Shown here in pieces: positions 1 through 64,000 of a stretch of DNA of 64,000 nt. The stretch covers positions 26,420 through 90,419 of the IMG/VR virus record IMGVR_UViG_3300042291_000957; one strand, written 5' to 3'. Position numbers and translations under genes: made by a program. Source of the DNA: a virus. How positions within the stretch are numbered: position 1 is the stretch's first letter; each line of letters starts with the position of its first letter. Below the pieces are notes generated by a model that searched no databases, was not told where the DNA came from, and saw only the letters and a program-made list of their open reading frames with translations.

Positions 1-662
1 TTCCCGCCGTCACTGAGACTGCCTTGAATAATCACAGATCCACTATAGTTTGTAAAATACAATTGAAATGTATGCAAAGAGTTCGGAGCAGTTACTTCTG
101 GTTTAGCATCTATAATGCCGCTAACATAATAATCAGTGAAATCTTCCCCAAAACTCTTGTGCAGGCTAAACACTTTAATAGAATTGCTGATTGTGGGTGC
201 GCCGTAGATAGAATGTGCTACTTCTATAGTCCCCAGCGTTCCGTACTGACTGTCAGAATACAAAGGAGTTTTTTCAATTACTAGGTATTCGTCTGCATTT
301 ATAGTAGTTCTAGTTTCTCTATGCAGACTGTATTGATAACTGCCTGTTTCGATATCTAGTAGGTCAGCAGCAGTAAGGGTAACGTTAATTTTGCCTGTGA
401 CTAGATCAGTGACTGTACAGTCTTTTTCTAAAATTAATTCTTGAGTGTCTCTACCTACTAGGGTAAAAACTACTGTAGATCCGGTTATATTCAAGGATTT
501 TTGATCGGCATTTTTGACCTGCACTTTGATCCGGTTATCCATTCCGCCGTAGACTTTTATGTTTCGTTGATACACTTTTCGATACCTCTCTGTTGTCCAG
601 GCGCCGACATTTGTAAATACATCGATGTTATTTGGGTATAAATAAACTGAAATTTGTTGCAT
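1..662 (-). CDS. Phage virion-type protein, partial (C-terminus beyond window)
   Basis: The frame is open from an ATG at 660-662 to base 1, giving about 220 visible residues starting MQQISVYLYPNNIDVF. The sequence is beta-rich, with stretches such as LDIETGSYQYSLHRE, and looks like the N-terminal half of a baseplate or receptor-binding structural protein; the resemblance to BppU-type N-terminal domains is only an impression. A late-type promoter motif (GATAAATA) lies 20 bases before the start, which fits a structural role. The gene is divergent from the one at 692. Function is not established; a true open frame is well supported by length and composition. Confidence 0.7.
   Translation of the reverse strand, partial: MQQISVYLYPNNIDVFTNVGAWTTERYRKVYQRNIKVYGGMDNRIKVQVKNADQKSLNITGSTVVFTLVGRDTQELILEKDCTVTDLVTGKINVTLTAADLLDIETGSYQYSLHRETRTTINADEYLVIEKTPLYSDSQYGTLGTIEVAHSIYGAPTISNSIKVFSLHKSFGEDFTDYYVSGIIDAKPEVTAPNSLHTFQLYFTNYSGSVIIQGSLSDGG
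637..644 (+). promoter_or_regulatory. T4-type late promoter (TATAAATA)
   Basis: Exact match to the T4 late consensus TATAAATA, placed 48 bases before the ATG at 692. It lies inside the start of the divergent gene and argues that the plus-strand gene begins at 692, not at the upstream in-frame TTG. Confidence 0.6.
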
Positions 663-682
663 ACATTAACGGACCTTTAGCA

Positions 683-690
683 TATTTATC
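683..690 (-). promoter_or_regulatory. Late promoter motif (GATAAATA)
   Basis: Minus-strand GATAAATA ending 20 bases before the ATG of the gene ending at 662. One base differs from the T4 late consensus. Together with the plus-strand motif at 637 it makes a short divergent promoter in which each motif overlaps or abuts the opposite gene. Confidence 0.45.
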
Positions 691-691
691 T

Positions 692-1063
692 ATGAGAATC
701 ACAGAAAACCTACAGCAAAACTTTCCATTCATATCCGTGTTAAACCACGTAGATCAAGAATATGTTGGTATTATAATCAATCAAGATAATCAGATCACTA
801 GTATGTACGACTATTCGTTGATAAAATCAGACCTAGAAAAAAGTAGGTTTATAGAACTAGGAGAAGCTTGGTGGTGGGAATCTAATCGTCAAATACCCAT
901 TAGTATTTTTCTTGCTAGAGAAATTTTTACTTACAGATATGCCATAAGAAATTTTGCAACTAAAGATATCAAAGTTATATTAGGACCAATTACCAGTCTT
1001 AATGACATCATAATTAAACGTGTAAAAAGAAAATCTATTACACTGGTAAGAAGAGTACCTTAA
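692..1063 (+). CDS. Hypothetical phage protein, 123 aa
   Basis: Starts MRITENLQQNFPFISV and ends RKSITLVRRVP. An upstream in-frame TTG at 632 was rejected because a perfect late promoter (637-644) would then lie inside the gene. The sequence has a central aromatic patch (GEAWWWESNRQIPISIF) and a basic C-terminus (IIIKRVKRKS). No domain was recognised. It converges on the DnaE-like gene with both stop codons sharing the four bases TTAA. Late control suggests a virion or assembly role. Confidence 0.65.
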   Translation: MRITENLQQNFPFISVLNHVDQEYVGIIINQDNQITSMYDYSLIKSDLEKSRFIELGEAWWWESNRQIPISIFLAREIFTYRYAIRNFATKDIKVILGPITSLNDIIIKRVKRKSITLVRRVP

Positions 1064-1647
1064 GAGTATCCGTAACTGATACCTTCGCAGATCAAATTCA
1101 TTTGTACTGCTATTGCTACAGCATATGCTGTAGCATGACTTTTCTTAAAGTAATAATCATCGGTCTCTGGTTTTGTCCACACTTCTGCCATTACTGTGGT
1201 CCAATCTTTTCCTATCAAATAACGCTTGGCTGGACGTATCATCCCCAATACTGCCGCTAGTTGTTCTATGCTTTTCGGCTGCATTTCTTTGAGTATTGAA
1301 CCATGCCCGTTGACGTGAAAGAGCAAGCTGGTGAAATCGTCTTGTAATAGCAAATCCCATAATGGCTCCTGATTCATTAGATATACTAAATGCTCTTCAT
1401 CTTTAATGCCGTTGTATAATCCAACATTGAGAAAATCTATTTTAAAATACTCTCGTTGTTCAGCGATATCATAGGGTACTGCACACAATCCTGTTAGTGC
1501 ATTAACTGGTACTTCGTGCATGTAGATACCAGTATTATGCTTGACCAACCGATTGTTTTCAACACGGCTGGCTCCTATGTGTTTAAATAATTTTAGTGCA
1601 GAATCTCTGTCTGTAAAATCTATGTCTATATCAGGCATCTTTACCAT
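1060..1647 (-). CDS. Miniature DnaE-like protein (Pol III alpha palm fragment)
   Basis: A 195-residue protein that follows the DnaE (family C polymerase alpha subunit) palm in order. MPDIDIDFTDR (residues 4-14) matches the PDIDIDF motif with catalytic aspartates (D8 and D10 here); YFKIDFLNVG (68-76) matches the KFDFLGL motif with the third catalytic aspartate (D71); LKEMQPKSIEQLAAVLGMIRPA matches the LxxLQP...ALxRPG finger segment; FKKSHATAYAVAIA (167-180) matches FNKSHSAAYALVSY. Full DnaE is about 1,100 residues, so PHP, most of the fingers, beta-binding and OB parts are missing. Activity as a polymerase is doubtful; the retained Asp triad is nevertheless striking. Start may be MVKMPD or MPDI. 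Confidence 0.8.
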   Translation of the reverse strand: MVKMPDIDIDFTDRDSALKLFKHIGASRVENNRLVKHNTGIYMHEVPVNALTGLCAVPYDIAEQREYFKIDFLNVGLYNGIKDEEHLVYLMNQEPLWDLLLQDDFTSLLFHVNGHGSILKEMQPKSIEQLAAVLGMIRPAKRYLIGKDWTTVMAEVWTKPETDDYYFKKSHATAYAVAIAVQMNLICEGISYGYS

Positions 1648-1819
1648 CCCAAACTGCTATTTTTTTCCACTGTAATTTTCCCGAAGTTTCATACGGCACA
1701 TAAACTTCACCAGTTTCTTTATCAGCCAACATCCACTTACCTGGACATTTTGTTTTGATCTTTAGAGTCACTGGCTTAGCTAGTTCTTGAGATTCTGTGC
1801 CGTCTAATAATTTCCTCAT
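1631..1819 (-). CDS. Hypothetical small protein, 62 aa
   Basis: Starts MRKLLDGTESQEL, ends KKIAVWDGKDA. It overlaps the DnaE-like gene downstream by 17 bases and its own ATG abuts the stop of the acidic protein upstream, so it is cotranscribed with both. The middle, KCPGKWMLADKETGEVYVP, looks like a small beta-strand-rich domain. No family was recognised. Confidence 0.6.
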   Translation of the reverse strand: MRKLLDGTESQELAKPVTLKIKTKCPGKWMLADKETGEVYVPYETSGKLQWKKIAVWDGKDA

Positions 1820-2058
1820 TAGTTAAGTCTTGTAGTTTCAAACAATAATAATGGCAATGTTTCTGCTAAAAACTGTGCATATTCTTCAGCGTCTTCAGAG
1901 TCCTCAAATCCGGAAAATTTTACATAAACGTCACTGGAGTCTTCAGCTACAACTACTTCAATGTCAATGTCGTCTCTTGATATATGTTCTTCATTGTCCT
2001 TAAGTTCTTCTTCAACGATTTCTGGTTCCGGCTCTTCTCGTCGTTTTTTAAAAATCAT
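1819..2058 (-). CDS. Hypothetical acidic protein, 79 aa
   Basis: Begins MIFKKRREEPEPEIVEEEL and is strongly acidic (many Glu and Asp) after a basic N-terminal patch. The C-terminal half, VYVKFSGFEDSEDAEEYAQF, looks like a small alpha/beta fold. It overlaps its neighbours by one to four bases on each side. Function unknown; part of the gp62-proximal operon. Confidence 0.6.
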   Translation of the reverse strand: MIFKKRREEPEPEIVEEELKDNEEHISRDDIDIEVVVAEDSSDVYVKFSGFEDSEDAEEYAQFLAETLPLLLFETTRLN

Positions 2059-2741
2059 AATATTTTTGCCTCCTTAATGACATCTTTTATTAATTCAACA
2101 TCAGCAGGCAGTGCTTTAAATCGTTTCATCCAAAATTGCGGATCAATATATGGCTCAACAATGGCCAATTGTTCGTCATTCATTTTTGTCAACATCTCTT
2201 TGCCTGCTTTTGTATTTAACACCAGCCAAGGACTAATTGTGCCTTCTTTAATATCATGAGTGGCTCGATTGAGATTGACATAGGCAAAATAGTGTTCCCA
2301 TTGTGCATTGTTCACGTTAGCCCAATCCATCATGGTTTTAATCGATCTTTGAATAGCACCGTCTGCGGGTTCTATTTTTATCAATTCAGAAACATAGGTA
2401 TCATAAAGTTCATCACGACACCAATGGTCTAGTTTGATACCACTCTTGATCACATAGTCTATAAATCTTTCTGGATATATCGGCGATGTATTAATTAGAA
2501 AACTTCCGAATTTAACAAAAGCAGTATAGTATGGACTACTAGCAAAATCATCAAAATTTTTATTAGACTTTGTTGATTGGGTAATTTCATAAAACCTTTG
2601 ATAGGTTAGGAGTCCTGCCTGAACATGTTTTTCTGTCTTTGACATATGGCGACGTTTTTGTTCGCAGACATGAACAAAGAGTGTTTTTTCTTTGGCAAAT
2701 AGTTTTTCACAAAATTCGCATTTATAATTTAAGTTCTGCAA
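2055..2741 (-). CDS. Zinc-finger-containing phage protein, ~229 aa
   Basis: An N-terminal zinc-finger-like segment, YKCEFCEKLFAKEKTLFVHV followed by CEQKRRH, supplies a CxxC pair and His/Cys partners. The rest is helical, with segments such as FVKFGSFLINTSPIYPERFI and DEQLAIVEPYIDPQFWMKRF. The open frame extends to an ATG at 2825 inside gp62, but a TTG at 2739-2741, just before the finger, overlaps gp62 by only 20 bases and is preferred. The family is common beside gp62 in marine T4-like phages by my recollection; its job is not known to me. Confidence 0.65.
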   Translation of the reverse strand: MQNLNYKCEFCEKLFAKEKTLFVHVCEQKRRHMSKTEKHVQAGLLTYQRFYEITQSTKSNKNFDDFASSPYYTAFVKFGSFLINTSPIYPERFIDYVIKSGIKLDHWCRDELYDTYVSELIKIEPADGAIQRSIKTMMDWANVNNAQWEHYFAYVNLNRATHDIKEGTISPWLVLNTKAGKEMLTKMNDEQLAIVEPYIDPQFWMKRFKALPADVELIKDVIKEAKIL

Positions 2742-3201
2742 TTTGTTTTTTATCCCAACCAAGGTCTTGGCAGTATTCTTTGATTTCTTTGTCTGTGGTA
2801 ATTGCGGCAAGAGTTTCAATATCATTGTGTTTCATATTAGGAAAGAATTGACTAATTATTTCTTCTTTTTTATTCTTGGATTTTTTTAAGGGTATGTATT
2901 CGTGAAAATGTGTTTTACCATTACCATAGCTGCATAGGCACAACAACATCCAAACCAATTTGGGATGTTGCTGTATCACGGCCCAATTCTTATTGTAAAT
3001 TTCATTTGTGATTTCTACAAAATGTTCTTGGATTTCTCTGTTAGAACTTTTAACACCACTAATGTAGCGATTTAAATTCCAAAAGTCTCCTTTGATTTCT
3101 TTGCGACCTTCGTCTGTAGTAGCATCCCAAAGTTCTTTGACTCCTAGATCTACAGCAGGAATTATGTCTTTAAAAAGGTCTACGTGTTTATTTTTTGCCA
3201 T
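2722..3201 (-). CDS. gp62: Clamp loader small subunit (gp62)
   Basis: T4 gp62 partners gp44 to load the gp45 sliding clamp on DNA. The 159-residue product begins MAKNKHVDLFKDIIPAVDLG and carries the family pattern FWNLNRYISGVKSSNREIQE and NWAVIQQHPKLVWMLLCLCS, with the HFHE motif near residue 98. Length matches the marine T4-like gp62, slightly shorter than T4's 187. gp44 and gp45 are not in the window. An early sigma70-like promoter lies in the upstream gene at 3225-3253. Confidence 0.82.
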   Translation of the reverse strand: MAKNKHVDLFKDIIPAVDLGVKELWDATTDEGRKEIKGDFWNLNRYISGVKSSNREIQEHFVEITNEIYNKNWAVIQQHPKLVWMLLCLCSYGNGKTHFHEYIPLKKSKNKKEEIISQFFPNMKHNDIETLAAITTDKEIKEYCQDLGWDKKQIAELKL

Positions 3202-3469
3202 TGTCTTTGCTTAAATGATATACTATTATAGCACGATCTAACACAGATTGCAATGTCTTATTTGTCCTAGCGGCTCGCCGAATTTCTCCCCAAAGTTGAT
3301 CTTCTTTCATATGCTCATATAACGGACGACCGTCGTGAGTTCTTGGATCTATTTTGTTTTCATACTGATATCCAATTAACTTACGATCAGTTTTGCCGGG
3401 TTCTCTAGCGTAGATCTCCTCGCCATTACGTTCGTAGACATAGGTAGTGCCTGGTTTAAGTGTTCCCAT
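3188..3469 (-). CDS. Hypothetical phage protein, 93 aa
   Basis: Starts MGTLKPGTTYVYERNGEEIY; the ATG at 3469 is preferred to an upstream in-frame TTG. It overlaps the methyltransferase gene by 14 bases and gp62 by 14. A segment DRKLIGYQYENKIDPRTHDG is followed by a basic helical C-terminus (EIRRAARTNKTLQSVLDRAI). I associate this small protein with gp62 in related phages but can assign no function. Confidence 0.65.
   Translation of the reverse strand: MGTLKPGTTYVYERNGEEIYAREPGKTDRKLIGYQYENKIDPRTHDGRPLYEHMKEDQLWGEIRRAARTNKTLQSVLDRAIIVYHLSKDNGKK
3225..3253 (-). promoter_or_regulatory. Sigma70-like promoter for gp62
   Basis: Minus-strand TTGCAA (3248-3253), 17-base spacer, TATAAT (3225-3230). 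The predicted start is near 3218, 17 bases before the gp62 ATG. It lies inside the end of the preceding gene. Confidence 0.45.
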
Positions 3470-4025
3470 GATCAATTTCTGCAAGAATAAAATATTTTTT
3501 TATCAGCATTGGTGTTTTCTGTCCTTTGGGGATTTTGGTATTTTCCAAGTATTGTTCGTCTAAAATTTTATAACCTAAATTTAAAAATTTTTGGCGCCAC
3601 CATTCTTTAGATTCTAATATTAAGTGAGCATTTCGTCCATCGGGTAAAATTAATTTTGCCGGGCTAAGAGCTATTAAATGATAAATGTATCGACTTCTTT
3701 TAGAAAGATATTCTAAAGTTTGATCTACAAATTCAGGTTCAATGTGTTCTAAAACATCTGTAGACATTAACAGATCCACATATACATCATCTAGAGAAGA
3801 ATCAAACTTACAATTTCCTGGATCATACCCTTGTATTATTTTGTCTGGATATTGTTCTTTTAATTTATCTACTAACCTTCCTTTACCGCATCCAAAATCT
3901 AAAATGCTGTTAGGTTTGATTTTAGCAATAAAGTCTTCAGCGAATTTTGGAATTTTAGATCTTTTGCCAAACGGAGTATCGGCATGTATGTCTGTTAGAA
4001 TTTTTTTATATTTGTCGCTAATCAT
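3456..4025 (-). CDS. Class I SAM-dependent methyltransferase
   Basis: A 189-residue protein with a clear SAM-binding motif I, SILDFGCGKGRLVDKL (residues 36-51), then IIQGYDPGNCKFD (motif II region) and VDLLMSTDVLEHIEPEFV, the usual D-x-LEH post-II motif. The acceptor cannot be read from sequence. It is the last gene of sugar island 1 before gp62, overlapping the epimerase gene by four bases (ATGA), so sugar or lipid methylation on a surface glycan is the likeliest role. Confidence 0.8.
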   Translation of the reverse strand: MISDKYKKILTDIHADTPFGKRSKIPKFAEDFIAKIKPNSILDFGCGKGRLVDKLKEQYPDKIIQGYDPGNCKFDSSLDDVYVDLLMSTDVLEHIEPEFVDQTLEYLSKRSRYIYHLIALSPAKLILPDGRNAHLILESKEWWRQKFLNLGYKILDEQYLENTKIPKGQKTPMLIKKYFILAEIDHGNT

Positions 4026-4858
4026 TTTACTCTTAATAACTCTTGTATAGTATATAATTGTTGCATAAACGGAGACGGAGTATCAAGCACACTAGATTCA
4101 AGATCACCCGCCCTTCTTGGGCATATGTTAACTTTAAAATCACAATTATTAACTTTCTTATACAAGTTAATCATTTGTTTTACTGTTGTGCCTACGCCGT
4201 GGCCTAAGTTTTCAATTTGATTTGTCGAACGATCAATTGCTTGTTCTAGAGCATGACAAATTTCATTGACATGCGTATAGTCTCGAACAGCCGAGCCATC
4301 TAGAGTATTATAATCATTGCCGAACAAGTTAAATTCACCAGTCTTTTCAGCATTCATTAAATTCCACATTAGCCCATCTGGATTAGTTGGATTAATGCCG
4401 TCACTGCCTGTAACATTATAAAATCTAAAAATAGTAAACGGTATACTTCGTTCTTTACAATATTGATCTACAATTTGTTCAGACGCTCGTTTGCTAATAC
4501 CGTAGGGATTATTCATTGGACCTGCTGACCCTGTACTAGCATGAACAAATCTCTTGTATTTTAACTCTTGGAGTATTCGTAGTGTGCCTAGAGTATTTGT
4601 TTTATAATACACTATGGGATTTTTTACACTTCGTCCTACAGCAACTTCTGCTGCCAAATGAATTACACAATCAAATTCAAAATCAGTATCCCATAAGAAG
4701 TATCCGGGCATTGTGATATCGTTTCGAGCCTGTTCTTTAACTGGCAGTTGTGGTACTTTTCTATCTAGACCGTAGAGTTCTAGATCGGTTCGCTTACCTA
4801 AGAACTTGGTTAGGTGCGAACCAATATATCCGGCATTACCTGTTATTAATATTTTCAT
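4022..4858 (-). CDS. NAD-dependent nucleotide-sugar epimerase/dehydratase (GalE-like)
   Basis: Extended short-chain dehydrogenase fold. MKILITGNAGYIGSHLTKFL has the N-terminal GxxGxxG NAD motif, and YGISKRASEQIVDQY carries the catalytic YxxxK; STGSAG precedes it as the Ser-containing motif. Later segments FRFYNVTGSDG and VRDYTHVNEICHAL are typical of UDP-glucose 4-epimerase relatives. At 278 residues it is shorter than GalE (about 340). Substrate unknown. Its first 20 bases are nearly repeated upstream at 5396-5415. Confidence 0.8.
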   Translation of the reverse strand: MKILITGNAGYIGSHLTKFLGKRTDLELYGLDRKVPQLPVKEQARNDITMPGYFLWDTDFEFDCVIHLAAEVAVGRSVKNPIVYYKTNTLGTLRILQELKYKRFVHASTGSAGPMNNPYGISKRASEQIVDQYCKERSIPFTIFRFYNVTGSDGINPTNPDGLMWNLMNAEKTGEFNLFGNDYNTLDGSAVRDYTHVNEICHALEQAIDRSTNQIENLGHGVGTTVKQMINLYKKVNNCDFKVNICPRRAGDLESSVLDTPSPFMQQLYTIQELLRVK

Positions 4859-5388
4859 TTTTCTAATACAAGAAATCCACAGTCATCATTGTCGTGATAT
4901 TTTATACGCCACTGCGGATTATTGGCCCACCATTTTCTTATACCTGCATAGGTTTCAAATCTAGGTTCTGCTACATCATGAAATACCAAGTATCTCGAAA
5001 CTTTGTCTGCGTGTAATCTTAGTTCATTATAAGTATGCTCTTCGGTATGCATAGTATCTATGAATAATAATTCACAGGGTTCGATTTCTATTTCTAAATC
5101 ATTACCTAACACAAATTGAAATTCAACTCCGGCTTCTTCTGCTGCTTGTTGAAATAACTCTTTGTCTAATGTTGTACCTTGATCAACAGTAACGAATTTT
5201 TTTGGTCTCAACATTAACCAGGCAGATGTTGAACATCCTTGGAATGGACCAAATTCTGTAATAGTTTCTACACCCTGAAATGTCTGCTGTATGTAATCCA
5301 TTCGACGATACATATCACCGACCATTTTCCAGCGAACACCCTCTCTAGTTTTGTTTTTAAAACTGTTAAAAATTTCTTCAATTATCAT
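4855..5388 (-). CDS. CmcI-like SAM methyltransferase
   Basis: ITEFGPFQGCSTSAWLMLRP is a motif I variant, FVTVDQGTTLDKELF follows as motif II, and LLFIDTMHTEEHTYNELRLH is the acidic D-x-MHT segment seen in CmcI/RhmA-like methyltransferases. The preferred start is MIIEEIFNSF at 5388, with AGGA placed six bases before it. An upstream ATG at 5415 overlaps the previous gene's stop and would add MKVLITGKF, which looks like a remnant of an epimerase start. Substrate unknown. Confidence 0.75.
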   Translation of the reverse strand: MIIEEIFNSFKNKTREGVRWKMVGDMYRRMDYIQQTFQGVETITEFGPFQGCSTSAWLMLRPKKFVTVDQGTTLDKELFQQAAEEAGVEFQFVLGNDLEIEIEPCELLFIDTMHTEEHTYNELRLHADKVSRYLVFHDVAEPRFETYAGIRKWWANNPQWRIKYHDNDDCGFLVLEK

Positions 5389-5411
5389 AAATTTTCCTGT
5401 TATTAAAACTT

Positions 5412-5966
5412 TCATTCTATAAATTTTAACACAAGTTCTGAACCCTGCCAATCTTTAAATTGTTCTTTCCACCAATCTGGGTCTAATCTATCTGCTTTGA
5501 AATATTCGGCTAGTGTATGATCGCCTTTTGATGATTTTCCTTTTTTTAGTCGATTGCCTATAAAACAGAATTTTGTAGCCATCTGCATTAGTTGATTAAC
5601 TACCGTTGGAAAATCTGCATCGGGAATTCCGGTCAGAGATTGAATTGCAATTATGCTGTCAAATTTAGCATCTTGTTCGGGATGCTTAGAATATTCATCA
5701 ACACAGGGATCAAACAGATAAAACGAATCCAGGCCTAGCCATTTATCAAAGGACGCTCCGTTAAACCATTCTTTATATTTTTCTTCATTATAATAATGAA
5801 ATGCCTTGCCGCAGCCATAGTCTAATAATGTCTTAGCATTGTGTTTCTCAACAAGTGCTTTGATATCGGAATGATAACCTAAGGTCGCTACTCCCGAGTA
5901 GACTTCTTTTTTAAGATGATATTGTTTTACTCGATCAATTGTTTGATAGTATACATTGCTATACAT
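5412..5966 (-). CDS. Methyltransferase-like protein
   Basis: A 184-residue protein with TLLDYGCGKAFHYYNEEKY, a SAM-binding motif I, and LFDPCVDEYSKHPEQDAKFDSI with a following IQSLTGIPDADF in place of the usual LEH motif. The N-terminus MYSNVYYQTIDRVKQYHLKK is shared in style with phage methyltransferases of glycan islands. The first codons overlap the glycosyltransferase gene's end. Catalytic status and acceptor cannot be judged. Confidence 0.68.
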   Translation of the reverse strand: MYSNVYYQTIDRVKQYHLKKEVYSGVATLGYHSDIKALVEKHNAKTLLDYGCGKAFHYYNEEKYKEWFNGASFDKWLGLDSFYLFDPCVDEYSKHPEQDAKFDSIIAIQSLTGIPDADFPTVVNQLMQMATKFCFIGNRLKKGKSSKGDHTLAEYFKADRLDPDWWKEQFKDWQGSELVLKFIE

Positions 5967-6597
5967 TTTTTAAAATTTCCTTATATATTCCTAAATACCA
6001 TTCTGCAGTTTTTTGATCTCCTTTAAGAGTTAAAAATGTGCCGCTGCCTTGGCCAAAACTCATCCAATCACCTACATTTAATTTTTTATAGTGATATTTG
6101 TTATCTAATATATTTAAAATATCTTGATCCCAACCATATTGCCAATTTTCTAAAGGCATTGATAATAGTTGTTCTCTAAATTCATTTCTAAATTTAGAAT
6201 CACTACCGTAGGTAACTAATCCGGCCATCCATCTTATATTTTTTTGATGTCGTTGTACGTGTATTGTGGATATAATTATATGCAACTCGTCTCTTGTAAA
6301 TTGTCTAGTACACAGCGTGTCGCAATCTAGTGTCATGACTAATTCGTCGTTAGGAAATAGTTCTGCACATTTTAAAAATCGAACCGCCTGATAATATGGA
6401 ACTTTACAAGATTCGTTTGGAAAGTCAACAATGTCTTCGTGGTATGTTACTCCTGAAATTTTATAATAAGAATTTCTAGGATTTACAATAACGATGTGTA
6501 CATTTAGCCAAGGAGTAAATTTTTGTATGCTTCTTGCACAATTTATGGCCCAGGTGTCGTAATATGCAGAATCACAGGCTAGTAAAATATTATACAT
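5959..6597 (-). CDS. Glycosyltransferase, GT-A/GT8-like
   Basis: A 212-residue protein beginning MYNILLACDSAYYDTWAINC and containing a DxD metal motif in VMTLDCDTLCTRQF. The C-terminal half has YGWDQDILNIL, the WDQD pattern common in GT-A enzymes that recycle an Asp near the acceptor. This size and order are typical of small phage nucleotide-diphospho-sugar transferases. Donor and acceptor unknown; the neighbours suggest a surface polysaccharide. Confidence 0.7.
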   Translation of the reverse strand: MYNILLACDSAYYDTWAINCARSIQKFTPWLNVHIVIVNPRNSYYKISGVTYHEDIVDFPNESCKVPYYQAVRFLKCAELFPNDELVMTLDCDTLCTRQFTRDELHIIISTIHVQRHQKNIRWMAGLVTYGSDSKFRNEFREQLLSMPLENWQYGWDQDILNILDNKYHYKKLNVGDWMSFGQGSGTFLTLKGDQKTAEWYLGIYKEILKNV

Positions 6598-6598
6598 A

Positions 6599-7414
6599 TT
6601 AAAAGTTTTTCATTTCCAATAACATAACATCATACGAAGGTATTTTAAAGTCAATAAGTTTTCTAGTATCGATCAATATTTTATTAACTGGCTTAGGCCC
6701 TTGCGTTCTTAATATTGTTTTTTCTAATTGATACACTTCGTTTATTTTTGACACTAGATCATACTTAGTGATTTTGTTTTCATTATTAACCACGTGATAT
6801 ACACCTGTTATTATGGGATTACACATATATTTTTCAATGCACTTTGCAAGTTCTAATGTAGTAATACCATTCCACCAAGCATTGTCCCATCCTTGTAATT
6901 CTTGCTGTGGGTTAGTTACAATCCATTGAAATAATCCAGTGCCCGTTGATTTAATTTCTGGCCCAATAATGCTCATTCTAAATGTAACATCTTTATCATT
7001 GTTAATTTCGCCTAGAGATTTTGACTTGCCATACAAGTTAGTTTCGGTGTGTGTATCCGATTCAACATAGTTTCCTTTTTTGCCATCAAACACACAATCA
7101 GTTGATAAGTGAACTACTCGTGTCTTGCTGTTTAAAAAGGTATGCTCTAAGAAGTGTGGGAACCATCCATTGATTAATGCAGCACGATCCGGACGATCGT
7201 TACTATCTTTGACTAACAATCCTACACAATTAATTACAAAGTCAAACATATTTGTAAATTCATTGAGACGCTGTACTTCTGCAAGATTCTCAACATCCAT
7301 GATAAGATCTGCATCAGACCTTGCCATTGTACTTACATTGTGTCCCTGCTGTTTGAGATATCGCGTGATAACATGACCAGCCATACCGTTGCTGCCAACT
7401 ACTAAGACTTTCAT
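6599..7414 (-). CDS. RmlD-like nucleotide-sugar reductase (FnlB/WbjC candidate)
   Basis: RmlD-type short-chain reductase: MKVLVVGSNGMAGHVITRYL holds the GxxGxxG motif with the G-M-A-G variant, VVHLSTDCVFDGKKGNYVE is the family STDxVFDG motif, and NLYGKSKSLGE has the YxxxK catalytic pair. In UDP-L-FucNAc synthesis the second enzyme (WbjC/FnlB) is of this fold. The gene overlaps the 4,6-dehydratase gene by four bases and the FnlC-type epimerase is two genes away, so that step is the best guess. WbjC usually has an extra C-terminal cupin that is absent at 271 residues. Confidence 0.75.
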   Translation of the reverse strand: MKVLVVGSNGMAGHVITRYLKQQGHNVSTMARSDADLIMDVENLAEVQRLNEFTNMFDFVINCVGLLVKDSNDRPDRAALINGWFPHFLEHTFLNSKTRVVHLSTDCVFDGKKGNYVESDTHTETNLYGKSKSLGEINNDKDVTFRMSIIGPEIKSTGTGLFQWIVTNPQQELQGWDNAWWNGITTLELAKCIEKYMCNPIITGVYHVVNNENKITKYDLVSKINEVYQLEKTILRTQGPKPVNKILIDTRKLIDFKIPSYDVMLLEMKNF

Positions 7415-8403
7415 ATAAAATTACCCTTCTTGAGCATTTCTTTAATGGCATCGTGTTGCATAATAAATGTTTTAGAACTAAATTCTTCTTGTGAAAACTT
7501 TTCTAAATTACTATATTTGTCTACTAATGTTTGTTTAGGATTAAATGGCAGTATCACAAAGTATGCATCGTCATATTTGTAAGACATCACTGCTTCGTGT
7601 TTTGATATCAACATCTCATCTAATTTTTCGCCCGGCTTACTGCCCATCTCTGTAATTTCTGCATTACCGTAGACACTTATTAATATGTCTGCAATGTCTT
7701 TGATGTATGCCGCTGGCATATTCATTACAAATGTTTCACCGCCTATACTTTCTTCGGCAGCTTTAAATAGTAAACCAATTGCTTCTTCAAGTGTTAAAAA
7801 GAATCGAGTCATTCTTAGATCAGTAATAGTAACTGGGCCACCACTGCGAATCTGTTCAATAAAGTACGGAATAACACTGCCATTAGACCCCATGACATTT
7901 CCGCCACGAACGCAGACAAATCTAGTATGGTCCGTTAGATCGTTTGCCTGAATAATTAATTTTTCACCTACTGCTTTAGTCATTCCATATAAATTCAATG
8001 GTTCAACGGCCTTGTCAGTGGATACATCGATAACTTTTTTAACACGATTTTCAATCGCAGCATTAACAACATTTGTTGTGCCTATTACATTTGTTTTAAT
8101 AGCTTCCTGAGGCTGATCTTCGCAGATAGGTACATGTTTAAGAGCTGCCATGTGAAAAATATAATCAACATTTTTAGTAGCAAACTTAACTGCTTCGTAG
8201 TCTCTAACATCACCTATGATGTATTTGATCTTGGGATTTTTAAACTTGCGTTGCATTAATACCTGCTGAAGTTCACCTCTTGAGAAAATAATAATCTCTT
8301 TAGGATTGTGTTTTTCAAGCATTAATCGAGTCAGTGTTTGTCCCCACGACCCGGTGCCGCCGGTAATTAAAATTCGTGCGTTGTCAAAAATACTGTTATT
8401 CAT
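7411..8403 (-). CDS. fnlA: UDP-GlcNAc 4,6-dehydratase, inverting (FnlA/WbjB-like)
   Basis: Extended SDR of the CapE/FnlA/FlaA1 kind. ARILITGGTGSWGQTLTRLM is the NAD motif, STDKAVEPLNLYGMTKAVGE combines the Asp-Lys pair typical of inverting dehydratases with Y139/K143, and VRGGNVMGSNGSVIPYF is a strong family segment. The 330-residue length is normal. It would convert UDP-GlcNAc to a 4-keto-6-deoxy sugar. Neighbouring RmlD-like and FnlC-like genes fit the UDP-L-FucNAc route; FlaA1-type (pseudaminic acid) is the alternative. Confidence 0.82.
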   Translation of the reverse strand: MNNSIFDNARILITGGTGSWGQTLTRLMLEKHNPKEIIIFSRGELQQVLMQRKFKNPKIKYIIGDVRDYEAVKFATKNVDYIFHMAALKHVPICEDQPQEAIKTNVIGTTNVVNAAIENRVKKVIDVSTDKAVEPLNLYGMTKAVGEKLIIQANDLTDHTRFVCVRGGNVMGSNGSVIPYFIEQIRSGGPVTITDLRMTRFFLTLEEAIGLLFKAAEESIGGETFVMNMPAAYIKDIADILISVYGNAEITEMGSKPGEKLDEMLISKHEAVMSYKYDDAYFVILPFNPKQTLVDKYSNLEKFSQEEFSSKTFIMQHDAIKEMLKKGNFI

Positions 8404-9154
8404 ATTTTACTCCAATATCATCTGGGTTGTGGAACAGTGCTCTATGTTTGTTATCTAGGGATTCCACTTCTTCTGCAGGTCTTGTATTTGTATAGTAATA
8501 TAAAATTAATGATCTACGACTTCTATCCTCTGGGCACTTTAACGGAGTAGGATGTCCGTGAAAACTAAAATCGTCAGTTCTAAATACAACCAGTCTGTTG
8601 AGTAATGGACTAATCTTGTCAACACACACGTCCGGTTTGTTGTTTGGGGTCCTTGACCACATTTCTAAATGGCCTCCCCATTCTTCTTGCCAATCATCGT
8701 TTAGATATAGGATAACATTTAATCTTCGGTGTACTCCCATTAGATCGTGCCAGTTGCCGTCTGCGTGTACTGCTAGTGTGCCGCCTGTATTAATCTGATT
8801 AAATCCACCGCCTGTTAGATACGGATCGGGAATAAGTCCATCAACGCCAGTTAGCTTAGATAGGAATCTTAAAAATGTTCCACCATTTAAAAAATTAATT
8901 AAATTTAATGTGTTAGCGGGAACATCACTGTCATCCTTCCAATCACTGCGCCATTTAATCTGAATTTTATCGTGGTTGCGTTTGTCCCAACTTTCAAAAT
9001 TTTCATTGTTAAAGTCAGTTAGTGTTTCATTAATAACTTCTTGTGTAAAAAAATTATCTATAGCAATATAGTTAAACGGTTGCTTAGATTGAAATTTACT
9101 AGACAGATCTTCTAGATTAAATTTATCAAATTCTACATATTTCTTTTTCATCAA
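8396..9154 (-). CDS. 2OG-Fe(II) oxygenase (prolyl 4-hydroxylase type)
   Basis: A 252-residue protein with the iron motif HxD in TLAVHADGNWHDLMG, the sheet segment NVILYLNDDWQEEWGGHLEM, the distal His in DDFSFHGHPTPLKCPED and the 2-oxoglutarate-binding Arg in RRSLILYYYT. This is the P4H-like family often carried by marine myoviruses. The substrate may be a protein or a sugar. It lies between the UDP-FucNAc genes, overlapping the dehydratase by eight bases. Confidence 0.85.
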   Translation of the reverse strand: MMKKKYVEFDKFNLEDLSSKFQSKQPFNYIAIDNFFTQEVINETLTDFNNENFESWDKRNHDKIQIKWRSDWKDDSDVPANTLNLINFLNGGTFLRFLSKLTGVDGLIPDPYLTGGGFNQINTGGTLAVHADGNWHDLMGVHRRLNVILYLNDDWQEEWGGHLEMWSRTPNNKPDVCVDKISPLLNRLVVFRTDDFSFHGHPTPLKCPEDRSRRSLILYYYTNTRPAEEVESLDNKHRALFHNPDDIGVKYE

Positions 9155-9160
9155 TCGTCC

Positions 9161-10228
9161 TTAGTTTGACAGTAGTATGTTAACAACTACGTCTGATACA
9201 TTATTTTGATCGTACTCTGCAGGTACTTTCCAGTTTCGGTCAGCTGACTTCATTCTGTTAAAGCAGGCAACAATATTGTCTTTATCTAACCCACTAATTA
9301 CATTAGAACCACACCAAACAGTTTCAGGACGCTCAGTAGTATCTCTAATTGTAACAGTTGGTATTTTAAATAAACACATTTCTTCTTGCACAGTGCCCGA
9401 ATCTGAGATTGCCATAAAACTGTTTTGTTCAAGATTTACAAAATCAAAAAATCCAAACGGTTCTAAAATAATAATGTTGTCAGTGTTTACATTAAATTTT
9501 TGTATTTTATCTCGAGTTCTAGGATGACAACTAAACACAATTTTATATTCTTTAGAAATTTCTTGTAATGCTGCAAAAATACTTTTAAGTCTATGATCAT
9601 CGTCAACATTCTCAGCTCGATGCGCGGTTACAATAATGTATTTGTTTGGTTCTAGATTTAATTTATTAAGTATCGACGATTGTGAAATTTTACTTTGATA
9701 TTTGTTGATAACTTCTTTAATAGGGTTGCCAGTAACTGCAATTCTATTGTTAGGAACACCTTCTCTTAGCAAGTTTTGTCTACTTAATTCTGTATAGGGC
9801 AAGTTGTACGTACTAATTGCATCAATAACTTTTCTATTTTTTTCTTCGGGAACTTTTAAATCGTTACATCTATTTCCAGCTTCCATATGGTACACTGGGA
9901 TGTTAAATCTTTCAGCAACAAACGCAGACAATCCTGAATTAGTATCGCCTAGTACTAAAACTCGTGTGGGGTTAAACTCGTTGATTGCCTGTTCTACACC
10001 GGTAAAAATTTTACCAAGTTGTTCACCAAATGACGCAGATTTGCTGTCAATAATTTTATTAGGGTGACGTAATTCTAATTCTTGAAAAAATATTTCATTA
10101 AGATTAGGATCATAATTTTGCCCGGTGTGTAACACATAATGCTCGCAGGCTGCGTCAAGTTTAGGGATAATACAAGACAATCTTATAATTTCAGGTCTTG
10201 TTCCTAAAATTGTTAAAATTTTAGCCAT
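9161..10228 (-). CDS. fnlC: UDP-GlcNAc 2-epimerase family, FnlC/WbjD type
   Basis: A 355-residue GT-B-fold epimerase. ILTILGTRPEIIRLSCII is the signature start, HTGQNYDPNLNEIFFQEL and MEAGNRCNDLKVPEEKNRKV match the WbjD/FnlC subgroup rather than WecB, and VTAHRAENVDDDHRLKS and AISDSGTVQEEMCLFKIPTV complete the active-site regions. WbjD makes UDP-L-FucNAc in the last step of the pathway. The subgroup call rests on the MEAGNRC and HTGQNYD blocks and on neighbours. Starts with MAKILT after an eight-base overlap with the methyltransferase. Confidence 0.82.
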   Translation of the reverse strand: MAKILTILGTRPEIIRLSCIIPKLDAACEHYVLHTGQNYDPNLNEIFFQELELRHPNKIIDSKSASFGEQLGKIFTGVEQAINEFNPTRVLVLGDTNSGLSAFVAERFNIPVYHMEAGNRCNDLKVPEEKNRKVIDAISTYNLPYTELSRQNLLREGVPNNRIAVTGNPIKEVINKYQSKISQSSILNKLNLEPNKYIIVTAHRAENVDDDHRLKSIFAALQEISKEYKIVFSCHPRTRDKIQKFNVNTDNIIILEPFGFFDFVNLEQNSFMAISDSGTVQEEMCLFKIPTVTIRDTTERPETVWCGSNVISGLDKDNIVACFNRMKSADRNWKVPAEYDQNNVSDVVVNILLSN

Positions 10229-10754
10229 TAGAGAATGCGCCTACAAAGTATTGGTTAAGGCCTTTTAAGTTTAAGTGTTCCCAGTCAGCAAAATCTTGCC
10301 TGTGCCATAGACTTTTATGTATATCAAAATTATTACCATAACACCACAGTGATGGATCATTTACATTTTTATGATTGTCATCCCATATTTCTTCTAGAGG
10401 AGTTAATAAAATAATTTTCTTTTTAGTTATTTTTTTAACGTCATTAATTAACTGTAAGCCAGCTGCTTTATCTAAATGTTCAATAAAATCGATCATTAAC
10501 ACATAGTCAAATTGTTCGTTTTTAACTACGTCTAATATATTATCTGTTTCTAGATTTGCAACGATATCAGGATTAACATCGGCCCAGGCGTCAACAGTTA
10601 AGATTCTACTGCATTTGTTAATAAATGGATTGGAGTACAACTTAGGGCCGCATCCTAGATCTAATAATGTACTACCTTGTTCAATTATACTGTGTAGGTA
10701 ATTAATGAGTTGATCATTAGAACTTGCACGTTTTCCGTTAATTATGTGTTTCAT
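10221..10754 (-). CDS. Class I SAM-dependent methyltransferase
   Basis: A 177-residue enzyme with TLLDLGCGPKLYSNPF (motif I), ILTVDAWADVNPDIV (motif II acidic residue) and FDYVLMIDFIEHLDKAAG (the D-F-IEH motif). LTPLEEIWDDNHKNVNDPSL resembles surface-glycan methyltransferases. The acceptor is unknown. It overlaps FnlC by eight bases and the GT2 gene by four, so it belongs to the same transcript. Confidence 0.78.
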   Translation of the reverse strand: MKHIINGKRASSNDQLINYLHSIIEQGSTLLDLGCGPKLYSNPFINKCSRILTVDAWADVNPDIVANLETDNILDVVKNEQFDYVLMIDFIEHLDKAAGLQLINDVKKITKKKIILLTPLEEIWDDNHKNVNDPSLWCYGNNFDIHKSLWHRQDFADWEHLNLKGLNQYFVGAFSNG

Positions 10755-11509
10755 TTTATATCTTCCTTATTGTTTGCTCTAATAGACAGATTTTTAATAT
10801 TTTCATTGTGAAAGACAGCGTTATCTTGAGTAGCTGCAGGATTCAACGGATTGTTAAATCCTTTACCGTGATATTGATGTACAACCCAGGGCTTTTCTAC
10901 AAACTGTATCTGCAGTTCTTTCTTTTTAATTCTTTGAATAAATTCGTCATCGTCATAATTAAAGCCAGCAGCGTATCTTTCATCAAATCCATTTAACTCT
11001 ATTAAATTTTTTCTAGTTATTGCTGTGGTAAAATGATAAGATGCAGGTCGATGCACACTGTGATTATACCAACGGCCTGCTGAAGTTGTTACATCCAGAT
11101 AGTTGTTCTTGTGCAAATCAGTTAGTTCCCGTTTGCCGCTAGCAAAGCAATGAAACGAAAGATATACATCATCGTTTAGATTATTTTCAGTATAAGAAAT
11201 AACATCGCCCATATGACAACATTCTGGATTTTGAATAATTATTTTATCGCCTTTACTAGCTCTAAATCCTATGTTATAAGGTATCGACGGACCAACATAC
11301 GATTTTTTTGAATTGATTGTCTGCATCTTAATAATTTTAAAATTTAAAGATGGAAATTCTTTTGGCAAGTTATCTACAGAATGTGCTGCGGCACTATAAT
11401 CGTCTACAATAACAATTTCAAAATTTTTAGATAGGCTTTTTTCAAAAGTTGTTAGAGTATACCGCAATTGCGGTAATCGATTATAGTAGGCCATTACTAT
11501 GGATATCAT
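10751..11509 (-). CDS. Family 2 glycosyltransferase (GT-A)
   Basis: MISIVMAYYNRLPQLRYTLT is the classical GT2 opening, FEIVIVDDYSAAAHSV holds the nucleotide-binding Asp pair, and AAGFNYDDDEFIQRIKKK gives the ED-type catalytic region following a GFDERY motif. At 252 residues it has no membrane segments and is probably cytoplasmic. It would add a sugar to a lipid- or protein-linked glycan; specificity unknown. Confidence 0.8.
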   Translation of the reverse strand: MISIVMAYYNRLPQLRYTLTTFEKSLSKNFEIVIVDDYSAAAHSVDNLPKEFPSLNFKIIKMQTINSKKSYVGPSIPYNIGFRASKGDKIIIQNPECCHMGDVISYTENNLNDDVYLSFHCFASGKRELTDLHKNNYLDVTTSAGRWYNHSVHRPASYHFTTAITRKNLIELNGFDERYAAGFNYDDDEFIQRIKKKELQIQFVEKPWVVHQYHGKGFNNPLNPAATQDNAVFHNENIKNLSIRANNKEDIK

Positions 11510-12123
11510 GATAATTCTAATTCCGCCATTACATACTTAGGCCTTCGATTGAAAGTATTAATAATTTTTACACCTTCTTCAGCTTCGGGCGTGCCTGTTT
11601 TTTTGTACATGACTCGTAAATCCATCACAATTCGTGTTCCTGGATGGGAATGTTTTAAAATTAAATCTCGATAGGTGTTCACCGGATAATGAAATCCGCA
11701 AGATACCCATGAAGTAATCAAATCGAATTTAACATCTGCTGGAATATTGATATTATTACAATCAATTAGATGATAATTAGTAGTTCCTAATTTTTTTAAT
11801 TCTATATCTAAATTTTCTAAAGGATGATAAAATAAAAAGTCATCAACATTTGTGTGATATTTTCCAGTCACTGCTGTAAGCGATTTAGATTCATTATCGC
11901 GAGTATCGCCGTCTAACAACCATAATTCGGAGTTGTATTTCTCATTGAACAATCTAGATTCCCAAGCAAGTCCACATCCAATGTCTAAAATTTTCAATGG
12001 AGGCGTAGTTAAGTGCTTGTCTAATATTTCAAAGTTTTCAATTTTGTATTGTTGATATGCTTCTGTATCCCAAAGACCGCCATCGCCGATCCATTTTTTT
12101 GGTTCTCTTTTTTCTTCTGTCAT
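11506..12123 (-). CDS. Class I SAM-dependent methyltransferase
   Basis: LKILDIGCGLAWESRLFNEK (motif I), LWLLDGDTRDNESKSL (motif II) and FDLITSWVSCGFHYPVNTY (where LEH is usually found) define the fold. The 205-residue protein ends GVKIINTFNRRPKYVMAELE. Some putative sugar O-methyltransferases show this SCGFHY variant. Its ATG overlaps the cupin gene's stop by four bases. Confidence 0.75.
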   Translation of the reverse strand: MTEEKREPKKWIGDGGLWDTEAYQQYKIENFEILDKHLTTPPLKILDIGCGLAWESRLFNEKYNSELWLLDGDTRDNESKSLTAVTGKYHTNVDDFLFYHPLENLDIELKKLGTTNYHLIDCNNINIPADVKFDLITSWVSCGFHYPVNTYRDLILKHSHPGTRIVMDLRVMYKKTGTPEAEEGVKIINTFNRRPKYVMAELELS

Positions 12124-12464
12124 TTAGAATATCCCACGGTTTCTCTTGCAATATCATCGTGGTCAAATTCAGCCCAATATAATTCAAAGGCAACACAATC
12201 AGTAACTGCTTCAAACTGATGATATTCGCCCGGAGCAACTTTGGTATACTGTCCAGGTTTTAATAGTGTTTCGTCAACTAGATCATAATTATTCTTCCAT
12301 ACACGAATAATCATTTCTCCTTGTTCAACAAAAAATCCATTCCATTTAAATTTGTGTTTGTGTTTTGAACATACGCCGCCTGCACGAGCTTCGATGCGAT
12401 GAAATTCTAATACACCGTTTGCTTCAAGGAGTTCTGTTTGACCCCATACTTTTCCTTGTTTCAT
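12120..12464 (-). CDS. Cupin-domain protein
   Basis: A 114-residue single-domain cupin: VCSKHKHKFKWNGFFVEQGE gives the HxH metal motif and glycine turn, and GQYTKVAPGEYHQFEAVTD supplies the second-motif His. Sugar-binding or isomerase-like functions are common for such proteins in glycan islands, but the sequence does not say which. First gene before the 12488 gene, separated by 23 bases. Confidence 0.72.
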   Translation of the reverse strand: MKQGKVWGQTELLEANGVLEFHRIEARAGGVCSKHKHKFKWNGFFVEQGEMIIRVWKNNYDLVDETLLKPGQYTKVAPGEYHQFEAVTDCVAFELYWAEFDHDDIARETVGYSK

Positions 12465-12487
12465 ATAATATCCTTATTTTTTACTTA

Positions 12488-12994
12488 TCACAAAACTTTG
12501 TCCAGTTGCAGTATTTCACTTTGTCTGCTGACTTCTTTGACAAAATAAGCACACGGCGGGTTAGGATCATCGTGTAAAGGAACAGTTAATAACTGTCCGT
12601 TTTTCATTTTGGGAAAATACCAACGCACATCTTGATAAATGTTAACGATCTCTATAGGCATGTATTCACATTTAAATCCTTTTACTGGATTAAAAATAAA
12701 TGCATCAAATCCACGTTCATTAATGCTGGTCAACGGTAATACTTCCGGATCCATACCGCAGTCACGATCTCCTACTATCATACACCAGTCTAGGGGCATC
12801 TGTATTTCATATCCGCCAATGTTTAACAATATTGCAGGGCTATTAAATGATTCAAGAAAAATCAACGGCATAAAGAAGAAATCAGGCTCGCTAGGATTTG
12901 AATTATCTAGTACTGAAAATCTTGTATCTTCATCTACCTCATCTGGCAATTCGTTTAGATCAAAAGATCTATTGTTTAGTGTTAGTATTTTCAT
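12488..12994 (-). CDS. Conserved hypothetical phage protein, 168 aa
   Basis: Begins MKILTLNNRSFDLNELPDEV after AAAGGATC as ribosome site. Segments PAILLNIGGYEIQMPLDWCM and IVGDRDCGMDPEVLPLTSIN look like a compact beta domain, and VRWYFPKMKNGQLLTVPLHD like a nucleic-acid- or protein-binding end. It sits among sugar genes yet reads like a phage housekeeping protein of marine T4-likes. Not assigned. Confidence 0.6.
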   Translation of the reverse strand: MKILTLNNRSFDLNELPDEVDEDTRFSVLDNSNPSEPDFFFMPLIFLESFNSPAILLNIGGYEIQMPLDWCMIVGDRDCGMDPEVLPLTSINERGFDAFIFNPVKGFKCEYMPIEIVNIYQDVRWYFPKMKNGQLLTVPLHDDPNPPCAYFVKEVSRQSEILQLDKVL

Positions 12995-13047
12995 AATTTC
13001 TTATTGATCCTTTATATTTCTAATAATTTTTTAAGATATCTACAATT

Positions 13048-13695
13048 TCATCTATTAACATTGTTAGCTTGCTCCTTGGCTAATCTAATACATTCCATAT
13101 TAGGGTTTTTTCTTTTTCCATTACCCCAAGTATGACAAAACCAAGGTCCGGTGTTTTTTGCATTAAATTTAGCATTCATATATTCTATTTTTACTTTAGA
13201 ATCATCTACACAATTTCCTAGTGCGGTATTATCGTGATGCGGTAATGGAATATCAAATCTATATTTTAAGTATGGCAACATGTGATCTCTACTGGCCTTG
13301 TTTAATATGAATACACCAGCATTAAATTCACCGTTATCAGGAACACCATATCTGACCACACTCCAATGAGTACAAACTTTGAAACTATCTAATGATGGAT
13401 ACATTTCGAAAATACTAGGACTATCATGATATATTAAAACATCGGAATCTAAATATAAAATTTGATCATATTCATCAGTCCACTTTGATTCTTCAAATAA
13501 TCTAAATCTTTCGTAAGTAGGATGTATATAATTTATATATGGATCTGTCAATAATATATAATCGGCATCTATTCTTTTAGCATACTGTCTAGCCAATGTA
13601 AATGATATTTCGCTTAAAGTATCAAAACTTGGTAGAAGATTTGGATTCCCGTATTTTTTAGTGTCAATATATATTTGGACAATTAAATTTTTCAT
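13048..13695 (-). CDS. Glycosyltransferase, GT-A/GT8-like
   Basis: A 215-residue protein with the DxD motif in DQILYLDSDVLIYHDSPSIF and typical GT8-like steps NAGVFILNKASRDHM and HHDNTALGNCVDD. It starts MKNLIVQIYIDTKKYGN, overlapping UvsW's stop (ATGA). This places a sugar gene directly behind a core recombination gene, the entry to sugar island 1. Specificity unknown. Confidence 0.72.
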   Translation of the reverse strand: MKNLIVQIYIDTKKYGNPNLLPSFDTLSEISFTLARQYAKRIDADYILLTDPYINYIHPTYERFRLFEESKWTDEYDQILYLDSDVLIYHDSPSIFEMYPSLDSFKVCTHWSVVRYGVPDNGEFNAGVFILNKASRDHMLPYLKYRFDIPLPHHDNTALGNCVDDSKVKIEYMNAKFNAKNTGPWFCHTWGNGKRKNPNMECIRLAKEQANNVNR

Positions 13696-15146
13696 ATATT
13701 GACCTTTGTTATCACGAAGGGGTACTTCGCTTCTTTATAAAATTTCTTACGTTCCGTAAGATGTCTTTTAGCGTATTTGCAGGCGCTGGTGATATCCCAG
13801 ATTTCCACGTGGTCTTTGTCTTCGGCTCTCCGAATACCCCGTCCAATGCTTTGTATAACTCGAACAAAGCTCTTTCCGGGCTCAATAAGAACCAAATTAA
13901 AAATACGGGGGATATTAATACCCACAGCGGCCACACCGTAAGTCGCCACAATAATCTTATCAGCACTAGTTTTAATTTCATCATATTCTTCTTTTCTGTC
14001 AGTTAATTTAACTGCTCCGCTAATGAACACACTGTCTGGCAACATTGCAGTTAGTTTGTCGCCTGTGTCAATTCTATTCACTAGTACAAGAGTGTTGCCG
14101 GTCTGAGAAATTTCTTTGATTTTATTCCCCATCCAACTGATACGATGATCGTCAGTGACTAGAAAGCTATATTCTTCTTGATAATTACGGAAAACCTGCA
14201 CGTCATTGGTTTGTAGAATATTGATCTGTAAATTAGCCAACACGCCTTTTTCTTGTAGATCGTGTGCAGATACTTGATTGATTACTGGACCTATACTGGC
14301 AAGAATTCCTTGAAATTCCCATGCTTCTTTAGGCACAGTACCTGTAAGTCCCCAACGTATGGCGCAGTTGCTAAAATTCTGTGTAAGAAGTTTTGTTAAC
14401 ACGTCTGCTTTGGCCTGATGTACTTCGTCTATGATAATAGCTGCTACACCCTCGATAAACTCTGCCAAGCTAAGTGTAGCATCGTCATAACTTTTCTTAT
14501 CAAGTACGTTGAGACTTTGCCACGTACAGATAGTATGAGTACGACCTAGTTCTTTCCTATCACCAAAGTACACGCCAACGTCTAGTCCAAGATTTCGATA
14601 ATCTTCTTCAGTCTGTACTACTAGACTTTTGTTAGGTACGATAACCATGGTGCGACCATAGGGCTCGCACAAGTGGCTGAGCGTGGCAGTGGTAATGGTC
14701 TTGCCAGCACCTGTAGCCACTTCTTGCAAGGCCTGTGTATTTTCTAAAAATTTGTTGACAACATCAAATTGATAATCACGCAGTACAATGGGCGTGCCAG
14801 CTTCAGGATGTCCCTTGGGCCAAGTCTTGCCTTGATCGGCCCAGTAATTTTCTGTGATAGGTTCAAATTCTATTCGACTGTGTTGTCTTAGATCTTCTAT
14901 GTCAATTTCATATCCTGCATCTTCAATTATAGGCAGTATTACATCTAGATGTGCAAGATATCCCGTCCCGCCAATACCAAAATAAGTTTTAGTTCCATCC
15001 CATCTGCCCAGCTTGTAAGAAGGCATATGACGTGCGTAAGGCAAATCAAACTTTAATTTGTTGGCGATCTTTCGACGTGTTTCTACTGCAAGTCCTTCGA
15101 ACTTGATATTTACTTCGTCTTTAATTATAAGTCTACAAGATGTCAA
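13692..15146 (-). CDS. uvsW: UvsW-type recombination helicase
   Basis: T4 UvsW is a superfamily 2 helicase for branch migration and replication fork repair. Here LQEVATGAGKTITTATL holds Walker A (residues 144-150), AAIIIDEVHQAKADVL holds DEVH (240-243), RWGLTGTVPK is motif III-like, and QSIGRGIRRAEDKDHVEIWD is motif VI. The N-terminal part contains YARHMPSYKLGRWDGTKTYF, the UvsW-specific DNA-binding domain. The 484-residue length is close to T4's 503. Confidence 0.92.
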   Translation of the reverse strand: MTSCRLIIKDEVNIKFEGLAVETRRKIANKLKFDLPYARHMPSYKLGRWDGTKTYFGIGGTGYLAHLDVILPIIEDAGYEIDIEDLRQHSRIEFEPITENYWADQGKTWPKGHPEAGTPIVLRDYQFDVVNKFLENTQALQEVATGAGKTITTATLSHLCEPYGRTMVIVPNKSLVVQTEEDYRNLGLDVGVYFGDRKELGRTHTICTWQSLNVLDKKSYDDATLSLAEFIEGVAAIIIDEVHQAKADVLTKLLTQNFSNCAIRWGLTGTVPKEAWEFQGILASIGPVINQVSAHDLQEKGVLANLQINILQTNDVQVFRNYQEEYSFLVTDDHRISWMGNKIKEISQTGNTLVLVNRIDTGDKLTAMLPDSVFISGAVKLTDRKEEYDEIKTSADKIIVATYGVAAVGINIPRIFNLVLIEPGKSFVRVIQSIGRGIRRAEDKDHVEIWDITSACKYAKRHLTERKKFYKEAKYPFVITKVNI

Positions 15147-16329
15147 ATGATGTTGCCCCTTTGGGTAGAGTTGGTTTTATTTCACCTAGATAAATTACAC
15201 ATGGATGACTAGTCATCCAGTCGTTTACATAGGTATTGGGATTGATATATAAGTTATTTGTAACAACAATTTTAACATCAATGTTATTTTTAAACAACCA
15301 CTTAGCCGGTTTATGTTCAAATATAAAAATTTTTCCGTCTTCAACAGGTCTCCCAAGATCATTGTCTTTGATCCATTGATTAAGCCCAGTGTTAGATTCT
15401 TTACTTTCTCTAAAACAAATTCTAATATCAGACCTTGAAATTTGACATTTTTCAGAATCTTTTATAAATGTTTCTAACCATTGTTCTTTGTTGGATGCAC
15501 GATCTAACACTATAGAAATTTTACCATCTATTTTTTTATATACATCAAACAATTTTTCGTTGCTATCAATCCAAAAAATATTGTTGTTACTTGATGCAAT
15601 TTTTTCCACAATTTCTTGTGATTTTGAAACAAGTTTTAAAGGAAACTGCATGGCTTTTGCTAACAACATATCGTGGTATATATCACCAGTTGAATTTTTT
15701 TCAAAGTATGCATCTGCATATTCATTGCTGTTTATCAAGACCAATTGATTTTCAAAAATTGTACTGTGAGGCACGAAATCTTCCTGATTGGCCCATATTT
15801 CTTCCACCAATTCTACTGCCTCTAAAAAAGAATCATCTATTTCAAAATTATGTTTTTGTAAAAATTCATACAGAGCCACAACATTGATTTCTGAAAATTT
15901 TACTTCTCTCAGTTTCTTTTCTTGATTCCACTTCGAATGCCTAAAATGGTCTTTTTCAGTTGAAAATTCTCGGTCAAATGTTTCTTTCATACTAAACGGG
16001 AATTTTAAAAATATCAAAAGTTCTCCAGTCTCATCTTTTTCTACAAATATTTTTTTGGTGAGATCTAGTATTCTAAATTCATTTTTCCATACTGGATTTT
16101 CAATTTGATCAGAATAGTCAAAATTATATTTTTGTGCTATGACCTTGTGTTTTTTTAGTATTTTTACAATCAGTCCAGCCTGACTCTGAGTCAACAGTGA
16201 TCCATTTGATATCAACGAATAAAAATTATAAGTGGCACTTTGATCTTGACCAGTCAAGGCAAAACCGTGACGTACCATAAGATTATAAAATTCTAAAAAG
16301 ATGTCTTCAGTGTATTGATACGGTACCAT
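15133..16329 (-). CDS. Large hypothetical phage protein, 398 aa
   Basis: Start chosen at the ATG 16327-16329 (MVPYQYTEDIFLEFYN) because a consensus promoter lies right before it; a longer frame would overlap the next gene by 89 bases. Blocks FILYKKIDG-like motifs are not helicase motifs; LDRASNKEQWLETFIKDSE and IRICFRESKESNTGLNQWIK suggest an alpha/beta nucleic-acid enzyme, possibly a degenerate helicase partner, but no Walker motif is visible. It overlaps UvsW by 14 bases, suggesting a recombination or repair link. Confidence 0.65.
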   Translation of the reverse strand: MVPYQYTEDIFLEFYNLMVRHGFALTGQDQSATYNFYSLISNGSLLTQSQAGLIVKILKKHKVIAQKYNFDYSDQIENPVWKNEFRILDLTKKIFVEKDETGELLIFLKFPFSMKETFDREFSTEKDHFRHSKWNQEKKLREVKFSEINVVALYEFLQKHNFEIDDSFLEAVELVEEIWANQEDFVPHSTIFENQLVLINSNEYADAYFEKNSTGDIYHDMLLAKAMQFPLKLVSKSQEIVEKIASSNNNIFWIDSNEKLFDVYKKIDGKISIVLDRASNKEQWLETFIKDSEKCQISRSDIRICFRESKESNTGLNQWIKDNDLGRPVEDGKIFIFEHKPAKWLFKNNIDVKIVVTNNLYINPNTYVNDWMTSHPCVIYLGEIKPTLPKGATSFDIL

Positions 16330-16335
16330 TGTTAT

Positions 16336-16364
16336 ATTATAACACCGATAATTTTTAAAATCAA
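16336..16364 (-). promoter_or_regulatory. Sigma70-like promoter giving a leaderless mRNA
   Basis: Minus strand TTGATT (16359-16364), 17-base spacer, TATAAT (16336-16341). Standard spacing puts the transcription start at 16329, the A of the ATG. No ribosome site is present between promoter and start codon. Confidence 0.6.
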
Positions 16365-17215
16365 CTATGTGTTTGTAATAGATGCTCGATGTGTTTCTGT
16401 AGTCTAAGAATTGGCATTCCCTGACCAATCTCTTCCACAGTCCACTCACTATGACAGAGTTTTAAAAACCATTCATCTCGATCCAGCAGTTGAGGATTCT
16501 CCAAATTTTCCCATTTTTCACTAACCGGATGTGCCAAACTTGATGTATCGCATATTACAGGAATTCCATTTATAGCTGCCTGCACGGCCGGTCCGCTATT
16601 ATGATTTATTACACAATGGTAATTGTAATTAATGTCAAAATCGTCATAACTGTTTTGTATTTTTCTTGGCGTCTCAACCACAGCGTCTACAAATTTCTCA
16701 CGAATTTGTGATCTTGGGTGGGGCCTAACCACGATTTTTCTATCACTGTATTTCTTTATTTCGAGAATGGTTTGCTTGACCCATTGTTCCATTGATGGTT
16801 GATCGCACCATTGCAAACTAGCACTATGTTGGCAGGCAATTAGAATTTCTTGCCTTCGATGATGATTTACAGGTTGTAGTGAAACCCCTAAAATTTGTGG
16901 TCTTGCTAGATCTAAATCTTGTTGATTGCCAAATATACCAAAATTGTTGATATGGTTTAGTCCTATTCGCCAGGTCATTCCTCTTTTTAAATTTCCCACC
17001 TCGATGATTATAATAGGTCTGTGATTTTTAATAGAATTTTCATAGATCAACTTATTTGGCCGCATTCTCCCTTGCCATAGCACAGACCAAATCACACCTA
17101 CATCTTCATCCCTATCTACTACTGAATGTCCTAGTTTTTTTAAGCCTGCAGAAAAGGCTGCAAATACAGGAGTGCTGTTTAGTGCTCCATTTTCTTGATA
17201 AATTCTAAAACGCAT
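16361..17215 (-). CDS. GT-B-like capsule/glycan protein, paralogue 1 of 5
   Basis: A 284-residue member of a local family. Shared features are a central motif with an Arg-His-Pro (KIVVRPHPRSQIREKF), a GT-B-like donor-site block (HNSGPAVQAAINGIPVICD) and a C-terminal signature (DEWFLKLCHSEWTVEEIGQG). The fold resembles capsule polysaccharide glycosyltransferases. This copy retains the HP pair and a His before the NS motif. It is separated from the other four copies by a plus-strand two-gene insert. Confidence 0.68.
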   Translation of the reverse strand: MRFRIYQENGALNSTPVFAAFSAGLKKLGHSVVDRDEDVGVIWSVLWQGRMRPNKLIYENSIKNHRPIIIIEVGNLKRGMTWRIGLNHINNFGIFGNQQDLDLARPQILGVSLQPVNHHRRQEILIACQHSASLQWCDQPSMEQWVKQTILEIKKYSDRKIVVRPHPRSQIREKFVDAVVETPRKIQNSYDDFDINYNYHCVINHNSGPAVQAAINGIPVICDTSSLAHPVSEKWENLENPQLLDRDEWFLKLCHSEWTVEEIGQGMPILRLQKHIEHLLQTHS

Positions 17216-17224
17216 TTTCTTTGA

Positions 17225-17232
17225 AATAAATA
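17225..17232 (+). promoter_or_regulatory. Late promoter motif (AATAAATA), plus strand
   Basis: AATAAATA, 12 bases before the ATG at 17245. It faces a minus-strand motif at 17239-17246 in the same 29-base gap, forming a compact divergent late promoter. Confidence 0.4.
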
Positions 17233-17238
17233 TATGAG

Positions 17239-17246
17239 TATTTAAT
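17239..17246 (-). promoter_or_regulatory. Late promoter motif (ATTAAATA), minus strand
   Basis: Minus-strand ATTAAATA placed 23 bases before the ATG of the gene ending at 17215; weaker match than the plus-strand motif. Confidence 0.35.
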
Positions 17247-17652
17247 GAAACGTATGAACAAATTTATTAAAAGAATTAGTAAATCAAAAAAAAATATTAG
17301 AAATATTCTAGTAGTAGGCACCGGATGGGAGAAACTACCAAATCTTTGTAATGGATTTGCCAGTGTGTTTGTAATTTCTACCGGAACGCAAGACTTTCGA
17401 AGAAAAAATCTCATATATAAAGAAAGTTTCGATCAAATAGAAACATTGCCAGACATAGACGCTATTGTGATGGATAGAGATCAAGACATACATGTGTCTA
17501 AATTGCTCCCGTTACTTCAAAGGTATCAATCAGTTATACTAGTTCAAGGTGTTGAGTTGTTTGCCAAGACAGAATACAAGTTTTTGAAAACATACGGATA
17601 TGCTGTCACAGAAATGTTCGGAGATTCTCATATATGGAAAAAAATAAATTGA
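17245..17652 (+). CDS. Hypothetical protein, 135 aa, in plus-strand insert
   Basis: Begins MKRMNKFIKRISKSKKNIRN, a very basic N-terminus, then NILVVGTGWEKLPNLCNGFA, which resembles a small Rossmann-like nucleotide-binding start, and PDIDAIVMDRDQDIHVSK. ATG 17245 or 17254 could be used. It overlaps the following glycosyltransferase gene by 19 bases. Alone in orientation among sugar genes; function unknown but probably connected to its partner. Confidence 0.55.
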   Translation: MKRMNKFIKRISKSKKNIRNILVVGTGWEKLPNLCNGFASVFVISTGTQDFRRKNLIYKESFDQIETLPDIDAIVMDRDQDIHVSKLLPLLQRYQSVILVQGVELFAKTEYKFLKTYGYAVTEMFGDSHIWKKIN

Positions 17653-18482
17653 AAATTGCAGTCGTAACTACCTTTCACGGAGAAGGTCTAGAAAAGTATG
17701 CACAACGTATGATCAATACTTTTTGCACTAACTGGCCTGCTGAAGTTGTTCTTCATCTCTATCCGGAAAACTGTAATCCTGCAATCAGTGATCACAGTCA
17801 CGTTACGCTGAAAAGGTTAGAAGAAGTTGAAGAATTGATGGCTTTCAAAAACACATGGCAAGGTGTACCTAAAGCCAACGGCGACGTCAGCGCCGACCCG
17901 GTGAGATCACTAAGAAAGGATGCCGGCAAAGGATTCAAATGGCACGCAGTAAGATTTGCACACAAAGTCTATGCTATTTTTGACTGTGCAAGGACTACCG
18001 ATGCAGATATCTTGGTATGGATGGACGCAGACACTATTTGCCATAGTCCTATATCCATGCAAAACTTGTACAGAATGATTCCTGCAGATTCAGAACTGTG
18101 TTATCTTGGAAGAAAAGGCAAATATTCAGAGTGTGGATTATATTCTATGAACCTACGCAGTCCTAATGTACAGGCATTCTTGAAAGAATTTCAAAGATTC
18201 TATGATCAAGCAGAACAGGGAATTTTTCAGTTAGCCGAATGGCATGACAGTTTTGTTTTTGATGCTGTGCGTGTGAAATTTCCACAAATGAGGCAGTTAG
18301 ATTGGGCTGCTCATCTACATGATATTCGTCCTAGATTAGGAAGTTCACAAGGTGAAGGCCATCCGTTAATCAACAGCGAATGGGGTGCCTGGTTAGATCA
18401 TCTTAAGGGAGGCCGAAAGAAATTAGGTCGTAGTAAGTTAGAAGATCTAAAGGTTAAAAGAACGGAAGCCTACTGGAGCTAG
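17634..18482 (+). CDS. Glycosyltransferase-like protein, DxD type
   Basis: A 282-residue protein with a DxD motif in ILVWMDADTICHSPIS, typical of GT-A nucleotide-sugar transferases. KIAVVTTFHGEGLEKYAQRM is the N-terminal strand and AEWHDSFVFDAVRVKFPQMR provides a possible catalytic HD. It ends at a stop shared with the converging paralogue 2 gene (CTAG). Base composition appears slightly less AT-rich than its neighbours, consistent with a separate origin. Confidence 0.7.
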   Translation: MEKNKLKIAVVTTFHGEGLEKYAQRMINTFCTNWPAEVVLHLYPENCNPAISDHSHVTLKRLEEVEELMAFKNTWQGVPKANGDVSADPVRSLRKDAGKGFKWHAVRFAHKVYAIFDCARTTDADILVWMDADTICHSPISMQNLYRMIPADSELCYLGRKGKYSECGLYSMNLRSPNVQAFLKEFQRFYDQAEQGIFQLAEWHDSFVFDAVRVKFPQMRQLDWAAHLHDIRPRLGSSQGEGHPLINSEWGAWLDHLKGGRKKLGRSKLEDLKVKRTEAYWS

Positions 18483-19402
18483 ATATATTGTTTAAAAAAT
18501 TTCCAAGCTTCGCCGGATCGGAGTTCATCAAAATTCCAATGACACATACTAATTTTTTCAACCCAGGCTTGGCGTTCTAGCAAAACTGGATTTTCTATAT
18601 TACTTAGATCAATATTGGCTACTGCAACTGTTTGACTGTGTTCTGGTATAGGATCAGTTAAAAAAATTGGAATTCCTTCAATTACACTAGCTACACTAGG
18701 ACTACTATTGTAAACTACTGTAGCCCAGGCATTATGTAAATCTTCTTTGAGCTCGGTTCTAGTACTAAGTGAAACTGCCTTGTGATTTATCTTGAGATAG
18801 CCCATAATTTTTTTATCTCCAGGATGCGCTCTGACAACTATCGGCCTCTGGCTATATTTTCTTATTTCTAAGATAGTGGAATTCATCCATTGTATAACAT
18901 CTAGCCCTCCCATACTCCATCCGCCATTACGTTGAAGACATAATAGAATATGATTACCAGTTTTACGATATGGTTTTAGTGAAATATTTAAATTTTGACT
19001 AATTTTTTGCCACCTAGTATGATCAACATCTTTATCAAAATAAAATCCTGTGGTAGGAAATACTCCGTCGAAGCTATATCTCAGATAATGCCAAGGATTA
19101 GCTTTATTTGAAAACAAAAAAAGACTGCTGTCTACTATTAGCGATCTTTTATTTTGACTTTTTTGCAGATTTACCACATTTTTTCTTAATTGCAGATGCG
19201 GTGCAGATTTACCCTGATCATGTACAAAACCTTGTATCAGTGCAACGTCACAAGGAACAACATTTGTTCCATAGTGTGCCACAGCGGTATCACCTATAGT
19301 TGTAACACCTTGACAAAAATAATCTAATATTTGGGGTTTTTCTAAATTTTTGTTATTAGGTGGTATACCAGCATAGTAAGCCACTGCTGTGATATTAGAC
19401 AC
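18479..19402 (-). CDS. GT-B-like glycan protein, paralogue 2 of 5
   Basis: A 307-residue paralogue. VVYNSSPSVASVIEGIPIFL is the donor-site block, RPIVVRAHPGDKKIMGYL the RxHP motif and MCHWNFDELRSGEAWKFFKQ the C-terminal signature. The N-terminus MSNITAVAYYAGIPPNNKNL holds an extra module with FCQGVTTIGDTAVAHYGTNV. This subtype is recognisable from other marine phages. A glycan-transferring role is inferred from fold and neighbours. Confidence 0.65.
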   Translation of the reverse strand: MSNITAVAYYAGIPPNNKNLEKPQILDYFCQGVTTIGDTAVAHYGTNVVPCDVALIQGFVHDQGKSAPHLQLRKNVVNLQKSQNKRSLIVDSSLFLFSNKANPWHYLRYSFDGVFPTTGFYFDKDVDHTRWQKISQNLNISLKPYRKTGNHILLCLQRNGGWSMGGLDVIQWMNSTILEIRKYSQRPIVVRAHPGDKKIMGYLKINHKAVSLSTRTELKEDLHNAWATVVYNSSPSVASVIEGIPIFLTDPIPEHSQTVAVANIDLSNIENPVLLERQAWVEKISMCHWNFDELRSGEAWKFFKQYI

Positions 19403-20489
19403 CGTGATATTCCTTCACAATATTCAATGCAGTGCCGTCCATTAGTTCATCGTAAGTAAATTGACAATAGCTGAGCCACGCTAGCCAATCTCCTAGTGGT
19501 CCATAATATAAATCGTTGACCTGTGCAAGATTGTTTCTAGTTACAGAATTACTCACGTGCTTGTTAAGGGTAATAGCAGGTATACCAGCCCAAATAGATT
19601 CTACAGCACTATTGGAATTGATGCTGACTGTGCAATAGTAATCCCCTTGCATTAATGTTTTATATAGACTAGTTCGACTTTTTTTATTGACCTTGGATCT
19701 AATTTCTATAGGTCGGTCTGTGTGTTTTTTTAATTCCAGTATAACAGATTCTGTCCAAGATTTTGCTTCTACGTGCATGATGCTAGCAGCAAATTCTCCC
19801 GGTTCAACAATCAATATCTTCTTACCCTCTTTACGCCAGGGACTAGGAAATTCTGTAAAATTTTTTAACCTATCTGCAGGTGCAATAAATTGATTATTAA
19901 AATGCAAGTGATTTCTTGTGAGCCTATGCCACTTTTTATTGGATTCAATAAAATTTGTATATCCGCTATCTATAAACCAAAACGGGAGATTGTTATCAAT
20001 TTTATCTACAATGATATGTTCATTACCCACAGTGTTTCTTAACAGGCAATCTTCTACACTGTTTATGAAATCTTTCCGTCTAACCATAGTTGCTGTAGGA
20101 TCAATTTGTTGTCCAACAGTTTTGATAAAATATTGTCGATTACTTTTCATATAAGAGTCAATAATATTGTTGACTCCTAATTTTTCTATTACATATTCTG
20201 TTTGTTTATGTATTTGACCAAAATAATTTTTTCTATAGTTTTCTAAAATTGTATTGACTTTACTGCGCCATTCTGTAGTATCTGCAGTTACTCCCCTTAG
20301 CAATTTTTGTTTAAATTTATCACGGAATTTTTCAATGTCAAATTTATGATGATTTCTTTTGTCAATAACAAAATCTATTGCTTCGGCGGTTTTTAATTCA
20401 TTTAACTCAATATGAGAACAATGATCTTTTAGATCTATAAGACTTATAAGATAGTGTGCAATTTCTTTGTCGTTTACTAGTAGTTTCAT
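19395..20489 (-). CDS. GT-B-like glycan protein, paralogue 3 of 5 (with N-terminal extension)
   Basis: At 364 residues it is the longest copy: about 150 N-terminal residues, helical and charged (MKLLVNDKEIAHYLISLIDL and later FDIEKFRDKFKQKLLRGV), have no counterpart in the other copies. The common half contains RPIEIRSKVNKKSRTS in place of RxHP, VSINSNSAVESIWAGIPAIT and LSYCQFTYDELMDGTALNIV. Loss of the His-Pro suggests changed or lost activity. Confidence 0.65.
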   Translation of the reverse strand: MKLLVNDKEIAHYLISLIDLKDHCSHIELNELKTAEAIDFVIDKRNHHKFDIEKFRDKFKQKLLRGVTADTTEWRSKVNTILENYRKNYFGQIHKQTEYVIEKLGVNNIIDSYMKSNRQYFIKTVGQQIDPTATMVRRKDFINSVEDCLLRNTVGNEHIIVDKIDNNLPFWFIDSGYTNFIESNKKWHRLTRNHLHFNNQFIAPADRLKNFTEFPSPWRKEGKKILIVEPGEFAASIMHVEAKSWTESVILELKKHTDRPIEIRSKVNKKSRTSLYKTLMQGDYYCTVSINSNSAVESIWAGIPAITLNKHVSNSVTRNNLAQVNDLYYGPLGDWLAWLSYCQFTYDELMDGTALNIVKEYHGV

Positions 20490-21256
20490 TGGTTTAATAT
20501 TTTCCAGGCTGTGCCGTTGGCAATTTCTTCATTAGTGAATTGACCATAAGACAAGGTCTTACACATCTTAGTTATATCTTCTAATAGTGGTCTATACGGA
20601 TTTTTAAGTGTGGACAGATCAGTAGATGCCAATGTGCTGGCTGCGCAAGGCACTGAAATAAATGCAGGAATACCGTATAGTACACTTTCCAAAGATGCTA
20701 TACTATTAAAAGAAACAGTGGCATAGACTCCGCTATCAAAAGCATTATAGATAGAATATCCGTGATTTCTTTCGCTTCTTGCACCCTTGACCCTAACTTC
20801 AACAGGAAGATCTGAATAAGTTTTGATTTTTTCTGTAGTTTCTACAATCCAAGCATCGCAGTCTATATCATAATATCTACAGGCTTTAGGATTAGGTAAT
20901 ACTAACAAAATTTTCTTATTGTGATTTTTCCATCCTTGCCATACTAGTCTAGGATCTTGTTTCTGTAATTTTTCCCATCTATCAGAATCTACATTTTTAG
21001 GAAGTGAATGTTGTAGATTGTTTTTAACTACTCTGTGCCATATTTTTTTCCCGGAAGTATTTCCTGGACTAGGAAAATTCCCCAAATAACCAGTATCTAT
21101 ATAATAGAAATCTCTTTGCGTTTTTTGACATTCAACTATTTCACTTTTGCTAGTTACACCACGAACTACCATAGGCTTAGAAAATTCTTCCATTTTTGTT
21201 GTACAGTAATTAGTTGACCCTTGTACCAAAGCTTCTTCTAAAGATATTTCTTTCAT
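20486..21256 (-). CDS. GT-B-like glycan protein, paralogue 4 of 5
   Basis: A 256-residue copy with LPVEVRVKGARSERNHGYSI in place of RxHP, VSFNSIASLESVLYGIPAFI as donor-site block and LSYGQFTNEEIANGTAWKIL as C-terminal signature. It shares FYYIDTGYLGNF and WHRVVKNNLQHS with copy 5, so copies 4 and 5 are closest. Four-base overlaps link it to copies 3 and 5. Confidence 0.65.
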   Translation of the reverse strand: MKEISLEEALVQGSTNYCTTKMEEFSKPMVVRGVTSKSEIVECQKTQRDFYYIDTGYLGNFPSPGNTSGKKIWHRVVKNNLQHSLPKNVDSDRWEKLQKQDPRLVWQGWKNHNKKILLVLPNPKACRYYDIDCDAWIVETTEKIKTYSDLPVEVRVKGARSERNHGYSIYNAFDSGVYATVSFNSIASLESVLYGIPAFISVPCAASTLASTDLSTLKNPYRPLLEDITKMCKTLSYGQFTNEEIANGTAWKILNQ

Positions 21257-22044
21257 TGTGTTAATAGTTCCATTGCTTTGCCGTTTTTTAATTCGTTGTT
21301 GTGAAACTGCCCGTAGGCTAGATGACAGGCCCAGGCATATAATTTATCTTGATCAGGGTAGTAAGGAGTTTGGATCTTACTGATATCTTGAAGACTTACT
21401 GGACTTGCTGCATTTGTGGGAGCAAGAGTAAATGCTGGAATACCATGAAATATACTTTCTATTGCTGCAACACTGTTGAATGTTACTAGAGCAAATACAT
21501 CATTATCAAGCGCCTGCTGTAATGTGTCTGTGACAATTCTATCTATTCTTTTAGGTGCTCGCTCTCTAACTATTACTGGTCTATCAGTGTGTTCTTTGAT
21601 TTTTGCAACAGTTTCATGAACCCATTGATCCTTAGTAACTCCGTAGAATTTGCAAGGTTTTTCGTCTGGCGCTGCAACCAGTATCTTTCTGCCGTCTTTT
21701 TTCCAGGGACGAAAAGTTTTATTAAATTTTTTAAAACGATCGTCTGGTCGCGAAATAATCTCACTGTGTTGTAGATCGTTTTTTACTATGCGATGCCAAA
21801 GTTTCCAACCGTTAGGATTAGATGCAGTTCTCTCATTGCCAAAATATCCCGTGTCCATATAATAAAATGTGCGGCCGTCTTTCCAACAACGTTTCATTAT
21901 TTTGTGTTTAAGAATTCCTCTTAAAATAATTGGATCTTGAGAATCTGTATAAACAAAATCTTCTGTTGACACTGGTACAGTTTTGCATCCCGAGGCAAAC
22001 AAGTTAATGTATTCGTCCTCACCTTCTTTACTTAGAAAAATCAT
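21253..22044 (-). CDS. GT-B-like glycan protein, paralogue 5 of 5
   Basis: A 263-residue copy: TFYYMDTGYFGNERTASNPN, WHRIVKNDLQHSEI, RPVIVRERAPKRIDRIV, VTFNSVAAIESIFHGIPAFT and LAYGQFHNNELKNGKAMELL align throughout with copy 4. It starts MIFLSKEGEDEYINLFASGC. It probably acts with the GT8-like gene immediately upstream. Confidence 0.65.
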   Translation of the reverse strand: MIFLSKEGEDEYINLFASGCKTVPVSTEDFVYTDSQDPIILRGILKHKIMKRCWKDGRTFYYMDTGYFGNERTASNPNGWKLWHRIVKNDLQHSEIISRPDDRFKKFNKTFRPWKKDGRKILVAAPDEKPCKFYGVTKDQWVHETVAKIKEHTDRPVIVRERAPKRIDRIVTDTLQQALDNDVFALVTFNSVAAIESIFHGIPAFTLAPTNAASPVSLQDISKIQTPYYPDQDKLYAWACHLAYGQFHNNELKNGKAMELLTQ

Positions 22045-22718
22045 AGATTGCGTTGTAGACAGTAATCTGTATAAATGCGTTCACGGTGCCATTCATCTCC
22101 CATAGGAGTTGTAGCAAAGTCGTGAAAACTTGGAGTACCTAAGGTGTAGTGTAACAGCTTTGCATCTTGATTTGCGCCGAACTCATCAGGCAACCAGTTC
22201 CATACTTTAGGTAATTCTCCAACCAATTCATCAGCAAGCCAAGTAAATCTATGAAGTTGAGCGCCTGTGGCAGTTTCAATAAATTCAGGTGTTACTACTT
22301 TATTTGCGGAATGACCGCAATTCCAAAGAATAACACTTGACCAATTCTTTCGAGGATAATTTTCGTTTTTAGCACCGAGGTACTTTTCTGTCATTTTAGT
22401 TTTGTAGTCGTGTTTAACTACCATTACTGCTTTGCTGTCGTCTCGAAGAGCCCATAACTTTTCAATATCATCTCTAACTAGCATGTCGCCATCCATAAAG
22501 ATTGCCCAGCCTTTATATTCCATTAGGTGTGGAACTAAGAAGCGACTGTATATAAACTGATTACTACCGTCGGTATGTGTTTCTTGATAATCTTGCATAT
22601 TTGTTAACGCAAGTGGTGTAAACGAAATTGGTTTACTAGAATGTCTAATAATACTGTTGGCACATACATGGTATGCTATTGCTTCTCTATGGTCATAACC
22701 GATAAAAATATTAATCAT
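22041..22718 (-). CDS. Glycosyltransferase, GT8-like
   Basis: MINIFIGYDHREAIAYHVCA is a frequent opening for this family; GWAIFMDGDMLVRDDIEKLW contains the DxD metal motif; NWSSVILWNCGHSANKVV and ANQDAKLLHYTLGTPSFHD are typical later blocks with a candidate catalytic HY pair. The length of 225 residues is normal. Found widely in T4-like marine phages by my recollection; acceptor unknown. Confidence 0.77.
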   Translation of the reverse strand: MINIFIGYDHREAIAYHVCANSIIRHSSKPISFTPLALTNMQDYQETHTDGSNQFIYSRFLVPHLMEYKGWAIFMDGDMLVRDDIEKLWALRDDSKAVMVVKHDYKTKMTEKYLGAKNENYPRKNWSSVILWNCGHSANKVVTPEFIETATGAQLHRFTWLADELVGELPKVWNWLPDEFGANQDAKLLHYTLGTPSFHDFATTPMGDEWHRERIYTDYCLQRNL

Positions 22719-23479
22719 TTTCTTTCTATGTCCTCTTCTACACAGTTTTCACCATATTGAATTTCAATAACTCGCAAGGGTTGATCTGTCTCATTACATA
22801 ACTTATGCCATTGAGTTTTATTGATATGTATGTGTTGATGCTGTGTATATTCACCTAATAAATCCATGTCTGAGCTTTGATCTATTGTATAGACTGTAGC
22901 TATGCCTTCAGCTACAAACCAATGTTCTGCACGGTCTTGGTGACGTTGCATACTGAGACAAGTTTTAGGATTGACTGTTAGTTCTTTGAGTTTAACATGA
23001 TTGCCAACTTCATGTAGTACTCGATAGTACCCCCAGGCTCTACCAGTTTTAGGTGCTTTCCATTCTTGAAGAATCCACGAACTAGAATTCTTTTTATCTT
23101 CACCACCCACACCAAACACAAATTCTAGGTTGTTGTCTTGAATATCCATTTCTGGAATATTCTTATCTGTTCTATCGCCACCGTTGGCAAAGATGATTGT
23201 ATCTTCTGGAAAATCTTTTCTAACTTCTAGTATAGCACCTTTTGATGAGCCGTCGGCATCGTCAAAATCATAAACAATACCGTCTACGCATTTAATATTG
23301 TCTACGATATATGATCGTTCAGAAAAAGGCATAAAGGCTGCACCTTTTTTACGAACAAGCCATTCATCGGAATTGAGCCCTACAAGGAGTATGTCTCCTA
23401 GTTCTTTGGCTGCTTGGAAGTAGGCAATGTGCCCGGAATGTAGAGGATCAAATCCACCTGTGACTAATATTATTTTCAT
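22715..23479 (-). CDS. Cytidylyltransferase-like / mannose-6-P isomerase-type cupin fusion
   Basis: Residues 1-135 form a nucleotidyltransferase of the RfaE/TagD kind: ILVTGGFDPLHSGHIAYFQA has the HxGH motif. Residues 150-254 form a type II phosphomannose isomerase-like cupin: WGYYRVLHEVGNHVKLKELT, then LSMQRHQDRAEHWFVAEG with its QxHxxRxEHWxV core, and DQPLRVIEIQYGENCVEEDI. This pairs sugar activation with sugar-phosphate binding on one chain. The first gene after a palindromic late promoter (23480-23495); it heads sugar island 2. Confidence 0.8.
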   Translation of the reverse strand: MKIILVTGGFDPLHSGHIAYFQAAKELGDILLVGLNSDEWLVRKKGAAFMPFSERSYIVDNIKCVDGIVYDFDDADGSSKGAILEVRKDFPEDTIIFANGGDRTDKNIPEMDIQDNNLEFVFGVGGEDKKNSSSWILQEWKAPKTGRAWGYYRVLHEVGNHVKLKELTVNPKTCLSMQRHQDRAEHWFVAEGIATVYTIDQSSDMDLLGEYTQHQHIHINKTQWHKLCNETDQPLRVIEIQYGENCVEEDIERK

Positions 23480-23495
23480 GCAGATATTTATCTGC
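23480..23495 (-). promoter_or_regulatory. Late promoter motif inside a perfect palindrome
   Basis: GCAGATA-AA-TATCTGC type inverted repeat containing minus-strand GATAAATA (23485-23492), ending one base before the ATG of the fusion gene. It may serve both as a late promoter and as an operator or hairpin for sugar island 2. Confidence 0.4.
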
Positions 23496-23512
23496 GTATA
23501 TAATGAACTAGT

Positions 23513-23968
23513 TCAAAGAGTGGCGTCTTCTAACCCGGCTGTGCGTAGTTTTACAATATTGCTTAATTGCCACTGCTTTATATCTAGAGCCTTGATAATG
23601 CCCAACCATTTATTTCTAAGTAGGGCGAAATCGTTAATAATCTTTTCGAAATCTACAACGTCAGCTTCGCCTTCGACAAACTTTTCACAGTCTCTACTGC
23701 TTAACTGACGTTGATAGGTTTCAAGATACTTGCGAAAGTGTTGACTACGAAGTCTACGAAGTTCAATATTGAGATATTCTAAAATACCTTCAATTTCTTG
23801 AAGTTGGTTAAATCGATTTTCTACAATGCCGGGCATCTGCGCAGAGGCTTTTTCAATGTTACCTGCTACACGGACATCTTGTTTTGCATGAATTAATTCA
23901 GCTTCATAATAGGCCACAGCATCCGGAATATTTGAAATATCTTTAGAAACACGATCGTACCAATTCAT
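23513..23968 (-). CDS. uvsY: UvsY recombination mediator
   Basis: UvsY helps load UvsX on gp32-coated single-stranded DNA. The 151-residue product (T4: 137) begins MNWYDRVSKDISNIPDAVAY and contains HAKQDVRVAGNIEKASAQMP, EIEGILEYLNIELRRLRSQH and YQRQLSSRDCEKFVEGEADV, the helical family pattern. It is the last gene of the gp32-uvsX operon, one base after the 76-residue gene. Confidence 0.87.
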   Translation of the reverse strand: MNWYDRVSKDISNIPDAVAYYEAELIHAKQDVRVAGNIEKASAQMPGIVENRFNQLQEIEGILEYLNIELRRLRSQHFRKYLETYQRQLSSRDCEKFVEGEADVVDFEKIINDFALLRNKWLGIIKALDIKQWQLSNIVKLRTAGLEDATL

Positions 23969-24199
23969 TTATTCCTCATCTTCGTAGCTATCTTCATCCT
24001 CAATTTCTTCACCATCGATGACATAGTTAATTGCATCATCAAGATATGAGTCAACTCCTTTGAGACTGTCAAGCACACTTTCTTTAATACCATAATCCAT
24101 TAGTGTATTAACAAAATCTGCTGCCACATCTTTGCGATGTTTCTCTGGTATGTGTTCTAATACCAATGTCCAAATATCTGCAATTAAATCTTCTTTCAT
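23969..24199 (-). CDS. Conserved acidic protein between uvsX and uvsY, 76 aa
   Basis: MKEDLIADIWTLVLEHIPEK begins a helical protein ending in an acidic tail EEIEDEDSYEDEE. It overlaps uvsX by four bases and abuts uvsY. Small acidic proteins at this site are usual in marine T4-like phages; the role is unknown, perhaps modulating recombination. Confidence 0.7.
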   Translation of the reverse strand: MKEDLIADIWTLVLEHIPEKHRKDVAADFVNTLMDYGIKESVLDSLKGVDSYLDDAINYVIDGEEIEDEDSYEDEE

Positions 24200-25275
24200 T
24201 CGGTGACCTCCAAGTCTGGTTCAACTGTAGTAGTTATCTCAGAAGTGGAAATTTCACCGTGTTTAGAAATGTCTGCCATTGCAATGTCTAGGCCGTCTTT
24301 CTCATTCTTTTCCCAAGCCTTGCGGAACTGTTTGATGATCTCACCGTCTTTGGTTGTGTAGACAAGGCTGTTACCTTCTTTCTTGAGCATGCCTTTAGCT
24401 TCGAACAGGTCGACTAATCCACTATATGGACTCATACCTGTTTCATAAGGAATCTCAACCTGTACACTTTCAAACGGCTTTGCATAACGAGTTTTCATAA
24501 TCTTACAGGCTGCACGAATACCCTGTACGGTTGTGGTCTTATTGCCGTCTGCATCAAGTTTCAATTTCAACTTACGCATGGCAACAACGATTGAACTTGC
24601 GTAGATAAAACCTTGACCACCACTAATCTTGTCATCCGGATCAAACATGTCTTGACTTGCGTATGTGTGATTGGTACATACCATACCAATATTGTAGGCG
24701 CCGAACATATTAACACAGTTGCGAACCAGTGCTGTCAGTGCCTTAGGCTTACGGCCCATGTCACCTTTCATGTCGCCTGCTTGAAACTGATTAACGTCTG
24801 TAGGAGTCAACAACATACCTAACGAATCAATAATGAACAAGATCTTAGGACGATCTGCTTCATCCATAGTTTTATATTCTGCAATAAACTCTGTAATAGT
24901 CTTTGCCACGTCATCAATCATAGCCATATTAAGTTTTAACAACTTATCTGGACTTGTGTCAACGCCAAGAGCGTGTAACCATTTTTCGTCAAGTGCGTTT
25001 TCTGTATCGATTAAGATAGGATAAATGCCTGCTTTCTGTGCGTTTGCTACAAGATTGCCTGAACAGATAAATGATTTACCTGCACCACTTTCTCCTGCAA
25101 ACACAGTTACCTTGCCTAACGGAATACCACGATCAAAATATCCGCTGATAAGATAGTTTAATGCGTAGTTGTTTGTACTGACCCAGTCAGTTGGGTCGTT
25201 GAAGCCAATACTTAAACCGTCGATAGATTTAGTAATTGACTTTCTAAATTTAGAAATATCAAATGCTTTTGCCAT
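24196..25275 (-). CDS. uvsX: UvsX, RecA-like recombinase
   Basis: UvsX forms the presynaptic filament for strand exchange and recombination-dependent replication. Start MAKAFDISKFRKSITKSIDG is chosen over an upstream frame extension into the gp32-uvsX spacer. Walker A is GESGAGKS (residues 61-68), Walker B lies in ILFIIDSLGMLLTPTD, and MVCTNHTYASQDMF and SGGQGFIYASSIVVAMRK match the RecA core L2 region. At 359 residues it is similar to T4 (391). Confidence 0.94.
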   Translation of the reverse strand: MAKAFDISKFRKSITKSIDGLSIGFNDPTDWVSTNNYALNYLISGYFDRGIPLGKVTVFAGESGAGKSFICSGNLVANAQKAGIYPILIDTENALDEKWLHALGVDTSPDKLLKLNMAMIDDVAKTITEFIAEYKTMDEADRPKILFIIDSLGMLLTPTDVNQFQAGDMKGDMGRKPKALTALVRNCVNMFGAYNIGMVCTNHTYASQDMFDPDDKISGGQGFIYASSIVVAMRKLKLKLDADGNKTTTVQGIRAACKIMKTRYAKPFESVQVEIPYETGMSPYSGLVDLFEAKGMLKKEGNSLVYTTKDGEIIKQFRKAWEKNEKDGLDIAMADISKHGEISTSEITTTVEPDLEVTE

Positions 25276-25300
25276 ATTATTTTTTTTGCCCTGTTGAGAA

Positions 25301-25328
25301 ATAGAGTGTGAGTTGCCCCACACTCTAT
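25301..25328 (-). terminator. Hairpin between gp32 and uvsX
   Basis: Perfect 10-base stem ATAGAGTGTG / CACACTCTAT with an eight-base loop, six to ten bases after gp32's stop. No U-run follows, so it is more likely a processing site or partial attenuator that raises gp32 over UvsX than a full terminator. Confidence 0.5.
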
Positions 25329-25339
25329 GTTTAGTCTAA

Positions 25340-26335
25340 TTACTTTTGACGATTGCGAATCATGGCAAGGATGTCTTGCGCACGACTTGCACTTTCACCA
25401 GTAGGTGCTGCTGGTGCTGCCTTCACTGCCGGAGTAGCAGGTTCTTCCCAAGGAGCATCTTCTTCAACTGCTGAAGCGGCTACTGGAGCGGCCACTGCGG
25501 CACGTGGTGCGGCAGATTTATTAGGATCACCTGTTGCTTGACCCATTCCAGCTGGTTTGAAGTACTGACCCCAACGTTCCATATCATATGCTTCACCGTC
25601 AACTGACGCTTCAAACATTTCCTTCATAACCTTAAGCTCAACATCTGTTGGCTTCTTAGGTAGGAAGTCGCTTAGATTGTGTAATCCAAACTGTTCAATT
25701 GCTGCCTTGTCGGCGTCGGAAATAGCACGTTCACGACGGCTCCACTTTGATGTAGAGTAGTCAGCAAATCCGCCTTTGCTGGTCTTAGCAATACGGAAGT
25801 CAACACCACGCATAAAGTCAGTTGGCAATTCTTCCAACTCTGGATCCATCAATGCTGAACGGATAATTTGATAGATTTGAGGACCGATGATAAATCTACG
25901 AATTGGATTTTCTGGTGTCTTATCTTCCTTAATAGGATCTTCAACAACAAAGCCTTGGAAAATGTACGAACGCTTTTTCCAATACTTACGCCCCATTTCT
26001 TCTAGAGCTTTGTCTTTAAACCAGCCACGAACTTCTGTAAGAATTGGACAGGCCGTACCGTCATTGTACATTTCTACACAAGGAACCTGTACCTGCACAG
26101 CTCGTGAATCTGTTTCGCCTTTGATACCTGCAAACGGCAATTTGATCATTGCACGTTCTACCCAAAAGAATGTATTGGCAGAGTTGCCGTCTGGTAGTAA
26201 GCGAATTACTGCTTCCTTACCTTCCTGCATATTCCAATGTGGGTAAATTGCGTTGTCTCCACCGCCGGTGGATTGTCCTGTGGACTTTGATTGTGCTTCT
26301 TGAAGTTTCGCACGAATTTCTGCTAATGTTGCCAT
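25340..26335 (-). CDS. gp32: Single-stranded DNA-binding protein (gp32)
   Basis: gp32 coats single-stranded DNA and organises replication and recombination. MATLAEIRAKLQEAQSKSTG is the N-terminal cooperativity region, IYPHWNMQEGKEAVIRLLPD begins the OB-fold core, and VPCVEMYNDGTACPILTEVR provides the Cys pair of the zinc site. The end is acidic/Ala-Pro rich with EEDAPWEEPATP and a terminal RAQDILAMIRNRQK. Length 331 (T4: 301). A near-perfect ribosome site AGGAGG precedes the start by eight bases. Confidence 0.92.
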   Translation of the reverse strand: MATLAEIRAKLQEAQSKSTGQSTGGGDNAIYPHWNMQEGKEAVIRLLPDGNSANTFFWVERAMIKLPFAGIKGETDSRAVQVQVPCVEMYNDGTACPILTEVRGWFKDKALEEMGRKYWKKRSYIFQGFVVEDPIKEDKTPENPIRRFIIGPQIYQIIRSALMDPELEELPTDFMRGVDFRIAKTSKGGFADYSTSKWSRRERAISDADKAAIEQFGLHNLSDFLPKKPTDVELKVMKEMFEASVDGEAYDMERWGQYFKPAGMGQATGDPNKSAAPRAAVAAPVAASAVEEDAPWEEPATPAVKAAPAAPTGESASRAQDILAMIRNRQK

Positions 26336-26391
26336 TTTAAATGCCTCCTATGTTATGCCTAAAATGTTTATATGCCTTATGCACATATGTT

Positions 26392-26420
26392 ATTATGCGC
26401 TTTTTATTTAGCAAGGTCAA
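26392..26420 (-). promoter_or_regulatory. Sigma70-like early promoter for gp32 operon
   Basis: TTGACC (26415-26420), 17-base spacer, CATAAT (26392-26397), predicted start near 26385 giving a 50-base leader. The leader carries AGGAGG (26344-26349). Confidence 0.7.
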
Positions 26421-26449
26421 TGATTTTTTGTTTATTTTTGATTTTATTT

Positions 26450-26476
26450 TGCCAATAAAAAAGCCCAGGGCTTAAC
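26450..26476 (-). terminator. Weak hairpin with U-run after 26472 gene
   Basis: Minus strand TTAAGCCCTGGGCTTTTTTA at the stop of the small gene: AAGC/GCTT stem with tight loop, followed by six T. Would insulate the gp32 promoter from upstream transcription. Confidence 0.45.
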
Positions 26477-26651
26477 CGTGAGCTTTTCTATATTTGGCCA
26501 ATGCCATTTGTCTAGCTAGCCATAATCTAAACTTTACATAGTCTGATAGGTCATCATCTTCAACTAACTTACCAAACTCTGCGCTTCGTCGATTACGGCC
26601 ATAAGTGATCTCATCATCAAGGACAAGATCACTATCTTCTAAATCAAATTT
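26472..26651 (-). CDS. Conserved-looking small ORF without ATG start (possible +1 frameshift product)
   Basis: The frame gives KFDLEDSDLVLDDEITYG, RRSAEFGKLVEDDD and SDYVKFRLWLARQMALAKYR, a sequence that reads as a true small phage protein (about 60 aa). No ATG, GTG or TTG lies near its sensible N-terminus; the nearest CTG is at 26664-26666. It starts in the +1 frame exactly at the stop (AAG TAA A) of the secreted-protein gene, so a +1 frameshift would fuse the two. A non-ATG start or a base error are alternatives. Coordinates of the 5' end are approximate. Confidence 0.5.
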   Translation of the reverse strand, partial: KFDLEDSDLVLDDEITYGRNRRSAEFGKLVEDDDLSDYVKFRLWLARQMALAKYRKAHG

Positions 26652-26868
26652 ACTTCGCTGGAACAGCGGCTGGCTTTGCGTCTGCTTTAGGTGCGTCTTT
26701 CTTAGCACTGTCACTTTTTGCAGGCTTTTTCTCTTCCTTCTTAACTTCAGCCTTGGCAGGTGCTGTTGCAACCGGGGCTGCTGGCTTGGCTTCTTCTTTC
26801 TTGGCAGGTGCTTGTGCAAATGCTGATACTGCGAACACGGTAGCGAGGATTGCGATTACTGATTTCAT
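26650..26868 (-). CDS. Secreted Ala/Lys/Pro-rich small protein, 72 aa
   Basis: MKSVIAILATVFAVSAFAQA is a classical Sec signal peptide with an AxA cleavage site after AFA. The mature part is low-complexity Ala, Lys, Pro and Glu (KKEEAKPAAPVATAPAK, KKEEKKPAKSDSAKK), with no Cys or aromatic residues. It has a good ribosome site (AAAGGAA). It would be periplasmic, made for the infected cell. Similar signal peptides are common in betaproteobacterial small proteins. Function unknown. Confidence 0.75.
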   Translation of the reverse strand: MKSVIAILATVFAVSAFAQAPAKKEEAKPAAPVATAPAKAEVKKEEKKPAKSDSAKKDAPKADAKPAAVPAK

Positions 26869-26887
26869 TTTAAAGTTTCCTTTGGTT

Positions 26888-26911
26888 ATGTAGGAATTTC
26901 TACCCCTACAT
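26888..26911 (-). other. Inverted repeat in leader of secreted-protein gene
   Basis: ATGTAGG and CCTACAT form a 7-base stem with a 10-base loop, 20 bases before the start codon. It may protect the 5' end or hold regulation. Confidence 0.35.
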
Positions 26912-26957
26912 ATATATAACGCGGTAGCCTATGAACTCGTTGACAAGCAATTTAGCC

Positions 26958-26982
26958 AAAAAGAAAGGGCACCTAAGTGCCC
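26958..26982 (-). terminator. Rho-independent terminator after 27003 gene
   Basis: Stem GGGCAC/GTGCCC with TTAG loop, followed by TTTCTTTTT on the minus strand, about 20 bases after the stop codon of the 27003 gene. Confidence 0.75.
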
Positions 26983-27002
26983 GATCTAGTTGATATTATA
27001 TC

Positions 27003-28997
27003 TTAATAGCCTGCAAGTTCTCTAATACGAGCAAGTTCTGCAATCTGCGGATCTTGCTGTTGTGGAGCCATTCTTTCTACCATTTTGCGAGCAACCATTT
27101 CTGCCTGTTCGCCAAACTTCTTGCCTACCATAATAGCAACGCCTTCTGGGCCTTTAGGGAATGTGCCTGATTCACGATCATAAAATGTATGAACAAATTC
27201 TGCTAACTCTTGAACATTCATTTTAGACTGCATGCCTCGTTGTGCTAATGCTTTAGCACTATCTTGACCTGTTCGGTTCGGATTGTTGGGCTTTTTAAAA
27301 TTTGACTTTTCATCATCTGCATCCCAAGGAGGAGAATTGTCATCGTCGTCTTTTTTAGACGGTTCAGTGTCAGCTTCTCCCATACCTAGTTCTTGTTTTC
27401 TACGTGCTAGACCAGCGGAGCTAGTTGGCGATTTTGTTTTCTCGTCATCTATATCCTTGGTGCTCATTTTCCAATCATCGTCGCCTTTGGCTTTTCTCAT
27501 AAAAGCAGGAACATCACTTTTATTTGGACCATCGGATCCTTCTTGTGGTGCTTCTGGCGCTGTTATATCACCCCCTTGGTCAGTCGCCGGCGCTTCACCT
27601 TCTGGCGGAACAAAATCTCCAAAGTCTAGTTGTTCTAGAGTATCCGGCGCATTTTGTTCTAACCATTCTTTTACTAGACCCCTTACACAACTGTCCGGGT
27701 CTTGTTTTGATTGTTCTTTTATTTCTTGAAATAATTGTGGATCTTCAATTATGCCTTTTAGGCTTTCAATAGCATTTGTGCCATCGACACCTGCTGGAAA
27801 ATGTTGTCCTACTAATTCTTGTAATTCTTTTATGGCTGCTGATTTTTCTTCTTCATCTTCGCTGGAAATTGCCGAAGCTTCTCCTAGCCCCATTGCCCAA
27901 GTTTCAAATCTAGCAAATGGATCGTTGTAATTTACACTAACCTCGTTTTCTACTACGTCTGGTTGTGTCATTTCGACTATGTCGTCATAGCCTATTTCGC
28001 TTTCTTTCATTAGTCTATATAGAACAGGAAATACTGATTTGATATCTTCTTTGAAATTTCTTACTGTGAATTGATCTGTGTACTGTTCTACTACGTCTTG
28101 TGGAATCTCTACGGGTTCCATTGCCTGGAAATTTTCTTTGTATGCCTCGTAATGACCTTGTTTGGCCAGTGCTTTGATTTGTTCTCTTAGACCATTTAGA
28201 TACTGCGACGATCTTTCTACAATAGAGTTGTTCATTGAATTCATTAGGTCATTGCGCACGACATAACTTTCAAAACTTTTTAGTTGCGCAATTTCTTCAC
28301 TCATACCTACAATACTTTTTCCAAGGTCATCGTAAGGTAATCCACCATTGGCCACGTGACGTTGCATTGCACGAGCGCCAGCTAGATGGATAAAGGGATA
28401 TTTGAATCTTTCACCGTCTTGATTTTCCACAAACAATGCGCCGATGTTTCTTGTTCTACTACCAGGGGCAGTGTCGTCCATAACTGCTTTGCTGTGTTTG
28501 ATGATTAGACGTGTGTCCATTAATTTTTGGAAGCTGACGTTCTTGCTGCCATACATTGCGCTTTCGCTCATAATTGATTCTCCAACAGTGGGGGATGTAT
28601 TTGGTTGTGATTGTTTGGGCGTATTATACTGACTTAGAAATGCAAAGTCTCTACGATCTAAATTGTCTTTGGCAATATCTCTAGTATCAAAGCTCATCAA
28701 TCTTCTTTTTGCAAATAACCGTAATTCTTTTAGAAATCCATACCATCCTTCTTTCTGGGTGGTGTCCATGCTTTCTGTAATACCTGTACTAAAATAAACT
28801 TTGATAGAATTATTTTCAGCAAGACTAATACTTACATGGCCAATTGCCGCTTCACCGTCTTTGTAATCAAAATCAAAGAATCTTGCTTCTTCGGGATTGA
28901 TAGTGATAGCACCGGTATCATTTCCTAATTTTAGGCCAGAAAATCTACTACGTATTTTGTAGAATAGATCAGTGGCAATGTTGTTTGTTGCATCCAT
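27003..28997 (-). CDS. Large phage structural/packaging-linked protein, 664 aa
   Basis: Start MDATNNIATDLFYKIRSRFS. The N-terminal 300 residues look folded (FSTGITESMDTTQKEGWYGF, RRDFAFLSQYN), with RTRNIGALFVENQDGERFKY and FIHLAGARAMQRHVANGGLP in the middle; the C-terminal third is acidic and disordered (SSEDEEEKSAA, EPSKKDDDDNSPPWDADDEK), ending with a short helical domain FYDRESGTFPKGPEGVAIMV. I recall such proteins beside gp17 in marine T4-like phages as virion proteins; no function is known. It begins 12 bases before the end of gp17's reading frame boundary. Confidence 0.65.
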   Translation of the reverse strand: MDATNNIATDLFYKIRSRFSGLKLGNDTGAITINPEEARFFDFDYKDGEAAIGHVSISLAENNSIKVYFSTGITESMDTTQKEGWYGFLKELRLFAKRRLMSFDTRDIAKDNLDRRDFAFLSQYNTPKQSQPNTSPTVGESIMSESAMYGSKNVSFQKLMDTRLIIKHSKAVMDDTAPGSRTRNIGALFVENQDGERFKYPFIHLAGARAMQRHVANGGLPYDDLGKSIVGMSEEIAQLKSFESYVVRNDLMNSMNNSIVERSSQYLNGLREQIKALAKQGHYEAYKENFQAMEPVEIPQDVVEQYTDQFTVRNFKEDIKSVFPVLYRLMKESEIGYDDIVEMTQPDVVENEVSVNYNDPFARFETWAMGLGEASAISSEDEEEKSAAIKELQELVGQHFPAGVDGTNAIESLKGIIEDPQLFQEIKEQSKQDPDSCVRGLVKEWLEQNAPDTLEQLDFGDFVPPEGEAPATDQGGDITAPEAPQEGSDGPNKSDVPAFMRKAKGDDDWKMSTKDIDDEKTKSPTSSAGLARRKQELGMGEADTEPSKKDDDDNSPPWDADDEKSNFKKPNNPNRTGQDSAKALAQRGMQSKMNVQELAEFVHTFYDRESGTFPKGPEGVAIMVGKKFGEQAEMVARKMVERMAPQQQDPQIAELARIRELAGY

Positions 28998-29008
28998 AGT
29001 TATATTTA

Positions 29009-30598
29009 TCAAAACCCGCTACTGACAAAGATCGGCATTGGCATTTGATCTTCTGTGAGTTTTTCTGTCATTTTTTCGTAGATTTTAGGATCCCAATCGC
29101 TGAGAATAGTGGCCATACGCAGTATTAGTAATGTTGCACTCACAAGATCGTCGTGTTCTCCGGTCTTGGCTCCAAATCCTACTCCGTGAGCTACAAAAGT
29201 TTTTAATTCGGAAATCAAAGGCTTACTATTGATCTTCATCTTTTGTGTTTCTAGCATATGCTTGAGCTGACTGCAGGTGGTTATTTTTGTACGGTGTGTA
29301 GTGTTAAATCCCTTACGGAATTTTCGAACATGACCTTTACGTATAGGCTCACTTAGGAACAGTCCAGGAAAGTTTTCTTCACCTATATTATTGATCACAA
29401 TTAATGCAGCTTCACCTAAGGTGTTATTTTCTACACTGTAGTAGATCTGCGAACTTGCACCACCTAGTTCTGTGCTTCTGTCTTGAATATATTTGCAGAC
29501 TTCTCTTAGGTGTTTTACTTGAGTTTGTATAGGAGTTAGATTGTGACGCCACTCGGCTACCTGAATCATACTAGGCATTTCAAACACCTGGATGGCAGCA
29601 TAGTCTCCACCAGTACCAAGACTGGGATCTAATGATACTAGATAGGTGCATCTAGAATCAATTTCTTTATACCAACGTGTTTGGCCCATGGTCATTATGG
29701 GATCGACACCTTTAAGTTCTGCAAGTTTAACAGCATTGATCAGTGTTTCATCAAAGATTAAAAATTCGCAATCAAATTCTCTACGAAATCGCTCGTCCCC
29801 TATTTTGGCTCGTTCTGTTTGTGCCCAGGCATCGTCGCGATCAGGGTGTTCATTCCAGTGTGCAAAAAAACTGTGAAATCCGTTGGCTCCTAATGGAGTT
29901 TCATTGCCAAATTCATCAAAACGTTTTTGAGCTTCTGTCCAAATAAGTGCAAACTGATCTTCGTCTGAGTTTGGAGTTGATGTAATAATACATTTACCAC
30001 CAGTTGACAGGGTTGGTGATAATGCAGTCCAAAACTCTTTGGCTTTTTCTGGGGGTTGTACAAATGCAAACTCATCGCAATAGATCAATGAAAGAGATTT
30101 ACCACGACCTGTATTTTCTGTAGTTGTCACTGCCTGTATACGAGCGCCGTTGTCATATTCGATGGTATTTCTGTTATACGAATAAACGCCAGCACGAATA
30201 AAGTCTGGCAAGTTTTCATAGCCGAATCGATAACGATTCATAATATCCTGCGCACCTTCATATTTGTGAGCGGCAATAAGCACTTGTGCTTCTGGAACAA
30301 ACTGTGTGTACCATAATAGGTATCCTGTGGCACAGGTAGTTTTGCCCATCTGACGAGGTAGCATACCAATAGACTGTTTATAGTTGTGGTATGATTGAAT
30401 CAATCGTTCTTGATACTCGTAGGGTACAAAAGGAATTGATCCTCGTACAGGATGTTGAATCTTTAAAAAGTTTTTACAAAAATACAGCGGACCGTTAACA
30501 GGATCCATACAGGCTTCTAGATGCTTGACTTCCTCTAACGTGTATCGTTGAGGTGCGTGTGCTTTCTTAATTAAATTACCGTCTAGTGATTTTGCCAT
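29009..30598 (-). CDS. gp17: Terminase large subunit (gp17)
   Basis: Packaging motor ATPase-nuclease. Walker A is PRQMGKTT (residues 81-88), Walker B LIYCDEFAF (171-179), and CIITSTPNSDEDQF the coupling motif. The nuclease half shows D324 in YLVSLDPSLGTGGDYAAIQV, E390 in YYSVENNTLGEAAL and D483/D484 in GEHDDLVSATLLIL. At 529 residues it is shorter than T4 (610) but complete. A minus-strand GTAAATA lies just before the start. Confidence 0.94.
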   Translation of the reverse strand: MAKSLDGNLIKKAHAPQRYTLEEVKHLEACMDPVNGPLYFCKNFLKIQHPVRGSIPFVPYEYQERLIQSYHNYKQSIGMLPRQMGKTTCATGYLLWYTQFVPEAQVLIAAHKYEGAQDIMNRYRFGYENLPDFIRAGVYSYNRNTIEYDNGARIQAVTTTENTGRGKSLSLIYCDEFAFVQPPEKAKEFWTALSPTLSTGGKCIITSTPNSDEDQFALIWTEAQKRFDEFGNETPLGANGFHSFFAHWNEHPDRDDAWAQTERAKIGDERFRREFDCEFLIFDETLINAVKLAELKGVDPIMTMGQTRWYKEIDSRCTYLVSLDPSLGTGGDYAAIQVFEMPSMIQVAEWRHNLTPIQTQVKHLREVCKYIQDRSTELGGASSQIYYSVENNTLGEAALIVINNIGEENFPGLFLSEPIRKGHVRKFRKGFNTTHRTKITTCSQLKHMLETQKMKINSKPLISELKTFVAHGVGFGAKTGEHDDLVSATLLILRMATILSDWDPKIYEKMTEKLTEDQMPMPIFVSSGF

Positions 30599-30612
30599 AC
30601 TGTTATTTACTG

Positions 30613-30640
30613 AAAAAAATAGGCTCCGAAGAGCCTATTT
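30613..30640 (-). terminator. Strong terminator with UUCG tetraloop
   Basis: Minus strand AAATAGGCTC-TTCG-GAGCCTATTTTTTT: ten-base stem, tetraloop, long T run. Ends transcription of the 30658 gene before gp17. Confidence 0.85.
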
Positions 30641-30657
30641 GAGTTTATGTTGTTATA

Positions 30658-31011
30658 TTAAGCAACAGTAATACTTGTTGCTGCTGTAACGGTAGTTCCT
30701 GTAACGTCAACATCATTAGGGCCAACTACTGTACCTAGGTTTCTAATCCTAGTTTGAATATCTGCTGCTGAAAGACTTAAATCAGTAACAATGTGTATTG
30801 TTCCTGCCGATGAATCAGTTACCAAAAACATCAAAGGATTAATTTCTTTAACAATCATTTCAACTGTTTCGTCTACAGCATCATCTTCTGCTCTTAGATC
30901 TCGTGCGCTTGCTGCTGCATTTTTCACCGTGATTAAAAATGCATTAGCATTTAAATTATACAGGGTGGCTACGGTACAGTTGAGTCCGTTAGTTCTTGTA
31001 AATGATCCCAT
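30658..31011 (-). CDS. Small virion-type protein, 117 aa
   Basis: MGSFTRTNGLNCTVATLYNL leads a beta-rich domain with VDETVEMIVKEINPLMFLVT and IRNLGTVVGPNDVDVTGT. It has a ribosome site GGAGC and is closed by a strong UUCG terminator. Its simple, hydrophobic beta sequence suggests a capsid decoration or tail-associated protein. The family is not recognised. Confidence 0.6.
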   Translation of the reverse strand: MGSFTRTNGLNCTVATLYNLNANAFLITVKNAAASARDLRAEDDAVDETVEMIVKEINPLMFLVTDSSAGTIHIVTDLSLSAADIQTRIRNLGTVVGPNDVDVTGTTVTAATSITVA

Positions 31012-31021
31012 TTATAGCTCC

Positions 31022-31897
31022 TTAATCTTTTAATCTACCATCAGCTTCAGCTGACTTTAACATTGCTGCACGGTCTGGATAGCTACCACGCTTGACATCT
31101 TTGGCAGCAGCCTTTTCACCTTTAGTAGGATTCTTAACGTGCTTTAATGCGTCAAACTTTTCAGATTTAGCTTCTGCTAAACGATTACGTAGTTCGTTTC
31201 TAATAGAAGTTCTTAAATCAACAGCTTCAACACGTTGCATAGGGTTGTCGCCGCCTGCTACTTTAGGGTATGTGCCTTTAGGTCCGTTCATACCGCCAGC
31301 AAGTTTGTTCACCATGTAGTCAATGTCTTTGTATTTTTCTTCCGGCTCGTTGGCATATTCATTTTTCTTTTCGTCATCTTTTTCCATGCCGCGATCATCG
31401 TCTTGATCATCTTTATCGCTTGAGACTTTGTCAATGTCATTGTCGTCAGGCATATTGTCAGAGTCCATGTCGCTTGGGCCGCCCATATTATCTGCATCTG
31501 GCTCATCGTGTGGTTTGTCCATGTCTAGATCTGGCAACATTTTTAATGGTCCAGCATCTAGGTTACCGAGATCACCTATAGCAGATATGCTAGGTCCTGG
31601 AGGAGTCAACGATGGCATTGCAGTCATGGTAGGCATTGGCATCATCTTGGATGGCTGGTTAATCATATCTGGATTAACTTTAGTCATAAGTTTCATTAAA
31701 CTTTCAATGTTGTCCATACCTTGTGCATTAAGATTCACACTCATACTAGGATGACTTGGCGGTGGTGTTTGACTAGTCACCGACGGTGGCATACTCATAG
31801 GCATAGGTGCATCACCGCAGGCTTCTGTAGCAGGCATTGATTGTGTAGTTGGTTGATCCAAGTCTCTCATCTTGGCTAACAGTTGATTAAAGTCCAT
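31022..31897 (-). CDS. Met/Pro-rich and acidic phage protein, 291 aa
   Basis: Starts MDFNQLLAKMRDLDQPTTQS. The region 30-120 is Met/Pro-rich (MPMSMPPSVTSQTPPPSHPS) with SMSVNLNAQGMDNIESLMKL; 120-180 is very acidic (PDADNMGGPSDMDSDNMPDD); the C-terminus is a conserved basic helical domain (RTSIRNELRNRLAEAKSEKF). Disordered Met/Asp-rich proteins of this sort occur beside gp16 and gp17 in marine T4-like phages. A scaffold or assembly role is a guess. Confidence 0.6.
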   Translation of the reverse strand: MDFNQLLAKMRDLDQPTTQSMPATEACGDAPMPMSMPPSVTSQTPPPSHPSMSVNLNAQGMDNIESLMKLMTKVNPDMINQPSKMMPMPTMTAMPSLTPPGPSISAIGDLGNLDAGPLKMLPDLDMDKPHDEPDADNMGGPSDMDSDNMPDDNDIDKVSSDKDDQDDDRGMEKDDEKKNEYANEPEEKYKDIDYMVNKLAGGMNGPKGTYPKVAGGDNPMQRVEAVDLRTSIRNELRNRLAEAKSEKFDALKHVKNPTKGEKAAAKDVKRGSYPDRAAMLKSAEADGRLKD

Positions 31898-32466
31898 TAT
31901 TTACTCCCCATTGCGCTTTTAAGGCCTAACTTGTCGGTCTTGCCTTTGGGCAGCTTATATTCTGTTGGCCCAGTTTGATCTTTTTTACGTTGTTTTGCAG
32001 TTTTTTCAAGGTCTTTTAAAAAGCCTTTGTTGAAGTCATCACCAAAATAGTCTTTGTGTTTGGCATTTGTATTTTCTTTGTAGTTGGAATCTGTTAACAG
32101 TGCTTGTCCTGATGGTTCGTTGTCTAGCAGAACTTGATCAGCTTCTGTTGGTTCACTACCACCTCGTACACGAAAGCTGGATTCGTCGAGTCCCAGTGCC
32201 TTGACATCATTAGTTATTTCTGGTCCTGTAATAGGATATTCACAAATTACTTCGAACACAGTTACTTCACAATTTTTCATTGTGGGGAAGTCCAGAGGCA
32301 ATGCCTGTATTGGTGTGGTCTTGATTTTTTCTAACTTGATACATTTGCAGCGATCTAGTGCTGTCTTCAAGTTTTCTTGAAAAGCCTCGGGCAATTCTCC
32401 AGCCACTTTGACTTTAAAGTTATAGATTTTTTTGCTTTCGGCAAGATATTCTGTAAATGGTTTCAT
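31897..32466 (-). CDS. Conserved phage protein (assembly/virion type), 189 aa
   Basis: MKPFTEYLAESKKIYNFKVK starts a conserved module: VAGELPEAFQENLKTALDRC, TTPIQALPLDFPTMKNCEVT and FRVRGGSEPTEADQVL form an alpha/beta domain, followed by a charged tail. The family appears in several marine phage lineages, including T4-like and podovirus types, as far as I recall, so it is probably a small virion or assembly factor. A CATAAATA late motif lies six bases before its start. Confidence 0.62.
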   Translation of the reverse strand: MKPFTEYLAESKKIYNFKVKVAGELPEAFQENLKTALDRCKCIKLEKIKTTPIQALPLDFPTMKNCEVTVFEVICEYPITGPEITNDVKALGLDESSFRVRGGSEPTEADQVLLDNEPSGQALLTDSNYKENTNAKHKDYFGDDFNKGFLKDLEKTAKQRKKDQTGPTEYKLPKGKTDKLGLKSAMGSK

Positions 32467-32471
32467 GTTAG

Positions 32472-32479
32472 TATTTATG
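32472..32479 (-). promoter_or_regulatory. Late promoter motif (CATAAATA)
   Basis: Minus-strand CATAAATA, one mismatch to the T4 late consensus, overlapping the gp16 stop codon and six bases before the next start. Confidence 0.35.
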
Positions 32480-32963
32480 CTTTGCCGCTTAATTTCTTAA
32501 TGAGCTCGTTGCGATCTGTAATTACATAACCCTGTCCGTTGATTACATCATTTGGATCTTCGTTATTGTCTTTGTCAATCTTGTATTTTTTAAGCTGTAG
32601 ATCTATGGCTTTGAGCTTTTTATCAATCTTTGCTGCTTTTGCTGTAATAGCATTGCCCATCATAGAACTTGCCACTTCAAATATGCGGCCGCTGTAACGA
32701 ACTTCAACATTCATACCTAGATCCATTAGATCGTCGTAGGCTTTTTCTGCTTTACTAGCAAGATTGTCTAACTCATTATCGTTTAAATCATTTAATTCAA
32801 CTATCTGCGGCAGATTTCTAGTAATTTGATTAACAGCTTCAATGCTTTCATCTAGTGTTTTTACTTCCGTGGCTTTTTCTACTAATTCTTCGTTAATAGA
32901 TTTAGGAACAATGTTTATTTGTTTATCGTCTAAATTAAATAATTCTTCAAGTTTCTTGGTCAT
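32475..32963 (-). CDS. gp16: Terminase small subunit (gp16)
   Basis: gp16 regulates gp17 and recognises DNA for packaging. MTKKLEELFNLDDKQINIVP is a characteristic opening; the centre is coiled coil (LNDNELDNLASKAEKAYDDL) and VRYSGRIFEVASSMMGNAIT followed by KAAKIDKKLKAIDLQLKKYK is the family helical repeat. At 162 residues it equals T4's (164). Upstream of gp4 on the same transcript. Confidence 0.72.
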   Translation of the reverse strand: MTKKLEELFNLDDKQINIVPKSINEELVEKATEVKTLDESIEAVNQITRNLPQIVELNDLNDNELDNLASKAEKAYDDLMDLGMNVEVRYSGRIFEVASSMMGNAITAKAAKIDKKLKAIDLQLKKYKIDKDNNEDPNDVINGQGYVITDRNELIKKLSGKA

Positions 32964-32974
32964 AGCAATACTTA

Positions 32975-33412
32975 TCAGCGTTTTGAACCTTGATGGAAAA
33001 TATGTTCCTCGTTGACCACACGAAATTTTATACCTTGCTGCTTACACCATTTAGTAGCAGCTTCCCATTTGGCCATATTCTTTATATATTGTTGTTGATT
33101 ATAAACGCTCTTGCCAACATTGGCCAGCAGCGTTTGACTAGCTGGCTTTACTTCAACCACTTCCGCATGTTTTGCTCCGTTCTTGTCGACGTAGGTAATA
33201 AAAAAATCAGGAACATATATAGTATATTTTCCTGTTAGCGGATCTCTGTAGGGTATTTGTATGCTTTCGCTGGCCCATTTTTCTACCCCTTGATGCTCGT
33301 CTAGCATACGCATGAATACAAATTCCCAACTTGATCTTGCCAATGGTGTTTTGATCCCAACATATTTGCCAGGATTTTTCATTTCGAATCTTCCTTGAGC
33401 AAATTTGGCCAT
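32975..33412 (-). CDS. gp4: Head completion protein gp4 (TnsA-like nuclease fold)
   Basis: gp4 acts late in head completion. The 145-residue protein aligns with T4 gp4: NPGKYVGIKTPLARSSWEFV, EKWASESIQIPYRDPLTGKY, YVPDFFITYVDKNGAKHAEV and VVEVKPASQ. E30, D69, E87 and K89 form a restriction-type PD-(D/E)xK catalytic set. Single-base overlap with the gene upstream. Confidence 0.85.
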   Translation of the reverse strand: MAKFAQGRFEMKNPGKYVGIKTPLARSSWEFVFMRMLDEHQGVEKWASESIQIPYRDPLTGKYTIYVPDFFITYVDKNGAKHAEVVEVKPASQTLLANVGKSVYNQQQYIKNMAKWEAATKWCKQQGIKFRVVNEEHIFHQGSKR

Positions 33413-33783
33413 TATGGTAAAATATTTCTTGTTTGATTTATCTTGATGACATTCACAGCTCTAAATCCCAATGAAGATGTATTAGGACGATATTTGTTGA
33501 GAATCTGTGCGACTACTGCACTAAGTTGGGTACCGTTGAGTTCTTTCAAGGTGTCTAGTATTTCAAAAACTTGGACACCATCAACTTTGGCTTGACGCAG
33601 TATAGTCATTGCTGTGGTTGTAGCAGCTTCTTTTTCAAATCCCTTACTTGTAAAAAATCCTATGCTGGCAGAGACTTCATTGGCTCCGAATTCTAAAGGT
33701 CGGCGGCCGTAGGTATCAAAAAATAATTTTGTACTTGCAGCACTGTCTGTTTTTGTAACTGCTGGTAAATTAATTGAGCTCAT
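33412..33783 (-). CDS. Small phage virion-type protein, 123 aa
   Basis: MSSINLPAVTKTDSAASTKL then FFDTYGRRPLEFGANEVSAS, a conserved-looking start, and a helical C-terminus (GTQLSAVVAQILNKYRPNTS). Lies between the gp48/54-like baseplate gene and gp4, where marine T4-like phages often carry a wedge protein; gp53 is possible but the match is not visible. It overlaps both neighbours by one to four bases. Confidence 0.6.
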   Translation of the reverse strand: MSSINLPAVTKTDSAASTKLFFDTYGRRPLEFGANEVSASIGFFTSKGFEKEAATTTAMTILRQAKVDGVQVFEILDTLKELNGTQLSAVVAQILNKYRPNTSSLGFRAVNVIKINQTRNILP

Positions 33784-34862
33784 GGAAATTCCACCGGGCT
33801 TTCATTACTGCTGCCTGATGACTGTGGGAATGTGTTATTAGCTGACTGCGTTTGCAAAACTTTTCTAGTGGCGGTAGTGGCTGCAATAGATCCCAATGCT
33901 GCTCCTATTTTAGGAAAGCTGGCTCCTACAATGCCGCCAACGGTGTTGGCCGCTGTTAAAATATTTGCAGGATTTTTTAATTCTCCAATAACTCCGTCTA
34001 CTGTAGGGAATTGTCCCCCATTGTTTTTGTAGGTATTGATTTGAGAAATTGCTGTGCTTATAAAGCCACCTGGATTTTTTAATATATTCTTTTTAGTTAC
34101 ATCACCAAATACCGATTCAATACCACCTAGCACATCACCGATTGGGCCAAGCACATTACCCAGTCCCAGCGAGCCACCTAAGACATTTGGACTCTGTACA
34201 ACATCGTAGGATAGGCTAGCAAATCCATCGGGCTGTCCATAGGCCACACTGCCCGAAAGATATTTTACGCCTTCGTATTCAACGGTCATTGTGTTATCTA
34301 GTGGTTCATTTGACGAATAGTCCACTTGCCCGTGAGACCAAGATTTAATTCTAGGCGCCATTAGTTCATATCCGTTAAATCTATGCCTACTTAAAGTATA
34401 TAGAGATATTTTTTTAAAAAAGTTTGTTGGAGTAGCAAATCCCATCCCGTATGCTCCAGAATAATTGAACAGACTCATGGGATGATTGATTTGATCGTTT
34501 CCTCCGTCATAGGCATAGTGTGCATAGTAGGCCGAATACAATGAATGCATCAAACCGGCATTGTCATCGTGGAATGTTAAACTAATAGGTTCGTAATTTA
34601 TTTTCTTATAAACGTGTTTGGTACGATTGTACACATTTTTAGTTGACGTGTCAAAGTTAAATTTAGGCAGGTCGGTTGATTTGATTAGTAGGCTAACTTC
34701 ACGTTCAGCTCCCGAGAATACAGCATAATAAAGAAATTTGGTTCTAGGAGTCAGTCGATAGTTGTTGTCAACAAATATTCGTGTGGCATGCTGAAAATTC
34801 CCAACTACTCCTTTGGGTCCTCTGAGAGCACTATTTAAAAATCTTGTAAACTTATTGGCCAT
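33780..34862 (-). CDS. Baseplate tail-tube protein, gp48/gp54-like
   Basis: A 360-residue protein. FVDNNYRLTPRTKFLYYAVF and VSLLIKSTDLPKFNFDTSTK and YEPISLTFHDDNAGLMHSLY follow the tail-tube-like domain of gp48/gp54, the proteins that seed tube assembly on the baseplate. The second half is Gly/Val-rich and may be flexible (GDVLGGIESVFG, ANTVGGIVGASFPKIGAALG). Which of gp48 and gp54 it corresponds to is unclear. It is preceded by a late-type motif. Confidence 0.72.
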   Translation of the reverse strand: MANKFTRFLNSALRGPKGVVGNFQHATRIFVDNNYRLTPRTKFLYYAVFSGAEREVSLLIKSTDLPKFNFDTSTKNVYNRTKHVYKKINYEPISLTFHDDNAGLMHSLYSAYYAHYAYDGGNDQINHPMSLFNYSGAYGMGFATPTNFFKKISLYTLSRHRFNGYELMAPRIKSWSHGQVDYSSNEPLDNTMTVEYEGVKYLSGSVAYGQPDGFASLSYDVVQSPNVLGGSLGLGNVLGPIGDVLGGIESVFGDVTKKNILKNPGGFISTAISQINTYKNNGGQFPTVDGVIGELKNPANILTAANTVGGIVGASFPKIGAALGSIAATTATRKVLQTQSANNTFPQSSGSSNESPVEFP

Positions 34863-34867
34863 ATAAT

Positions 34868-34874
34868 TATTTAG
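34868..34874 (-). promoter_or_regulatory. Late promoter motif (CTAAATA)
   Basis: Minus strand ACTAAATA between the gp19 terminator and the ATG at 34862. Confidence 0.35.
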
Positions 34875-34877
34875 TCA

Positions 34878-34908
34878 TAAAAAAAGCCCGATATATTCGG
34901 GCTTTTTT
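34878..34908 (-). terminator. Strong terminator after gp19
   Basis: Stem AAAAAAGCCCGA/TCGGGCTTTTTTT with a five-base loop; symmetric A and T tracts make it bidirectional. Lies 17 bases after the gp19 stop codon. Confidence 0.88.
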
Positions 34909-34924
34909 GGGATTATGATATTAA

Positions 34925-35560
34925 TCAACCAGGATTGCTACCTACTGCTAGAGCACTAGCGGCTGATCTAGCTGCGCCGGCGGTGCCTATGCCAATAACT
35001 CCAACTGAATCTGGTGTATTCATTGCATTATCATAGACAATAGTCAGAGCCACTGTGGCTGGTTCGTTAGTTGTATAGTTTAAATCACCGTAGTCAGTGT
35101 TTTGCAAGAAACATCCATAACATTCCCAGGTTTCTAAAACTACAGGAGCAGCAGCACCGTTACCACCGTCTAGTATTTCAATACGTGTGGTAAACTTGTA
35201 GTCAATACCAGAGCGGGCGCTAGCCTGCTCATGAAAATCAAACTGTTTCTGAATCTGTTGACCAACTAACTTGATAACATTACTGCTGGCATCGTCTCTG
35301 AGATTCAACGTGATGTTTTCCCAAGTGTACTTGCCTGCAATTTTAATCTTGGAATTGTAAATTTCGATTGGAATTTCCTCAAAGGAAACTTTTGGTCGAG
35401 TAACGTCCATGACCTGTTTGGTAAGTTCTGTACTAGCCGATGTGCCGAAACCCAGTAAAGTAACACGAAAGCGATACTTTAGTTTCGGCATCAACATACC
35501 GGTATTTGAACCAGGACCAGATGGGTTAATCGAGTAGTTTGTTAATGATGTAATTGCCAT
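34925..35560 (-). CDS. gp19: Tail tube protein gp19
   Basis: The tube through which DNA passes. LMPKLKYRFRVTLLGFG, VMDVTRPKVSFEEIPIEIYN, KYTWENITLNLRDDASSNVI and FLQNTDYGDLNYTTNEPATV are the family blocks. Length 211 (T4: 163), with a short Gly/Ala C-terminal tail. SD CGGAG precedes ATG; a late promoter (35581-35588) lies between gp18 and gp19, so the tube is made independently of the giant sheath gene as well. Confidence 0.9.
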   Translation of the reverse strand: MAITSLTNYSINPSGPGSNTGMLMPKLKYRFRVTLLGFGTSASTELTKQVMDVTRPKVSFEEIPIEIYNSKIKIAGKYTWENITLNLRDDASSNVIKLVGQQIQKQFDFHEQASARSGIDYKFTTRIEILDGGNGAAAPVVLETWECYGCFLQNTDYGDLNYTTNEPATVALTIVYDNAMNTPDSVGVIGIGTAGAARSAASALAVGSNPG

Positions 35561-35580
35561 TGTCTTATGCTCCGATATTG

Positions 35581-35588
35581 TATTTATT
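35581..35588 (-). promoter_or_regulatory. Late promoter motif for gp19 (AATAAATA)
   Basis: Minus-strand AATAAATA in the 30-base gap between gp18 and gp19, 20 bases before the gp19 ATG. Confidence 0.5.
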
Positions 35589-35590
35589 CA

Positions 35591-38500
35591 TTAAATTTCA
35601 CCTGTGTTCTTGAGACGCAATGGTATGTAAATAAATTCAACGGCCTTGGTTGGCTCAATGGCAACATCTACATATAATTCATTACGATCAATTCTACTTG
35701 GTGTGTTGTTGGTTTCGTCGCATACTACTGCAAAGTCATAGATAGCTCTTAGACCCACTAGTTCCAGCAACAAACTTTCTACAGCTTGTTTGATCTCGTC
35801 ACGGGTGATAGAATCATTTGGCTCAAAGATATATGGGCGAGCTAGTTTTGTTAGTTGACTACGTAGATATACAACTAAACGAGCTACGTTAATACGATCC
35901 AGTGCTGATGCATTTCTTGCACGAGTCTTTTGACCATAAGCTACCAGTCCTGTGCCAACAAAGAACGGAATTGGATTAACCTTTAGATCATACAGTGTAT
36001 CTCTTTGACCGTTGTTTAAAGCAACGCTTTGGAATTCACCGGTCAACGAATCAATGTATCCCACTGCTGTGGCATTAGTAATACCACCACGGCGTGTACC
36101 TGCTGGGGCAAACCAAGGAAAGCTCACTTGGTCGCTTAGAGCAATAGTTCTTAGCATCATGTGACTGGCTGGAACCACAGCATTTGCGCCTGTAAGATCA
36201 GTGGTAAATCCATTTGGATAGTAAACCGCTGCATATTCGTCATAGGTAACAATACCATTGTCTCCGTTGTCCAGTGCTAGATTAGCATTGGTACCCCAGG
36301 TAGTTAGACTTGTTGCATCACTCTTTAGACGCAATGGTGTATCACCGACCACAAAAGCTGTGACCTTGCGATCCAGATTCAAGTTGATTAGATTGCTGAG
36401 TGCTTCTGGATATCCAGGGCAAGCAATTAGGTTGAAGTTTCTGCGTTCTTCATCACGAGCTTCTTCGCTGGTGTCAATGGCGCTCTTCAATGCAGCAACC
36501 ACAGCTGATCTCTGGGCCTTGCGACCAAAGCTGCCTGAACCATCTTCATTGTTAGGGCTAGCAGTGGTCCAACGATCTGGCCAGTATGCTTCCATACTTG
36601 GTGATCCTGATTGTCTTTCGTTGTCTGCTGTAGTATCAATATAACCATCGTTGTATTTCTTGACGTTTCCACCGCTTCTACGTAGGTTCCACAGCAACAT
36701 GCCTTTGGGATATAGATCTGGATCCGGTGCATCTGGATCTAAAAAGTTGTTGGTCAACAAGTCTTTGATTGATCCAGTAGGCGCAGCCGTAGTCGAGCCT
36801 CCAGTTGTACCTGCACGAGCATCTGCAAATAACACACCTTCTTCTGTGGTTTGATCGGTTTTGTCAACCAGAACCCATTTTAGTGCAAGTTTTGTGCCTG
36901 CGTCAGGATTGAATTTGTATATGCTTGGGAAATTTTCTAGATCTGCTGTGCTGATCCAAATATCACCGCTGACCAGCGCAGTGCCGTCAGTTTGTGTTTC
37001 AGGCATTGTTGCGGATACAAGTGGACCTTCTGGATCAGTGCCAGTGTATCCTGTGAAGTTTTGATAGCCCACCCAGGTTGTGCCATTGTGAATCATTAGA
37101 TCTACATCGCCAAAGGCAGGATTGTACCATAGTTGTCCGTCTGCTGGCTCTTCTAATGGAGCATCCGGAGTGGCAGCAAACACATCACCAACCAATGGAA
37201 TCCATAAGGAAGCCAAATAACCTTCTTGTGCTCCTGTGGCCAAGCCACCTGACAATGCGTAGAAATTACTGGTGCCAGCACCTGTTTCTAGGTTGTAGGC
37301 TGTAAACAATGTACTAACAGCAGTACCTGTGACATCAGTTAGTCTGATGTCGCCACCGGTCTTGTGTGTGATCACTAATTCGTTGCTGGTAGTAACACTA
37401 GCAACTACGTTGTTTGTGATAGCATCGCCAGCTGAATCAGTGTAACTAGCAGCGTTAATTAATCCTGCGATTGTAAACGCATCGTCTGCTGTGCCTGCTG
37501 CTGTGAATGTAAATGAAGCTGCTGTGCTCAGTGCAGTATCTCCAACAATCGACTGTTTGATTGTGAAGGTTCTTGCTACTGCACTCAGTGTGCCTGTGGT
37601 AATAATTTTAGATTTGATTGCAGTTGTGCCGCTGGCTGCTCTTTTAAATATTCTAAAAGTAGTAGTGGCCAATGTTTCATCTGGTGCGTCAAAACCATTT
37701 ACTGCTCCAGTAGTAGCAGAATATGATCCTGCGTGTTCACTAGCATTTGTTTGCACAAATAATGCATCCTTAGGAAGATTTGCGCCACCACCGGATTTAT
37801 CTAAAAAGTACAAGGCAGAGTGCGGAGTTGCGTACAAAGGTGCTTCATTGGCTACCCAAGAATCAGTACTTTGATTGTAGCGTTTTACTCTCCAACGAGA
37901 TCCATTGTTTGGTTCGGTGGTTTTAAGCCATACAGAACCTGTAGGACGAGCATTTACAGTAGATCCAAAATCTGATCTCTTAAACAGTGGGATGCTGGTG
38001 TGTGGTTGTTGGGCCAAAGCTGGGCACATGTATGTACCAGCAGCAATGTTTAATAGGCCAGCGCCGACGCCTAGTGTAGTTCCACTGAGTACAATGCCAC
38101 CAGTTCCACCACCAATTGCTGTAGAGTCACCGCCTGTAGCAGTAGAAGTACCATCACTGTATAGATATAATCTGTTGTTGCTGGCAACGGCTGTAATACC
38201 GCTGCCATTCATCTTTGTATTGATGTCTGAAACACAAGAAGCTAGACTAACACCCGGTGTAATAGAAACATCGTTGATAACCAATGTGCCTGATAATGCA
38301 CCTACCGCTGCTGAACTAAATGCTGTAGGGTGACTAGAAGTCCATTCAGGACTACCAACTAGTACCCAAGTACCAGCTGTGATACCAGCTGTGGCATTGC
38401 CTGCACTCTTGTAGTATATTCTTACCAGTTCATCGTCAGCTAAAAATGTTCCATCGCCTGCGGCTGTTTGAAACACCACAGCATAATCACCGATTGTGCC

Positions 38501-39058
38501 TACTGATGTTTTAGGAGCATTACTGTTGATATTGTCAAGATCAGCATCTGTGAGTACCAAAGGAGTTTTAGCAGTAAATTTTTGACCGCTGTCGGCTAAT
38601 GCTAAACCGTTCCATTCGTTGATACCCCAAGTGGTGGTTTGTGTGTCTACCCACCACTTGCCATCAGCTGGATCCGCTCCCGGTGCATCTGTTTGACCTT
38701 CTAGTTCATTTAGGTTAATGTCTGCACGTAGGATGAATGCAGAATTTGAAACGCCCAACAAGCTGTAAGCAGCTAGTAGACCGTATTCGTTTCTTTCGCC
38801 ACCGTGTATAGGACTAGCCGATACTGTCTTTTCAAAGAACGGTGAACCAAATGTGTCAACAAGTTCTCGTTGACTGGTCATTTTGAATACTTTGCCTGCA
38901 TTGGCTGCAGTGGTACCTGAAGCTGTGCCTGTGCCAGCTCCGTTTATTTTGTTTTCAGCAGTGGCTACAACAATTAACGGAACCGTACCTGGTTCAGCTG
39001 GAGTATAAAAACTCTCGTCAATTACTTGTACTTCTACGCCTGGTGATGTTAGTGCCAT
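35591..39058 (-). CDS. gp18: Tail sheath protein gp18, greatly enlarged (1155 aa)
   Basis: N-terminal MALTSPGVEVQVIDESFYTP and C-terminal ARPYIFEPNDSITRDEIKQA with VAIEPTKAVEFIYIPLRLKN are standard sheath ends, so contraction and tube contact are kept. T4 gp18 has 659 residues; here about 500 extra residues lie at 120-760. They include four Trp-rich modules (129-150, 371-402, 636-665, 694-731) and two beta-repeat modules (256-355 and 497-595) with TFTIKQSIVGDTALSTAASF and SGTLVINDVSITPGVSLASC. These probably decorate the outer tail surface. Confidence 0.93.
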   Translation of the reverse strand: MALTSPGVEVQVIDESFYTPAEPGTVPLIVVATAENKINGAGTGTASGTTAANAGKVFKMTSQRELVDTFGSPFFEKTVSASPIHGGERNEYGLLAAYSLLGVSNSAFILRADINLNELEGQTDAPGADPADGKWWVDTQTTTWGINEWNGLALADSGQKFTAKTPLVLTDADLDNINSNAPKTSVGTIGDYAVVFQTAAGDGTFLADDELVRIYYKSAGNATAGITAGTWVLVGSPEWTSSHPTAFSSAAVGALSGTLVINDVSITPGVSLASCVSDINTKMNGSGITAVASNNRLYLYSDGTSTATGGDSTAIGGGTGGIVLSGTTLGVGAGLLNIAAGTYMCPALAQQPHTSIPLFKRSDFGSTVNARPTGSVWLKTTEPNNGSRWRVKRYNQSTDSWVANEAPLYATPHSALYFLDKSGGGANLPKDALFVQTNASEHAGSYSATTGAVNGFDAPDETLATTTFRIFKRAASGTTAIKSKIITTGTLSAVARTFTIKQSIVGDTALSTAASFTFTAAGTADDAFTIAGLINAASYTDSAGDAITNNVVASVTTSNELVITHKTGGDIRLTDVTGTAVSTLFTAYNLETGAGTSNFYALSGGLATGAQEGYLASLWIPLVGDVFAATPDAPLEEPADGQLWYNPAFGDVDLMIHNGTTWVGYQNFTGYTGTDPEGPLVSATMPETQTDGTALVSGDIWISTADLENFPSIYKFNPDAGTKLALKWVLVDKTDQTTEEGVLFADARAGTTGGSTTAAPTGSIKDLLTNNFLDPDAPDPDLYPKGMLLWNLRRSGGNVKKYNDGYIDTTADNERQSGSPSMEAYWPDRWTTASPNNEDGSGSFGRKAQRSAVVAALKSAIDTSEEARDEERRNFNLIACPGYPEALSNLINLNLDRKVTAFVVGDTPLRLKSDATSLTTWGTNANLALDNGDNGIVTYDEYAAVYYPNGFTTDLTGANAVVPASHMMLRTIALSDQVSFPWFAPAGTRRGGITNATAVGYIDSLTGEFQSVALNNGQRDTLYDLKVNPIPFFVGTGLVAYGQKTRARNASALDRINVARLVVYLRSQLTKLARPYIFEPNDSITRDEIKQAVESLLLELVGLRAIYDFAVVCDETNNTPSRIDRNELYVDVAIEPTKAVEFIYIPLRLKNTGEI

Positions 39059-39092
39059 TCGACTGTCTCCTAGGGTTAAATCAATGTACTAT

Positions 39093-39099
39093 TATTTAG
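39093..39099 (-). promoter_or_regulatory. Late promoter motif for gp18 (CTAAATA)
   Basis: Minus-strand GCTAAATA, 35 bases before the gp18 start; AGGAGA (39066-39071) is the ribosome site. Confidence 0.45.
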
Positions 39100-39160
39100 C
39101 GGCATCATTAAAAAACACCAGGATATACAATATGGAAAAAGGGGCTGAAAAGGTGTAAAT

Positions 39161-39502
39161 ATGTTTATGAGACCTCTTTGCAAGTGCGGACAACGACCCC
39201 GTGCCGTTAACTATAAAAAAAACGACAAGATCTATTATAGATCATTGTGCGAAATCTGCATGGCCAACGGTCTAGGCTTTGGCATTCCTAGATGGCATCG
39301 ATCCGGGTATCGAATAAAAAATCAATGTGACAAATGTGGGTTTCGATCAGCCCACAAAGAAGTTTTTAGAGTATTTCACATAGACGGCAATCTAGATCAC
39401 TGTCGTCACAGCAATTTAAAAACTGTATGTTCGAACTGTGCTCAAATACTAGGCAAAGAAGGAATCACTTGGCGACAGGGCGATCTTGTCGCTGACTACT
39501 AG
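39161..39502 (+). CDS. Zinc-ribbon HNH-like protein, 113 aa
   Basis: Cys pairs CKCG, CEIC, CDKCG and CSNC form two zinc knuckles; HIDGNLDHCRHSNLKTVCSN is the HNH-like core with H and N residues. The pattern RPLCKCGQRPRAVNYKK is known to me from marine T4-like phages, where such proteins are HNH-endonuclease-like. Here the gene lies in the gp18-dNMP kinase gap on the opposite strand and overlaps the kinase by 54 bases. Start 39161 or 39167. Confidence 0.72.
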   Translation: MFMRPLCKCGQRPRAVNYKKNDKIYYRSLCEICMANGLGFGIPRWHRSGYRIKNQCDKCGFRSAHKEVFRVFHIDGNLDHCRHSNLKTVCSNCAQILGKEGITWRQGDLVADY

Positions 39503-40105
39503 ACTGGCTGATTGTCTATAAAGATCATCAATAGAACCGTTGTTATCAATGACTATATCAAAGTCACTGCCTAACCAAGCCCACTCGCTGGCGTGTATCT
39601 TGCGCATTTTCATTGCGTTCAATCCCACGTTGTTGCCTTGATTTGCACTGACTGCATCTGCATACCAGTCGGGTAGTGTGCCTCTTTGTACCCAAACAAT
39701 ACTGCCGCCTGCACGTTTTAGAGATTCAATTTCATTAGGAAATCTGCAATCTGAAATAACAATGTTATCTCGACTGTTGCGCAGTTTGTTTTCTAGGCTG
39801 GCAATCCATATATCATCGTGAAATGCCTTACGACAAACTTCAGTACCCCAATATTGCAACACCCATCTTGGAGTCAATGTAGGCATATCAAGTCTTGCGG
39901 CCCACCATGGATCTACTTGTTCTCGCCATTCACGGGCTTCTTTTGTACGCCCTTCAAGCATGGTTCTATCCCAACCGAATACTGATGCCACTGCATCTTT
40001 TAGTGTTGATGCAAAGCTCTCTCGTCTAAATTCGTGAAAGTTTTGTAAGTAATCTGCAACGGTATCCTTACCGCTGCCTATAAATCCGCATACACCTATA
40101 ATCAT
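39449..40105 (-). CDS. Deoxynucleoside monophosphate kinase
   Basis: A T4 gp1-like dNMP kinase. MIIGVCGFIGSGKDTVADYL has the P-loop GxxGSGKDT; SFASTLKDAVASVFGWDRTM is the nucleotide-binding block typical of phage dNMP kinases; IVISDCRFPNEIESLKRAGG is the late family motif. It supplies dNDPs for phage DNA. ATG 40105 is chosen with GGAG six bases before it, instead of an upstream TTG. Likely early gene, as its own sigma70-like promoter lies directly upstream. Confidence 0.85.
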   Translation of the reverse strand: MIIGVCGFIGSGKDTVADYLQNFHEFRRESFASTLKDAVASVFGWDRTMLEGRTKEAREWREQVDPWWAARLDMPTLTPRWVLQYWGTEVCRKAFHDDIWIASLENKLRNSRDNIVISDCRFPNEIESLKRAGGSIVWVQRGTLPDWYADAVSANQGNNVGLNAMKMRKIHASEWAWLGSDFDIVIDNNGSIDDLYRQSASLVVSDKIALSPSDSFFA

Positions 40106-40125
40106 AATATTCTCCAACTGTATAA

Positions 40126-40154
40126 AGTATACAGGAGAATATTGCTGCGGTCAA
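40126..40154 (-). promoter_or_regulatory. Sigma70-like promoter for dNMP kinase
   Basis: TTGACC (40149-40154), 17-base spacer, TATACT (40126-40131); predicted start 40119, giving a 14-base leader with GGAG. The -35 box overlaps the gp13 stop codon, and a short inverted repeat (40118-40134, CTGTATA/TATACAG) spans the -10 box. Confidence 0.7.
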
Positions 40155-40909
40155 CCTATAATAAAAGTATATCCTTGACCACCTGGTACTAATTTCATCA
40201 AATCGTCTGTTAGTTTTTCAATTTCAGCTGTGGCTTCTGCTTTCATTGCTGCCCCGTTTAGACTGCTTCCACCCTGAGGTCCAGCAATTTGAGCAAACTT
40301 TTCACGGGCTTGACCCAGCATCATCTTACAGTTGGCCAAACTATAGTCTTTGATCCATTGTCCTGCATAGGTATCGTCGATAATAGCAAAATCTGGTTTG
40401 GTATTATAGACCCATAACATTACTTCTTCATCGCCTCGAGGACGTTGTTGGATCATTATCTTGCGACTTTGTGGTTGCCAGGTAAAATTAATAAAAGATC
40501 CAAACATCTTGCCTACTAATTCTTGATAACCGCTGAATAATTCATAGGTTAGTAGGCCGCCCATATTCGTTGAACTTAGCAAATAGGTGTTGGTATAGGC
40601 CATGTTGAACGGCTCAAATACTGTGCCGCCTGTGCCGTTGCCACTTCTTGACCCAACTGATCTGCGAAATATCTGTCGCACTTGTTGTACTTCTTTGGGC
40701 AAAATATATTCTTGCTGATTTTCTCTCAGCGTTAAAAACGCATAACTTTCTTCAACGGCATTATCTGAACGTTGTCGAAACACGCCTAATGCTCTATTAA
40801 GTGCAGTTTCGTAGTGTACGGGATCTAGCTCTACGTCAATCATGCCGTCGCCTAGCATGGCTTTGCAGTAACTAAAAACTTCTTGCTTGGATTGGTCTAT
40901 TTGGCTCAT
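40151..40909 (-). CDS. gp13: Neck protein gp13
   Basis: gp13 closes the head and joins the tail with gp14. Start MSQIDQSKQEVFSYCKAMLG; ETALNRALGVFRQRSDNAVE, FLTLRENQQEYILPKEVQQV and QWIKDYSLANCKMMLGQARE are recognisable blocks. The 252-residue protein is shorter than T4's 309. An upstream frame extension of 47 codons into the divergent gp14 was rejected because a GATAAATA late motif lies there. Confidence 0.8.
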   Translation of the reverse strand: MSQIDQSKQEVFSYCKAMLGDGMIDVELDPVHYETALNRALGVFRQRSDNAVEESYAFLTLRENQQEYILPKEVQQVRQIFRRSVGSRSGNGTGGTVFEPFNMAYTNTYLLSSTNMGGLLTYELFSGYQELVGKMFGSFINFTWQPQSRKIMIQQRPRGDEEVMLWVYNTKPDFAIIDDTYAGQWIKDYSLANCKMMLGQAREKFAQIAGPQGGSSLNGAAMKAEATAEIEKLTDDLMKLVPGGQGYTFIIG

Positions 40910-40914
40910 ACAAC

Positions 40915-40922
40915 TATTTATC
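40915..40922 (-). promoter_or_regulatory. Late promoter motif for gp13 (GATAAATA)
   Basis: Minus-strand GATAAATA, six bases before the gp13 ATG; a GGTAAATA on the plus strand (40928-40935) faces it just before gp14. The two may form a divergent late promoter pair, though both leave almost no leader. Confidence 0.4.
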
Positions 40923-40936
40923 GTAGCGGTAAATAT

Positions 40937-42334
40937 ATGACTATGCCAAGACTGAGCCTTTACCGCCCTGAAAAGGGCAATGATTATAAATTTATAGATA
41001 AAAATATCTGGGAAATGTTCCAGGTTGGTGGTACTGATGTGTTTATACATCGATATCTAGGTCCCGGATCTACTGGGAATACTGCCTCCCCTACACAACC
41101 CGTATATAATACCAGCGATCCTACACAGATCCAAGACCTGCTGTTTTTAGAAAATAGAGATCGCAAGTATGATCCTGATATCTATGTCATGCGAGGAGTA
41201 TACAGTCTTCAAGATCTAGATTTTAATCTCAGCCAATTTGGATTATTCTTACAAAACGATACTGTTTTTATTACATTTCACATCAACGATACTATTGAAA
41301 AACTAGGTCGTAAATTGATCAGTGGGGATGTCATTGAACTGCCACATCTCAAAGACGATCATGCTCTCAATGATCTTCAATTTGCTCTTAAAAGATTCTA
41401 TGTGATTGAAGAAGTAAACCGAGCTGCGGAAGGATTCTCAGTTACTTGGTACCCGCATCTATATCGTGCCAAATGTAAACCATTAGTTGATAGTCAAGAA
41501 TTCAAAGAAATACTAGATCAGGTTGCTAACAAAGATGCAATGGTTGGCACCTACAACTCTGCTGTAACCTATTATCCAGGTGATGTTGTTACTGGGTTGG
41601 ATGGAAAAAATTACACGGTGCTACAAGAAGTCACAGGAGTTGCACCTCCTAACGCTACCTATTATGAACTAGCCGACAGCTTACGAAACATAATGAGCAC
41701 CTACGAAAAAGAAATGCAGATCACCCAGGCAGTTCTTGATCAAGCTGAAACAGATGCTCCAAGGAGCGGTTCGGACACCACGCAGTTTTACACGCTGACC
41801 GTGGACGAAGATAAATTACCGGTACTGGTCAGCGCAGATAACAGCCTATTAGATGCTAGCTTAGAAACTCAGGCCACTGATGAAGCAGGCAATCTCTTGT
41901 TTAATACTGACGGTACTCCTGTATATGTAGGATCCACTGCTGCTACCGCTTTACTATCATCAGAAGTATCTGGGTATAACGGATACCTTGTTGGCGATGG
42001 TGTTCCACCAAACGGTGCGCCATTCACAGCTGGCATAGCCTTTCCTCTAGCTCCTGCAGATGGTCAATTCTGTCTACGTAAAGATTATTTCCCTTATAGA
42101 TTGTTTAGATACAACGGATCAAGATGGGTCAAAGTCGAAGACAAGGTACGAATGACCATGAATAACCTAGGACCAAGTGATGTTGGGGTTGGTGATCAAT
42201 TTGAAGGCAAGGATGTTCGCCAGACACAAAAAGCTGGATTTATCAACAATACAAATACAGACATAATAAATGGCAACACTGTGAAAGAAAGACAGAGTCT
42301 CAGCAAGGCTCTCAGACCAGAGGCAGATGAATAA
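40937..42334 (+). CDS. gp14: Neck protein gp14, enlarged
   Basis: Start MTMPRLSLYRPEKGNDYKFI. LLFLENRDRKYDPDIYVMRG, FGLFLQNDTVFITFHINDTI and GRKLISGDVIELPHLKDDHA are strong gp14 blocks. The 465-residue product is much longer than T4's 256: residues 204-244 resemble a CBM5/12-like carbohydrate-binding module (YYPGDVVTGLDGKNYTVLQ), and 373-399 holds a Trp-rich module (PADGQFCLRKDYFPYRLFRY). Joint stop/start with gp15. Confidence 0.88.
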   Translation: MTMPRLSLYRPEKGNDYKFIDKNIWEMFQVGGTDVFIHRYLGPGSTGNTASPTQPVYNTSDPTQIQDLLFLENRDRKYDPDIYVMRGVYSLQDLDFNLSQFGLFLQNDTVFITFHINDTIEKLGRKLISGDVIELPHLKDDHALNDLQFALKRFYVIEEVNRAAEGFSVTWYPHLYRAKCKPLVDSQEFKEILDQVANKDAMVGTYNSAVTYYPGDVVTGLDGKNYTVLQEVTGVAPPNATYYELADSLRNIMSTYEKEMQITQAVLDQAETDAPRSGSDTTQFYTLTVDEDKLPVLVSADNSLLDASLETQATDEAGNLLFNTDGTPVYVGSTAATALLSSEVSGYNGYLVGDGVPPNGAPFTAGIAFPLAPADGQFCLRKDYFPYRLFRYNGSRWVKVEDKVRMTMNNLGPSDVGVGDQFEGKDVRQTQKAGFINNTNTDIINGNTVKERQSLSKALRPEADE

Positions 42335-43812
42335 TGGATTATTTTTACGATGCGCAAGTAAGACGATATGTTACACAGTTTATGAGAATCTTTATAGGAT
42401 TCAAATATAAAACTGGAGGTGATGTTCCCGAAGAGAGACACGTGCCTGTGTTGTACGGTGATATGACCAGACAGGTTGCCAGCATGATCAAAGACAACAG
42501 TGAAAACAAACTGTCAACAGTGCCTAGAATAGCCTGTTACATCAGCGGCCTCGAGTTAGATAATTCTAGACTTAGTGACTACAGTTTTGTTAGTAAACTA
42601 TCTGTAAGAGAACGGCAGTATACTACCAATCAAGCAGGTGAAAGAGAATACGGTGGAGTACAAGGCGGTGGGTATACTGTGGAAAGACTCATGCCTACAC
42701 CGTTCAAACTGTCTATGAAAGCAGAAATCTGGACTTCTAACACAGATCAAAAACTTCAGTTGCTGGAACAGATTCTGGTGTTGTTTAATCCCAGTCTTGA
42801 AATTCAAACCACAGACAATTACGTTGACTGGACCAGTATTAGTGTAGTAGATCTTAGTAGCATTAATTTTAGTTCTAGAACTATTCCGCAAGGAACAGAA
42901 AGTGACATTGATGTTTGTACTCTAGATTTTCAAACTCCTATTTGGATCAGTCCGCCTGCCAAGGTTAAGAAAATGGGCATTATTAAAAACATCATCATGA
43001 ATGTATTTGGGGAATCAGGCCAATTGTTAGGTCTAGAAGATCTCATATTCAATGGTGATGGTGCAACTACTCAGGTACAAAACACTGTGGATCGATTTGG
43101 GGTATTACTAATACTAAACAAGGCCACAGGGTTCTATGATCTCACTGTGCTGAATGTCTATGAAGCAGTATTGTCGTTGGGCCTGGATGAGACTCCTTAC
43201 AAAGGCAATCAACAAAGACTAGATTGGTATAAGATACTAGAGATTCACGGTGGATATACAGGTACTAGTAGAATACATTTTACACAACCTAGTGGCTACG
43301 AAGTCACTGGCACATTTACCGTAAATGAAATTGACCCTACATACCTAGTAATTGATCTTGATATGGACACAGTCCCTAGCAATACAATATTACCTGTAAC
43401 TGCTATCGTTGATCCCTACAAGTTTAGCCCAATTGAAAAATTTGGAAGTATTGCTGCGATTCCTGTAGGCACAAGATATCTAGTACTAGACGATGTCAAC
43501 AACAGTGCAAATGTTGGACAGACTGTGGAAAATTCAGGATGGAACAACTTTGATTCCGGCTCAACTGCCTATGACGGACCAGATGCTTGGAAAGATCTCA
43601 TAGGCAACGATACTGTGATCAAGGCTAATTCTATAATTGAATGGACTGGTACTGTATGGCAGGAAACGTTTGACCCTAGTATAGTGACAATTATTCAATA
43701 TTTCACTAACTTGACCACAGGTGTACAATACAAGTGGGATGGCACACAATGGTTGAGATCTTTCGAAGGTGAATACGCTGCCGGATATTGGAGATTTGAT
43801 CTAGATGCTTGA
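42334..43812 (+). CDS. gp15: Tail completion / sheath terminator gp15, enlarged
   Basis: gp15 caps the tail at the neck. VRRYVTQFMRIFIGFKYKTG, RHVPVLYGDMTRQVASMIKD and FKLSMKAEIWTSNTDQKLQL match the family, and the CTLDFQTPIWISPPAKVKKM motif ends the core near residue 213. T4 gp15 is 272 residues; here 492, with a long C-terminal region containing a propeller- or lectin-like section and a Trp-rich end (WDGTQWLRSFEGEYAAGYWR). Confidence 0.87.
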   Translation: MDYFYDAQVRRYVTQFMRIFIGFKYKTGGDVPEERHVPVLYGDMTRQVASMIKDNSENKLSTVPRIACYISGLELDNSRLSDYSFVSKLSVRERQYTTNQAGEREYGGVQGGGYTVERLMPTPFKLSMKAEIWTSNTDQKLQLLEQILVLFNPSLEIQTTDNYVDWTSISVVDLSSINFSSRTIPQGTESDIDVCTLDFQTPIWISPPAKVKKMGIIKNIIMNVFGESGQLLGLEDLIFNGDGATTQVQNTVDRFGVLLILNKATGFYDLTVLNVYEAVLSLGLDETPYKGNQQRLDWYKILEIHGGYTGTSRIHFTQPSGYEVTGTFTVNEIDPTYLVIDLDMDTVPSNTILPVTAIVDPYKFSPIEKFGSIAAIPVGTRYLVLDDVNNSANVGQTVENSGWNNFDSGSTAYDGPDAWKDLIGNDTVIKANSIIEWTGTVWQETFDPSIVTIIQYFTNLTTGVQYKWDGTQWLRSFEGEYAAGYWRFDLDA

Positions 43813-43823
43813 TAAGTATCTAG

Positions 43824-44222
43824 ATGCAACAACGTGCCGGCTTATTGTTTCTAAGTAAAAACACCAAGAGAATTCTTCTTATTTTAGAAGATGCCAAATG
43901 GACTGTGCCTACTTTTGTGAGAAACAGCAGTCTATTAGAAGATGCCGAACCGTTGTTAAATAATTTCTCAGTGGGTAAAATTTTACCCATAGAATTGTAT
44001 CTCAGTGAGGACCGTGGATTTGAATATGGAACATATATCTGTCTAGTTGATGATGAATTTCTTACAACATCAGCTGCTACTATATGTTGGGCTGCATTGA
44101 ATCACTTGCCCAAACAATTGCATACCGGTTTAAAAAACACATTGAGCAATACCATAATTCGTACAAAAATTGAAACTATATTGGAGTTAGAAAATGTCAA
44201 GCATACTGCAAAAATCTACTAG
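43824..44222 (+). CDS. Nudix-fold-like protein lacking the Nudix box
   Basis: MQQRAGLLFLSKNTKRILLI then EDAKWTVPTF follows the beta-strand order of a Nudix domain (GxLF...ILLV...WxxPxG), but the catalytic GX5EX7REUXEEXGU signature is absent. It could be a structural or regulatory relative. Operon partner of gp15; late genes around it suggest virion function. Starts 12 bases after the gp15 stop. Confidence 0.58.
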   Translation: MQQRAGLLFLSKNTKRILLILEDAKWTVPTFVRNSSLLEDAEPLLNNFSVGKILPIELYLSEDRGFEYGTYICLVDDEFLTTSAATICWAALNHLPKQLHTGLKNTLSNTIIRTKIETILELENVKHTAKIY

Positions 44223-44472
44223 ATTTATCAAAGACTGTGAAAGATATGAATCAGTAATAGCCACAATGCCAGCGGGCGATGTAAAAAATGAAACTGTTCA
44301 ATTGTTACAAAAATTAACCTATAGCATTAAAAAACTTGATAACATGCATCTAGAAATGATATACTCTAGACAGTTGCCAACTATGGGCAACGAAATGAAA
44401 GACGAAATATCAGATTTGCGAAAAAAATTAGAAACTAGAATTAGAGACTGGTCGCAAGCACAGAAAAATTAA
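44194..44472 (+). CDS. Small helical protein, 92 aa
   Basis: MSSILQKSTRFIKDCERYES is followed by KLTYSIKKLDNMHLEMIYSR and KDEISDLRKKLETRIRDWSQ, a coiled-coil-like pattern. It overlaps the Nudix-like gene by 29 bases and converges with the fibre gene through a shared TTAA stop. Assembly or chaperone role is possible. Confidence 0.6.
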   Translation: MSSILQKSTRFIKDCERYESVIATMPAGDVKNETVQLLQKLTYSIKKLDNMHLEMIYSRQLPTMGNEMKDEISDLRKKLETRIRDWSQAQKN

Positions 44473-46553
44473 ATACTGCTAAAGTTTTTAATGAAAATAG
44501 TACCAATCATAGCAGCATGAACACTGCACTGATATCTGTAGCTACCACTAATTGAATCTGGAATCTTCCAATACAGTGTACCAGATGTTTGCCCTTGAGC
44601 AGATGCACCTGTAGTCACAACGCCTCCTGTGGTTACGTGTACTAACCCAGTGTTGTAATTTGCACCTGCGCCGTCCTGTATCAAAAAAGGATGACCTGCC
44701 ACATTAAGATTGAAAGCTATAGTGGTGCCATTTATGGCATATACTGTAGGATCGTCAGTAGTGCCATATTGATCAAATCTGTATGCAGTAGCACCGTTAT
44801 TAGTTACATTAAGTCTTGTTATGGCCGGTAGATAGAACTGATCCACCGTTAGCCCAGCAGCATCCGTCAAGTCAGTAAATGCTGAGGCACCTGCTGAGGC
44901 CGTATTGGTGATTGTAACGGTATCTGTGCTGGCATCTGTGGTGATTGAGATACCGGTGCCTGCGGCTATAGTAAGAGTGTCAGTGGCTGAATCAGCAACA
45001 ACTGAACTTTGCCCTGCTACCGCTATAGTGGCAAAACTATCTGATGCAGTTCCGCCGCCGGCGGCAGCAATGGTAATAGTGTCTGTACCAGCATTGGTAG
45101 TTATAGTTATATTTGAACCTGCTACCAAAGTCAGGGTATCTGTGGCTGAATCCGCTACCACTGAAGTTTGTCCGGCCACTGCTATTGTAGCAAAACTGTC
45201 TGATGATGAACCGCCTGAAACTGTAGCCCAAGAATTATCCCCACGGAGATAGGTACTAGCACTGGCTGTTCCTGTGGCTCCTATACGAGCTATAGGTACA
45301 GTACCTGAAGTTAACTGAGTGGCATTGAGTGCTGTTAAATTAACACCCGAACTTGCAGGTAATGTAGCTGGAAATCTTGCATCAGGTACAGTACCTGAAG
45401 TTAACTGAGTGGCATTGAGTGCTGTTAAATTAACACCCGAACTTGCAGGTAATGTAGCTGGAAATCTTGCATCAGGTACAGTACCTGAAGTTAATTCAGT
45501 GGCATTTAAAGCGGTTATCAAACTGCCGTCACCGCTGAAACTTGTAGCAGTTAATAACCCTACATCTGATATACTGGCACTACTAACCTGTATGATTGTG
45601 CCTGTTGTGCCATCGTAGCGCACAATCCTGTTGTCCACATAGCCGCCGCCTGCACTCAATACATCGCCTGATCCAGATCCTGACGCTCCTGGAGGACCAA
45701 TCTCTCCCTGAGGTCCAGGAACCCCCACAGCAGAAGTAGCCTGTCTTGAGCCGTCTGCAAATACAATTTCATTGCCTACCACAACATCTGATTCAAAATT
45801 CACTGCTGGGGTTACTGTAATAGCTGTGCTATCTGTGCTGTCTATGGTGTTAGCCACAAAGGTGATGTTGCCTGTGCTGGCAGTACCTGTGATAGTAATG
45901 GTATCTGTACTAGCGTTGGTAGTTAGTGTAATACCAGTACCAGCAACTAGTGTCAGTGTGTCTGCGGTTGTATCTGCTATCACTGAACTTTGTCCTGCGA
46001 TAGCAATAGTTGCAAATGTATTGGGCAGACTGCTTTCTGCAGCCACAGGTACCCAAGCGCCGGCATGTGCATAATACAATTTGCCTGTATCATGCACATG
46101 AGCTACCATACCGTGATAATCTATAGGGGACACTTCATCTGTAAGATCTGCTAGGGTGTCCCAATGGAATCTGATGCGATTTTTTTGTCCTGAGATATCT
46201 ATCACACCCGATAACATCAACGTATTAGTGGAATCATCTAACCAAGTCAATGCAGCAAGATCGTTGACTTGGGAACCATTTGACGGATAATATGCTATTT
46301 TTCCAGAGACGCCTGACTGCACACCGCCACTGAATCCTGCAGAATTTGCTTTGGCTAAAAAATCTGTATTAGATATATTGGTTAAATCTGCTTTTGCAAG
46401 ATTTACACCGCTAGCTGTGGCTCCATCATATAGTCTCAGGGTATTAGCTGTTCGATCATAAAAAATTTCACCTCGATTTCCGGATCTTCTGTTAAGAAAA
46501 TCTGTTTCTCTAGGTATAATTCTTATTGCGTCAAGTACGGGTATCTTTGCCAT
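44469..46553 (-). CDS. Tail fibre with collagen-like segment and cupredoxin-like tip, 694 aa
   Basis: MAKIPVLDAIRIIPRETDFL starts a fibre shaft. Three similar repeats (about 178-222, 453-495, 505-549; SFATIAVAGQSSVVADSATD) form beta-helical shaft units; 279-291 GPQGEIGPPGASG is collagen-like; 350-420 contains an exact 30-residue tandem duplication (LTSGTVPDARFPATLPASSG). The last 120 residues have a cupredoxin ligand set: H621 in VAGHPF and C676-x2-H679-x2-M682 in YQCSVHAAMIG, as in amicyanin spacing. Probably a host-contact fibre. Confidence 0.82.
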   Translation of the reverse strand: MAKIPVLDAIRIIPRETDFLNRRSGNRGEIFYDRTANTLRLYDGATASGVNLAKADLTNISNTDFLAKANSAGFSGGVQSGVSGKIAYYPSNGSQVNDLAALTWLDDSTNTLMLSGVIDISGQKNRIRFHWDTLADLTDEVSPIDYHGMVAHVHDTGKLYYAHAGAWVPVAAESSLPNTFATIAIAGQSSVIADTTADTLTLVAGTGITLTTNASTDTITITGTASTGNITFVANTIDSTDSTAITVTPAVNFESDVVVGNEIVFADGSRQATSAVGVPGPQGEIGPPGASGSGSGDVLSAGGGYVDNRIVRYDGTTGTIIQVSSASISDVGLLTATSFSGDGSLITALNATELTSGTVPDARFPATLPASSGVNLTALNATQLTSGTVPDARFPATLPASSGVNLTALNATQLTSGTVPIARIGATGTASASTYLRGDNSWATVSGGSSSDSFATIAVAGQTSVVADSATDTLTLVAGSNITITTNAGTDTITIAAAGGGTASDSFATIAVAGQSSVVADSATDTLTIAAGTGISITTDASTDTVTITNTASAGASAFTDLTDAAGLTVDQFYLPAITRLNVTNNGATAYRFDQYGTTDDPTVYAINGTTIAFNLNVAGHPFLIQDGAGANYNTGLVHVTTGGVVTTGASAQGQTSGTLYWKIPDSISGSYRYQCSVHAAMIGTIFIKNFSSI
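45295..45474. repeat. Exact 90-bp tandem duplication in fibre gene
   Basis: Two identical 90-base units at 45295-45384 and 45385-45474, with a partly diverged third copy from 45475. Lies in frame, adding 30 residues per unit. Confidence 0.9.
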
Positions 46554-46558
46554 ATTAT

Positions 46559-46566
46559 TATTTATT
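46559..46566 (-). promoter_or_regulatory. Late promoter motif for fibre gene (AATAAATA)
   Basis: Minus-strand AATAAATA, six bases before the fibre ATG at 46553. Confidence 0.4.
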
Positions 46567-46570
46567 CAAA

Positions 46571-47440
46571 TTAGTAATAACGAGTTTTAGCCAAATAATC
46601 TATGTACTTTGCGATGCCTTCATACACGTTGGTGAAACTTTTGACATCTACCCCAGATTTTGTTAACAATTTCGTATCAGCTAATGTATTTATTTGATAC
46701 TGTTTTTTAAGATCATCGGGCATATCTACAAATCTTTTTTTGCCTTTGTTTGTATTAGATATTACAAGATCTGCTATGGTTTCAAAATCCGTGCTAGATC
46801 CGCTGCCGAGATCATAGATTCCAGGTTGATAATTTTCAAACATAAAATAATATATGGTTTTTGCTATATCTTCTACCCATACAAAATCTCTAAAATAATT
46901 CTTGCTGTTTTCGAATATCGTTATTTCCTCAGTTTCTTTGATTTGATCAAACCAATGTAAAATTGTAGAAGCCATTCTGCCTTTGTGATACTCATTAGGC
47001 CCATATACATTGAACAATCGAAGGACAACTCCTTCTACTTCATTTTCACTGAGCAGTTTGCTAAATGCGTATTGATTCATTGGGCCAGAGCCGTTACCAT
47101 ATACTGATGCGCTAGAAGTAAAAATAAAAGGTATTTTGCGTTGTTTACAAAATGCATTCCATTTCCTTGTAGATTTAACATTCGTTGCATAGATCGAACT
47201 CCAATTTTTTTCTAGAGTATTAGCATTTGCACCGATATGTATGACTCCAGTGATGTTTTCATCTATTGAATCGATGTCATCTATAGAAACAAGTCTTTTA
47301 TACTGTTTACCTATGAGATTTTTATACTGATTTTCATAAGGCAGATCGTCAACTATAATAATATCAGTGACTCGTTGCAAATTCAAGTAACCTAATACCA
47401 CACTACCAATAAATCCTCCGGCTCCGGTTAGTATAATCAT
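46571..47440 (-). CDS. hldD: ADP-L-glycero-D-manno-heptose 6-epimerase (HldD-like)
   Basis: IILTGAGGFIGSVVLGYLNL is the NAD motif; FTSSASVYGNGSGPMNQYAF includes the Y-x3-K neighbourhood (QYAFSKLLSE); FNVYGPNEYHKGRMASTILH is the strongest HldD block, together with FRDFVWVEDIAKTIYYFM. HldD flips the C6'' position of ADP-D-beta-D-heptose, the last step of ADP-heptose synthesis. It overlaps the kinase gene by four bases. Length 289 is near the usual 310. Confidence 0.87.
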   Translation of the reverse strand: MIILTGAGGFIGSVVLGYLNLQRVTDIIIVDDLPYENQYKNLIGKQYKRLVSIDDIDSIDENITGVIHIGANANTLEKNWSSIYATNVKSTRKWNAFCKQRKIPFIFTSSASVYGNGSGPMNQYAFSKLLSENEVEGVVLRLFNVYGPNEYHKGRMASTILHWFDQIKETEEITIFENSKNYFRDFVWVEDIAKTIYYFMFENYQPGIYDLGSGSSTDFETIADLVISNTNKGKKRFVDMPDDLKKQYQINTLADTKLLTKSGVDVKSFTNVYEGIAKYIDYLAKTRYY

Positions 47441-48204
47441 TGTATTTCTTCCAGTCTTGGTGCATACACCCCTATGTGTTGTACTGTTACTGCCGATGCC
47501 TTGTTTGCAAATTTTACTGCATCAGGAATGCGGCCTGTTTTTAAAAACTCGTATACTAATGCTGCTAAAAATGTATCACCTGCACCGCATACATCAGTTA
47601 CATCGCCTACAATTTCAGCAGGGTATATACAATCATTCCAATAAGCGCCACCTCCACCGTGCGTAACAATCAAATGCTCTGCGTTGGGTAAACTTGTTGC
47701 ACGACTTTTTTCCAGTGCATTAATCTTGACATAGCAACCTGATAGTCTTGCTAGGTCTGTTTTCTTTGTGTCAACAAAGATAGGCACGTCAACTTCTTTA
47801 ACTAGCTCTTCTATTAATTCGTAGGTCACTGTGCCTTTGTTGTAGTCACTGATTACAATGGCATCATACCCAGGAGGTATTGATGTGTCAAAAGTGATAG
47901 GATCGCTGGCAACATCTTGATCCATACGCAATAATTGTTGTTTGGTACGTGCATCGATTAATCTGTTTTTTTCGCTAGATTTGCCGTGTAGGAAGTTGAC
48001 TGTGCATCCCAATGCTTCTAGATTCTTACACACATTGCCAGCCATTCCATCTTTGTGAATAGTATACTGTGGTTCAAACACAGGAACTGGTGCTTCGGGA
48101 CTGATACGATTTACATAACCATAGGTGTAAATGTCGTGACAGTCGTCACCTATTAGCAATATCCTGAATTGTTTTAGTTGTTGAATAGTCGCTGACTCTG
48201 TCAT
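47437..48204 (-). CDS. hldE: Heptose kinase, N-terminal HldE-like domain
   Basis: PfkB-family sugar kinase. GDDCHDIYTYGYVNRISPEA followed by PVPVFEP is highly typical of RfaE/HldE domain I, and DVCGAGDTFLAALVYE is the PfkB ATP/anion-hole signature with its catalytic Asp. At 255 residues it is about 50 shorter than the bacterial domain. Bacteria carry domains I and II on one chain; here they are separate genes in reversed order. Overlaps the nucleotidyltransferase gene by 59 bases in a different frame. Confidence 0.83.
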   Translation of the reverse strand: MTESATIQQLKQFRILLIGDDCHDIYTYGYVNRISPEAPVPVFEPQYTIHKDGMAGNVCKNLEALGCTVNFLHGKSSEKNRLIDARTKQQLLRMDQDVASDPITFDTSIPPGYDAIVISDYNKGTVTYELIEELVKEVDVPIFVDTKKTDLARLSGCYVKINALEKSRATSLPNAEHLIVTHGGGGAYWNDCIYPAEIVGDVTDVCGAGDTFLAALVYEFLKTGRIPDAVKFANKASAVTVQHIGVYAPRLEEIQ

Positions 48205-48544
48205 AAAAAAATACCTTTGGTACGTGTGCTTCGCCTACTATACGCTGTCCGCGATAATCACTGCCTTTGACCATTACACTTGGTTTATACAGTTTGATTA
48301 ATGCTATCAGTTCTTCTTCGCTGTCAAAAAATTCTACAATATCAACAGCTTTTAAATTTTGTAACATCACTTTGCGATCAATCTGGTCGTTGATCGGCCG
48401 GCTTTGGCCTTTTAATTCTCGAACTCTTCTGTCTGTATCAATGCATACAACAAGATAATCTCCTAGACTACGAGCTGTGTTCAACATGGCAACATGCCCG
48501 GGATGCAAAATATCAAAAGTACCGTTAACTATTATTGTAGACAT
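48146..48544 (-). CDS. hldE: Heptose-1-phosphate nucleotidyltransferase, C-terminal HldE-like domain
   Basis: STIIVNGTFDILHPGHVAML has the HxGH motif and YDRVSDYSTTKTIQDIANR the ST..I end motif of HldE domain II (adenylyl transfer to heptose-1-phosphate). The centre RPINDQIDRKVMLQNLKAVD also fits. Standalone at 132 residues. First gene of the heptose trio (nucleotidyltransferase-kinase-epimerase); GmhA and GmhB are not seen and would come from the host. Confidence 0.85.
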   Translation of the reverse strand: MSTIIVNGTFDILHPGHVAMLNTARSLGDYLVVCIDTDRRVRELKGQSRPINDQIDRKVMLQNLKAVDIVEFFDSEEELIALIKLYKPSVMVKGSDYRGQRIVGEAHVPKVFFYDRVSDYSTTKTIQDIANR

Positions 48545-48545
48545 A

Positions 48546-49115
48546 CTAGTGATCCAGTGAATACCACCCGGTTATAATATATTTGTAACCCTTATATATG
48601 GGATTCCCCCTGTGAGGGTGGGTAAAATAGGCAGGCCAAATAACCAACTTGCCAGTTTCTGGTTTAATCTTAAGACCTTGATACAGAAATTCTGTTTCGC
48701 CACCCTCTTCAATATCATTGAGATACAAGGTATAAGCTAGGATTCTATTGGCTGATGATTGATCTGCATTTTCACAATGCCACGCATGGTAGCCTTGGCG
48801 CGGGCCGGTTCTCTGTACGCTCATGCCTTTGGGTGTGTGTTGAAAACAAAATCCAAGACTCTGATATTTTTCAAAATACTGTTCTATATAATACTTGTTT
48901 AGAGTTTTATAAAAGAAAGAACACAGGTCAGGATCTACGCTGAAATTTTGTTGACTGTGAAATGCCCAATCAAAAAATATTCGATCGTCCTGATTTTTCA
49001 TCATGCTGTTTTGTGTGAGATGTTGACCCATTTTGACCATATCTTCAAATCTTTGTATGATAGTTTTACAGTAGTCTTTGGGAAATGCGTCTGGATACAC
49101 TTCAATAAAATTCAT
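48546..49115 (-). CDS. 2OG-Fe(II) oxygenase-like protein
   Basis: P4H-like small enzyme: GYHAWHCENADQSSANRILA supplies an HxE-type iron pair, TLYLNDIEEGGETEFLYQGL the sheet, and WPAYFTHPHRGNPIYKGYKY the distal His with a Lys/Arg-type 2OG site. 189 residues. First of six consecutive or near-consecutive oxygenase-like genes. Substrate unknown. Confidence 0.8.
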   Translation of the reverse strand: MNFIEVYPDAFPKDYCKTIIQRFEDMVKMGQHLTQNSMMKNQDDRIFFDWAFHSQQNFSVDPDLCSFFYKTLNKYYIEQYFEKYQSLGFCFQHTPKGMSVQRTGPRQGYHAWHCENADQSSANRILAYTLYLNDIEEGGETEFLYQGLKIKPETGKLVIWPAYFTHPHRGNPIYKGYKYIITGWYSLDH

Positions 49116-49474
49116 CGTTGACTATCTCCGGGAAATATTCTAAAATTATCTTCTACTGAATCGGGGGTACTTACTTCGACTATGATTGAATTGTCTTCCA
49201 ACGCTTCAAGTTGATGCGGTAACCCTGGAGGATTATGCCAATTATCGCCTGTGTTTAAGATTTTTTCCTGCATCGTGGCAGTCTTTGTGTCTATGTATCT
49301 TAACAAGAAGCTACCCTGATTGACGTTCCAGCTTTCATCTTTGACAAGATGGTAATGCATACTGAACTTGTCGCCAGCCTTGGCAAACACCAGATATTTT
49401 CCACAGTATTGGTCAGTGGACGAAAATATTATTTCATGTCCCCAACCTTTTTCTATTTTACCGAATAATTTCAT
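49112..49474 (-). CDS. Cupin protein (sugar-phosphate isomerase-like)
   Basis: KFSMHYHLVKDESWNVNQGS holds HxH then E (metal motif 1) and WHNPPGLPHQLEALEDNSII the second motif with the last His. VFGKIEKGWGHEIIF-type opening (here MKLFGKIEKGWGHEIIFSST) is frequent in phage cupins of the mannose-6-phosphate isomerase type. 120 residues. Overlaps neighbours by four bases on both sides. Confidence 0.75.
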   Translation of the reverse strand: MKLFGKIEKGWGHEIIFSSTDQYCGKYLVFAKAGDKFSMHYHLVKDESWNVNQGSFLLRYIDTKTATMQEKILNTGDNWHNPPGLPHQLEALEDNSIIVEVSTPDSVEDNFRIFPGDSQR

Positions 49475-49986
49475 TTTTGAAAGTAATTTAAATTAATAAT
49501 AATTCTTCTTTTTGCATCTGTTGCACTTATCATTTTATGAGAAATAGCAGTATCAAAAATTAATATCCTGTTTTCAACAGAATCAATCCCAATTATTTCT
49601 TTTTCAACCTCTATCATCGTTTTAGCATTACAAGTTGTCATATATAATATGGCTGTTTTAGAATCTCCATCAGGGTAATCAACATGCCAAGAAGATTCGT
49701 ATCGATCTTCTTTACTTATAGACATATTTGTTCTAGCTTGGAGTAATGAAAAAACTTTTAATTTATATAATAATGATTCTAGTAAATTAAAGTAAGGACT
49801 ACAAACATGGTTGTTTATAAAGAAATTATGTGTAAAATAACACATACCGTGCTCATCATCTTTTGATGTCATATTGTCTCTATAAAACCAATTCATATCT
49901 AATGACGTTAGTGTATTTTTTATTGTATCAAAATATTCTTTATCTAAAAAATTATCTATTACTTCGTACTCTGATTTTTTAGTCAT
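49471..49986 (-). CDS. 2OG-Fe(II) oxygenase-like protein
   Basis: ESSWHVDYPDGDSKTAILYM has the HxD iron motif and LIFDTAISHKMISATDAKRR the distal His and R for 2-oxoglutarate. The N-terminal part YEVIDNFLDKEYFDTIKNTL is a frequent opening of the family in phages. 171 residues. Confidence 0.8.
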   Translation of the reverse strand: MTKKSEYEVIDNFLDKEYFDTIKNTLTSLDMNWFYRDNMTSKDDEHGMCYFTHNFFINNHVCSPYFNLLESLLYKLKVFSLLQARTNMSISKEDRYESSWHVDYPDGDSKTAILYMTTCNAKTMIEVEKEIIGIDSVENRILIFDTAISHKMISATDAKRRIIINLNYFQK

Positions 49987-50004
49987 AATAAAAATTCTCC
50001 TGCA

Positions 50005-50565
50005 TTAGCCGTAGATGTCGGCTGCATCATGATCTTTTACCGACACGTCCATGTTCCACGAAATGATTGTTTTAGTTTCTTCTGAGGTATTAATCGGAGC
50101 TCGGTGAATTACCCAGCTAGGAAATGTAATGATGTCACCTTCATGTACATCAAATATGTGTATATCTTTGGTCACTGGATCTATCCATTCTGTTTGGGTG
50201 CCGCCTTCAGGCAAATGCACATAATATACGTTGGTAAAGTTATTGCTATGGGTATGCCAGGCATGTTTGCCTCCAGTGGCATACTGTTGAAACCAAATTT
50301 CAGTAATACCAAATGTTTGATATCCCATGGTATTGCACCATTCGTTGAGATGAATAGCAAGAGGATAATTTATAATTTTAAGCCACTCTCTGTCGCCATC
50401 ATATCGAGATGTACTCCAATCGCATCTAATGATATCGCTGTTAAATGCCAGCATGTGTTCTGCTCGATCTTGTCTTGAAATGGCATCTATTACTTGTTGT
50501 TTTAGTTGAATATGTTCCTTAAATGGTTTAATACTTATAGGAAACGGTATAACAGTAGGTGACAT
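50005..50565 (-). CDS. 2OG-Fe(II) oxygenase-like protein
   Basis: GKHAWHTHSNNFTNVYYVHL has a His-rich iron segment (H-x-H rather than HxD), with GDIITFPSWVIHRAPINTSE and the distal His; ETKTIISWNMDVSV ends the barrel. One key residue deviates, so catalytic status is uncertain. 186 residues. Confidence 0.7.
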   Translation of the reverse strand: MSPTVIPFPISIKPFKEHIQLKQQVIDAISRQDRAEHMLAFNSDIIRCDWSTSRYDGDREWLKIINYPLAIHLNEWCNTMGYQTFGITEIWFQQYATGGKHAWHTHSNNFTNVYYVHLPEGGTQTEWIDPVTKDIHIFDVHEGDIITFPSWVIHRAPINTSEETKTIISWNMDVSVKDHDAADIYG

Positions 50566-51176
50566 TAGTACAAGCTACCTTGTCTTTTTATTACTATGTT
50601 TGATGCAAACACAACTCTTGATTCATTTGTTTGATTATAATATACATAATGTTCAAGACAGGATGGGAATATTATCAATATTCCTTCTTCCATTGGTGGC
50701 TTATATATGTTTTGATAGTGATCTTGCGGATCTAATTCTAAATATTTTAAATGATTTGATAAATTAGGAGTCCTGAAAACTAGCTGTCCCGAATCTGCAT
50801 TAGGTTGTTTTAGTATGACCACACACGAAAATGCCGGTACATTTGTTGTTATGTGATTGTGTAACTGTTGATGATCATATTGATTATGCACATTATACCA
50901 TGTATCTATTTCAACTTTATAGGAAAATTGAAACATAAAAGAATCTATGTAAGACTGGATATAGGGCGCAGGTAGTAATATATCATTCCATTTTTTAAAA
51001 AAGTCAGCATCGCTCCAGCGTTGAGATGCATTTTTAGAAATTCTACTTTCTTCGCCTTTGTATTCATCTTCTTTGCCATTTAATATCAATGGAAGATAAT
51101 GATCCTGTAGAATTTTTAGATCTACAGTATTCAATCGAGAAATGCTTACCGGATATCCTTCAAGATGTATTTTCAT
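50565..51176 (-). CDS. 2OG-Fe(II) oxygenase-like protein
   Basis: DHQQLHNHITTNVPAFSCVV (H-x-H segment), ILIIFPSCLEHYVYYNQTNE (distal His) and SRVVFASNIVI (the 2OG Arg) follow the 2OG barrel order. The frame starts MKIHLEGYPVSISRLNTVDL. The iron-motif acid is not obvious. 203 residues. Confidence 0.68.
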   Translation of the reverse strand: MKIHLEGYPVSISRLNTVDLKILQDHYLPLILNGKEDEYKGEESRISKNASQRWSDADFFKKWNDILLPAPYIQSYIDSFMFQFSYKVEIDTWYNVHNQYDHQQLHNHITTNVPAFSCVVILKQPNADSGQLVFRTPNLSNHLKYLELDPQDHYQNIYKPPMEEGILIIFPSCLEHYVYYNQTNESRVVFASNIVIKRQGSLY

Positions 51177-51904
51177 TAGATAGTATCTTTAGTATGAATG
51201 CCAGTTTTAAACCCAGTTGTAAGATCCACAGTGGTACCAGTGTTAAAGAAGTCAATTACTTTATTTGCTAAAATTTTATGATTAACTTCTGAAAAGTGGT
51301 TATAACGCAGATCGCCGCCAACTCTATTATGATATGTGTTACATGTTTCGATACTGTCAAACTCTAAGTTTGAGGTTTCAAACATATTTCCTTGTACCCC
51401 TGCAACGTTGTGAAACCCTGGCAGGATTAAAAATTGAATACCTTGTTGTGCATATAGCATAGTTCTAAGAGTTATTGCATCATAAATTGCATCATATTGT
51501 ATAAAAAGACGGTGATCGGAATGCAGATACTTTTTATACATTTCTAATGCCTTGGCTTGTTCTTTTGTAACATGAACTCCTGGCACAAATTTTGCATTTA
51601 GGAAATTTGCCATGCCTGGTTTATCTTCAAAAATCCATTCTCTGTAATAAGAAGTAAGCTGTACTATAACACAGTCCCCACTTTTAAACGACGATTCACG
51701 CTCTCTTAGGGTATGGAAAATGTATTCATTGGAACACCCGAGCTGAGAGTCATTTACATGATTATCATCCCCGATTAAACTTTCACTAACAATCCTAGTC
51801 CAATTCTTTTCTAACGGCATGAACGTTACTAGACCTGTAGGCCCAATAACTTCATTCTTGTGTGCATCGGGTACACTAAAACTATCGCCGAAAACATATA
51901 ACAT
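51176..51904 (-). CDS. SGNH/GDSL-like hydrolase
   Basis: MLYVFGDSFSVPDAHKNEVI is the GDSL block I with the catalytic Ser, NDSQLGCSNEYIFHTL is like the block II Gly, and GGDLRYNHFSEVNHKILANK gives the D-x-x-H-type end. SGNH enzymes remove or add acyl groups on sugars. It would fit modification or trimming of the heptose glycan. 242 residues; no signal peptide, so probably cytoplasmic. Confidence 0.72.
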   Translation of the reverse strand: MLYVFGDSFSVPDAHKNEVIGPTGLVTFMPLEKNWTRIVSESLIGDDNHVNDSQLGCSNEYIFHTLRERESSFKSGDCVIVQLTSYYREWIFEDKPGMANFLNAKFVPGVHVTKEQAKALEMYKKYLHSDHRLFIQYDAIYDAITLRTMLYAQQGIQFLILPGFHNVAGVQGNMFETSNLEFDSIETCNTYHNRVGGDLRYNHFSEVNHKILANKVIDFFNTGTTVDLTTGFKTGIHTKDTI

Positions 51905-52533
51905 TAATTAGTTGCTCCTGTTTCTAACAAAATATTGAAAGACAAACTAATACGATCTTCATTGGTTGTATTTTCATTAACACTGTGATCTAAATAGCCG
52001 GGCCACATACTTAATCTGCCTTGCTCTGGGGCAAATGCGTTTTCATGAGCATATGAACTACCAATTGGATTGCATTTTAATGCTTTAAGAGCATTTCTAA
52101 AAACTAGATCACCGTCTTGCCCATTTGTTTTAAACCAATACACTCCACTGACGTGGCTGGTACCGTGATCGTGAACATGAGCATACTGCCCCGGTTTGGT
52201 TAGTGTAAGCCATGAAGTTTCGATGGCTGCTTTGTACAGCGGTTTAACATTCATCATTCTCATATAATTAAAACAATGGTGCATTATACACGAAGTGATC
52301 ACTCTCATTTTTTCGTCTTTTAAAATAGACTGGTTAAAATCACCTTGATTAGATAGGTAATGAGTGTGAGAATTCCAATATGGATTTTGTCCCCAACGAT
52401 CTTCTAGATGCAGTTTATCAACCACAGTCTGCATCTCGGCCTGTATTTCAGTATATTCTTTGCTTTCTGTTTTGTATGTGTATAGGGGGGAAGGAAACAA
52501 GGAGTAAATTCGGCCTTCGGTTTGATTGTTCAT
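51904..52533 (-). CDS. 2OG-Fe(II) oxygenase-like protein
   Basis: GQYAHVHDHGTSHVSGVYWF gives the HxD motif with GDLVFRNALKALKCNP following; LSMWPGYLDHSVNENTTNED supplies the distal His and RISLSFNI the Arg. Start MNNQTEGRIYSLFPSPLYTY is set by GGAGGAAAAC before its ATG. The opening SLFPSPLYTY is characteristic of this subgroup. Confidence 0.82.
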   Translation of the reverse strand: MNNQTEGRIYSLFPSPLYTYKTESKEYTEIQAEMQTVVDKLHLEDRWGQNPYWNSHTHYLSNQGDFNQSILKDEKMRVITSCIMHHCFNYMRMMNVKPLYKAAIETSWLTLTKPGQYAHVHDHGTSHVSGVYWFKTNGQDGDLVFRNALKALKCNPIGSSYAHENAFAPEQGRLSMWPGYLDHSVNENTTNEDRISLSFNILLETGATN

Positions 52534-52547
52534 GTTTTCCTCCATAT

Positions 52548-53138
52548 TTAAATAAACATCATCTGATTGATTCTGTAAGCATCTTCAACAAACCAATCAG
52601 GTTGCATCACTGCGGTGTGAACATCAGTTTGCCTGTATAATACCAATCTATTAAAAGCCATTTCTGCATATCCTAGTTCTTGTCCGGTTTCAGAATAAAA
52701 AGCTGTGCCGCCGTGAGATTCGTCATTGTAGTTTAAATATACCGATGCTGCAAATCTACCTGGATCTGCACTATCTCTATGGGGAGTTGGCTGGTCTTGT
52801 CCTTGCATTACATTTACCATGAATGTTATAAAATCAAATGTTTTACGTATGTCTTTATCAATCTTGCGAGGACCGTCATTAAAATTTTCACTGATTAGTT
52901 TAACAAACGTATCGGCTAAACTTGTTAGATTAATTCCAAGACTAATTGACAGTCCGGGGTATGTATTTCTAATCATGCTCTTCGATGCAGGAATAGAAAG
53001 AGCCAATTCTCTAACTTTTTCAGGATTAAGATAAAAGTTATCAACAATGACACATTTGGTATCACCTAACTGATGTACATGTACTTCAAAATTAGGATTA
53101 ACTGCAAATATATCTTGTTCATTTATTTTTTTAATCAT
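52548..53138 (-). CDS. 2OG-like oxygenase (DUF6445-type)
   Basis: FYLNPEKVRELALSIPASKS and TYPGLSISLG resemble DUF6445-like proteins; QDQPTPHRDSADPGRFAASV is the HxD-type motif, GTAFYSETGQELGY the sheet, and DVHTAVMQPDWFVED the distal His. Frequently seen in glycan islands of marine phages. 196 residues. Confidence 0.7.
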   Translation of the reverse strand: MIKKINEQDIFAVNPNFEVHVHQLGDTKCVIVDNFYLNPEKVRELALSIPASKSMIRNTYPGLSISLGINLTSLADTFVKLISENFNDGPRKIDKDIRKTFDFITFMVNVMQGQDQPTPHRDSADPGRFAASVYLNYNDESHGGTAFYSETGQELGYAEMAFNRLVLYRQTDVHTAVMQPDWFVEDAYRINQMMFI

Positions 53139-54958
53139 GCTCTGTCATTATGTTCAATCTCTACCATCATTTTAACAGCTGGAAAATAAATGTAATTAAT
53201 TCCTGAGTTGTAAAGAGTACGCATGGCATCGTCGATGGTTTCAACCAATGGCTCGCCGCCTAGGTTAAAGCTGGTATTAAACAATGCAGGAACACCTGTT
53301 TGATTTTTAAATTCTTTAATCAGATTATACCAATGAAAGTTTTGTTCTTCAGTCACTGTTTGAATTCTACAGGTACCATCAACGTGTATAACTGCTGGAA
53401 TCTTTTCTTTCACGCCCGGCTGACAATTTACAGCATACATCATAGACGGAGAATCTTCCATGCCACGCAGATCAAACCAATCGTGTACATCATCTTGTAA
53501 TACTGATGCAGCAAATGGTCTAAAATATTCTCGTTTTTTAATCAAATTAACAAAATCTTTACCGTCGGCAAATGTTGGATCAAACATCAGTGATCTGTTG
53601 CCTAGTGCTCTAGGACCGTTTTCGCAGCGTTCTTGGAATAGTGCTACGATGTTTTTAGATCTAATAGTCTTAATAACATCTTTGTAATCAACATTTATTG
53701 TTACGCTGCCACTGTATTTGGCCGCAGTTTCTATAACTGCATCTTCAGTGATATGTTGTACCGGACCTAAAAATAAATTTTCATCTTTTGATCTTACTTT
53801 TGTATCTTGAGATGTTTTATAGTAATGATAAAATGCTGCACCCATAGCTGTACCTGCATCGTTCGAAACAGGTTCAACATATATCTTTACACCTTCCGGT
53901 AAGTGCTGTAGATAGAAATAGTTGGCAACACAATTTAAACCATACCCGCCGCTGATAACGATATTTTTATTACCTGTACGTTTAATTGATTTTAGAATCA
54001 AGTCAAGTACTAGTTGTTGCGATTCAGTTTGTACATTGTAGGCCATGTTTCTTCTAGAAGCCAATTGTGTTAGATCTTCTGCATCAGCTTCACGCATTTG
54101 TTGCTCGTACCGCTGCATTTGTCGTTGATCGTTGGGGTCAGTCACTGATCTATGAATTACTTTTGGATCGTACACCCTGTCATCTAGTTCAGCATAGCCT
54201 TCTTCATTGACCAGTGCGCCATTGGGATATGTATTAGTGAATAGATCTTTATTCCCACCAAAATTACCATAAATCTTAGGTGCTTTGTTCGGTTCTCCAT
54301 ACGGAAACAGACCCATAGTTTTACCCGCTTCTATCGAGTCGAATCCACAAAATCTAGTTACTGCTTCATATGCTTTAACAATACCTGTTTTATCATTAAC
54401 TATAACTTCTGTACCGTTCCCATCACTGTTGTAATGTTCAGTCCTCCAAGGTCCGTTGCCTCCAAAATGCTTGTACACTTCCTCAAAGTTTGCAGGGTAT
54501 GAACAATCATATATACTTTCAACTTCAAACATGGTTTGACCGTCGGGGCGTTCAATAAATGTACCTGCCCCATCTACAATAATAGCACTTGCTTTATCAA
54601 ACCCAGATCTATAAAATGCCAACGCGGCGTGACTTCTATGGTGTTGATCGTGATATTTAATTACTTGGGTATTAACATCGTCGATTAATCTCAACTTCCT
54701 AGCAAGTGCAGAATACACATCTTGCCTTACAAAATCGTTTATTGGTTCGTCATGACCTTGTGTGTGAGATATTACCAAATAATCAATCTTGTCAGTATAG
54801 TCAAGAATTTTAATCATACTCGCAAGCGGGCCGCCGTCATATTTGTAGCGAGATAGTCTTTCTTCTTCAATAGAAAATACAATTTGTCCATCTTTTAAAA
54901 GACAAACTCCTGCATTATGCCCTCGAGCAATACCTGCAATGTATCCTGTTTTTTTCAT
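53135..54958 (-). CDS. O-carbamoyltransferase (NodU/CmcH/TobZ-like)
   Basis: MKKTGYIAGIARGHNAGVCL is the N-terminal HxxxxC-type signature, with SIEEERLSRYKYDGGPLASM, HRSHAALAFYRSGFDKASAI and IIVDGAGTF; the C-terminal half has GGYGLNCVANYFYLQHLPEG and ENGPRALGNRSLMFDPTFAD then TGVPALFNTSFNLGGEPLV. The family transfers carbamoyl from carbamoyl phosphate through carbamoyl-AMP to sugar hydroxyls. Start at 54958 is set by AAGGA. The 607-residue length is usual. Its sugar substrate may be heptose. Confidence 0.9.
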   Translation of the reverse strand: MKKTGYIAGIARGHNAGVCLLKDGQIVFSIEEERLSRYKYDGGPLASMIKILDYTDKIDYLVISHTQGHDEPINDFVRQDVYSALARKLRLIDDVNTQVIKYHDQHHRSHAALAFYRSGFDKASAIIVDGAGTFIERPDGQTMFEVESIYDCSYPANFEEVYKHFGGNGPWRTEHYNSDGNGTEVIVNDKTGIVKAYEAVTRFCGFDSIEAGKTMGLFPYGEPNKAPKIYGNFGGNKDLFTNTYPNGALVNEEGYAELDDRVYDPKVIHRSVTDPNDQRQMQRYEQQMREADAEDLTQLASRRNMAYNVQTESQQLVLDLILKSIKRTGNKNIVISGGYGLNCVANYFYLQHLPEGVKIYVEPVSNDAGTAMGAAFYHYYKTSQDTKVRSKDENLFLGPVQHITEDAVIETAAKYSGSVTINVDYKDVIKTIRSKNIVALFQERCENGPRALGNRSLMFDPTFADGKDFVNLIKKREYFRPFAASVLQDDVHDWFDLRGMEDSPSMMYAVNCQPGVKEKIPAVIHVDGTCRIQTVTEEQNFHWYNLIKEFKNQTGVPALFNTSFNLGGEPLVETIDDAMRTLYNSGINYIYFPAVKMMVEIEHNDRA

Positions 54959-54981
54959 TATTTTTCCTTGTGACATTTATT

Positions 54982-55968
54982 TTAAGCACAGCCGGGTGCA
55001 GCACACCCAGCAGCTTGTTTGGGTTCAGCATATGCCTTGGCAGTTTTACTCAATGTAGTTTTAATCCCGTTGGTAATTGTCTTAATAGTTTCGTCATTGA
55101 GCACCATTAGATTTTCATTGTGTCTATCAATCCTAATGTCTATCGCAACTCTTATTGGAGAATACTTTCTTTCGTCTTTGCCGTTATCGATTATAGTAAG
55201 TGTACTGCTACTAGGATACGAAATGTTTTCAGGGAATGTACCGCCTATAACCACTGTGCCCGGTTTCTTTAAGGCATGTGCAATATGCTGTCCCACTGAG
55301 TCGCAGCCCAAGAAATAATCAGCAGCATTGATAATTGCAGTCCATTGTAAAAGACTAACGCTTTCCGGTACCATTACCCCTAATGCTTTGTTTCCAGGAA
55401 TTTTTAACTCGCTCATCATTATAACAGCGTAATTTTTATTCAGTTCTTCAAGTATTTTTATAATATCATCAACTTCGAATGATCTACCACTTTCGTCAAT
55501 GATGGTGTTGCCCTGTAATCCAGCTGTTTTTCCAAATGGTTGGAAGATTACTACTTGTTGCTTTTTAAAATGATTTCTAGCTTCATTGACTAGTTCGTTT
55601 GCTTGTGCAATATCCTTTTTGCCAATAAAAATATCATATTCTTTGGTTTCTGGGATAAGTTCAGGCGGAACATCGTAGTTGATCAACATGTCAAACGCCT
55701 GCACAAGATTGCATCTTTGAGTAAAGTATGCGTTTAGTTTATACGGTTCGGGAGTTATGATTTCTCTATCTTTTAATTTTTCAAAAAGATCTGGGTTTGT
55801 AGCATGATGCACATTATTTGCTAATGTTTTGCTGGTTAAATATAGATCAATCCAACCTTCAACAACAATGACTGCTGTTGGATCAGTGTTTTTAACATAG
55901 TACTCTAGTGCGGGAATGGCGCATAGTACTCGACCTGCGCCGCCATTTATAAAAAATGCTTTTTTCAT
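54982..55968 (-). CDS. GT9-like heptosyltransferase
   Basis: AFFINGGAGRVLCAIPALEY replaces the GDxxxxxP opening of ADP-heptose:LPS heptosyltransferases, and FLGCDSVGQHIAHALKKPGT is the donor-site block (D-S-G..H in WaaC/WaaF). HFKKQQVVIFQPFG is the linker. It ends in Cys-rich AAGCAAPGCA. GT9 enzymes use ADP-heptose, which the genes downstream would make. No signal for secretion; probably cytoplasmic. 328 residues. Confidence 0.72.
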   Translation of the reverse strand: MKKAFFINGGAGRVLCAIPALEYYVKNTDPTAVIVVEGWIDLYLTSKTLANNVHHATNPDLFEKLKDREIITPEPYKLNAYFTQRCNLVQAFDMLINYDVPPELIPETKEYDIFIGKKDIAQANELVNEARNHFKKQQVVIFQPFGKTAGLQGNTIIDESGRSFEVDDIIKILEELNKNYAVIMMSELKIPGNKALGVMVPESVSLLQWTAIINAADYFLGCDSVGQHIAHALKKPGTVVIGGTFPENISYPSSSTLTIIDNGKDERKYSPIRVAIDIRIDRHNENLMVLNDETIKTITNGIKTTLSKTAKAYAEPKQAAGCAAPGCA

Positions 55969-55998
55969 TGATATCGTAACCTTTGCTATCTAGTACGA

Positions 55999-56006
55999 TA
56001 TTTATT
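55999..56006 (-). promoter_or_regulatory. Late promoter motif for heptose/oxygenase operon (AATAAATA)
   Basis: Minus-strand AATAAATA, 31 bases before the GT9 start, in a 114-base gap that contains nothing else but the hairpin at 56047. Drives the long run 55968 to 46571. Confidence 0.45.
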
Positions 56007-56046
56007 TTGAGGGCTAGGCCTCTAAGAATAATGTGAGCGAGCGTTG

Positions 56047-56074
56047 AGTATTGTGCTGTTACCAGCACAATACT
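56047..56074 (-). terminator. Perfect 12-base hairpin after 56083 gene
   Basis: AGTATTGTGCTG / CAGCACAATACT with four-base loop, nine bases after the stop codon. No T-run on the minus strand. May be a Rho-independent-like or RNase-stable end between fibre genes and the heptose operon. Confidence 0.6.
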
Positions 56075-56082
56075 ATTGGAAA

Positions 56083-56799
56083 TTAGTAAACGCCTGGGGG
56101 TAGATTTTGTAAAGCATCGGCATCGGAGGCATCTCTGTCTGCGATTCTAATAACCTTAACATGCTCATTTTCAAATTCCATGTTGGGTCCGTCTTCAGGA
56201 CTACGCGGAAATCTTACAAGATATTTAGGAACATCTGCCCAATCTGCAGGAAGGTCTCTAAGTTTTTGTCTATAATCCAGCCATTGTTGTTTTAGAGCTT
56301 CTGGCATATCTGGAGCAATTTTGCCATCACTTGCAGCTAGTCTTGTATCTCTCTCACGTCTAATAAACGCATCATCTCTAATTCTTTTGTTCTCAAAGAA
56401 TTTAAGCGGTGCTGTGTAATCGTCAGTTACAGATTGTTTATCATAAACTATTCTAATATCTGAAGGATCTACAACTGTGGCGTTTGGTTGATCGACTGGA
56501 CCAACCGAAACTTCGTAGATCTTTGGGTCTTCTAATCCGCCGTAGATCAATCCAATTTTGCAGCAGTTTATGTCGGTGTCTGCTTTTAATATTTCTCTTT
56601 TGAGATCTAATGGAAGCGGACGATCAGGTTCGTCTTCTGGTGCAAACGCCTGCATTAAATAGCCAGTTTCTTTATCAAGCCACATGACTATTTCTTCTGG
56701 GCCTTCGTATAACTGTGTACTGGTTTTACCCAACGTATTTTCCAACGAAAATAAGTGATCTGGTATACTGTATGTTAGCATTTTGGTTATCTTTGCCAT
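56083..56799 (-). CDS. Tail-fibre-assembly-like protein, 238 aa
   Basis: MAKITKMLTYSIPDHLFSLE begins a protein with ALKQQWLDYRQKLRDLPADW near residue 170, a helix typical of tail fibre assembly (XkdW/gp38-like) proteins, followed by YLVRFPRSPEDGPNMEF. It sits directly downstream of the two Cys-rich fibre genes, which supports a chaperone or adaptor role. Not certain. Confidence 0.6.
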   Translation of the reverse strand: MAKITKMLTYSIPDHLFSLENTLGKTSTQLYEGPEEIVMWLDKETGYLMQAFAPEDEPDRPLPLDLKREILKADTDINCCKIGLIYGGLEDPKIYEVSVGPVDQPNATVVDPSDIRIVYDKQSVTDDYTAPLKFFENKRIRDDAFIRRERDTRLAASDGKIAPDMPEALKQQWLDYRQKLRDLPADWADVPKYLVRFPRSPEDGPNMEFENEHVKVIRIADRDASDADALQNLPPGVY

Positions 56800-56809
56800 T
56801 TATTTCTCC

Positions 56810-57637
56810 TTAACTGTACGTTATTCTAACAAGGCCGCCAGCGCCAAAACTGCCCCAGCAGGCACTCGATGAGTCGATTGCGTGGCCTGAGCCGCCACCG
56901 CCTGGGAAAGCTGCGTGTGCTGAACAGCAGGCCAAATTGCCCACGCAGCGATGTTTGCCGCCAATTCCATGAGGTGCAGCCCACGGGCCGCTTGGGCCTC
57001 CTGCTACTGCGAACGCATCAGCACAACAGTTGTATTGGTGATTGTATGATCCAGTTGTGCCTCTAAAACACATGTCGGACCCGTATACTGGCGTATTACA
57101 GGCGTGATTGACCCAACCGGCATTGTAGTTGCCTAGATCGCATTGAGTATTTCCAATGTGGCAGTTATAGCAGTTTGAGATCATGTCCCAAGAAGTTGAC
57201 CCGCCCATGCCGCCGATGGCACAGAAATTGCTGAGACCAGTGCCATTGACAAAACTGGTGCATCCATGTCGACAATTTTGATTACATGAACAGCAGCAGC
57301 TACATTCCGATGAGCCAGCGGCACATACAGTATATGTTGCGCCATCTGCAAATCCATTTACTGATTTTTGCAGGGTTCTTACGCCGTAATTGCCGCCTTG
57401 GCCACCAACTCCGTGATCATGGTCACCACCTGATGAGCCACCTGGGCCGCCACCTGACAGTATTTCAAACTTGATCGACGTGGTTCCATTAGGTACTACA
57501 AAAGCACAACAGCGACCACCATTTAGTGGTGTCCAGTTGTTGGTATTCCAAACATAGATTTCATACTGTTCTGCAATTTTACATTGATGTTGAGCGTTAG
57601 CGTAAATTATTCCTGCACTTGATAAACACGTTGGCAT
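56810..57637 (-). CDS. Gly/Cys-rich tail-tip protein, paralogue A
   Basis: A 275-residue protein with 24 Cys, unusually many for a phage cytoplasmic protein. FVVPNGTTSIKFEILSGGGP is a beta module, ECSCCCSCNQNCRHGCTSFV and CAIGGMGGSTSWDMISNCYN are Cys/Gly-rich, and GSFGAGGLVRITYS is the C-terminal Gly-rich end. It resembles marine-phage glycine-rich adhesin tips. Possible disulfide mesh or metal clusters. Its leader AGGAGAAATAAATG is identical to that of copy B. Confidence 0.7.
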   Translation of the reverse strand: MPTCLSSAGIIYANAQHQCKIAEQYEIYVWNTNNWTPLNGGRCCAFVVPNGTTSIKFEILSGGGPGGSSGGDHDHGVGGQGGNYGVRTLQKSVNGFADGATYTVCAAGSSECSCCCSCNQNCRHGCTSFVNGTGLSNFCAIGGMGGSTSWDMISNCYNCHIGNTQCDLGNYNAGWVNHACNTPVYGSDMCFRGTTGSYNHQYNCCADAFAVAGGPSGPWAAPHGIGGKHRCVGNLACCSAHAAFPGGGGSGHAIDSSSACWGSFGAGGLVRITYS

Positions 57638-57647
57638 TTATTTCTCC

Positions 57648-58475
57648 TTAACTATATGTTATTCTAACAAGACCACCGGCGCCAAAGCTGCCCCAGCAGG
57701 CACTCGATGAGTCGGTTGCGTGGCCTGCGCCGCCACCACCTGGCCAGGTTGCGTGTGCTGAACAACAGGCCAAATTGCCCACGCAGCGATGTTTGCCGCC
57801 AACTCCATGATTTGTGCTAATTGGTCCGGAAGGTGAGCCTGCAACAGAAAAGTTATCTGCACAACAGTCATATGAAGAATTGTATGATCCAGCTGTGCCT
57901 CTAAAACACATATCAGACCCGTATACTGGTGTATCACAAGCATTATTGCCCCAACCGGCATTGTAGTTACCCACGTTACACTGAACATTACCAATGTGGC
58001 AGTTATAGCAGCTGGAGGTCATATCCCACATAGTAAAGCCACCCATGCCGCCGATGGCACAGAAATTGCTGAGACCAGTGCCATTGACAAAGCTGGTGCA
58101 TCCATGTCGACAATTTTGATTACATGAACAGCAGCAGCTACAATCCGATGAGCCAGCAGCGCATACAGTATATACAGAGCCATCTGTAAATCCATTCACT
58201 GATTTTTGCAATGTTCTTACGCCGTAATTGCCGCCTTGGCCACCGATGCCGTGATCATAGTCACCACCTGACGAGCCACCTGGGCCGCCACCTGACAGTA
58301 TTTCAAACTTGATTGTAGTAGTCCCTGTGGGTACTGTCCACGCACAACACTGGCCACCATTTTGTGGGCTCCAATTGTTGAGATTCCAGATATACTGTTC
58401 TCTTTGTTCTTCGATCCTGCACTTGTGCTGACCGTTGGAAAAAATTATACCGCAATTTGATAATTGTACTGGCAT
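57648..58475 (-). CDS. Gly/Cys-rich tail-tip protein, paralogue B
   Basis: Same length (275) and 24 Cys, with 23 of them at the same positions as in copy A; the cores from GGGPGGSSGGD to the end are mostly identical. N-terminus (MPVQLSNCGIIFSNGQHKCR) and two loops (WDMTSSCYNCH, NSSYDCCADNFSVAGSPSG) vary. The duplication with variable loops fits host-range diversification. Confidence 0.7.
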   Translation of the reverse strand: MPVQLSNCGIIFSNGQHKCRIEEQREQYIWNLNNWSPQNGGQCCAWTVPTGTTTIKFEILSGGGPGGSSGGDYDHGIGGQGGNYGVRTLQKSVNGFTDGSVYTVCAAGSSDCSCCCSCNQNCRHGCTSFVNGTGLSNFCAIGGMGGFTMWDMTSSCYNCHIGNVQCNVGNYNAGWGNNACDTPVYGSDMCFRGTAGSYNSSYDCCADNFSVAGSPSGPISTNHGVGGKHRCVGNLACCSAHATWPGGGGAGHATDSSSACWGSFGAGGLVRITYS

Positions 58476-58477
58476 TT

Positions 58478-59353
58478 TTAATTCTCTCTTTTCATATCTT
58501 CAATTTCTGCTTTTAGAGCCTTGACAGCTTCTATCAGCAAAGGAATTAATTTTTCATACTTTACAGCAAGATATCCATCTTCTCTTTCAACCACAGCTGA
58601 TGGTATTATTTCTTTTACTTCTTGAGCAAGAACTCCTACGTCCAGCATGGTACGTTCTGGATACATTTCTTGCGCAATTTTATTCCAGTGATACTGATAG
58701 CCTGATATTTTTAGTAATTTTTCTAGGCTATTATCAATCTTTGAAATATTCTCTTTCAGTTTAATATCCGAAGCTGCATATGCAACAATTTCTCCGCCTA
58801 CATACATGGCACCAGTTACGCCAACGCCGCCAGTGACTGTTAGTGTTCCGGTAGAGTTGCTGCTGCTGGTCTGAGCACCTAATAAATTCAACTTACCAGT
58901 GCTTGGTTGATATGTCATTTTGGTAGACGACACATTCACGGCAGTTATATTGCCCGATGTAGCTGAGGTGAGCAAAGGATAGTGTAGGGTTGCCGATGTT
59001 GTTTGATCACTGAGTGAAATACCAGCCGATGCAAAACTTAATGTTCCAGAGCCGTTGGTTGAAAGAAGTTGATTGGCTGTGCCGTCAGCGGCAGGCAGTG
59101 TCCATACTAAATTAGCTGATATTGTTGCAGGGGCTTGAAATCCAACGTAATTTGACGAATCACTATCTGCGAATCGCAAATCATTTTGTGCATTTAACTG
59201 AATGTTTGCGGTAGCAACAACTTGTCCAGTTCCGCCCGGACTAAGAGTGATATTCTGATCCGCCGCGGTGGTCAAGGCTTGTTCGGGCGAAATTTGAATA
59301 GATCCTACTAGTGCAGGGCTACCCACAAGTCCGCTATTGATTCTTCTTGCCAT
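58478..59353 (-). CDS. Tail fibre with S74 self-cleaving chaperone domain
   Basis: The N-terminal shaft is beta-rich (GVGVTGAMYVGGEIV). The C-terminal 100 residues are a peptidase S74 intramolecular chaperone: AASDIKLKENISKIDNSLEK, then VGVLAQEVKEIIPSAVV and GYLAVKYEKLIPLLIEAVKA and a coiled-coil end. S195 and K200 are the expected Ser-Lys dyad (spacing five, as in endosialidase). It would trimerise the fibre and cleave itself off. Confidence 0.88.
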   Translation of the reverse strand: MARRINSGLVGSPALVGSIQISPEQALTTAADQNITLSPGGTGQVVATANIQLNAQNDLRFADSDSSNYVGFQAPATISANLVWTLPAADGTANQLLSTNGSGTLSFASAGISLSDQTTSATLHYPLLTSATSGNITAVNVSSTKMTYQPSTGKLNLLGAQTSSSNSTGTLTVTGGVGVTGAMYVGGEIVAYAASDIKLKENISKIDNSLEKLLKISGYQYHWNKIAQEMYPERTMLDVGVLAQEVKEIIPSAVVEREDGYLAVKYEKLIPLLIEAVKALKAEIEDMKREN

Positions 59354-59368
59354 GATCTTATCCTTTTA

Positions 59369-59689
59369 TTAAGCTGTTGCAGTTTCAATACCGTAGACTA
59401 CAGCATTTACACCTATAGCACTTGAGCGAACAACTAATAGTTTTCCGGCATCTAGTACAATACCTGTGCGCTCTAGCACACCTTTAGCTGACAGACTAGT
59501 GTCAAATTCAATATATTCCGAATCTGCTGGTGTGGCTGATGACGATACTGCTACTCTAACGGTAGCTGCCGAAGCACCTCTGTTTACTATATTGACAGTT
59601 ACTACTGAAAATGTGCTTGCGGGTACTGTATACAGCGTAGTATTCGTTGCCGCTGCTAGATCTGCTATTCCTAATCTTCCTGTTGCCAT
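59369..59689 (-). CDS. Small virion-type protein, 106 aa
   Basis: MATGRLGIADLAAATNTTLY then VPASTFSVVTVNIVNRGASA and SEYIEFDTSLSAKGVLERTG form a beta-sandwich-like small protein common in marine phage tail regions. GGAG ribosome site and AATAAATA late motif precede it. Possibly a tip or decoration unit. Confidence 0.65.
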   Translation of the reverse strand: MATGRLGIADLAAATNTTLYTVPASTFSVVTVNIVNRGASAATVRVAVSSSATPADSEYIEFDTSLSAKGVLERTGIVLDAGKLLVVRSSAIGVNAVVYGIETATA

Positions 59690-59704
59690 AATGTATTCTC
59701 CATG

Positions 59705-59712
59705 TATTTATT
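59705..59712 (-). promoter_or_regulatory. Late promoter motif (AATAAATA)
   Basis: Minus-strand AATAAATA just after the stop of the giant gene and 15 bases before the 59369 start region; GGAG follows. Confidence 0.45.
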
Positions 59713-62700
59713 TAGCTTAAAAAGTAATTGAATGCTATAGGTATGCCTATGACTCCGCCTCTGAACTCAAAGACTGCATTCATCTTGATTGGTCCTGCTG
59801 TTACCGTAGTTATCACGTTTGAGCTGATAAAAATACTACCTGCTGTTACGGAGTTAACATTCAAGCTGGCACCACCACCGCCAATCTGTCCGGCGATATA
59901 TGCTTTGATTGCTCGTTGTGTGGGTACGATGTTATCTGAATCTGCTGTAAAGAACGGGTCTGTTGAAAATTCAGTGATTGTAGCTGACCCACCTCCCAGT
60001 GTTACGTTGCCCAGGTTAAGTTCTTGCAGTCCTGAAATATTAAACGCATCTGCATTTAATGTAGCAATACCAGTTGATTGTTCAATGGCAAACAAATCGC
60101 CAACTCGGAAGTTACCGTCTTGGTCAGTACTTGTAAAGAACACTCTACCCCCACCATTTTCTACTGTTTCATTTGCAGGAATTGCCGATTGTAGTGGTAT
60201 TCCTGGATAATTAGTATCGATGAAGCTGCCTGTACCTATGTCTAAGAAGTCATGTCCTGTAAGTCGAACTTGGCTGTATTTCAGTCGCGTAGTAACATCT
60301 GTGCCGTCAGGTGGCGCTTCTGATATGGTTAGTTGCGGGCTGATCTGTAAAAACGCTGTGTAGGCGCCGTCGTTAGTGCCCAAGAATGTAATCACGTTGA
60401 CTAACTTGAAAGTTCTGTCAGGTAAATGACTGAACACCACATTTGCACCTGGTGTAGGACGTTCAAAAAGTCTGCGAGTGGCCACAAAAGTGCCAGGTTG
60501 AAACAGATCTGAATAACCATCACCGGTATCTACTTCACCGCTGCCTGTGACAAACTGTGTGCCCCTGTTTACAAAACTAGGATTAGCCAATACACCACTG
60601 TTTTTCCTTACTGTCACAGGAGATTCAAACGTGTTGTTAGGATCGGTAAATGTGATTGTAGGCACAGTAGCGTAGCCTGATCCAGGTTCTGTGATATTGA
60701 CCTGGAATAGTTTGTCAGCGGCCACTTTGGCTCGACCTCTAGCAGTAGCGCCGGTTCTGATATATGTAGCTACATCACCTGTGCTGCCACCGACTCCCAC
60801 AAACAAGCCGTAACGATTTCTATTACCAAAAGTGATTGCTGAGAAACCACTAGCAGCCGTAGAAGTAGTTCTGGTTGTCCATGTCACTCCATCTGGCGAT
60901 GTAGCTGCTGCTGTAGTTGTGCTCACTGCAAGGAATACTCCCTGACCGTAAGTGACTTTAGTCCAAACTGCTGTAGCTGGTAATGTGCTGGCTGTCCAAG
61001 TTATACCGTCTAAACTATAAGCAGCAATAGTACCGCTAGTGCTTGAAATAGCAACGAATCTGTTGTTACCGTAAGCGATGCTGTTCCAGTTTGAGCTAGA
61101 AGGCAATGTGCCTGCAGTCCAAGTGCCTGTGACTGTGGTCGATGTAGCATAATTAGTTACGTTGGTACCACTCTTGATTGCAACAAATCTGTTTTTGCCG
61201 TAAGCGATAGCTGTAAATCCAGTGGTAGTTAATGTACCAGTTTGATCCCAATTTTCACCGTCATTGCTGATTCGTACTGTGGTTACATCACTGCTAACAG
61301 CTACAAATTTTTGTTTACCAAAAGCCACATCAACCCATGTAGCAGAAGTCTGCATGCTAGTTGCTGACCAAGTAATACCATCATCACTGTATGCTCCAGT
61401 GGTATTAGCACTAGTGCCAACCACGGCAACAAATTTGCTGACCTTGCCTACAGAAGAACTGTCGTCAAACAGGCCTGCAGTCATTGCTGACCATGCTGCT
61501 GCGCTAGGCATCAAGCTGGCTCTAGTAGTCCATGCTACTCCATCTTCTGAAGTTGCACCTACTGTGCTTCCGCTTCTTAAGGCCACATATCTACCACCAA
61601 TACCGTAACCGCTGTGATCAAATTCTAAGATAGCACCTGTGGTAGAATTCACTGCGGTGATTGTAATCACTAGATCGTTAGCAGTTGTAGTGCCGCCTAG
61701 GCTGGTACCTAATATGGTTATGGTCTCTAATCTAGTATAACCTGTTCCAGCACCTTGAATAGATGGTATATATTTCCATCCATTACGTATCACTGTGAAG
61801 GTAGCTCCTGTGCCCGAACCTGCATATGTTCCTGTTACCGTAGTATACACAGAAGTAGTTTCACCGTATTTCGCAGCGGTCCATGTGCCTGAAGTTGGCA
61901 GTGTGACTGCTGTGCTGGCATATCCAGGCGCTGAGAACGTTACTCTAGGTTCAATAATATATGTAGTAGAAGCATCAGGCGATGTAATTGCAGTGCCCGC
62001 AACCAAATGATCAAATCCTGCTGTGCCGTCTGATTCTTTAAGTAATCCTGCTACTTTAGTGCCTGAATTATATGTGTTAATGATACCAAACTGACCAACA
62101 CCTGCGCCACCTGTTAACACAATCTTCATACCTATGTAGGCAGTGCTAGATTCACCGTCTGTAGCAGCAATGGTCACTGAAGTAGAAGTGCCGCCCTGTG
62201 CAGTATTGGAGTTGGTTATGTAACCAAAGCCTCCAAGATTGCCTTCTGCCTCTGGGGCATTTGTACTGTCATCAACAAGATCCAACATGCGAACTTCAAA
62301 TACAGCATCGTCACGGAATTCATCATTCTCAACAACTTGCCCACTTCCGCCACCTGTGAGTGTATAACTGACTTCTGTGTAATCTATACCTGCATTTTGG
62401 AATTCTATTTGCAGCAAGGCAGATCCGTCAGTGATCACACGATCAATCACTGCTTCAAACTGTAGTCTGTTGTCAACTACTCCAGTTCCTGCAGTTTCGG
62501 TTGCATCAAAACCTTCTGCTACGGATCCAAAATCACCGTATGAGTTGTTACCGTTGGTTGCTCTGATTCGACCACCGTTTTCTGCTAGATATGCAATGTG
62601 GGCGTAATAGCTAAACACGGACACTAATTCAGCACGACCGTTGTTGGTAATCCAAGCGCCAATACCGTCTGATATTACCTGTGTAAAGTCGTTGGAAACA

Positions 62701-64000
62701 ATACTGTCGTTGCCGCCGTTATGCAAAGCACCATCAATCTTTTGACCAACAGCCGCTGTACCTAGAGTAGTAACACCCTGCACATAAGGTGAACGTGTTA
62801 TAATCCAAGTACGATAATCTTCTGGGCCCCAGCCTGGATCAAGCGATGCATACGCACCTGCAGATACTCTTGAGGTACCGTATTCATTTTCGGCTAACAG
62901 ATCTCCAGTAAGTCCTTGCAGAGTTTGATCTCTAACACCAGTAGCGTCTCTGAGATAATACATGTCTTCTTCTAGGCTGCCCATCACACTGTTTGCATAG
63001 TATCTAGCTGCGTATCTAGATTTGTAGTTGCCTGGATATTTCAAATCATACTTTAGTGCATCAATGTAAGCATTAACATCTCTGAGGCAGGCTGTGCTGC
63101 TGTAGAATAGACTCACTGTCATAGACCCACTACCGTCGCTGGCAATATCAAACGCTGTATTTGAATCTCTTGTGGTAGCAATCTTAAAAGTAGTTGAGCT
63201 GACCACATTCTGTACATAATAAGTGGTTGTGGTATTGACTCCGCCAAATACAGTACCAGTGAATCTAATAGCTGCGTTTCTGGTCATCCAAGCAGTTGAT
63301 GTGCAGGTAAACAAGTCAGTGGCTGCTGTGGCTGCTGTGACCGCGGTAGTGTAGGTTGAATCAATGTAAGCATCAATTTCTGCAACAATATAGTCTCTGT
63401 TGCGCTCTAATTGTAGCACAGCATAGTCAACCATTCTATTGCCTGTGGCACAACGACTGCCTTCATTGGTAGCACCGTAGACAATATCATCTACCATGGT
63501 CATTAGTGTTTCAATACGAGCCTGTGCTGTAGCATCGCCGCCTACGTTGGCCAGTGCTTCTGTCTTGGCATTAGTTAGTGCGTCTCTAGTAATGGTTTTT
63601 TGATTACCAACAAACACATCTGCTGCTGAAGCTCTTAGATATGAGTATGCTGCTTCTCTAGTTTTGAAGTTGCTGTTGAACATAAAGTCAAACATCACAG
63701 CTTCTAGGATCAATCGAGTATCTCTAATACATTTGGTTTGGAGATATCGAATCTTAGGTGTAACTCCGTCAGTTTTGTACGCACTTGGGAATATCGCATT
63801 AAAGGCTGTACCACCTGACGATAAGCAAGATACAGTAATGCTTGTTATGTTAACAATATCACCTGCTGCTAAACCGTGTGTTGCAGTAGTCACTACCGCA
63901 TATCCTGTAGAGTTATTATAGACAAAGTTACTAACTGCTAACTCTGTTCCATTGGATTTCGTTACTATTCCACCACTGACATAGGTGTGTGCGAGAGTAT
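59712..64000 (-). CDS. Giant tail-fibre/virion protein, partial (N-terminus beyond window)
   Basis: The frame is open from 64000 leftwards, so at least 1,428 residues are visible. A C-terminal baseplate- or fibre-like end (GVIGIPIAFNYFLS) follows a region with DSDNIVPTQRAIKAYIAGQI. Genomic 60745-61610 encodes seven repeats of about 40 residues with a YGNNRFVAISS strand and SLDGITWTASTLP-like turn, suggesting a seven-bladed beta-propeller. The earlier half has helical bundle parts (RDYIVAEIDAYIDSTYTTAV) and SDPGWGPEDY-type loops. Large marine myovirus fibres show this mix. Confidence 0.85.
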   Translation of the reverse strand, partial: TLAHTYVSGGIVTKSNGTELAVSNFVYNNSTGYAVVTTATHGLAAGDIVNITSITVSCLSSGGTAFNAIFPSAYKTDGVTPKIRYLQTKCIRDTRLILEAVMFDFMFNSNFKTREAAYSYLRASAADVFVGNQKTITRDALTNAKTEALANVGGDATAQARIETLMTMVDDIVYGATNEGSRCATGNRMVDYAVLQLERNRDYIVAEIDAYIDSTYTTAVTAATAATDLFTCTSTAWMTRNAAIRFTGTVFGGVNTTTTYYVQNVVSSTTFKIATTRDSNTAFDIASDGSGSMTVSLFYSSTACLRDVNAYIDALKYDLKYPGNYKSRYAARYYANSVMGSLEEDMYYLRDATGVRDQTLQGLTGDLLAENEYGTSRVSAGAYASLDPGWGPEDYRTWIITRSPYVQGVTTLGTAAVGQKIDGALHNGGNDSIVSNDFTQVISDGIGAWITNNGRAELVSVFSYYAHIAYLAENGGRIRATNGNNSYGDFGSVAEGFDATETAGTGVVDNRLQFEAVIDRVITDGSALLQIEFQNAGIDYTEVSYTLTGGGSGQVVENDEFRDDAVFEVRMLDLVDDSTNAPEAEGNLGGFGYITNSNTAQGGTSTSVTIAATDGESSTAYIGMKIVLTGGAGVGQFGIINTYNSGTKVAGLLKESDGTAGFDHLVAGTAITSPDASTTYIIEPRVTFSAPGYASTAVTLPTSGTWTAAKYGETTSVYTTVTGTYAGSGTGATFTVIRNGWKYIPSIQGAGTGYTRLETITILGTSLGGTTTANDLVITITAVNSTTGAILEFDHSGYGIGGRYVALRSGSTVGATSEDGVAWTTRASLMPSAAAWSAMTAGLFDDSSSVGKVSKFVAVVGTSANTTGAYSDDGITWSATSMQTSATWVDVAFGKQKFVAVSSDVTTVRISNDGENWDQTGTLTTTGFTAIAYGKNRFVAIKSGTNVTNYATSTTVTGTWTAGTLPSSSNWNSIAYGNNRFVAISSTSGTIAAYSLDGITWTASTLPATAVWTKVTYGQGVFLAVSTTTAAATSPDGVTWTTRTTSTAASGFSAITFGNRNRYGLFVGVGGSTGDVATYIRTGATARGRAKVAADKLFQVNITEPGSGYATVPTITFTDPNNTFESPVTVRKNSGVLANPSFVNRGTQFVTGSGEVDTGDGYSDLFQPGTFVATRRLFERPTPGANVVFSHLPDRTFKLVNVITFLGTNDGAYTAFLQISPQLTISEAPPDGTDVTTRLKYSQVRLTGHDFLDIGTGSFIDTNYPGIPLQSAIPANETVENGGGRVFFTSTDQDGNFRVGDLFAIEQSTGIATLNADAFNISGLQELNLGNVTLGGGSATITEFSTDPFFTADSDNIVPTQRAIKAYIAGQIGGGGASLNVNSVTAGSIFISSNVITTVTAGPIKMNAVFEFRGGVIGIPIAFNYFLS
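60745..61610 (-). repeat. Seven propeller-like repeats inside giant fibre gene
   Basis: About seven degenerate 120-base units, each encoding a (F/Y)G..(K/R)FVA(V/I)S strand and an (S)xDGxTW Asp-box-like turn. Units 4-6 are most alike. Confidence 0.75.

Follow-up and report, generated by a model that had tools for sequence, protein, structure and literature searches.

Phage genes for nucleotide-activated heptose raise the question of which molecule receives the sugar, the LPS of the host or the phage particle itself. Since 2010, such genes have been named LPS genes or taken for possible "stuffer DNA", an option that PMC3037559 leaves open for marine T4-like phages. The window analyzed here is a stretch of 64,000 nucleotides from an aquatic T4-like phage (positions 26,420 to 90,419 of the IMG/VR virus record IMGVR_UViG_3300042291_000957). 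A preliminary description of one operon within it proposed that ADP-heptose is made, transferred and carbamoylated either to rebuild the host LPS core or to change the phage's own particles. We tentatively favor, short of calling it probable, a late sugar-modification cassette in a tail-fibre cluster which directs ADP-heptose to virion tail proteins and not to the host LPS core.

Layout and expression of the operon

The operon runs on the minus strand from 55968 to 46571, and its genes almost all adjoin or overlap by 1-4 nt. It comprises a GT9-fold protein, a NodU/CmcH carbamoyltransferase, six oxygenase-like proteins, an SGNH-like protein, a cupin, a split HldE, and HldD. The genes named in the preliminary description were all found in place, but its list was incomplete, as the cupin, the SGNH-like protein and the six oxygenase-like proteins had been missed.

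55998..56006, minus: T4-type late promoter motif AATAAATA (ATAAATA at 56005), 37 nt upstream of the GT9-like start codon
54982..55968, minus: GT9-fold glycosyltransferase-like protein, operon gene 1, 328 aa, PHROG 8954
53135..54976, minus: NodU/CmcH-type O-carbamoyltransferase, 613 aa
52548..53138, minus: DUF6445 / 2OG-Fe(II) oxygenase-like protein, PF20043 (E 6.5e-21)
51904..52545, minus: 2OG-Fe(II) oxygenase-like protein, PF13759 (E 1.9e-18)
51176..51904, minus: putative SGNH/GDSL-like protein, N-terminal FGDSFS, assigned by eye only
50565..51176, minus: 2OG-Fe(II) oxygenase-like protein, PF13759 (E 3.4e-12)
50005..50565, minus: 2OG-Fe(II) oxygenase/cupin-like protein, PF13759 (E 2.6e-9)
49471..49986, minus: 171-aa protein with HxD, PHROG 274 (named DNA endonuclease V)
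49112..49474, minus: small cupin with complete cupin motifs, candidate sugar isomerase
48546..49115, minus: 2OG-Fe(II) oxygenase-like protein, PF13640 (E 1.3e-14)
48146..48544, minus: HldE C-terminal-like adenylyltransferase, HPGH motif
47437..48204, minus: HldE N-terminal-like heptose-7-phosphate kinase, shortened, 255 aa
46571..47440, minus: HldD-like ADP-heptose 6-epimerase, TIGR02197
46558..46566, minus: second late-type motif, ahead of the downstream structural gene

With its HxD, the 171-aa PHROG 274 protein is probably another 2OG oxygenase. The SGNH/GDSL-like protein had no match in Pfam or PHROG, and a search of the region for structured RNA found none.

The late motif seen in the preliminary description was confirmed, and its spacing is conserved. 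It occurs 32-43 nt before the GT9-like gene in 45/50 loci, compared with a background of 1.2%, and never ahead of the carbamoyltransferase gene (0/29), which points to one late transcript. Purifying selection acts on all six genes that were tested (dN/dS 0.04-0.21 where computable), which argues for a selected function of the cassette and against the "stuffer DNA" option of PMC3037559.

Predicted enzymes for ADP-heptose synthesis

The epimerase matches TIGR02197 (E 3.8e-67) with 226.7 bits, below the equivalog cut-off of 274.6; this is likely due to viral divergence, and the protein is therefore named HldD-like. In profile comparison, E. coli HldD (1eq2) is its best solved structure (E 1.6e-77), with the nearest non-HldD epimerase at ~1e-31, and YxxxK and the HKG lysine of E. 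coli HldD are kept. Equivalog cut-offs were also not reached by the HldE kinase-like protein (TIGR02198, E 5e-37, 127.6 bits versus 345) and the HldE adenylyltransferase-like protein (TIGR02199, E 2.5e-36, 124.7 bits versus 181.5). The best profile match of the kinase is D-beta-D-heptose 7-phosphate kinase (E 5.5e-38; ribokinase, 5e-12), and active-site motifs are retained in both the kinase (N..E and GAGD) and the adenylyltransferase (HxGH). Profile matches, structure-family matches and motifs agree with the three enzymes as first named and support ADP-heptose chemistry.

The motifs of the HldE kinase, the HldE adenylyltransferase and HldD are common to the phage and the E. coli pathway (GmhA, HldE, GmhB, HldD). 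In contrast to E. coli, the phage HldE is split and in reversed order, with a 59-nt overlap of the two genes in different frames, the kinase is shorter, and a cupin is added; canonical fused HldE is present in relatives. The phage record also differs in having neither GmhA nor a match to the small HAD phosphatase of the cyanophage type. GmhA was found in 0/11 phage records searched, this one included and several of them fragments, while a TIGR01689-type HAD was found in 6/6 cyanophages and 0/8 other records. The cyanophage "phosphoheptose isomerase" was rejected as a GmhA since it is a HAD phosphatase. Synthesis of ADP-heptose from heptose-phosphate, as first described, is thus supported for the final enzymes, but the pathway within this record appears incomplete.

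Of the phage HldD/kinase/adenylyltransferase blocks whose flanks are complete, all (36/36) are accompanied by a cupin gene. Its profile covers D-lyxose isomerase 2y0o (E 3e-6), although oxalate decarboxylases score higher than D-lyxose isomerases. The cupin is a candidate for the missing isomerase in place of GmhA, which we offer as a guess. Heptose-7-phosphate would come from the host or, on the same guess, from the cupin, and the phosphatase that takes off the 7-phosphate would be one of the host in the present phage and the small phage HAD enzyme in cyanophages.

The tail-gene neighborhood and candidate acceptors of the sugar

The cassette is located between tail-fibre genes and gp13-15/neck genes, as in five cultured cyanophages, and is flanked by the following genes.

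56810..58475, minus: two tandem Gly/Cys-rich tail-region proteins, candidate acceptors, PHROG 4205 and Gly_rich_2
56083..56799, minus: upstream tail-fibre assembly protein (Phage_tail_APC), from Pfam/PHROG
44469..46553, minus: downstream structural protein, baseplate wedge/tail-fibre connector-like, PHROG 677 (E 1.8e-47), with a collagen-like stretch and 25% Ser+Thr

Phage_tail_APC lies upstream of the GT9-like gene in 70/81 loci, and Gly/Cys-rich proteins are encoded at most 4.5 kb upstream of it in 54/58. The structure model of the Gly/Cys-rich protein (pLDDT 47) was too poor for a fold search, and tblastn against named phages returned nothing, probably because of masking by the low-complexity filter. 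Many other sugar genes occur at 3-23 kb of the window.

No near-identical DNA was found among named phages, and the terminase is closest to those of non-cyanophage jumbo phages. The same genes at the same place make up the "LPS" cluster (T4-GC 302-308) of cyanomyophages P-SSM2, P-SSM5, S-SSM7, S-CAM1, S-CAM3 and Sf-FS3, in the order tail-fibre genes, Gly/Cys-rich, GT9-like, carbamoyltransferase, HldE parts, cupin, HldD and then neck genes. Compared with that cluster, the operon lacks the HAD phosphatase, contains several additional oxygenases and the SGNH-like protein between its halves, and has HldD on the same strand; the proteins are about 31-55% identical. Distant relatives in Vibrio phages are located among tail genes, and the stretch covered there has no annotated ADP-heptose genes. 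Looking for the operon in relatives, a check proposed in the preliminary description, thus revealed a set conserved in other loci and in cultured cyanophages.

In the virion reading, the split HldE and HldD would produce ADP-heptose, a step well supported by sequence. The GT9-fold enzyme would then transfer a sugar which is probably heptose, and a hydroxyl of this sugar or of the acceptor would be carbamoylated by the NodU-type enzyme. This acceptor would be a virion protein made together with the cassette from neighboring genes (the Gly/Cys-rich tail proteins or the fibre/connector), perhaps hydroxylated first by the 2OG oxygenases of the operon. The early suggestion that the phage changes its own particles is therefore kept as a proposal, as the tail-fibre position and late promoter fit it better than host remodeling. 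A search for virion glycan data on such phages found none. The host of this particular phage could contain heptose, which would count against virion modification.

Somewhat unlikely in our view is that carbamoylated heptose is placed on the host LPS or another envelope glycan and excludes competing phages. The enzymes do resemble those of the LPS core, and carbamoylated heptose occurs in the Pseudomonas LPS core. Host modification is also the published view for marine T4-like phages (PMC3037559; PMC7029224), whose other surface-sugar islands are read as host O-chain synthesis or modification in PMC7029224. Like the present locus, the host recognition cluster which that paper describes in pelagimyophages and cyanomyophages is a variable island amid structural genes and includes tail fibres, rfaE and glycosyltransferases, whereas here the cassette is conserved and late. 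However, the LPS of marine Synechococcus WH8102 and CC9311 contains no heptose (PMC4515613), and Sf-FS3, isolated on WH8102, carries the cassette, so rebuilding of the host LPS core cannot be its general function. The late promoter and tail-fibre position also speak against remodeling, since exclusion would be expected early, and the GT9-like protein is not a canonical WaaC/WaaF.

The conserved late promoter, tail position, purifying selection and heptose-free hosts together make the presence of heptose on the cyanophage virion a testable claim. Virion modification, if true, would account for the carbamoyltransferase/oxygenase/cupin set that recurs in abundant aquatic phages and would suggest that a non-orthologous enzyme may have replaced GmhA.

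The GT9-like protein and the carbamoyltransferase

The sequence match of the GT9-like protein to PF01075 is weak (19.7 bits, under the gathering cut-off of 22). Its predicted structure (pLDDT 84.6) has GT9 enzymes as top fold matches (TMq 0.45-0.60), with the protein heptosyltransferase TibC (TM-score 0.52-0.57) above WaaC/WaaF (0.44-0.50), and the nearest folds of the model are ADP-heptose users. It has the GT-B, GT9-like fold of TibC/Aah and WaaC/WaaF and also their D..G.H motif at the C-terminus, but without significant sequence match, and the alignment places an invariant Arg13 where WaaC/WaaF carry the catalytic Asp of the N-terminal G-D motif. The TibC/Aah autotransporter heptosyltransferases have four conserved iron-finger cysteines (PMC4358343), whereas no conserved set of four Cys was found across the GT9-like family.

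The carbamoyltransferase, which follows the GT9-like gene in 97/100 loci, was correctly described as NodU-type. Like NodU/CmcH/TobZ O-carbamoyltransferases, it has both Pfam domains above cut-off (PF16861, E 3e-55; PF02543, E 5.5e-25), and its best solved relatives are 7xb6, the novobiocin enzyme, GdmN and TobZ.

The two genes adjoin ADP-heptose genes in 40/55 comparable loci and occur without that block in the other 15, and one 186-kb record having both showed no strong HldD or HldE match. Among ADP-heptose blocks, the GT9-like gene is present in only 15/54, S-SM2 being an example without it. These 15/55 loci and the Arg at the Asp position weaken the case for a single pathway in which heptose would be the donor sugar of the GT9-like protein or the target of carbamoylation; of the heptose transfer first proposed, the GT9 fold is supported, and heptose is a putative donor. 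That each part occurs without the other, the Arg for Asp, and the many other sugar genes at 3-23 kb would also fit two independent modules in one tail-fibre "host recognition" island, the GT9-like protein and carbamoyltransferase using a non-heptose donor and the ADP-heptose block serving other phage glycosyltransferases. We consider this unlikely, as the two are adjacent in most comparable loci and in five cultured cyanophages, and the nearest folds of the GT9-like protein are ADP-heptose users.

More doubtful is an extended form of the virion reading, in which T4-like phages of marine and fresh waters would be self-sufficient in making ADP-heptose, the cupin would replace GmhA, a mini HAD would replace GmhB in cyanophages, and the Arg-type GT9 and carbamoyltransferase would put carbamoylated heptose on the phages' own tails, even in heptose-free hosts.

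Modification of phage DNA by the carbamoyltransferase and its adjoining oxygenases, as in 5-carbamoyloxymethylcytosine, was rejected as highly improbable: a phage enzyme with the same Pfam pair carbamoylates 5hmC, but such enzymes co-occur with thymidylate-synthase homologues, of which none was found in four possibly incomplete records (this one, G001, G002 and G013), and the glycosyltransferase-like flank seen here is reported for unmodified contigs (PMC8670742). A cellular origin of the GT9-like gene was likewise rejected, as a search of 84,980 genomes found only seven loci, each of them on a contig assembled from a metagenome, and several of these loci adjoin phage tail genes.

Operon layout and tail-gene setting

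Every gene named in the preliminary description was found on the minus strand of the window, which covers bases 26420-90419 of a virus record 90,419 bases long, in the following order:

46571-55968 (-): GT9-like gene (GT9-fold glycosyltransferase-like protein), carbamoyltransferase, DUF6445/2OG-Fe(II) oxygenase-like gene (2OG), 2OG, SGNH-like, 2OG, 2OG, 171-aa protein, cupin, 2OG, HldE adenylyltransferase, HldE kinase, HldD; then a structural gene

Adjoining genes of this cassette overlap or are separated by 1-18 nt, and the block therefore reads as a single operon. Wherever dS was computable, dN/dS was 0.04-0.21 for six genes. The 171-aa protein (49471-49986) bears the PHROG 274 and cyanophage label "DNA endonuclease V" yet has an HxD motif and is surrounded by oxygenases; the label is probably wrong.

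The carbamoyltransferase gene follows the GT9-like gene in 97/100 fetched loci. Upstream of the latter lie a tail-fibre assembly protein (70/81 loci) and, within 4.5 kb, Gly/Cys-rich proteins (54/58), and PHROGs assigns the flanking genes to tail-fibre assembly and the baseplate wedge/tail-fibre connector. Cultured P-SSM2, S-SSM7, S-CAM3, Sf-FS3, and S-CAM1 share the arrangement, at a site between tail-fibre and neck genes. The late-type motif ATAAATA occurs 32-43 nt upstream of the GT9-like gene in 45 of 50 loci, against a background of 1.2%, and before the carbamoyltransferase gene in none of 29. It is depleted in the whole window (12 observed versus 27 expected), where seven of the 12 copies lie 12-37 nt upstream of a gene start on the correct strand. 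Two tandem 275-aa proteins at 56810-58475 have a composition unusual for a tail region (9% Cys, 18% Gly), and about a dozen of their cysteines are invariant in relatives.

The ADP-heptose genes and their missing steps

The HldD profile matched E. coli HldD at E 1.6e-77 (closest other epimerase, about 1e-31) and the kinase profile matched D-beta-D-heptose 7-phosphate kinase at 5.5e-38 (ribokinase, 5e-12). Alignment with the E. coli K-12 proteins showed that the kinase N..E and GAGD, adenylyltransferase HxGH, and HldD YxxxK and HKG motifs are kept. The window proteins are named HldE-like and HldD-like because they score below the NCBIfam equivalog cut-offs. Kinase and adenylyltransferase are fused in canonical order in relatives, and split, in reversed order and overlapping out of frame in the window and several cyanophages; the overlap is 59 nt in the window (48146-48204) and similar in P-SSM2 and S-CAM1 (41-80 nt).

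GmhA was found in none of the 11 phage records searched. Cyanophage T4-GC 306 (a T4-like gene cluster), annotated as "phosphoheptose isomerase", is misannotated, being a small (mini) HAD phosphatase with intact HAD motifs whose best solved match is a "Capsule biosynthesis protein". Copies in the fetched loci are:

L108:16030-16374
L109:22702-23037
L110:15924-16244
L111:17815-18141
L112:15910-16233
L116 (two copies)

All 6 cyanophages have this phosphatase and none of the 8 other records does, a distribution that would fit phages of heptose-free hosts supplying the GmhB function themselves. In 51 of 54 loci (36/36 with complete flanks), which were sampled via an HldD profile from the same group, a small cupin gene is located no more than 2.5 kb from the HldD/kinase/adenylyltransferase block. 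The cupin profile shows similarity to oxalate decarboxylases and D-lyxose isomerases and, given the genomic association, we would guess at a candidate isomerase in place of GmhA. Adenylyltransferase-cupin fusions occur at window 22715-23479 (-) and in L046, L052, L054, and L057; the window copy, preceded by its own late-type motif, has a cupin part of the mannose-6-phosphate-isomerase type (PF01050, E 2e-21).

The GT9-like protein and its link to ADP-heptose

Only a short C-terminal stretch of the GT9-like protein matches GT9 by sequence. The best solved structures for its model (pLDDT 84.6, built from 25 viral relatives) were the GT9 enzyme 3tov, the protein heptosyltransferase TibC, WaaC, and WaaF, with TM-scores somewhat higher for TibC (0.52-0.57) than for WaaC/WaaF (0.44-0.50). 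A GGxGR motif near the N-terminus is invariant across the family. In the alignment, Arg13 occupies the position of an Asp in WaaC and WaaF, which in WaaC is catalytic. The equivalent Asp-110 of TibC is the likely base, and TibC has four conserved cysteines (PMC4358343), which are absent from the phage family. Because of the Arg13 replacement and the absent cysteines, we can only infer heptose as the donor. A scan of 84,980 genomes yielded just seven relatives. Each lies on a metagenome-assembled contig, and several of these contigs carry the phage tail genes alongside; this is thus essentially a phage family.

Among loci with GT9-like and carbamoyltransferase genes that reach the downstream structural landmark, the ADP-heptose block was present in 40 and absent in 15, and of 54 viral loci with all three ADP-heptose genes only 15 had the GT9-like gene and 18 the carbamoyltransferase within the fetched stretch, although many loci are fragmentary and mutually related, so that the counts do not represent independent events. 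A 186-kb relative gave no strong match to HldD or to the cassette HldE, whereas S-SM2 has the ADP-heptose genes and lacks the GT9-like gene. Loci with either part alone limit the view that both form one pathway.

Host LPS or virion

The cassette is a variant of a cyanophage-type cassette already known but poorly understood. Sullivan et al. (2010) reported co-occurrence of T4-GC 304, 305, 307, and 308 but did not decide whether LPS genes of this kind have a function or serve as stuffer DNA (PMC3037559). Zaragoza-Solas et al. (2020) interpreted rfaE and the glycosyltransferases of the host recognition cluster as modifying the O-chain (PMC7029224). The preliminary description proposed rebuilding of the host LPS core or a change to the phage's own particles, and this interpretation is supported in part. 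In Synechococcus WH8102 and CC9311 the LPS is free of both heptose and Kdo (PMC4515613), yet the cassette is carried by Sf-FS3, a phage isolated on WH8102; this argues against core rebuilding as the general role. Given this heptose-free LPS, the late expression, and the linkage to tail genes, modification of the virion appears to be the better reading, and it offers a testable reinterpretation of the cyanophage-type cassette. Mycobacteriophages provide a precedent for glycosylation of virions (Freeman et al. 2023, cited by PMC12619734). DNA carbamoylation by the carbamoyltransferase, as in PMC8670742, is unlikely because the thymidylate-synthase partner is missing from four records.

The terminase of the window phage is closest to those of jumbo phages of Pseudomonas, Sinorhizobium, and Agrobacterium (~47-53% identity). 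A second sugar island at 6599-10228 (-) clusters an RmlD-like reductase, a Polysacc_synt_2 dehydratase, and a UDP-GlcNAc 2-epimerase, and looks like a UDP-FucNAc-type (FnlA/B/C) pathway. At 18479-22044 (-), four consecutive proteins of 256-364 aa look alike and, by eye, would be products of paralogous glycosyltransferase-like genes.

Follow-up and report, generated by a model that had tools for sequence, protein, structure and literature searches.

Twin cysteine-rich proteins, probable tail-fibre-tip adhesins, in a Kyanoviridae-like virus

Two adjacent genes in a viral contig encode proteins of equal length that are crowded with cysteine (Cys), and the locus raises the question of what these proteins do for the virus. 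An original prediction, made from the sequence, took them for host-contact proteins that may form a disulfide- or metal-stabilised tip after release. We analyzed the window, i.e., the whole stretch of 64,000 nucleotides (positions 26,420 to 90,419 of IMG/VR record IMGVR_UViG_3300042291_000957), together with homologous loci. The source record, a fragment of 90,419 bases, carries tail sheath, terminase, and baseplate-connector genes, and psbA was not found in it. The carbamoyltransferase of the window is nearest to that of S-SSM7 (55%), so the uncultured virus is Kyanoviridae-like. The tail sheath ORF (window 35591-39058) has 1155 aa and matches the 915-position sheath PHROG end to end; being longer than the PHROG, it seems to carry insertions.

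Twin genes share most of their cysteine positions

Both ORFs and the alignment of their products bear out the twin arrangement that had been described (Table 1). A total of 23 Cys positions are common to the two copies, with C8 present only in copy 1 and C4 only in copy 2. DNA identity is 82%, close to the protein identity, and the differences cluster in residues 1-54, 147-181, and 195-225, which agrees with the predicted variable N-terminus and two variable loops. Residues 105-146 are nearly identical. Cys makes up 8.7% of the twin proteins vs 1.01% (198/19577 residues) of the remaining ORFs in the window. Given this background, the binomial probability of at least 24 Cys in 275 residues is 2e-15, and the Cys-richest window ORF after the twins reaches 2.8%. 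Gaps of 10 bases separate copy 1 from copy 2 and copy 2 from the gene after it, and the start context AAGGAGAAATAAATG is present in both. The same twin arrangement was seen again in homologous IMG/VR contigs.

Table 1. Coordinates of the twin genes, their neighbours, and regions within the twin genes (positions in the window)
Feature	Position	Strand	Details and evidence
Cys-rich glycine-rich adhesin (probable), copy 1	57648..58475	-	275 aa, 24 Cys; PF21722 E 1.8e-6, 28.6 bits; phrog_4205 E 9e-54; AlphaFold model resembles Pam3 fibre
Cys-rich glycine-rich adhesin (probable), copy 2	56810..57637	-	275 aa, 24 Cys; PF21722 E 2.5e-6; phrog_4205 E 2e-50; 81% identical to copy 1
Putative fibre/adhesin assembly chaperone (APC), 238 aa	56083..56799	-	Phage_tail_APC PF16778 E 9e-11; phrog_4912 tail fiber assembly E 3e-9; gene order
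S74 (endosialidase-chaperone) protein, tail-fibre distal type	58478..59353	-	PF13884 E 1.2e-14; tail fibre PHROGs
Small fibre-associated protein, 106 aa	59369..59689	-	phrog_11338 tail fiber E 9e-12
Long tail fibre protein, at least 1393 aa (start uncertain, close to the window edge)	59712..63893	-	phrog_9851 tail fiber E 1e-70
Cluster of 9 Cys in copy 1 (residues 105-139), the best-conserved stretch	58059..58163	-	dN/dS 0.03 among close relatives
Matching Cys cluster in copy 2 (residues 105-139)	57221..57325	-	Low dS between copies over residues 108-146
N-terminus specific to copy 1 (residues 1-24), candidate docking address	58404..58475	-	Same-copy vs other-copy identity
N-terminus specific to copy 2 (residues 1-24)	57566..57637	-	Same-copy vs other-copy identity
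Variable loop region of copy 1, residues 191-230	57786..57905	-	Highest dN/dS (0.18), high entropy

A widespread family of hypothetical proteins

Both copies match the Gly_rich_2 domain (PF21722) above its gathering cut-off (28.1 and 28.6 bits vs 24.3) and cover positions 8-225 and 6-225 of the 226-position profile. They also belong to phrog_4205, a PHROG family with no assigned function, which was matched by all 23 members of one alignment set (A1). PF21722 itself was matched at E ≤0.001 by 57 of 100 diverse family members. Scans of IMG/VR yielded 31 close loci, at least 392 relatives in the alignment scan, and 89 around the S-SSM7 member. With tblastn at E 1e-5, the twin protein had no matches among phages; relaxed-E and degenerate-pattern searches revealed relatives in S-SSM7, Sf-FS3, P-SSM2/P-SSM5, S-CAM1, and S-CAM3, all annotated as hypothetical and with 24-36 Cys per protein. 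Among them are PSSM2_304/306, SSSM7_114-116, and SXBG_00224-226 of the laboratory cyanophages P-SSM2, S-SSM7, and S-CAM1, and such proteins are poor in Lys/Arg. The phrog_4205 proteins of the Kyanoviridae P-SSM2, S-SSM7, Sf-FS3, S-CAM1, and S-CAM3 resemble the window pair in family, multiple copies, and gene order as well as Cys number, but they are only about 25-36% identical to it and occur in two or three copies per genome. Three full copies were found at 83 loci and two at 50 loci; these numbers were taken from the full-copy listing because phmmer overlooked some copies in the locus searches.

Searches of the twin proteins against PDB sequences (phmmer and profile), PADLOC, and NCBIfam gave no matches, nor did an Rfam search of window 44000-64000. 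No description of this Cys-rich adhesin variant was found in the literature.

Several observations concern individual members. Three contigs of GTDB MAGs (L182, L183, and L184, assigned to Actinomycetota, Flavobacteriales, and Rhodobacteraceae) each carry a three-copy array of the cyanophage type and are probably phage DNA mis-binned with bacteria. In L183, the C-terminal loop is identical in all three copies (YCGDGHCGQGG), which looks like homogenisation. Four loci (L083, L087, L090, and L097) encode a third, longer Cys-rich type (370-373 aa) beside a 276-278 aa copy, and the first three of them also have two APC genes in succession. The annotated ORF SSSM7_117 (L034:13032-13361) overlaps the third Cys-rich gene in a different frame and is probably spurious.

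Predicted fold resembles a phage fibre tip

Structure prediction had been proposed as a check on the host-contact role, and the AlphaFold model of copy 1 (100-sequence alignment; mean pLDDT 77.7, pTM 0.77, some loops near 50) resembles the TNF-like and glycine-rich fibre tip of cyanophage Pam3. In a Foldseek search of the PDB, Pam3 fibre gp24 (7ypx and 7yfw) was matched at E 2.8e-5 to 7e-5 with prob 1.00; the match is moderate, with a TM of about 0.5 and an rmsd near 7 Å. Among viral models, the best matches were family members of S-CAM3 and P-SSM2, followed by the fibre of podovirus NATL2A-133 and by numerous other fibres and proteins with Gly-rich domains. Glycine motifs were located at approximately 62-67 (GGGPGG), 76-82 (GIGGQGG), 142-146 (GGMGG), 246-251 (GGGGAG), and 265-268 (GAGG), and they flank the Cys-bearing stretches on both sides.

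Pam3 gp24 is a virion fibre whose TNF-like and glycine-rich domains are proposed to recognize the receptor, and it folds with a dedicated chaperone, gp25 (PMC9608196). The likeness to the window pair lies in a TNF-like beta-sandwich running into a glycine-motif stack with variable tip loops, and in the adjoining chaperone gene (PDB 7YPX). Unlike the window pair, gp24 has its own helical shaft and no Cys network has been described for it. The T-even gp38 adhesins of S16 and PP01, which form a polyglycine II sandwich, likewise present variable tip loops on a glycine-motif scaffold at the fibre end (PMC12892980). However, they had no sequence match to the window pair (phmmer and profile) and were not among the top fold matches. 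We know of no Cys network in T-even gp38 adhesins.

Conserved gene slot next to tail fibre genes

When about 175 loci were searched with the window's proteins, one gene order recurred: the tail fibre gene is followed by those for the 106-aa protein and the S74 protein, then by one to three Cys-rich copies, and lastly by the APC, GT9-like, and carbamoyltransferase genes. Other loci have DUF6445 in between or an alternating C-APC-C-APC order, and the APC gene lies downstream of the Cys-rich genes in most relatives. The APC model is of high confidence (pLDDT 94.5) and matched no PDB fold at E ≤0.001, including Pam3 gp25 and Mu Tfa, so its assignment draws on the Pfam/PHROG domain and gene order. 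Judging from these, its product is probably a folding chaperone for the adhesins. The T4-type late-promoter motif ATAAATA occurs at 59705-59711 (minus strand), ahead of the 106-aa gene; this motif is not enriched in the window.

Genes of surface-sugar type lie near the adhesin genes (window 46571-55968), comprising a nucleotide-sugar epimerase, a GT9-like protein, a carbamoyltransferase, and two 2OG/DUF6445 proteins, and the GT9-carbamoyltransferase pair is kept next to the adhesins across loci. One ORF (window 52548-53138) is probably mislabelled as a coat protein: the PHROG it matches is named "minor coat protein", but Pfam identifies DUF6445 and a weak match to a 2OG-Fe(II) oxygenase.

Synechococcus phage Syn9 has a tandem Gly_rich_2 pair, gp38 and gp39, in the slot after the tail fibre. 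Syn9 gp38 matches PF21722 at E 2e-10 and aligns with the Cys-rich family by HHalign (prob 94.9, E 4e-8), whereas it has just 2 Cys in 266 aa and a more glycine-rich domain (28% vs 20% Gly in the window pair). Since a Cys-poor relative occupies the equivalent slot, the Cys-rich form appears to be a variant of an ordinary Gly-rich adhesin. The two Syn9 proteins (L180:30343-32327) are annotated as "tail fiber assembly", yet their Gly_rich_2 domains make them look like adhesins. A non-Gly-rich stretch of gp39 resembles an out-of-frame segment.

Taken together, the PF21722 domain, the Pam3 fold, the conserved slot, and the Syn9 counterpart mean that the pair is best read as tail-fibre-tip adhesins, and the host-contact role originally proposed is well supported by the domain, the gp24 match, the slot, and the adjoining chaperone gene. 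We consider it likely that the twin genes encode fibre-tip adhesins of a T4-like, Kyanoviridae-related virus, with loop Cys that are probably cross-linked and copies that may dock separately. The Cys-rich adhesins are best regarded as a widespread variant of a known fold that forms a family without a named function. Each adhesin would begin with a short docking N-terminus and continue as a TNF-like beta-sandwich and a stack of glycine motifs, the tip loops of which would contact the host, and the product of the next gene would fold it as a chaperone. Virion presence, trimerisation, receptor binding, and the Cys state of the twin proteins are inferred. A literature search found no virion proteomics for a phage with the Cys-rich family. 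In the S-CREM2 virion proteome, ORF86, which follows the long fibre, is a hypothetical protein with one peptide (PMC10665884); it was dropped as virion evidence because S-CREM2 is not among the Cys-rich family matches.

Evolution of the two copies

Among 13 non-redundant twin-copy genomes, residues 1-24 have an identity of 0.83 with the same copy across genomes vs 0.66 with the other copy, a difference reached in 0/200 permutations. Residues 25-275 carry little copy-specific signal (0-4 points), and the sequences of copies 1 and 2 are intermixed in the tree. Between the window copies, residues 108-146 have a dN of 0.01 and a dS of 0.13, vs a dS of 0.33-1.74 elsewhere, and this low dS is consistent with gene conversion. 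Our reading is that conversion homogenised the shared body while each copy retained its own N-terminus, possibly a docking address by which the two copies would be placed at different sites. In the three-copy subfamily, the pattern is less clear-cut: several segments are copy-specific, among them the N-terminus and region 181-220, while the copies of one genome have scattered core columns in common.

The two copies might instead be alternative receptor binders that evolve independently and carry host-range loops. Variability is among the highest at residues 191-230 and 147-190, and the matching region is copy-specific in the three-copy subfamily. However, in the twin-copy subfamily the bodies of copy 1 and copy 2 resemble each other almost as closely as those of orthologues do, and dN/dS is only 0.13-0.18 in the loops, so that we give this alternative no more than tentative credence. 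Among close relatives, selection is purifying in all segments (dN/dS 0.03-0.18), with the lowest value in the Cys cluster, and dN/dS analysis of the loops found no positive selection. The suggestion that loops control host range is therefore no more than plausible: the loops are among the most variable parts, but they are constrained like all other segments. A further tentative idea, which we likewise hold to be doubtful, is a redox-matured tip of multiple paralogues, in which two or three paralogues dock by their copy-specific N-termini at distinct sites or in one heteromeric tip, their Cys-rich core being homogenised by conversion and their loops locked by disulfides only outside the reducing cell.

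Conservation and possible chemistry of the cysteines

Cys conservation in homologues, on which the original prediction depended, was assessed in 100 diverse members. As that prediction required, Cys was found to be the best-conserved residue type (mean 0.71 vs 0.64 for Gly), with C105, C139, and C204 invariant and C112, C115, and C126 accounting for at least 95% of the residues present. In this set, 53 members have an even and 47 an odd number of Cys, and with such mixed parity a scheme of intrachain disulfides alone would not suit every member. Some Cys pairs co-occur (e.g., 159/166 with phi 0.96 and 114/122 with phi 0.92); they follow clades and are confounded by ancestry. The stated rarity of such proteins in phages holds for their extreme Cys content but not for the family, which viral contigs from the environment commonly encode, and Agrobacterium phage Milano is known to have tail and baseplate proteins joined by disulfides (PMC10811340).

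The subfamily, with about 20-36 Cys, would carry most of them in loops between the glycine motifs. In the twin proteins, Cys positions are mainly found there, in the presumed tip loops, and so loop cross-linking is their likeliest role. Most likely, on this distribution, the Cys cross-link the tip loops, either by a bound metal or by disulfides that would form once the particle is released into oxygenated water. The Milano example demonstrates that a phage tail can acquire a disulfide network despite cytoplasmic assembly (PMC10811340), although there the linked proteins are other ones, sheath and baseplate subunits, and its structural proteins contain about 2.1% Cys vs 8.7% in the window pair.

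The main rival is a metal site within the same tip adhesin, with Zn, Fe, or an iron-sulfur cluster bound in place of disulfides. A dense CxCCCxCx3Cx3C cluster at residues 112-126 and the frequent odd Cys counts (47/100 members) would suit it, and assembly in the cytoplasm would favour metal over disulfide. Nevertheless, Cys 114, 116, and 122 of this cluster are often substituted or absent while the fold family persists, many Cys are far from the cluster, and the twin proteins have no metal-binding Pfam or NCBIfam match. We consider metal binding in place of disulfides rather unlikely and favour cross-linking after release. Searches for glutaredoxin and thioredoxin in the 90 kb record, a fragment, found none.

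Other roles for the twin proteins

It is less probable that the pair are decoration or baseplate proteins of the virion. Some minor tail proteins, too, have Gly-rich domains: the twin proteins weakly match phrog_416 (minor tail protein), and the Bxb1 tail-tip protein was also a top Foldseek hit (E 2e-5), followed by weak matches to the ALK extracellular region. The genes nevertheless lie right after those for the tail fibre and S74 protein and before the assembly chaperone, where Syn9 has its adhesin-like proteins, making this placement improbable. A non-structural role as a secreted or intracellular Cys-rich protein, e.g., metallothionein-like or anti-defence, would accommodate the extreme Cys content and a PHROG family without assigned function but is very hard to reconcile with the structural operon, the Gly_rich_2 fold, the adjoining fibre chaperone, and the lack of a defence-family match in PADLOC.

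Implications

If the twin genes are read as fibre-tip adhesins, a widespread family of hypothetical proteins in environmental phages of Kyanoviridae type gains a likely function and fold; P-SSM2 and S-SSM7, both studied for a long time, are among its carriers. This reading also supplies candidates for host recognition in phages for which few receptor-binding proteins are known. How several paralogous tips sit on one particle is a question posed by the copy-specific N-termini. If the Cys are cross-linked, this would be an unusual way of hardening a phage adhesin.
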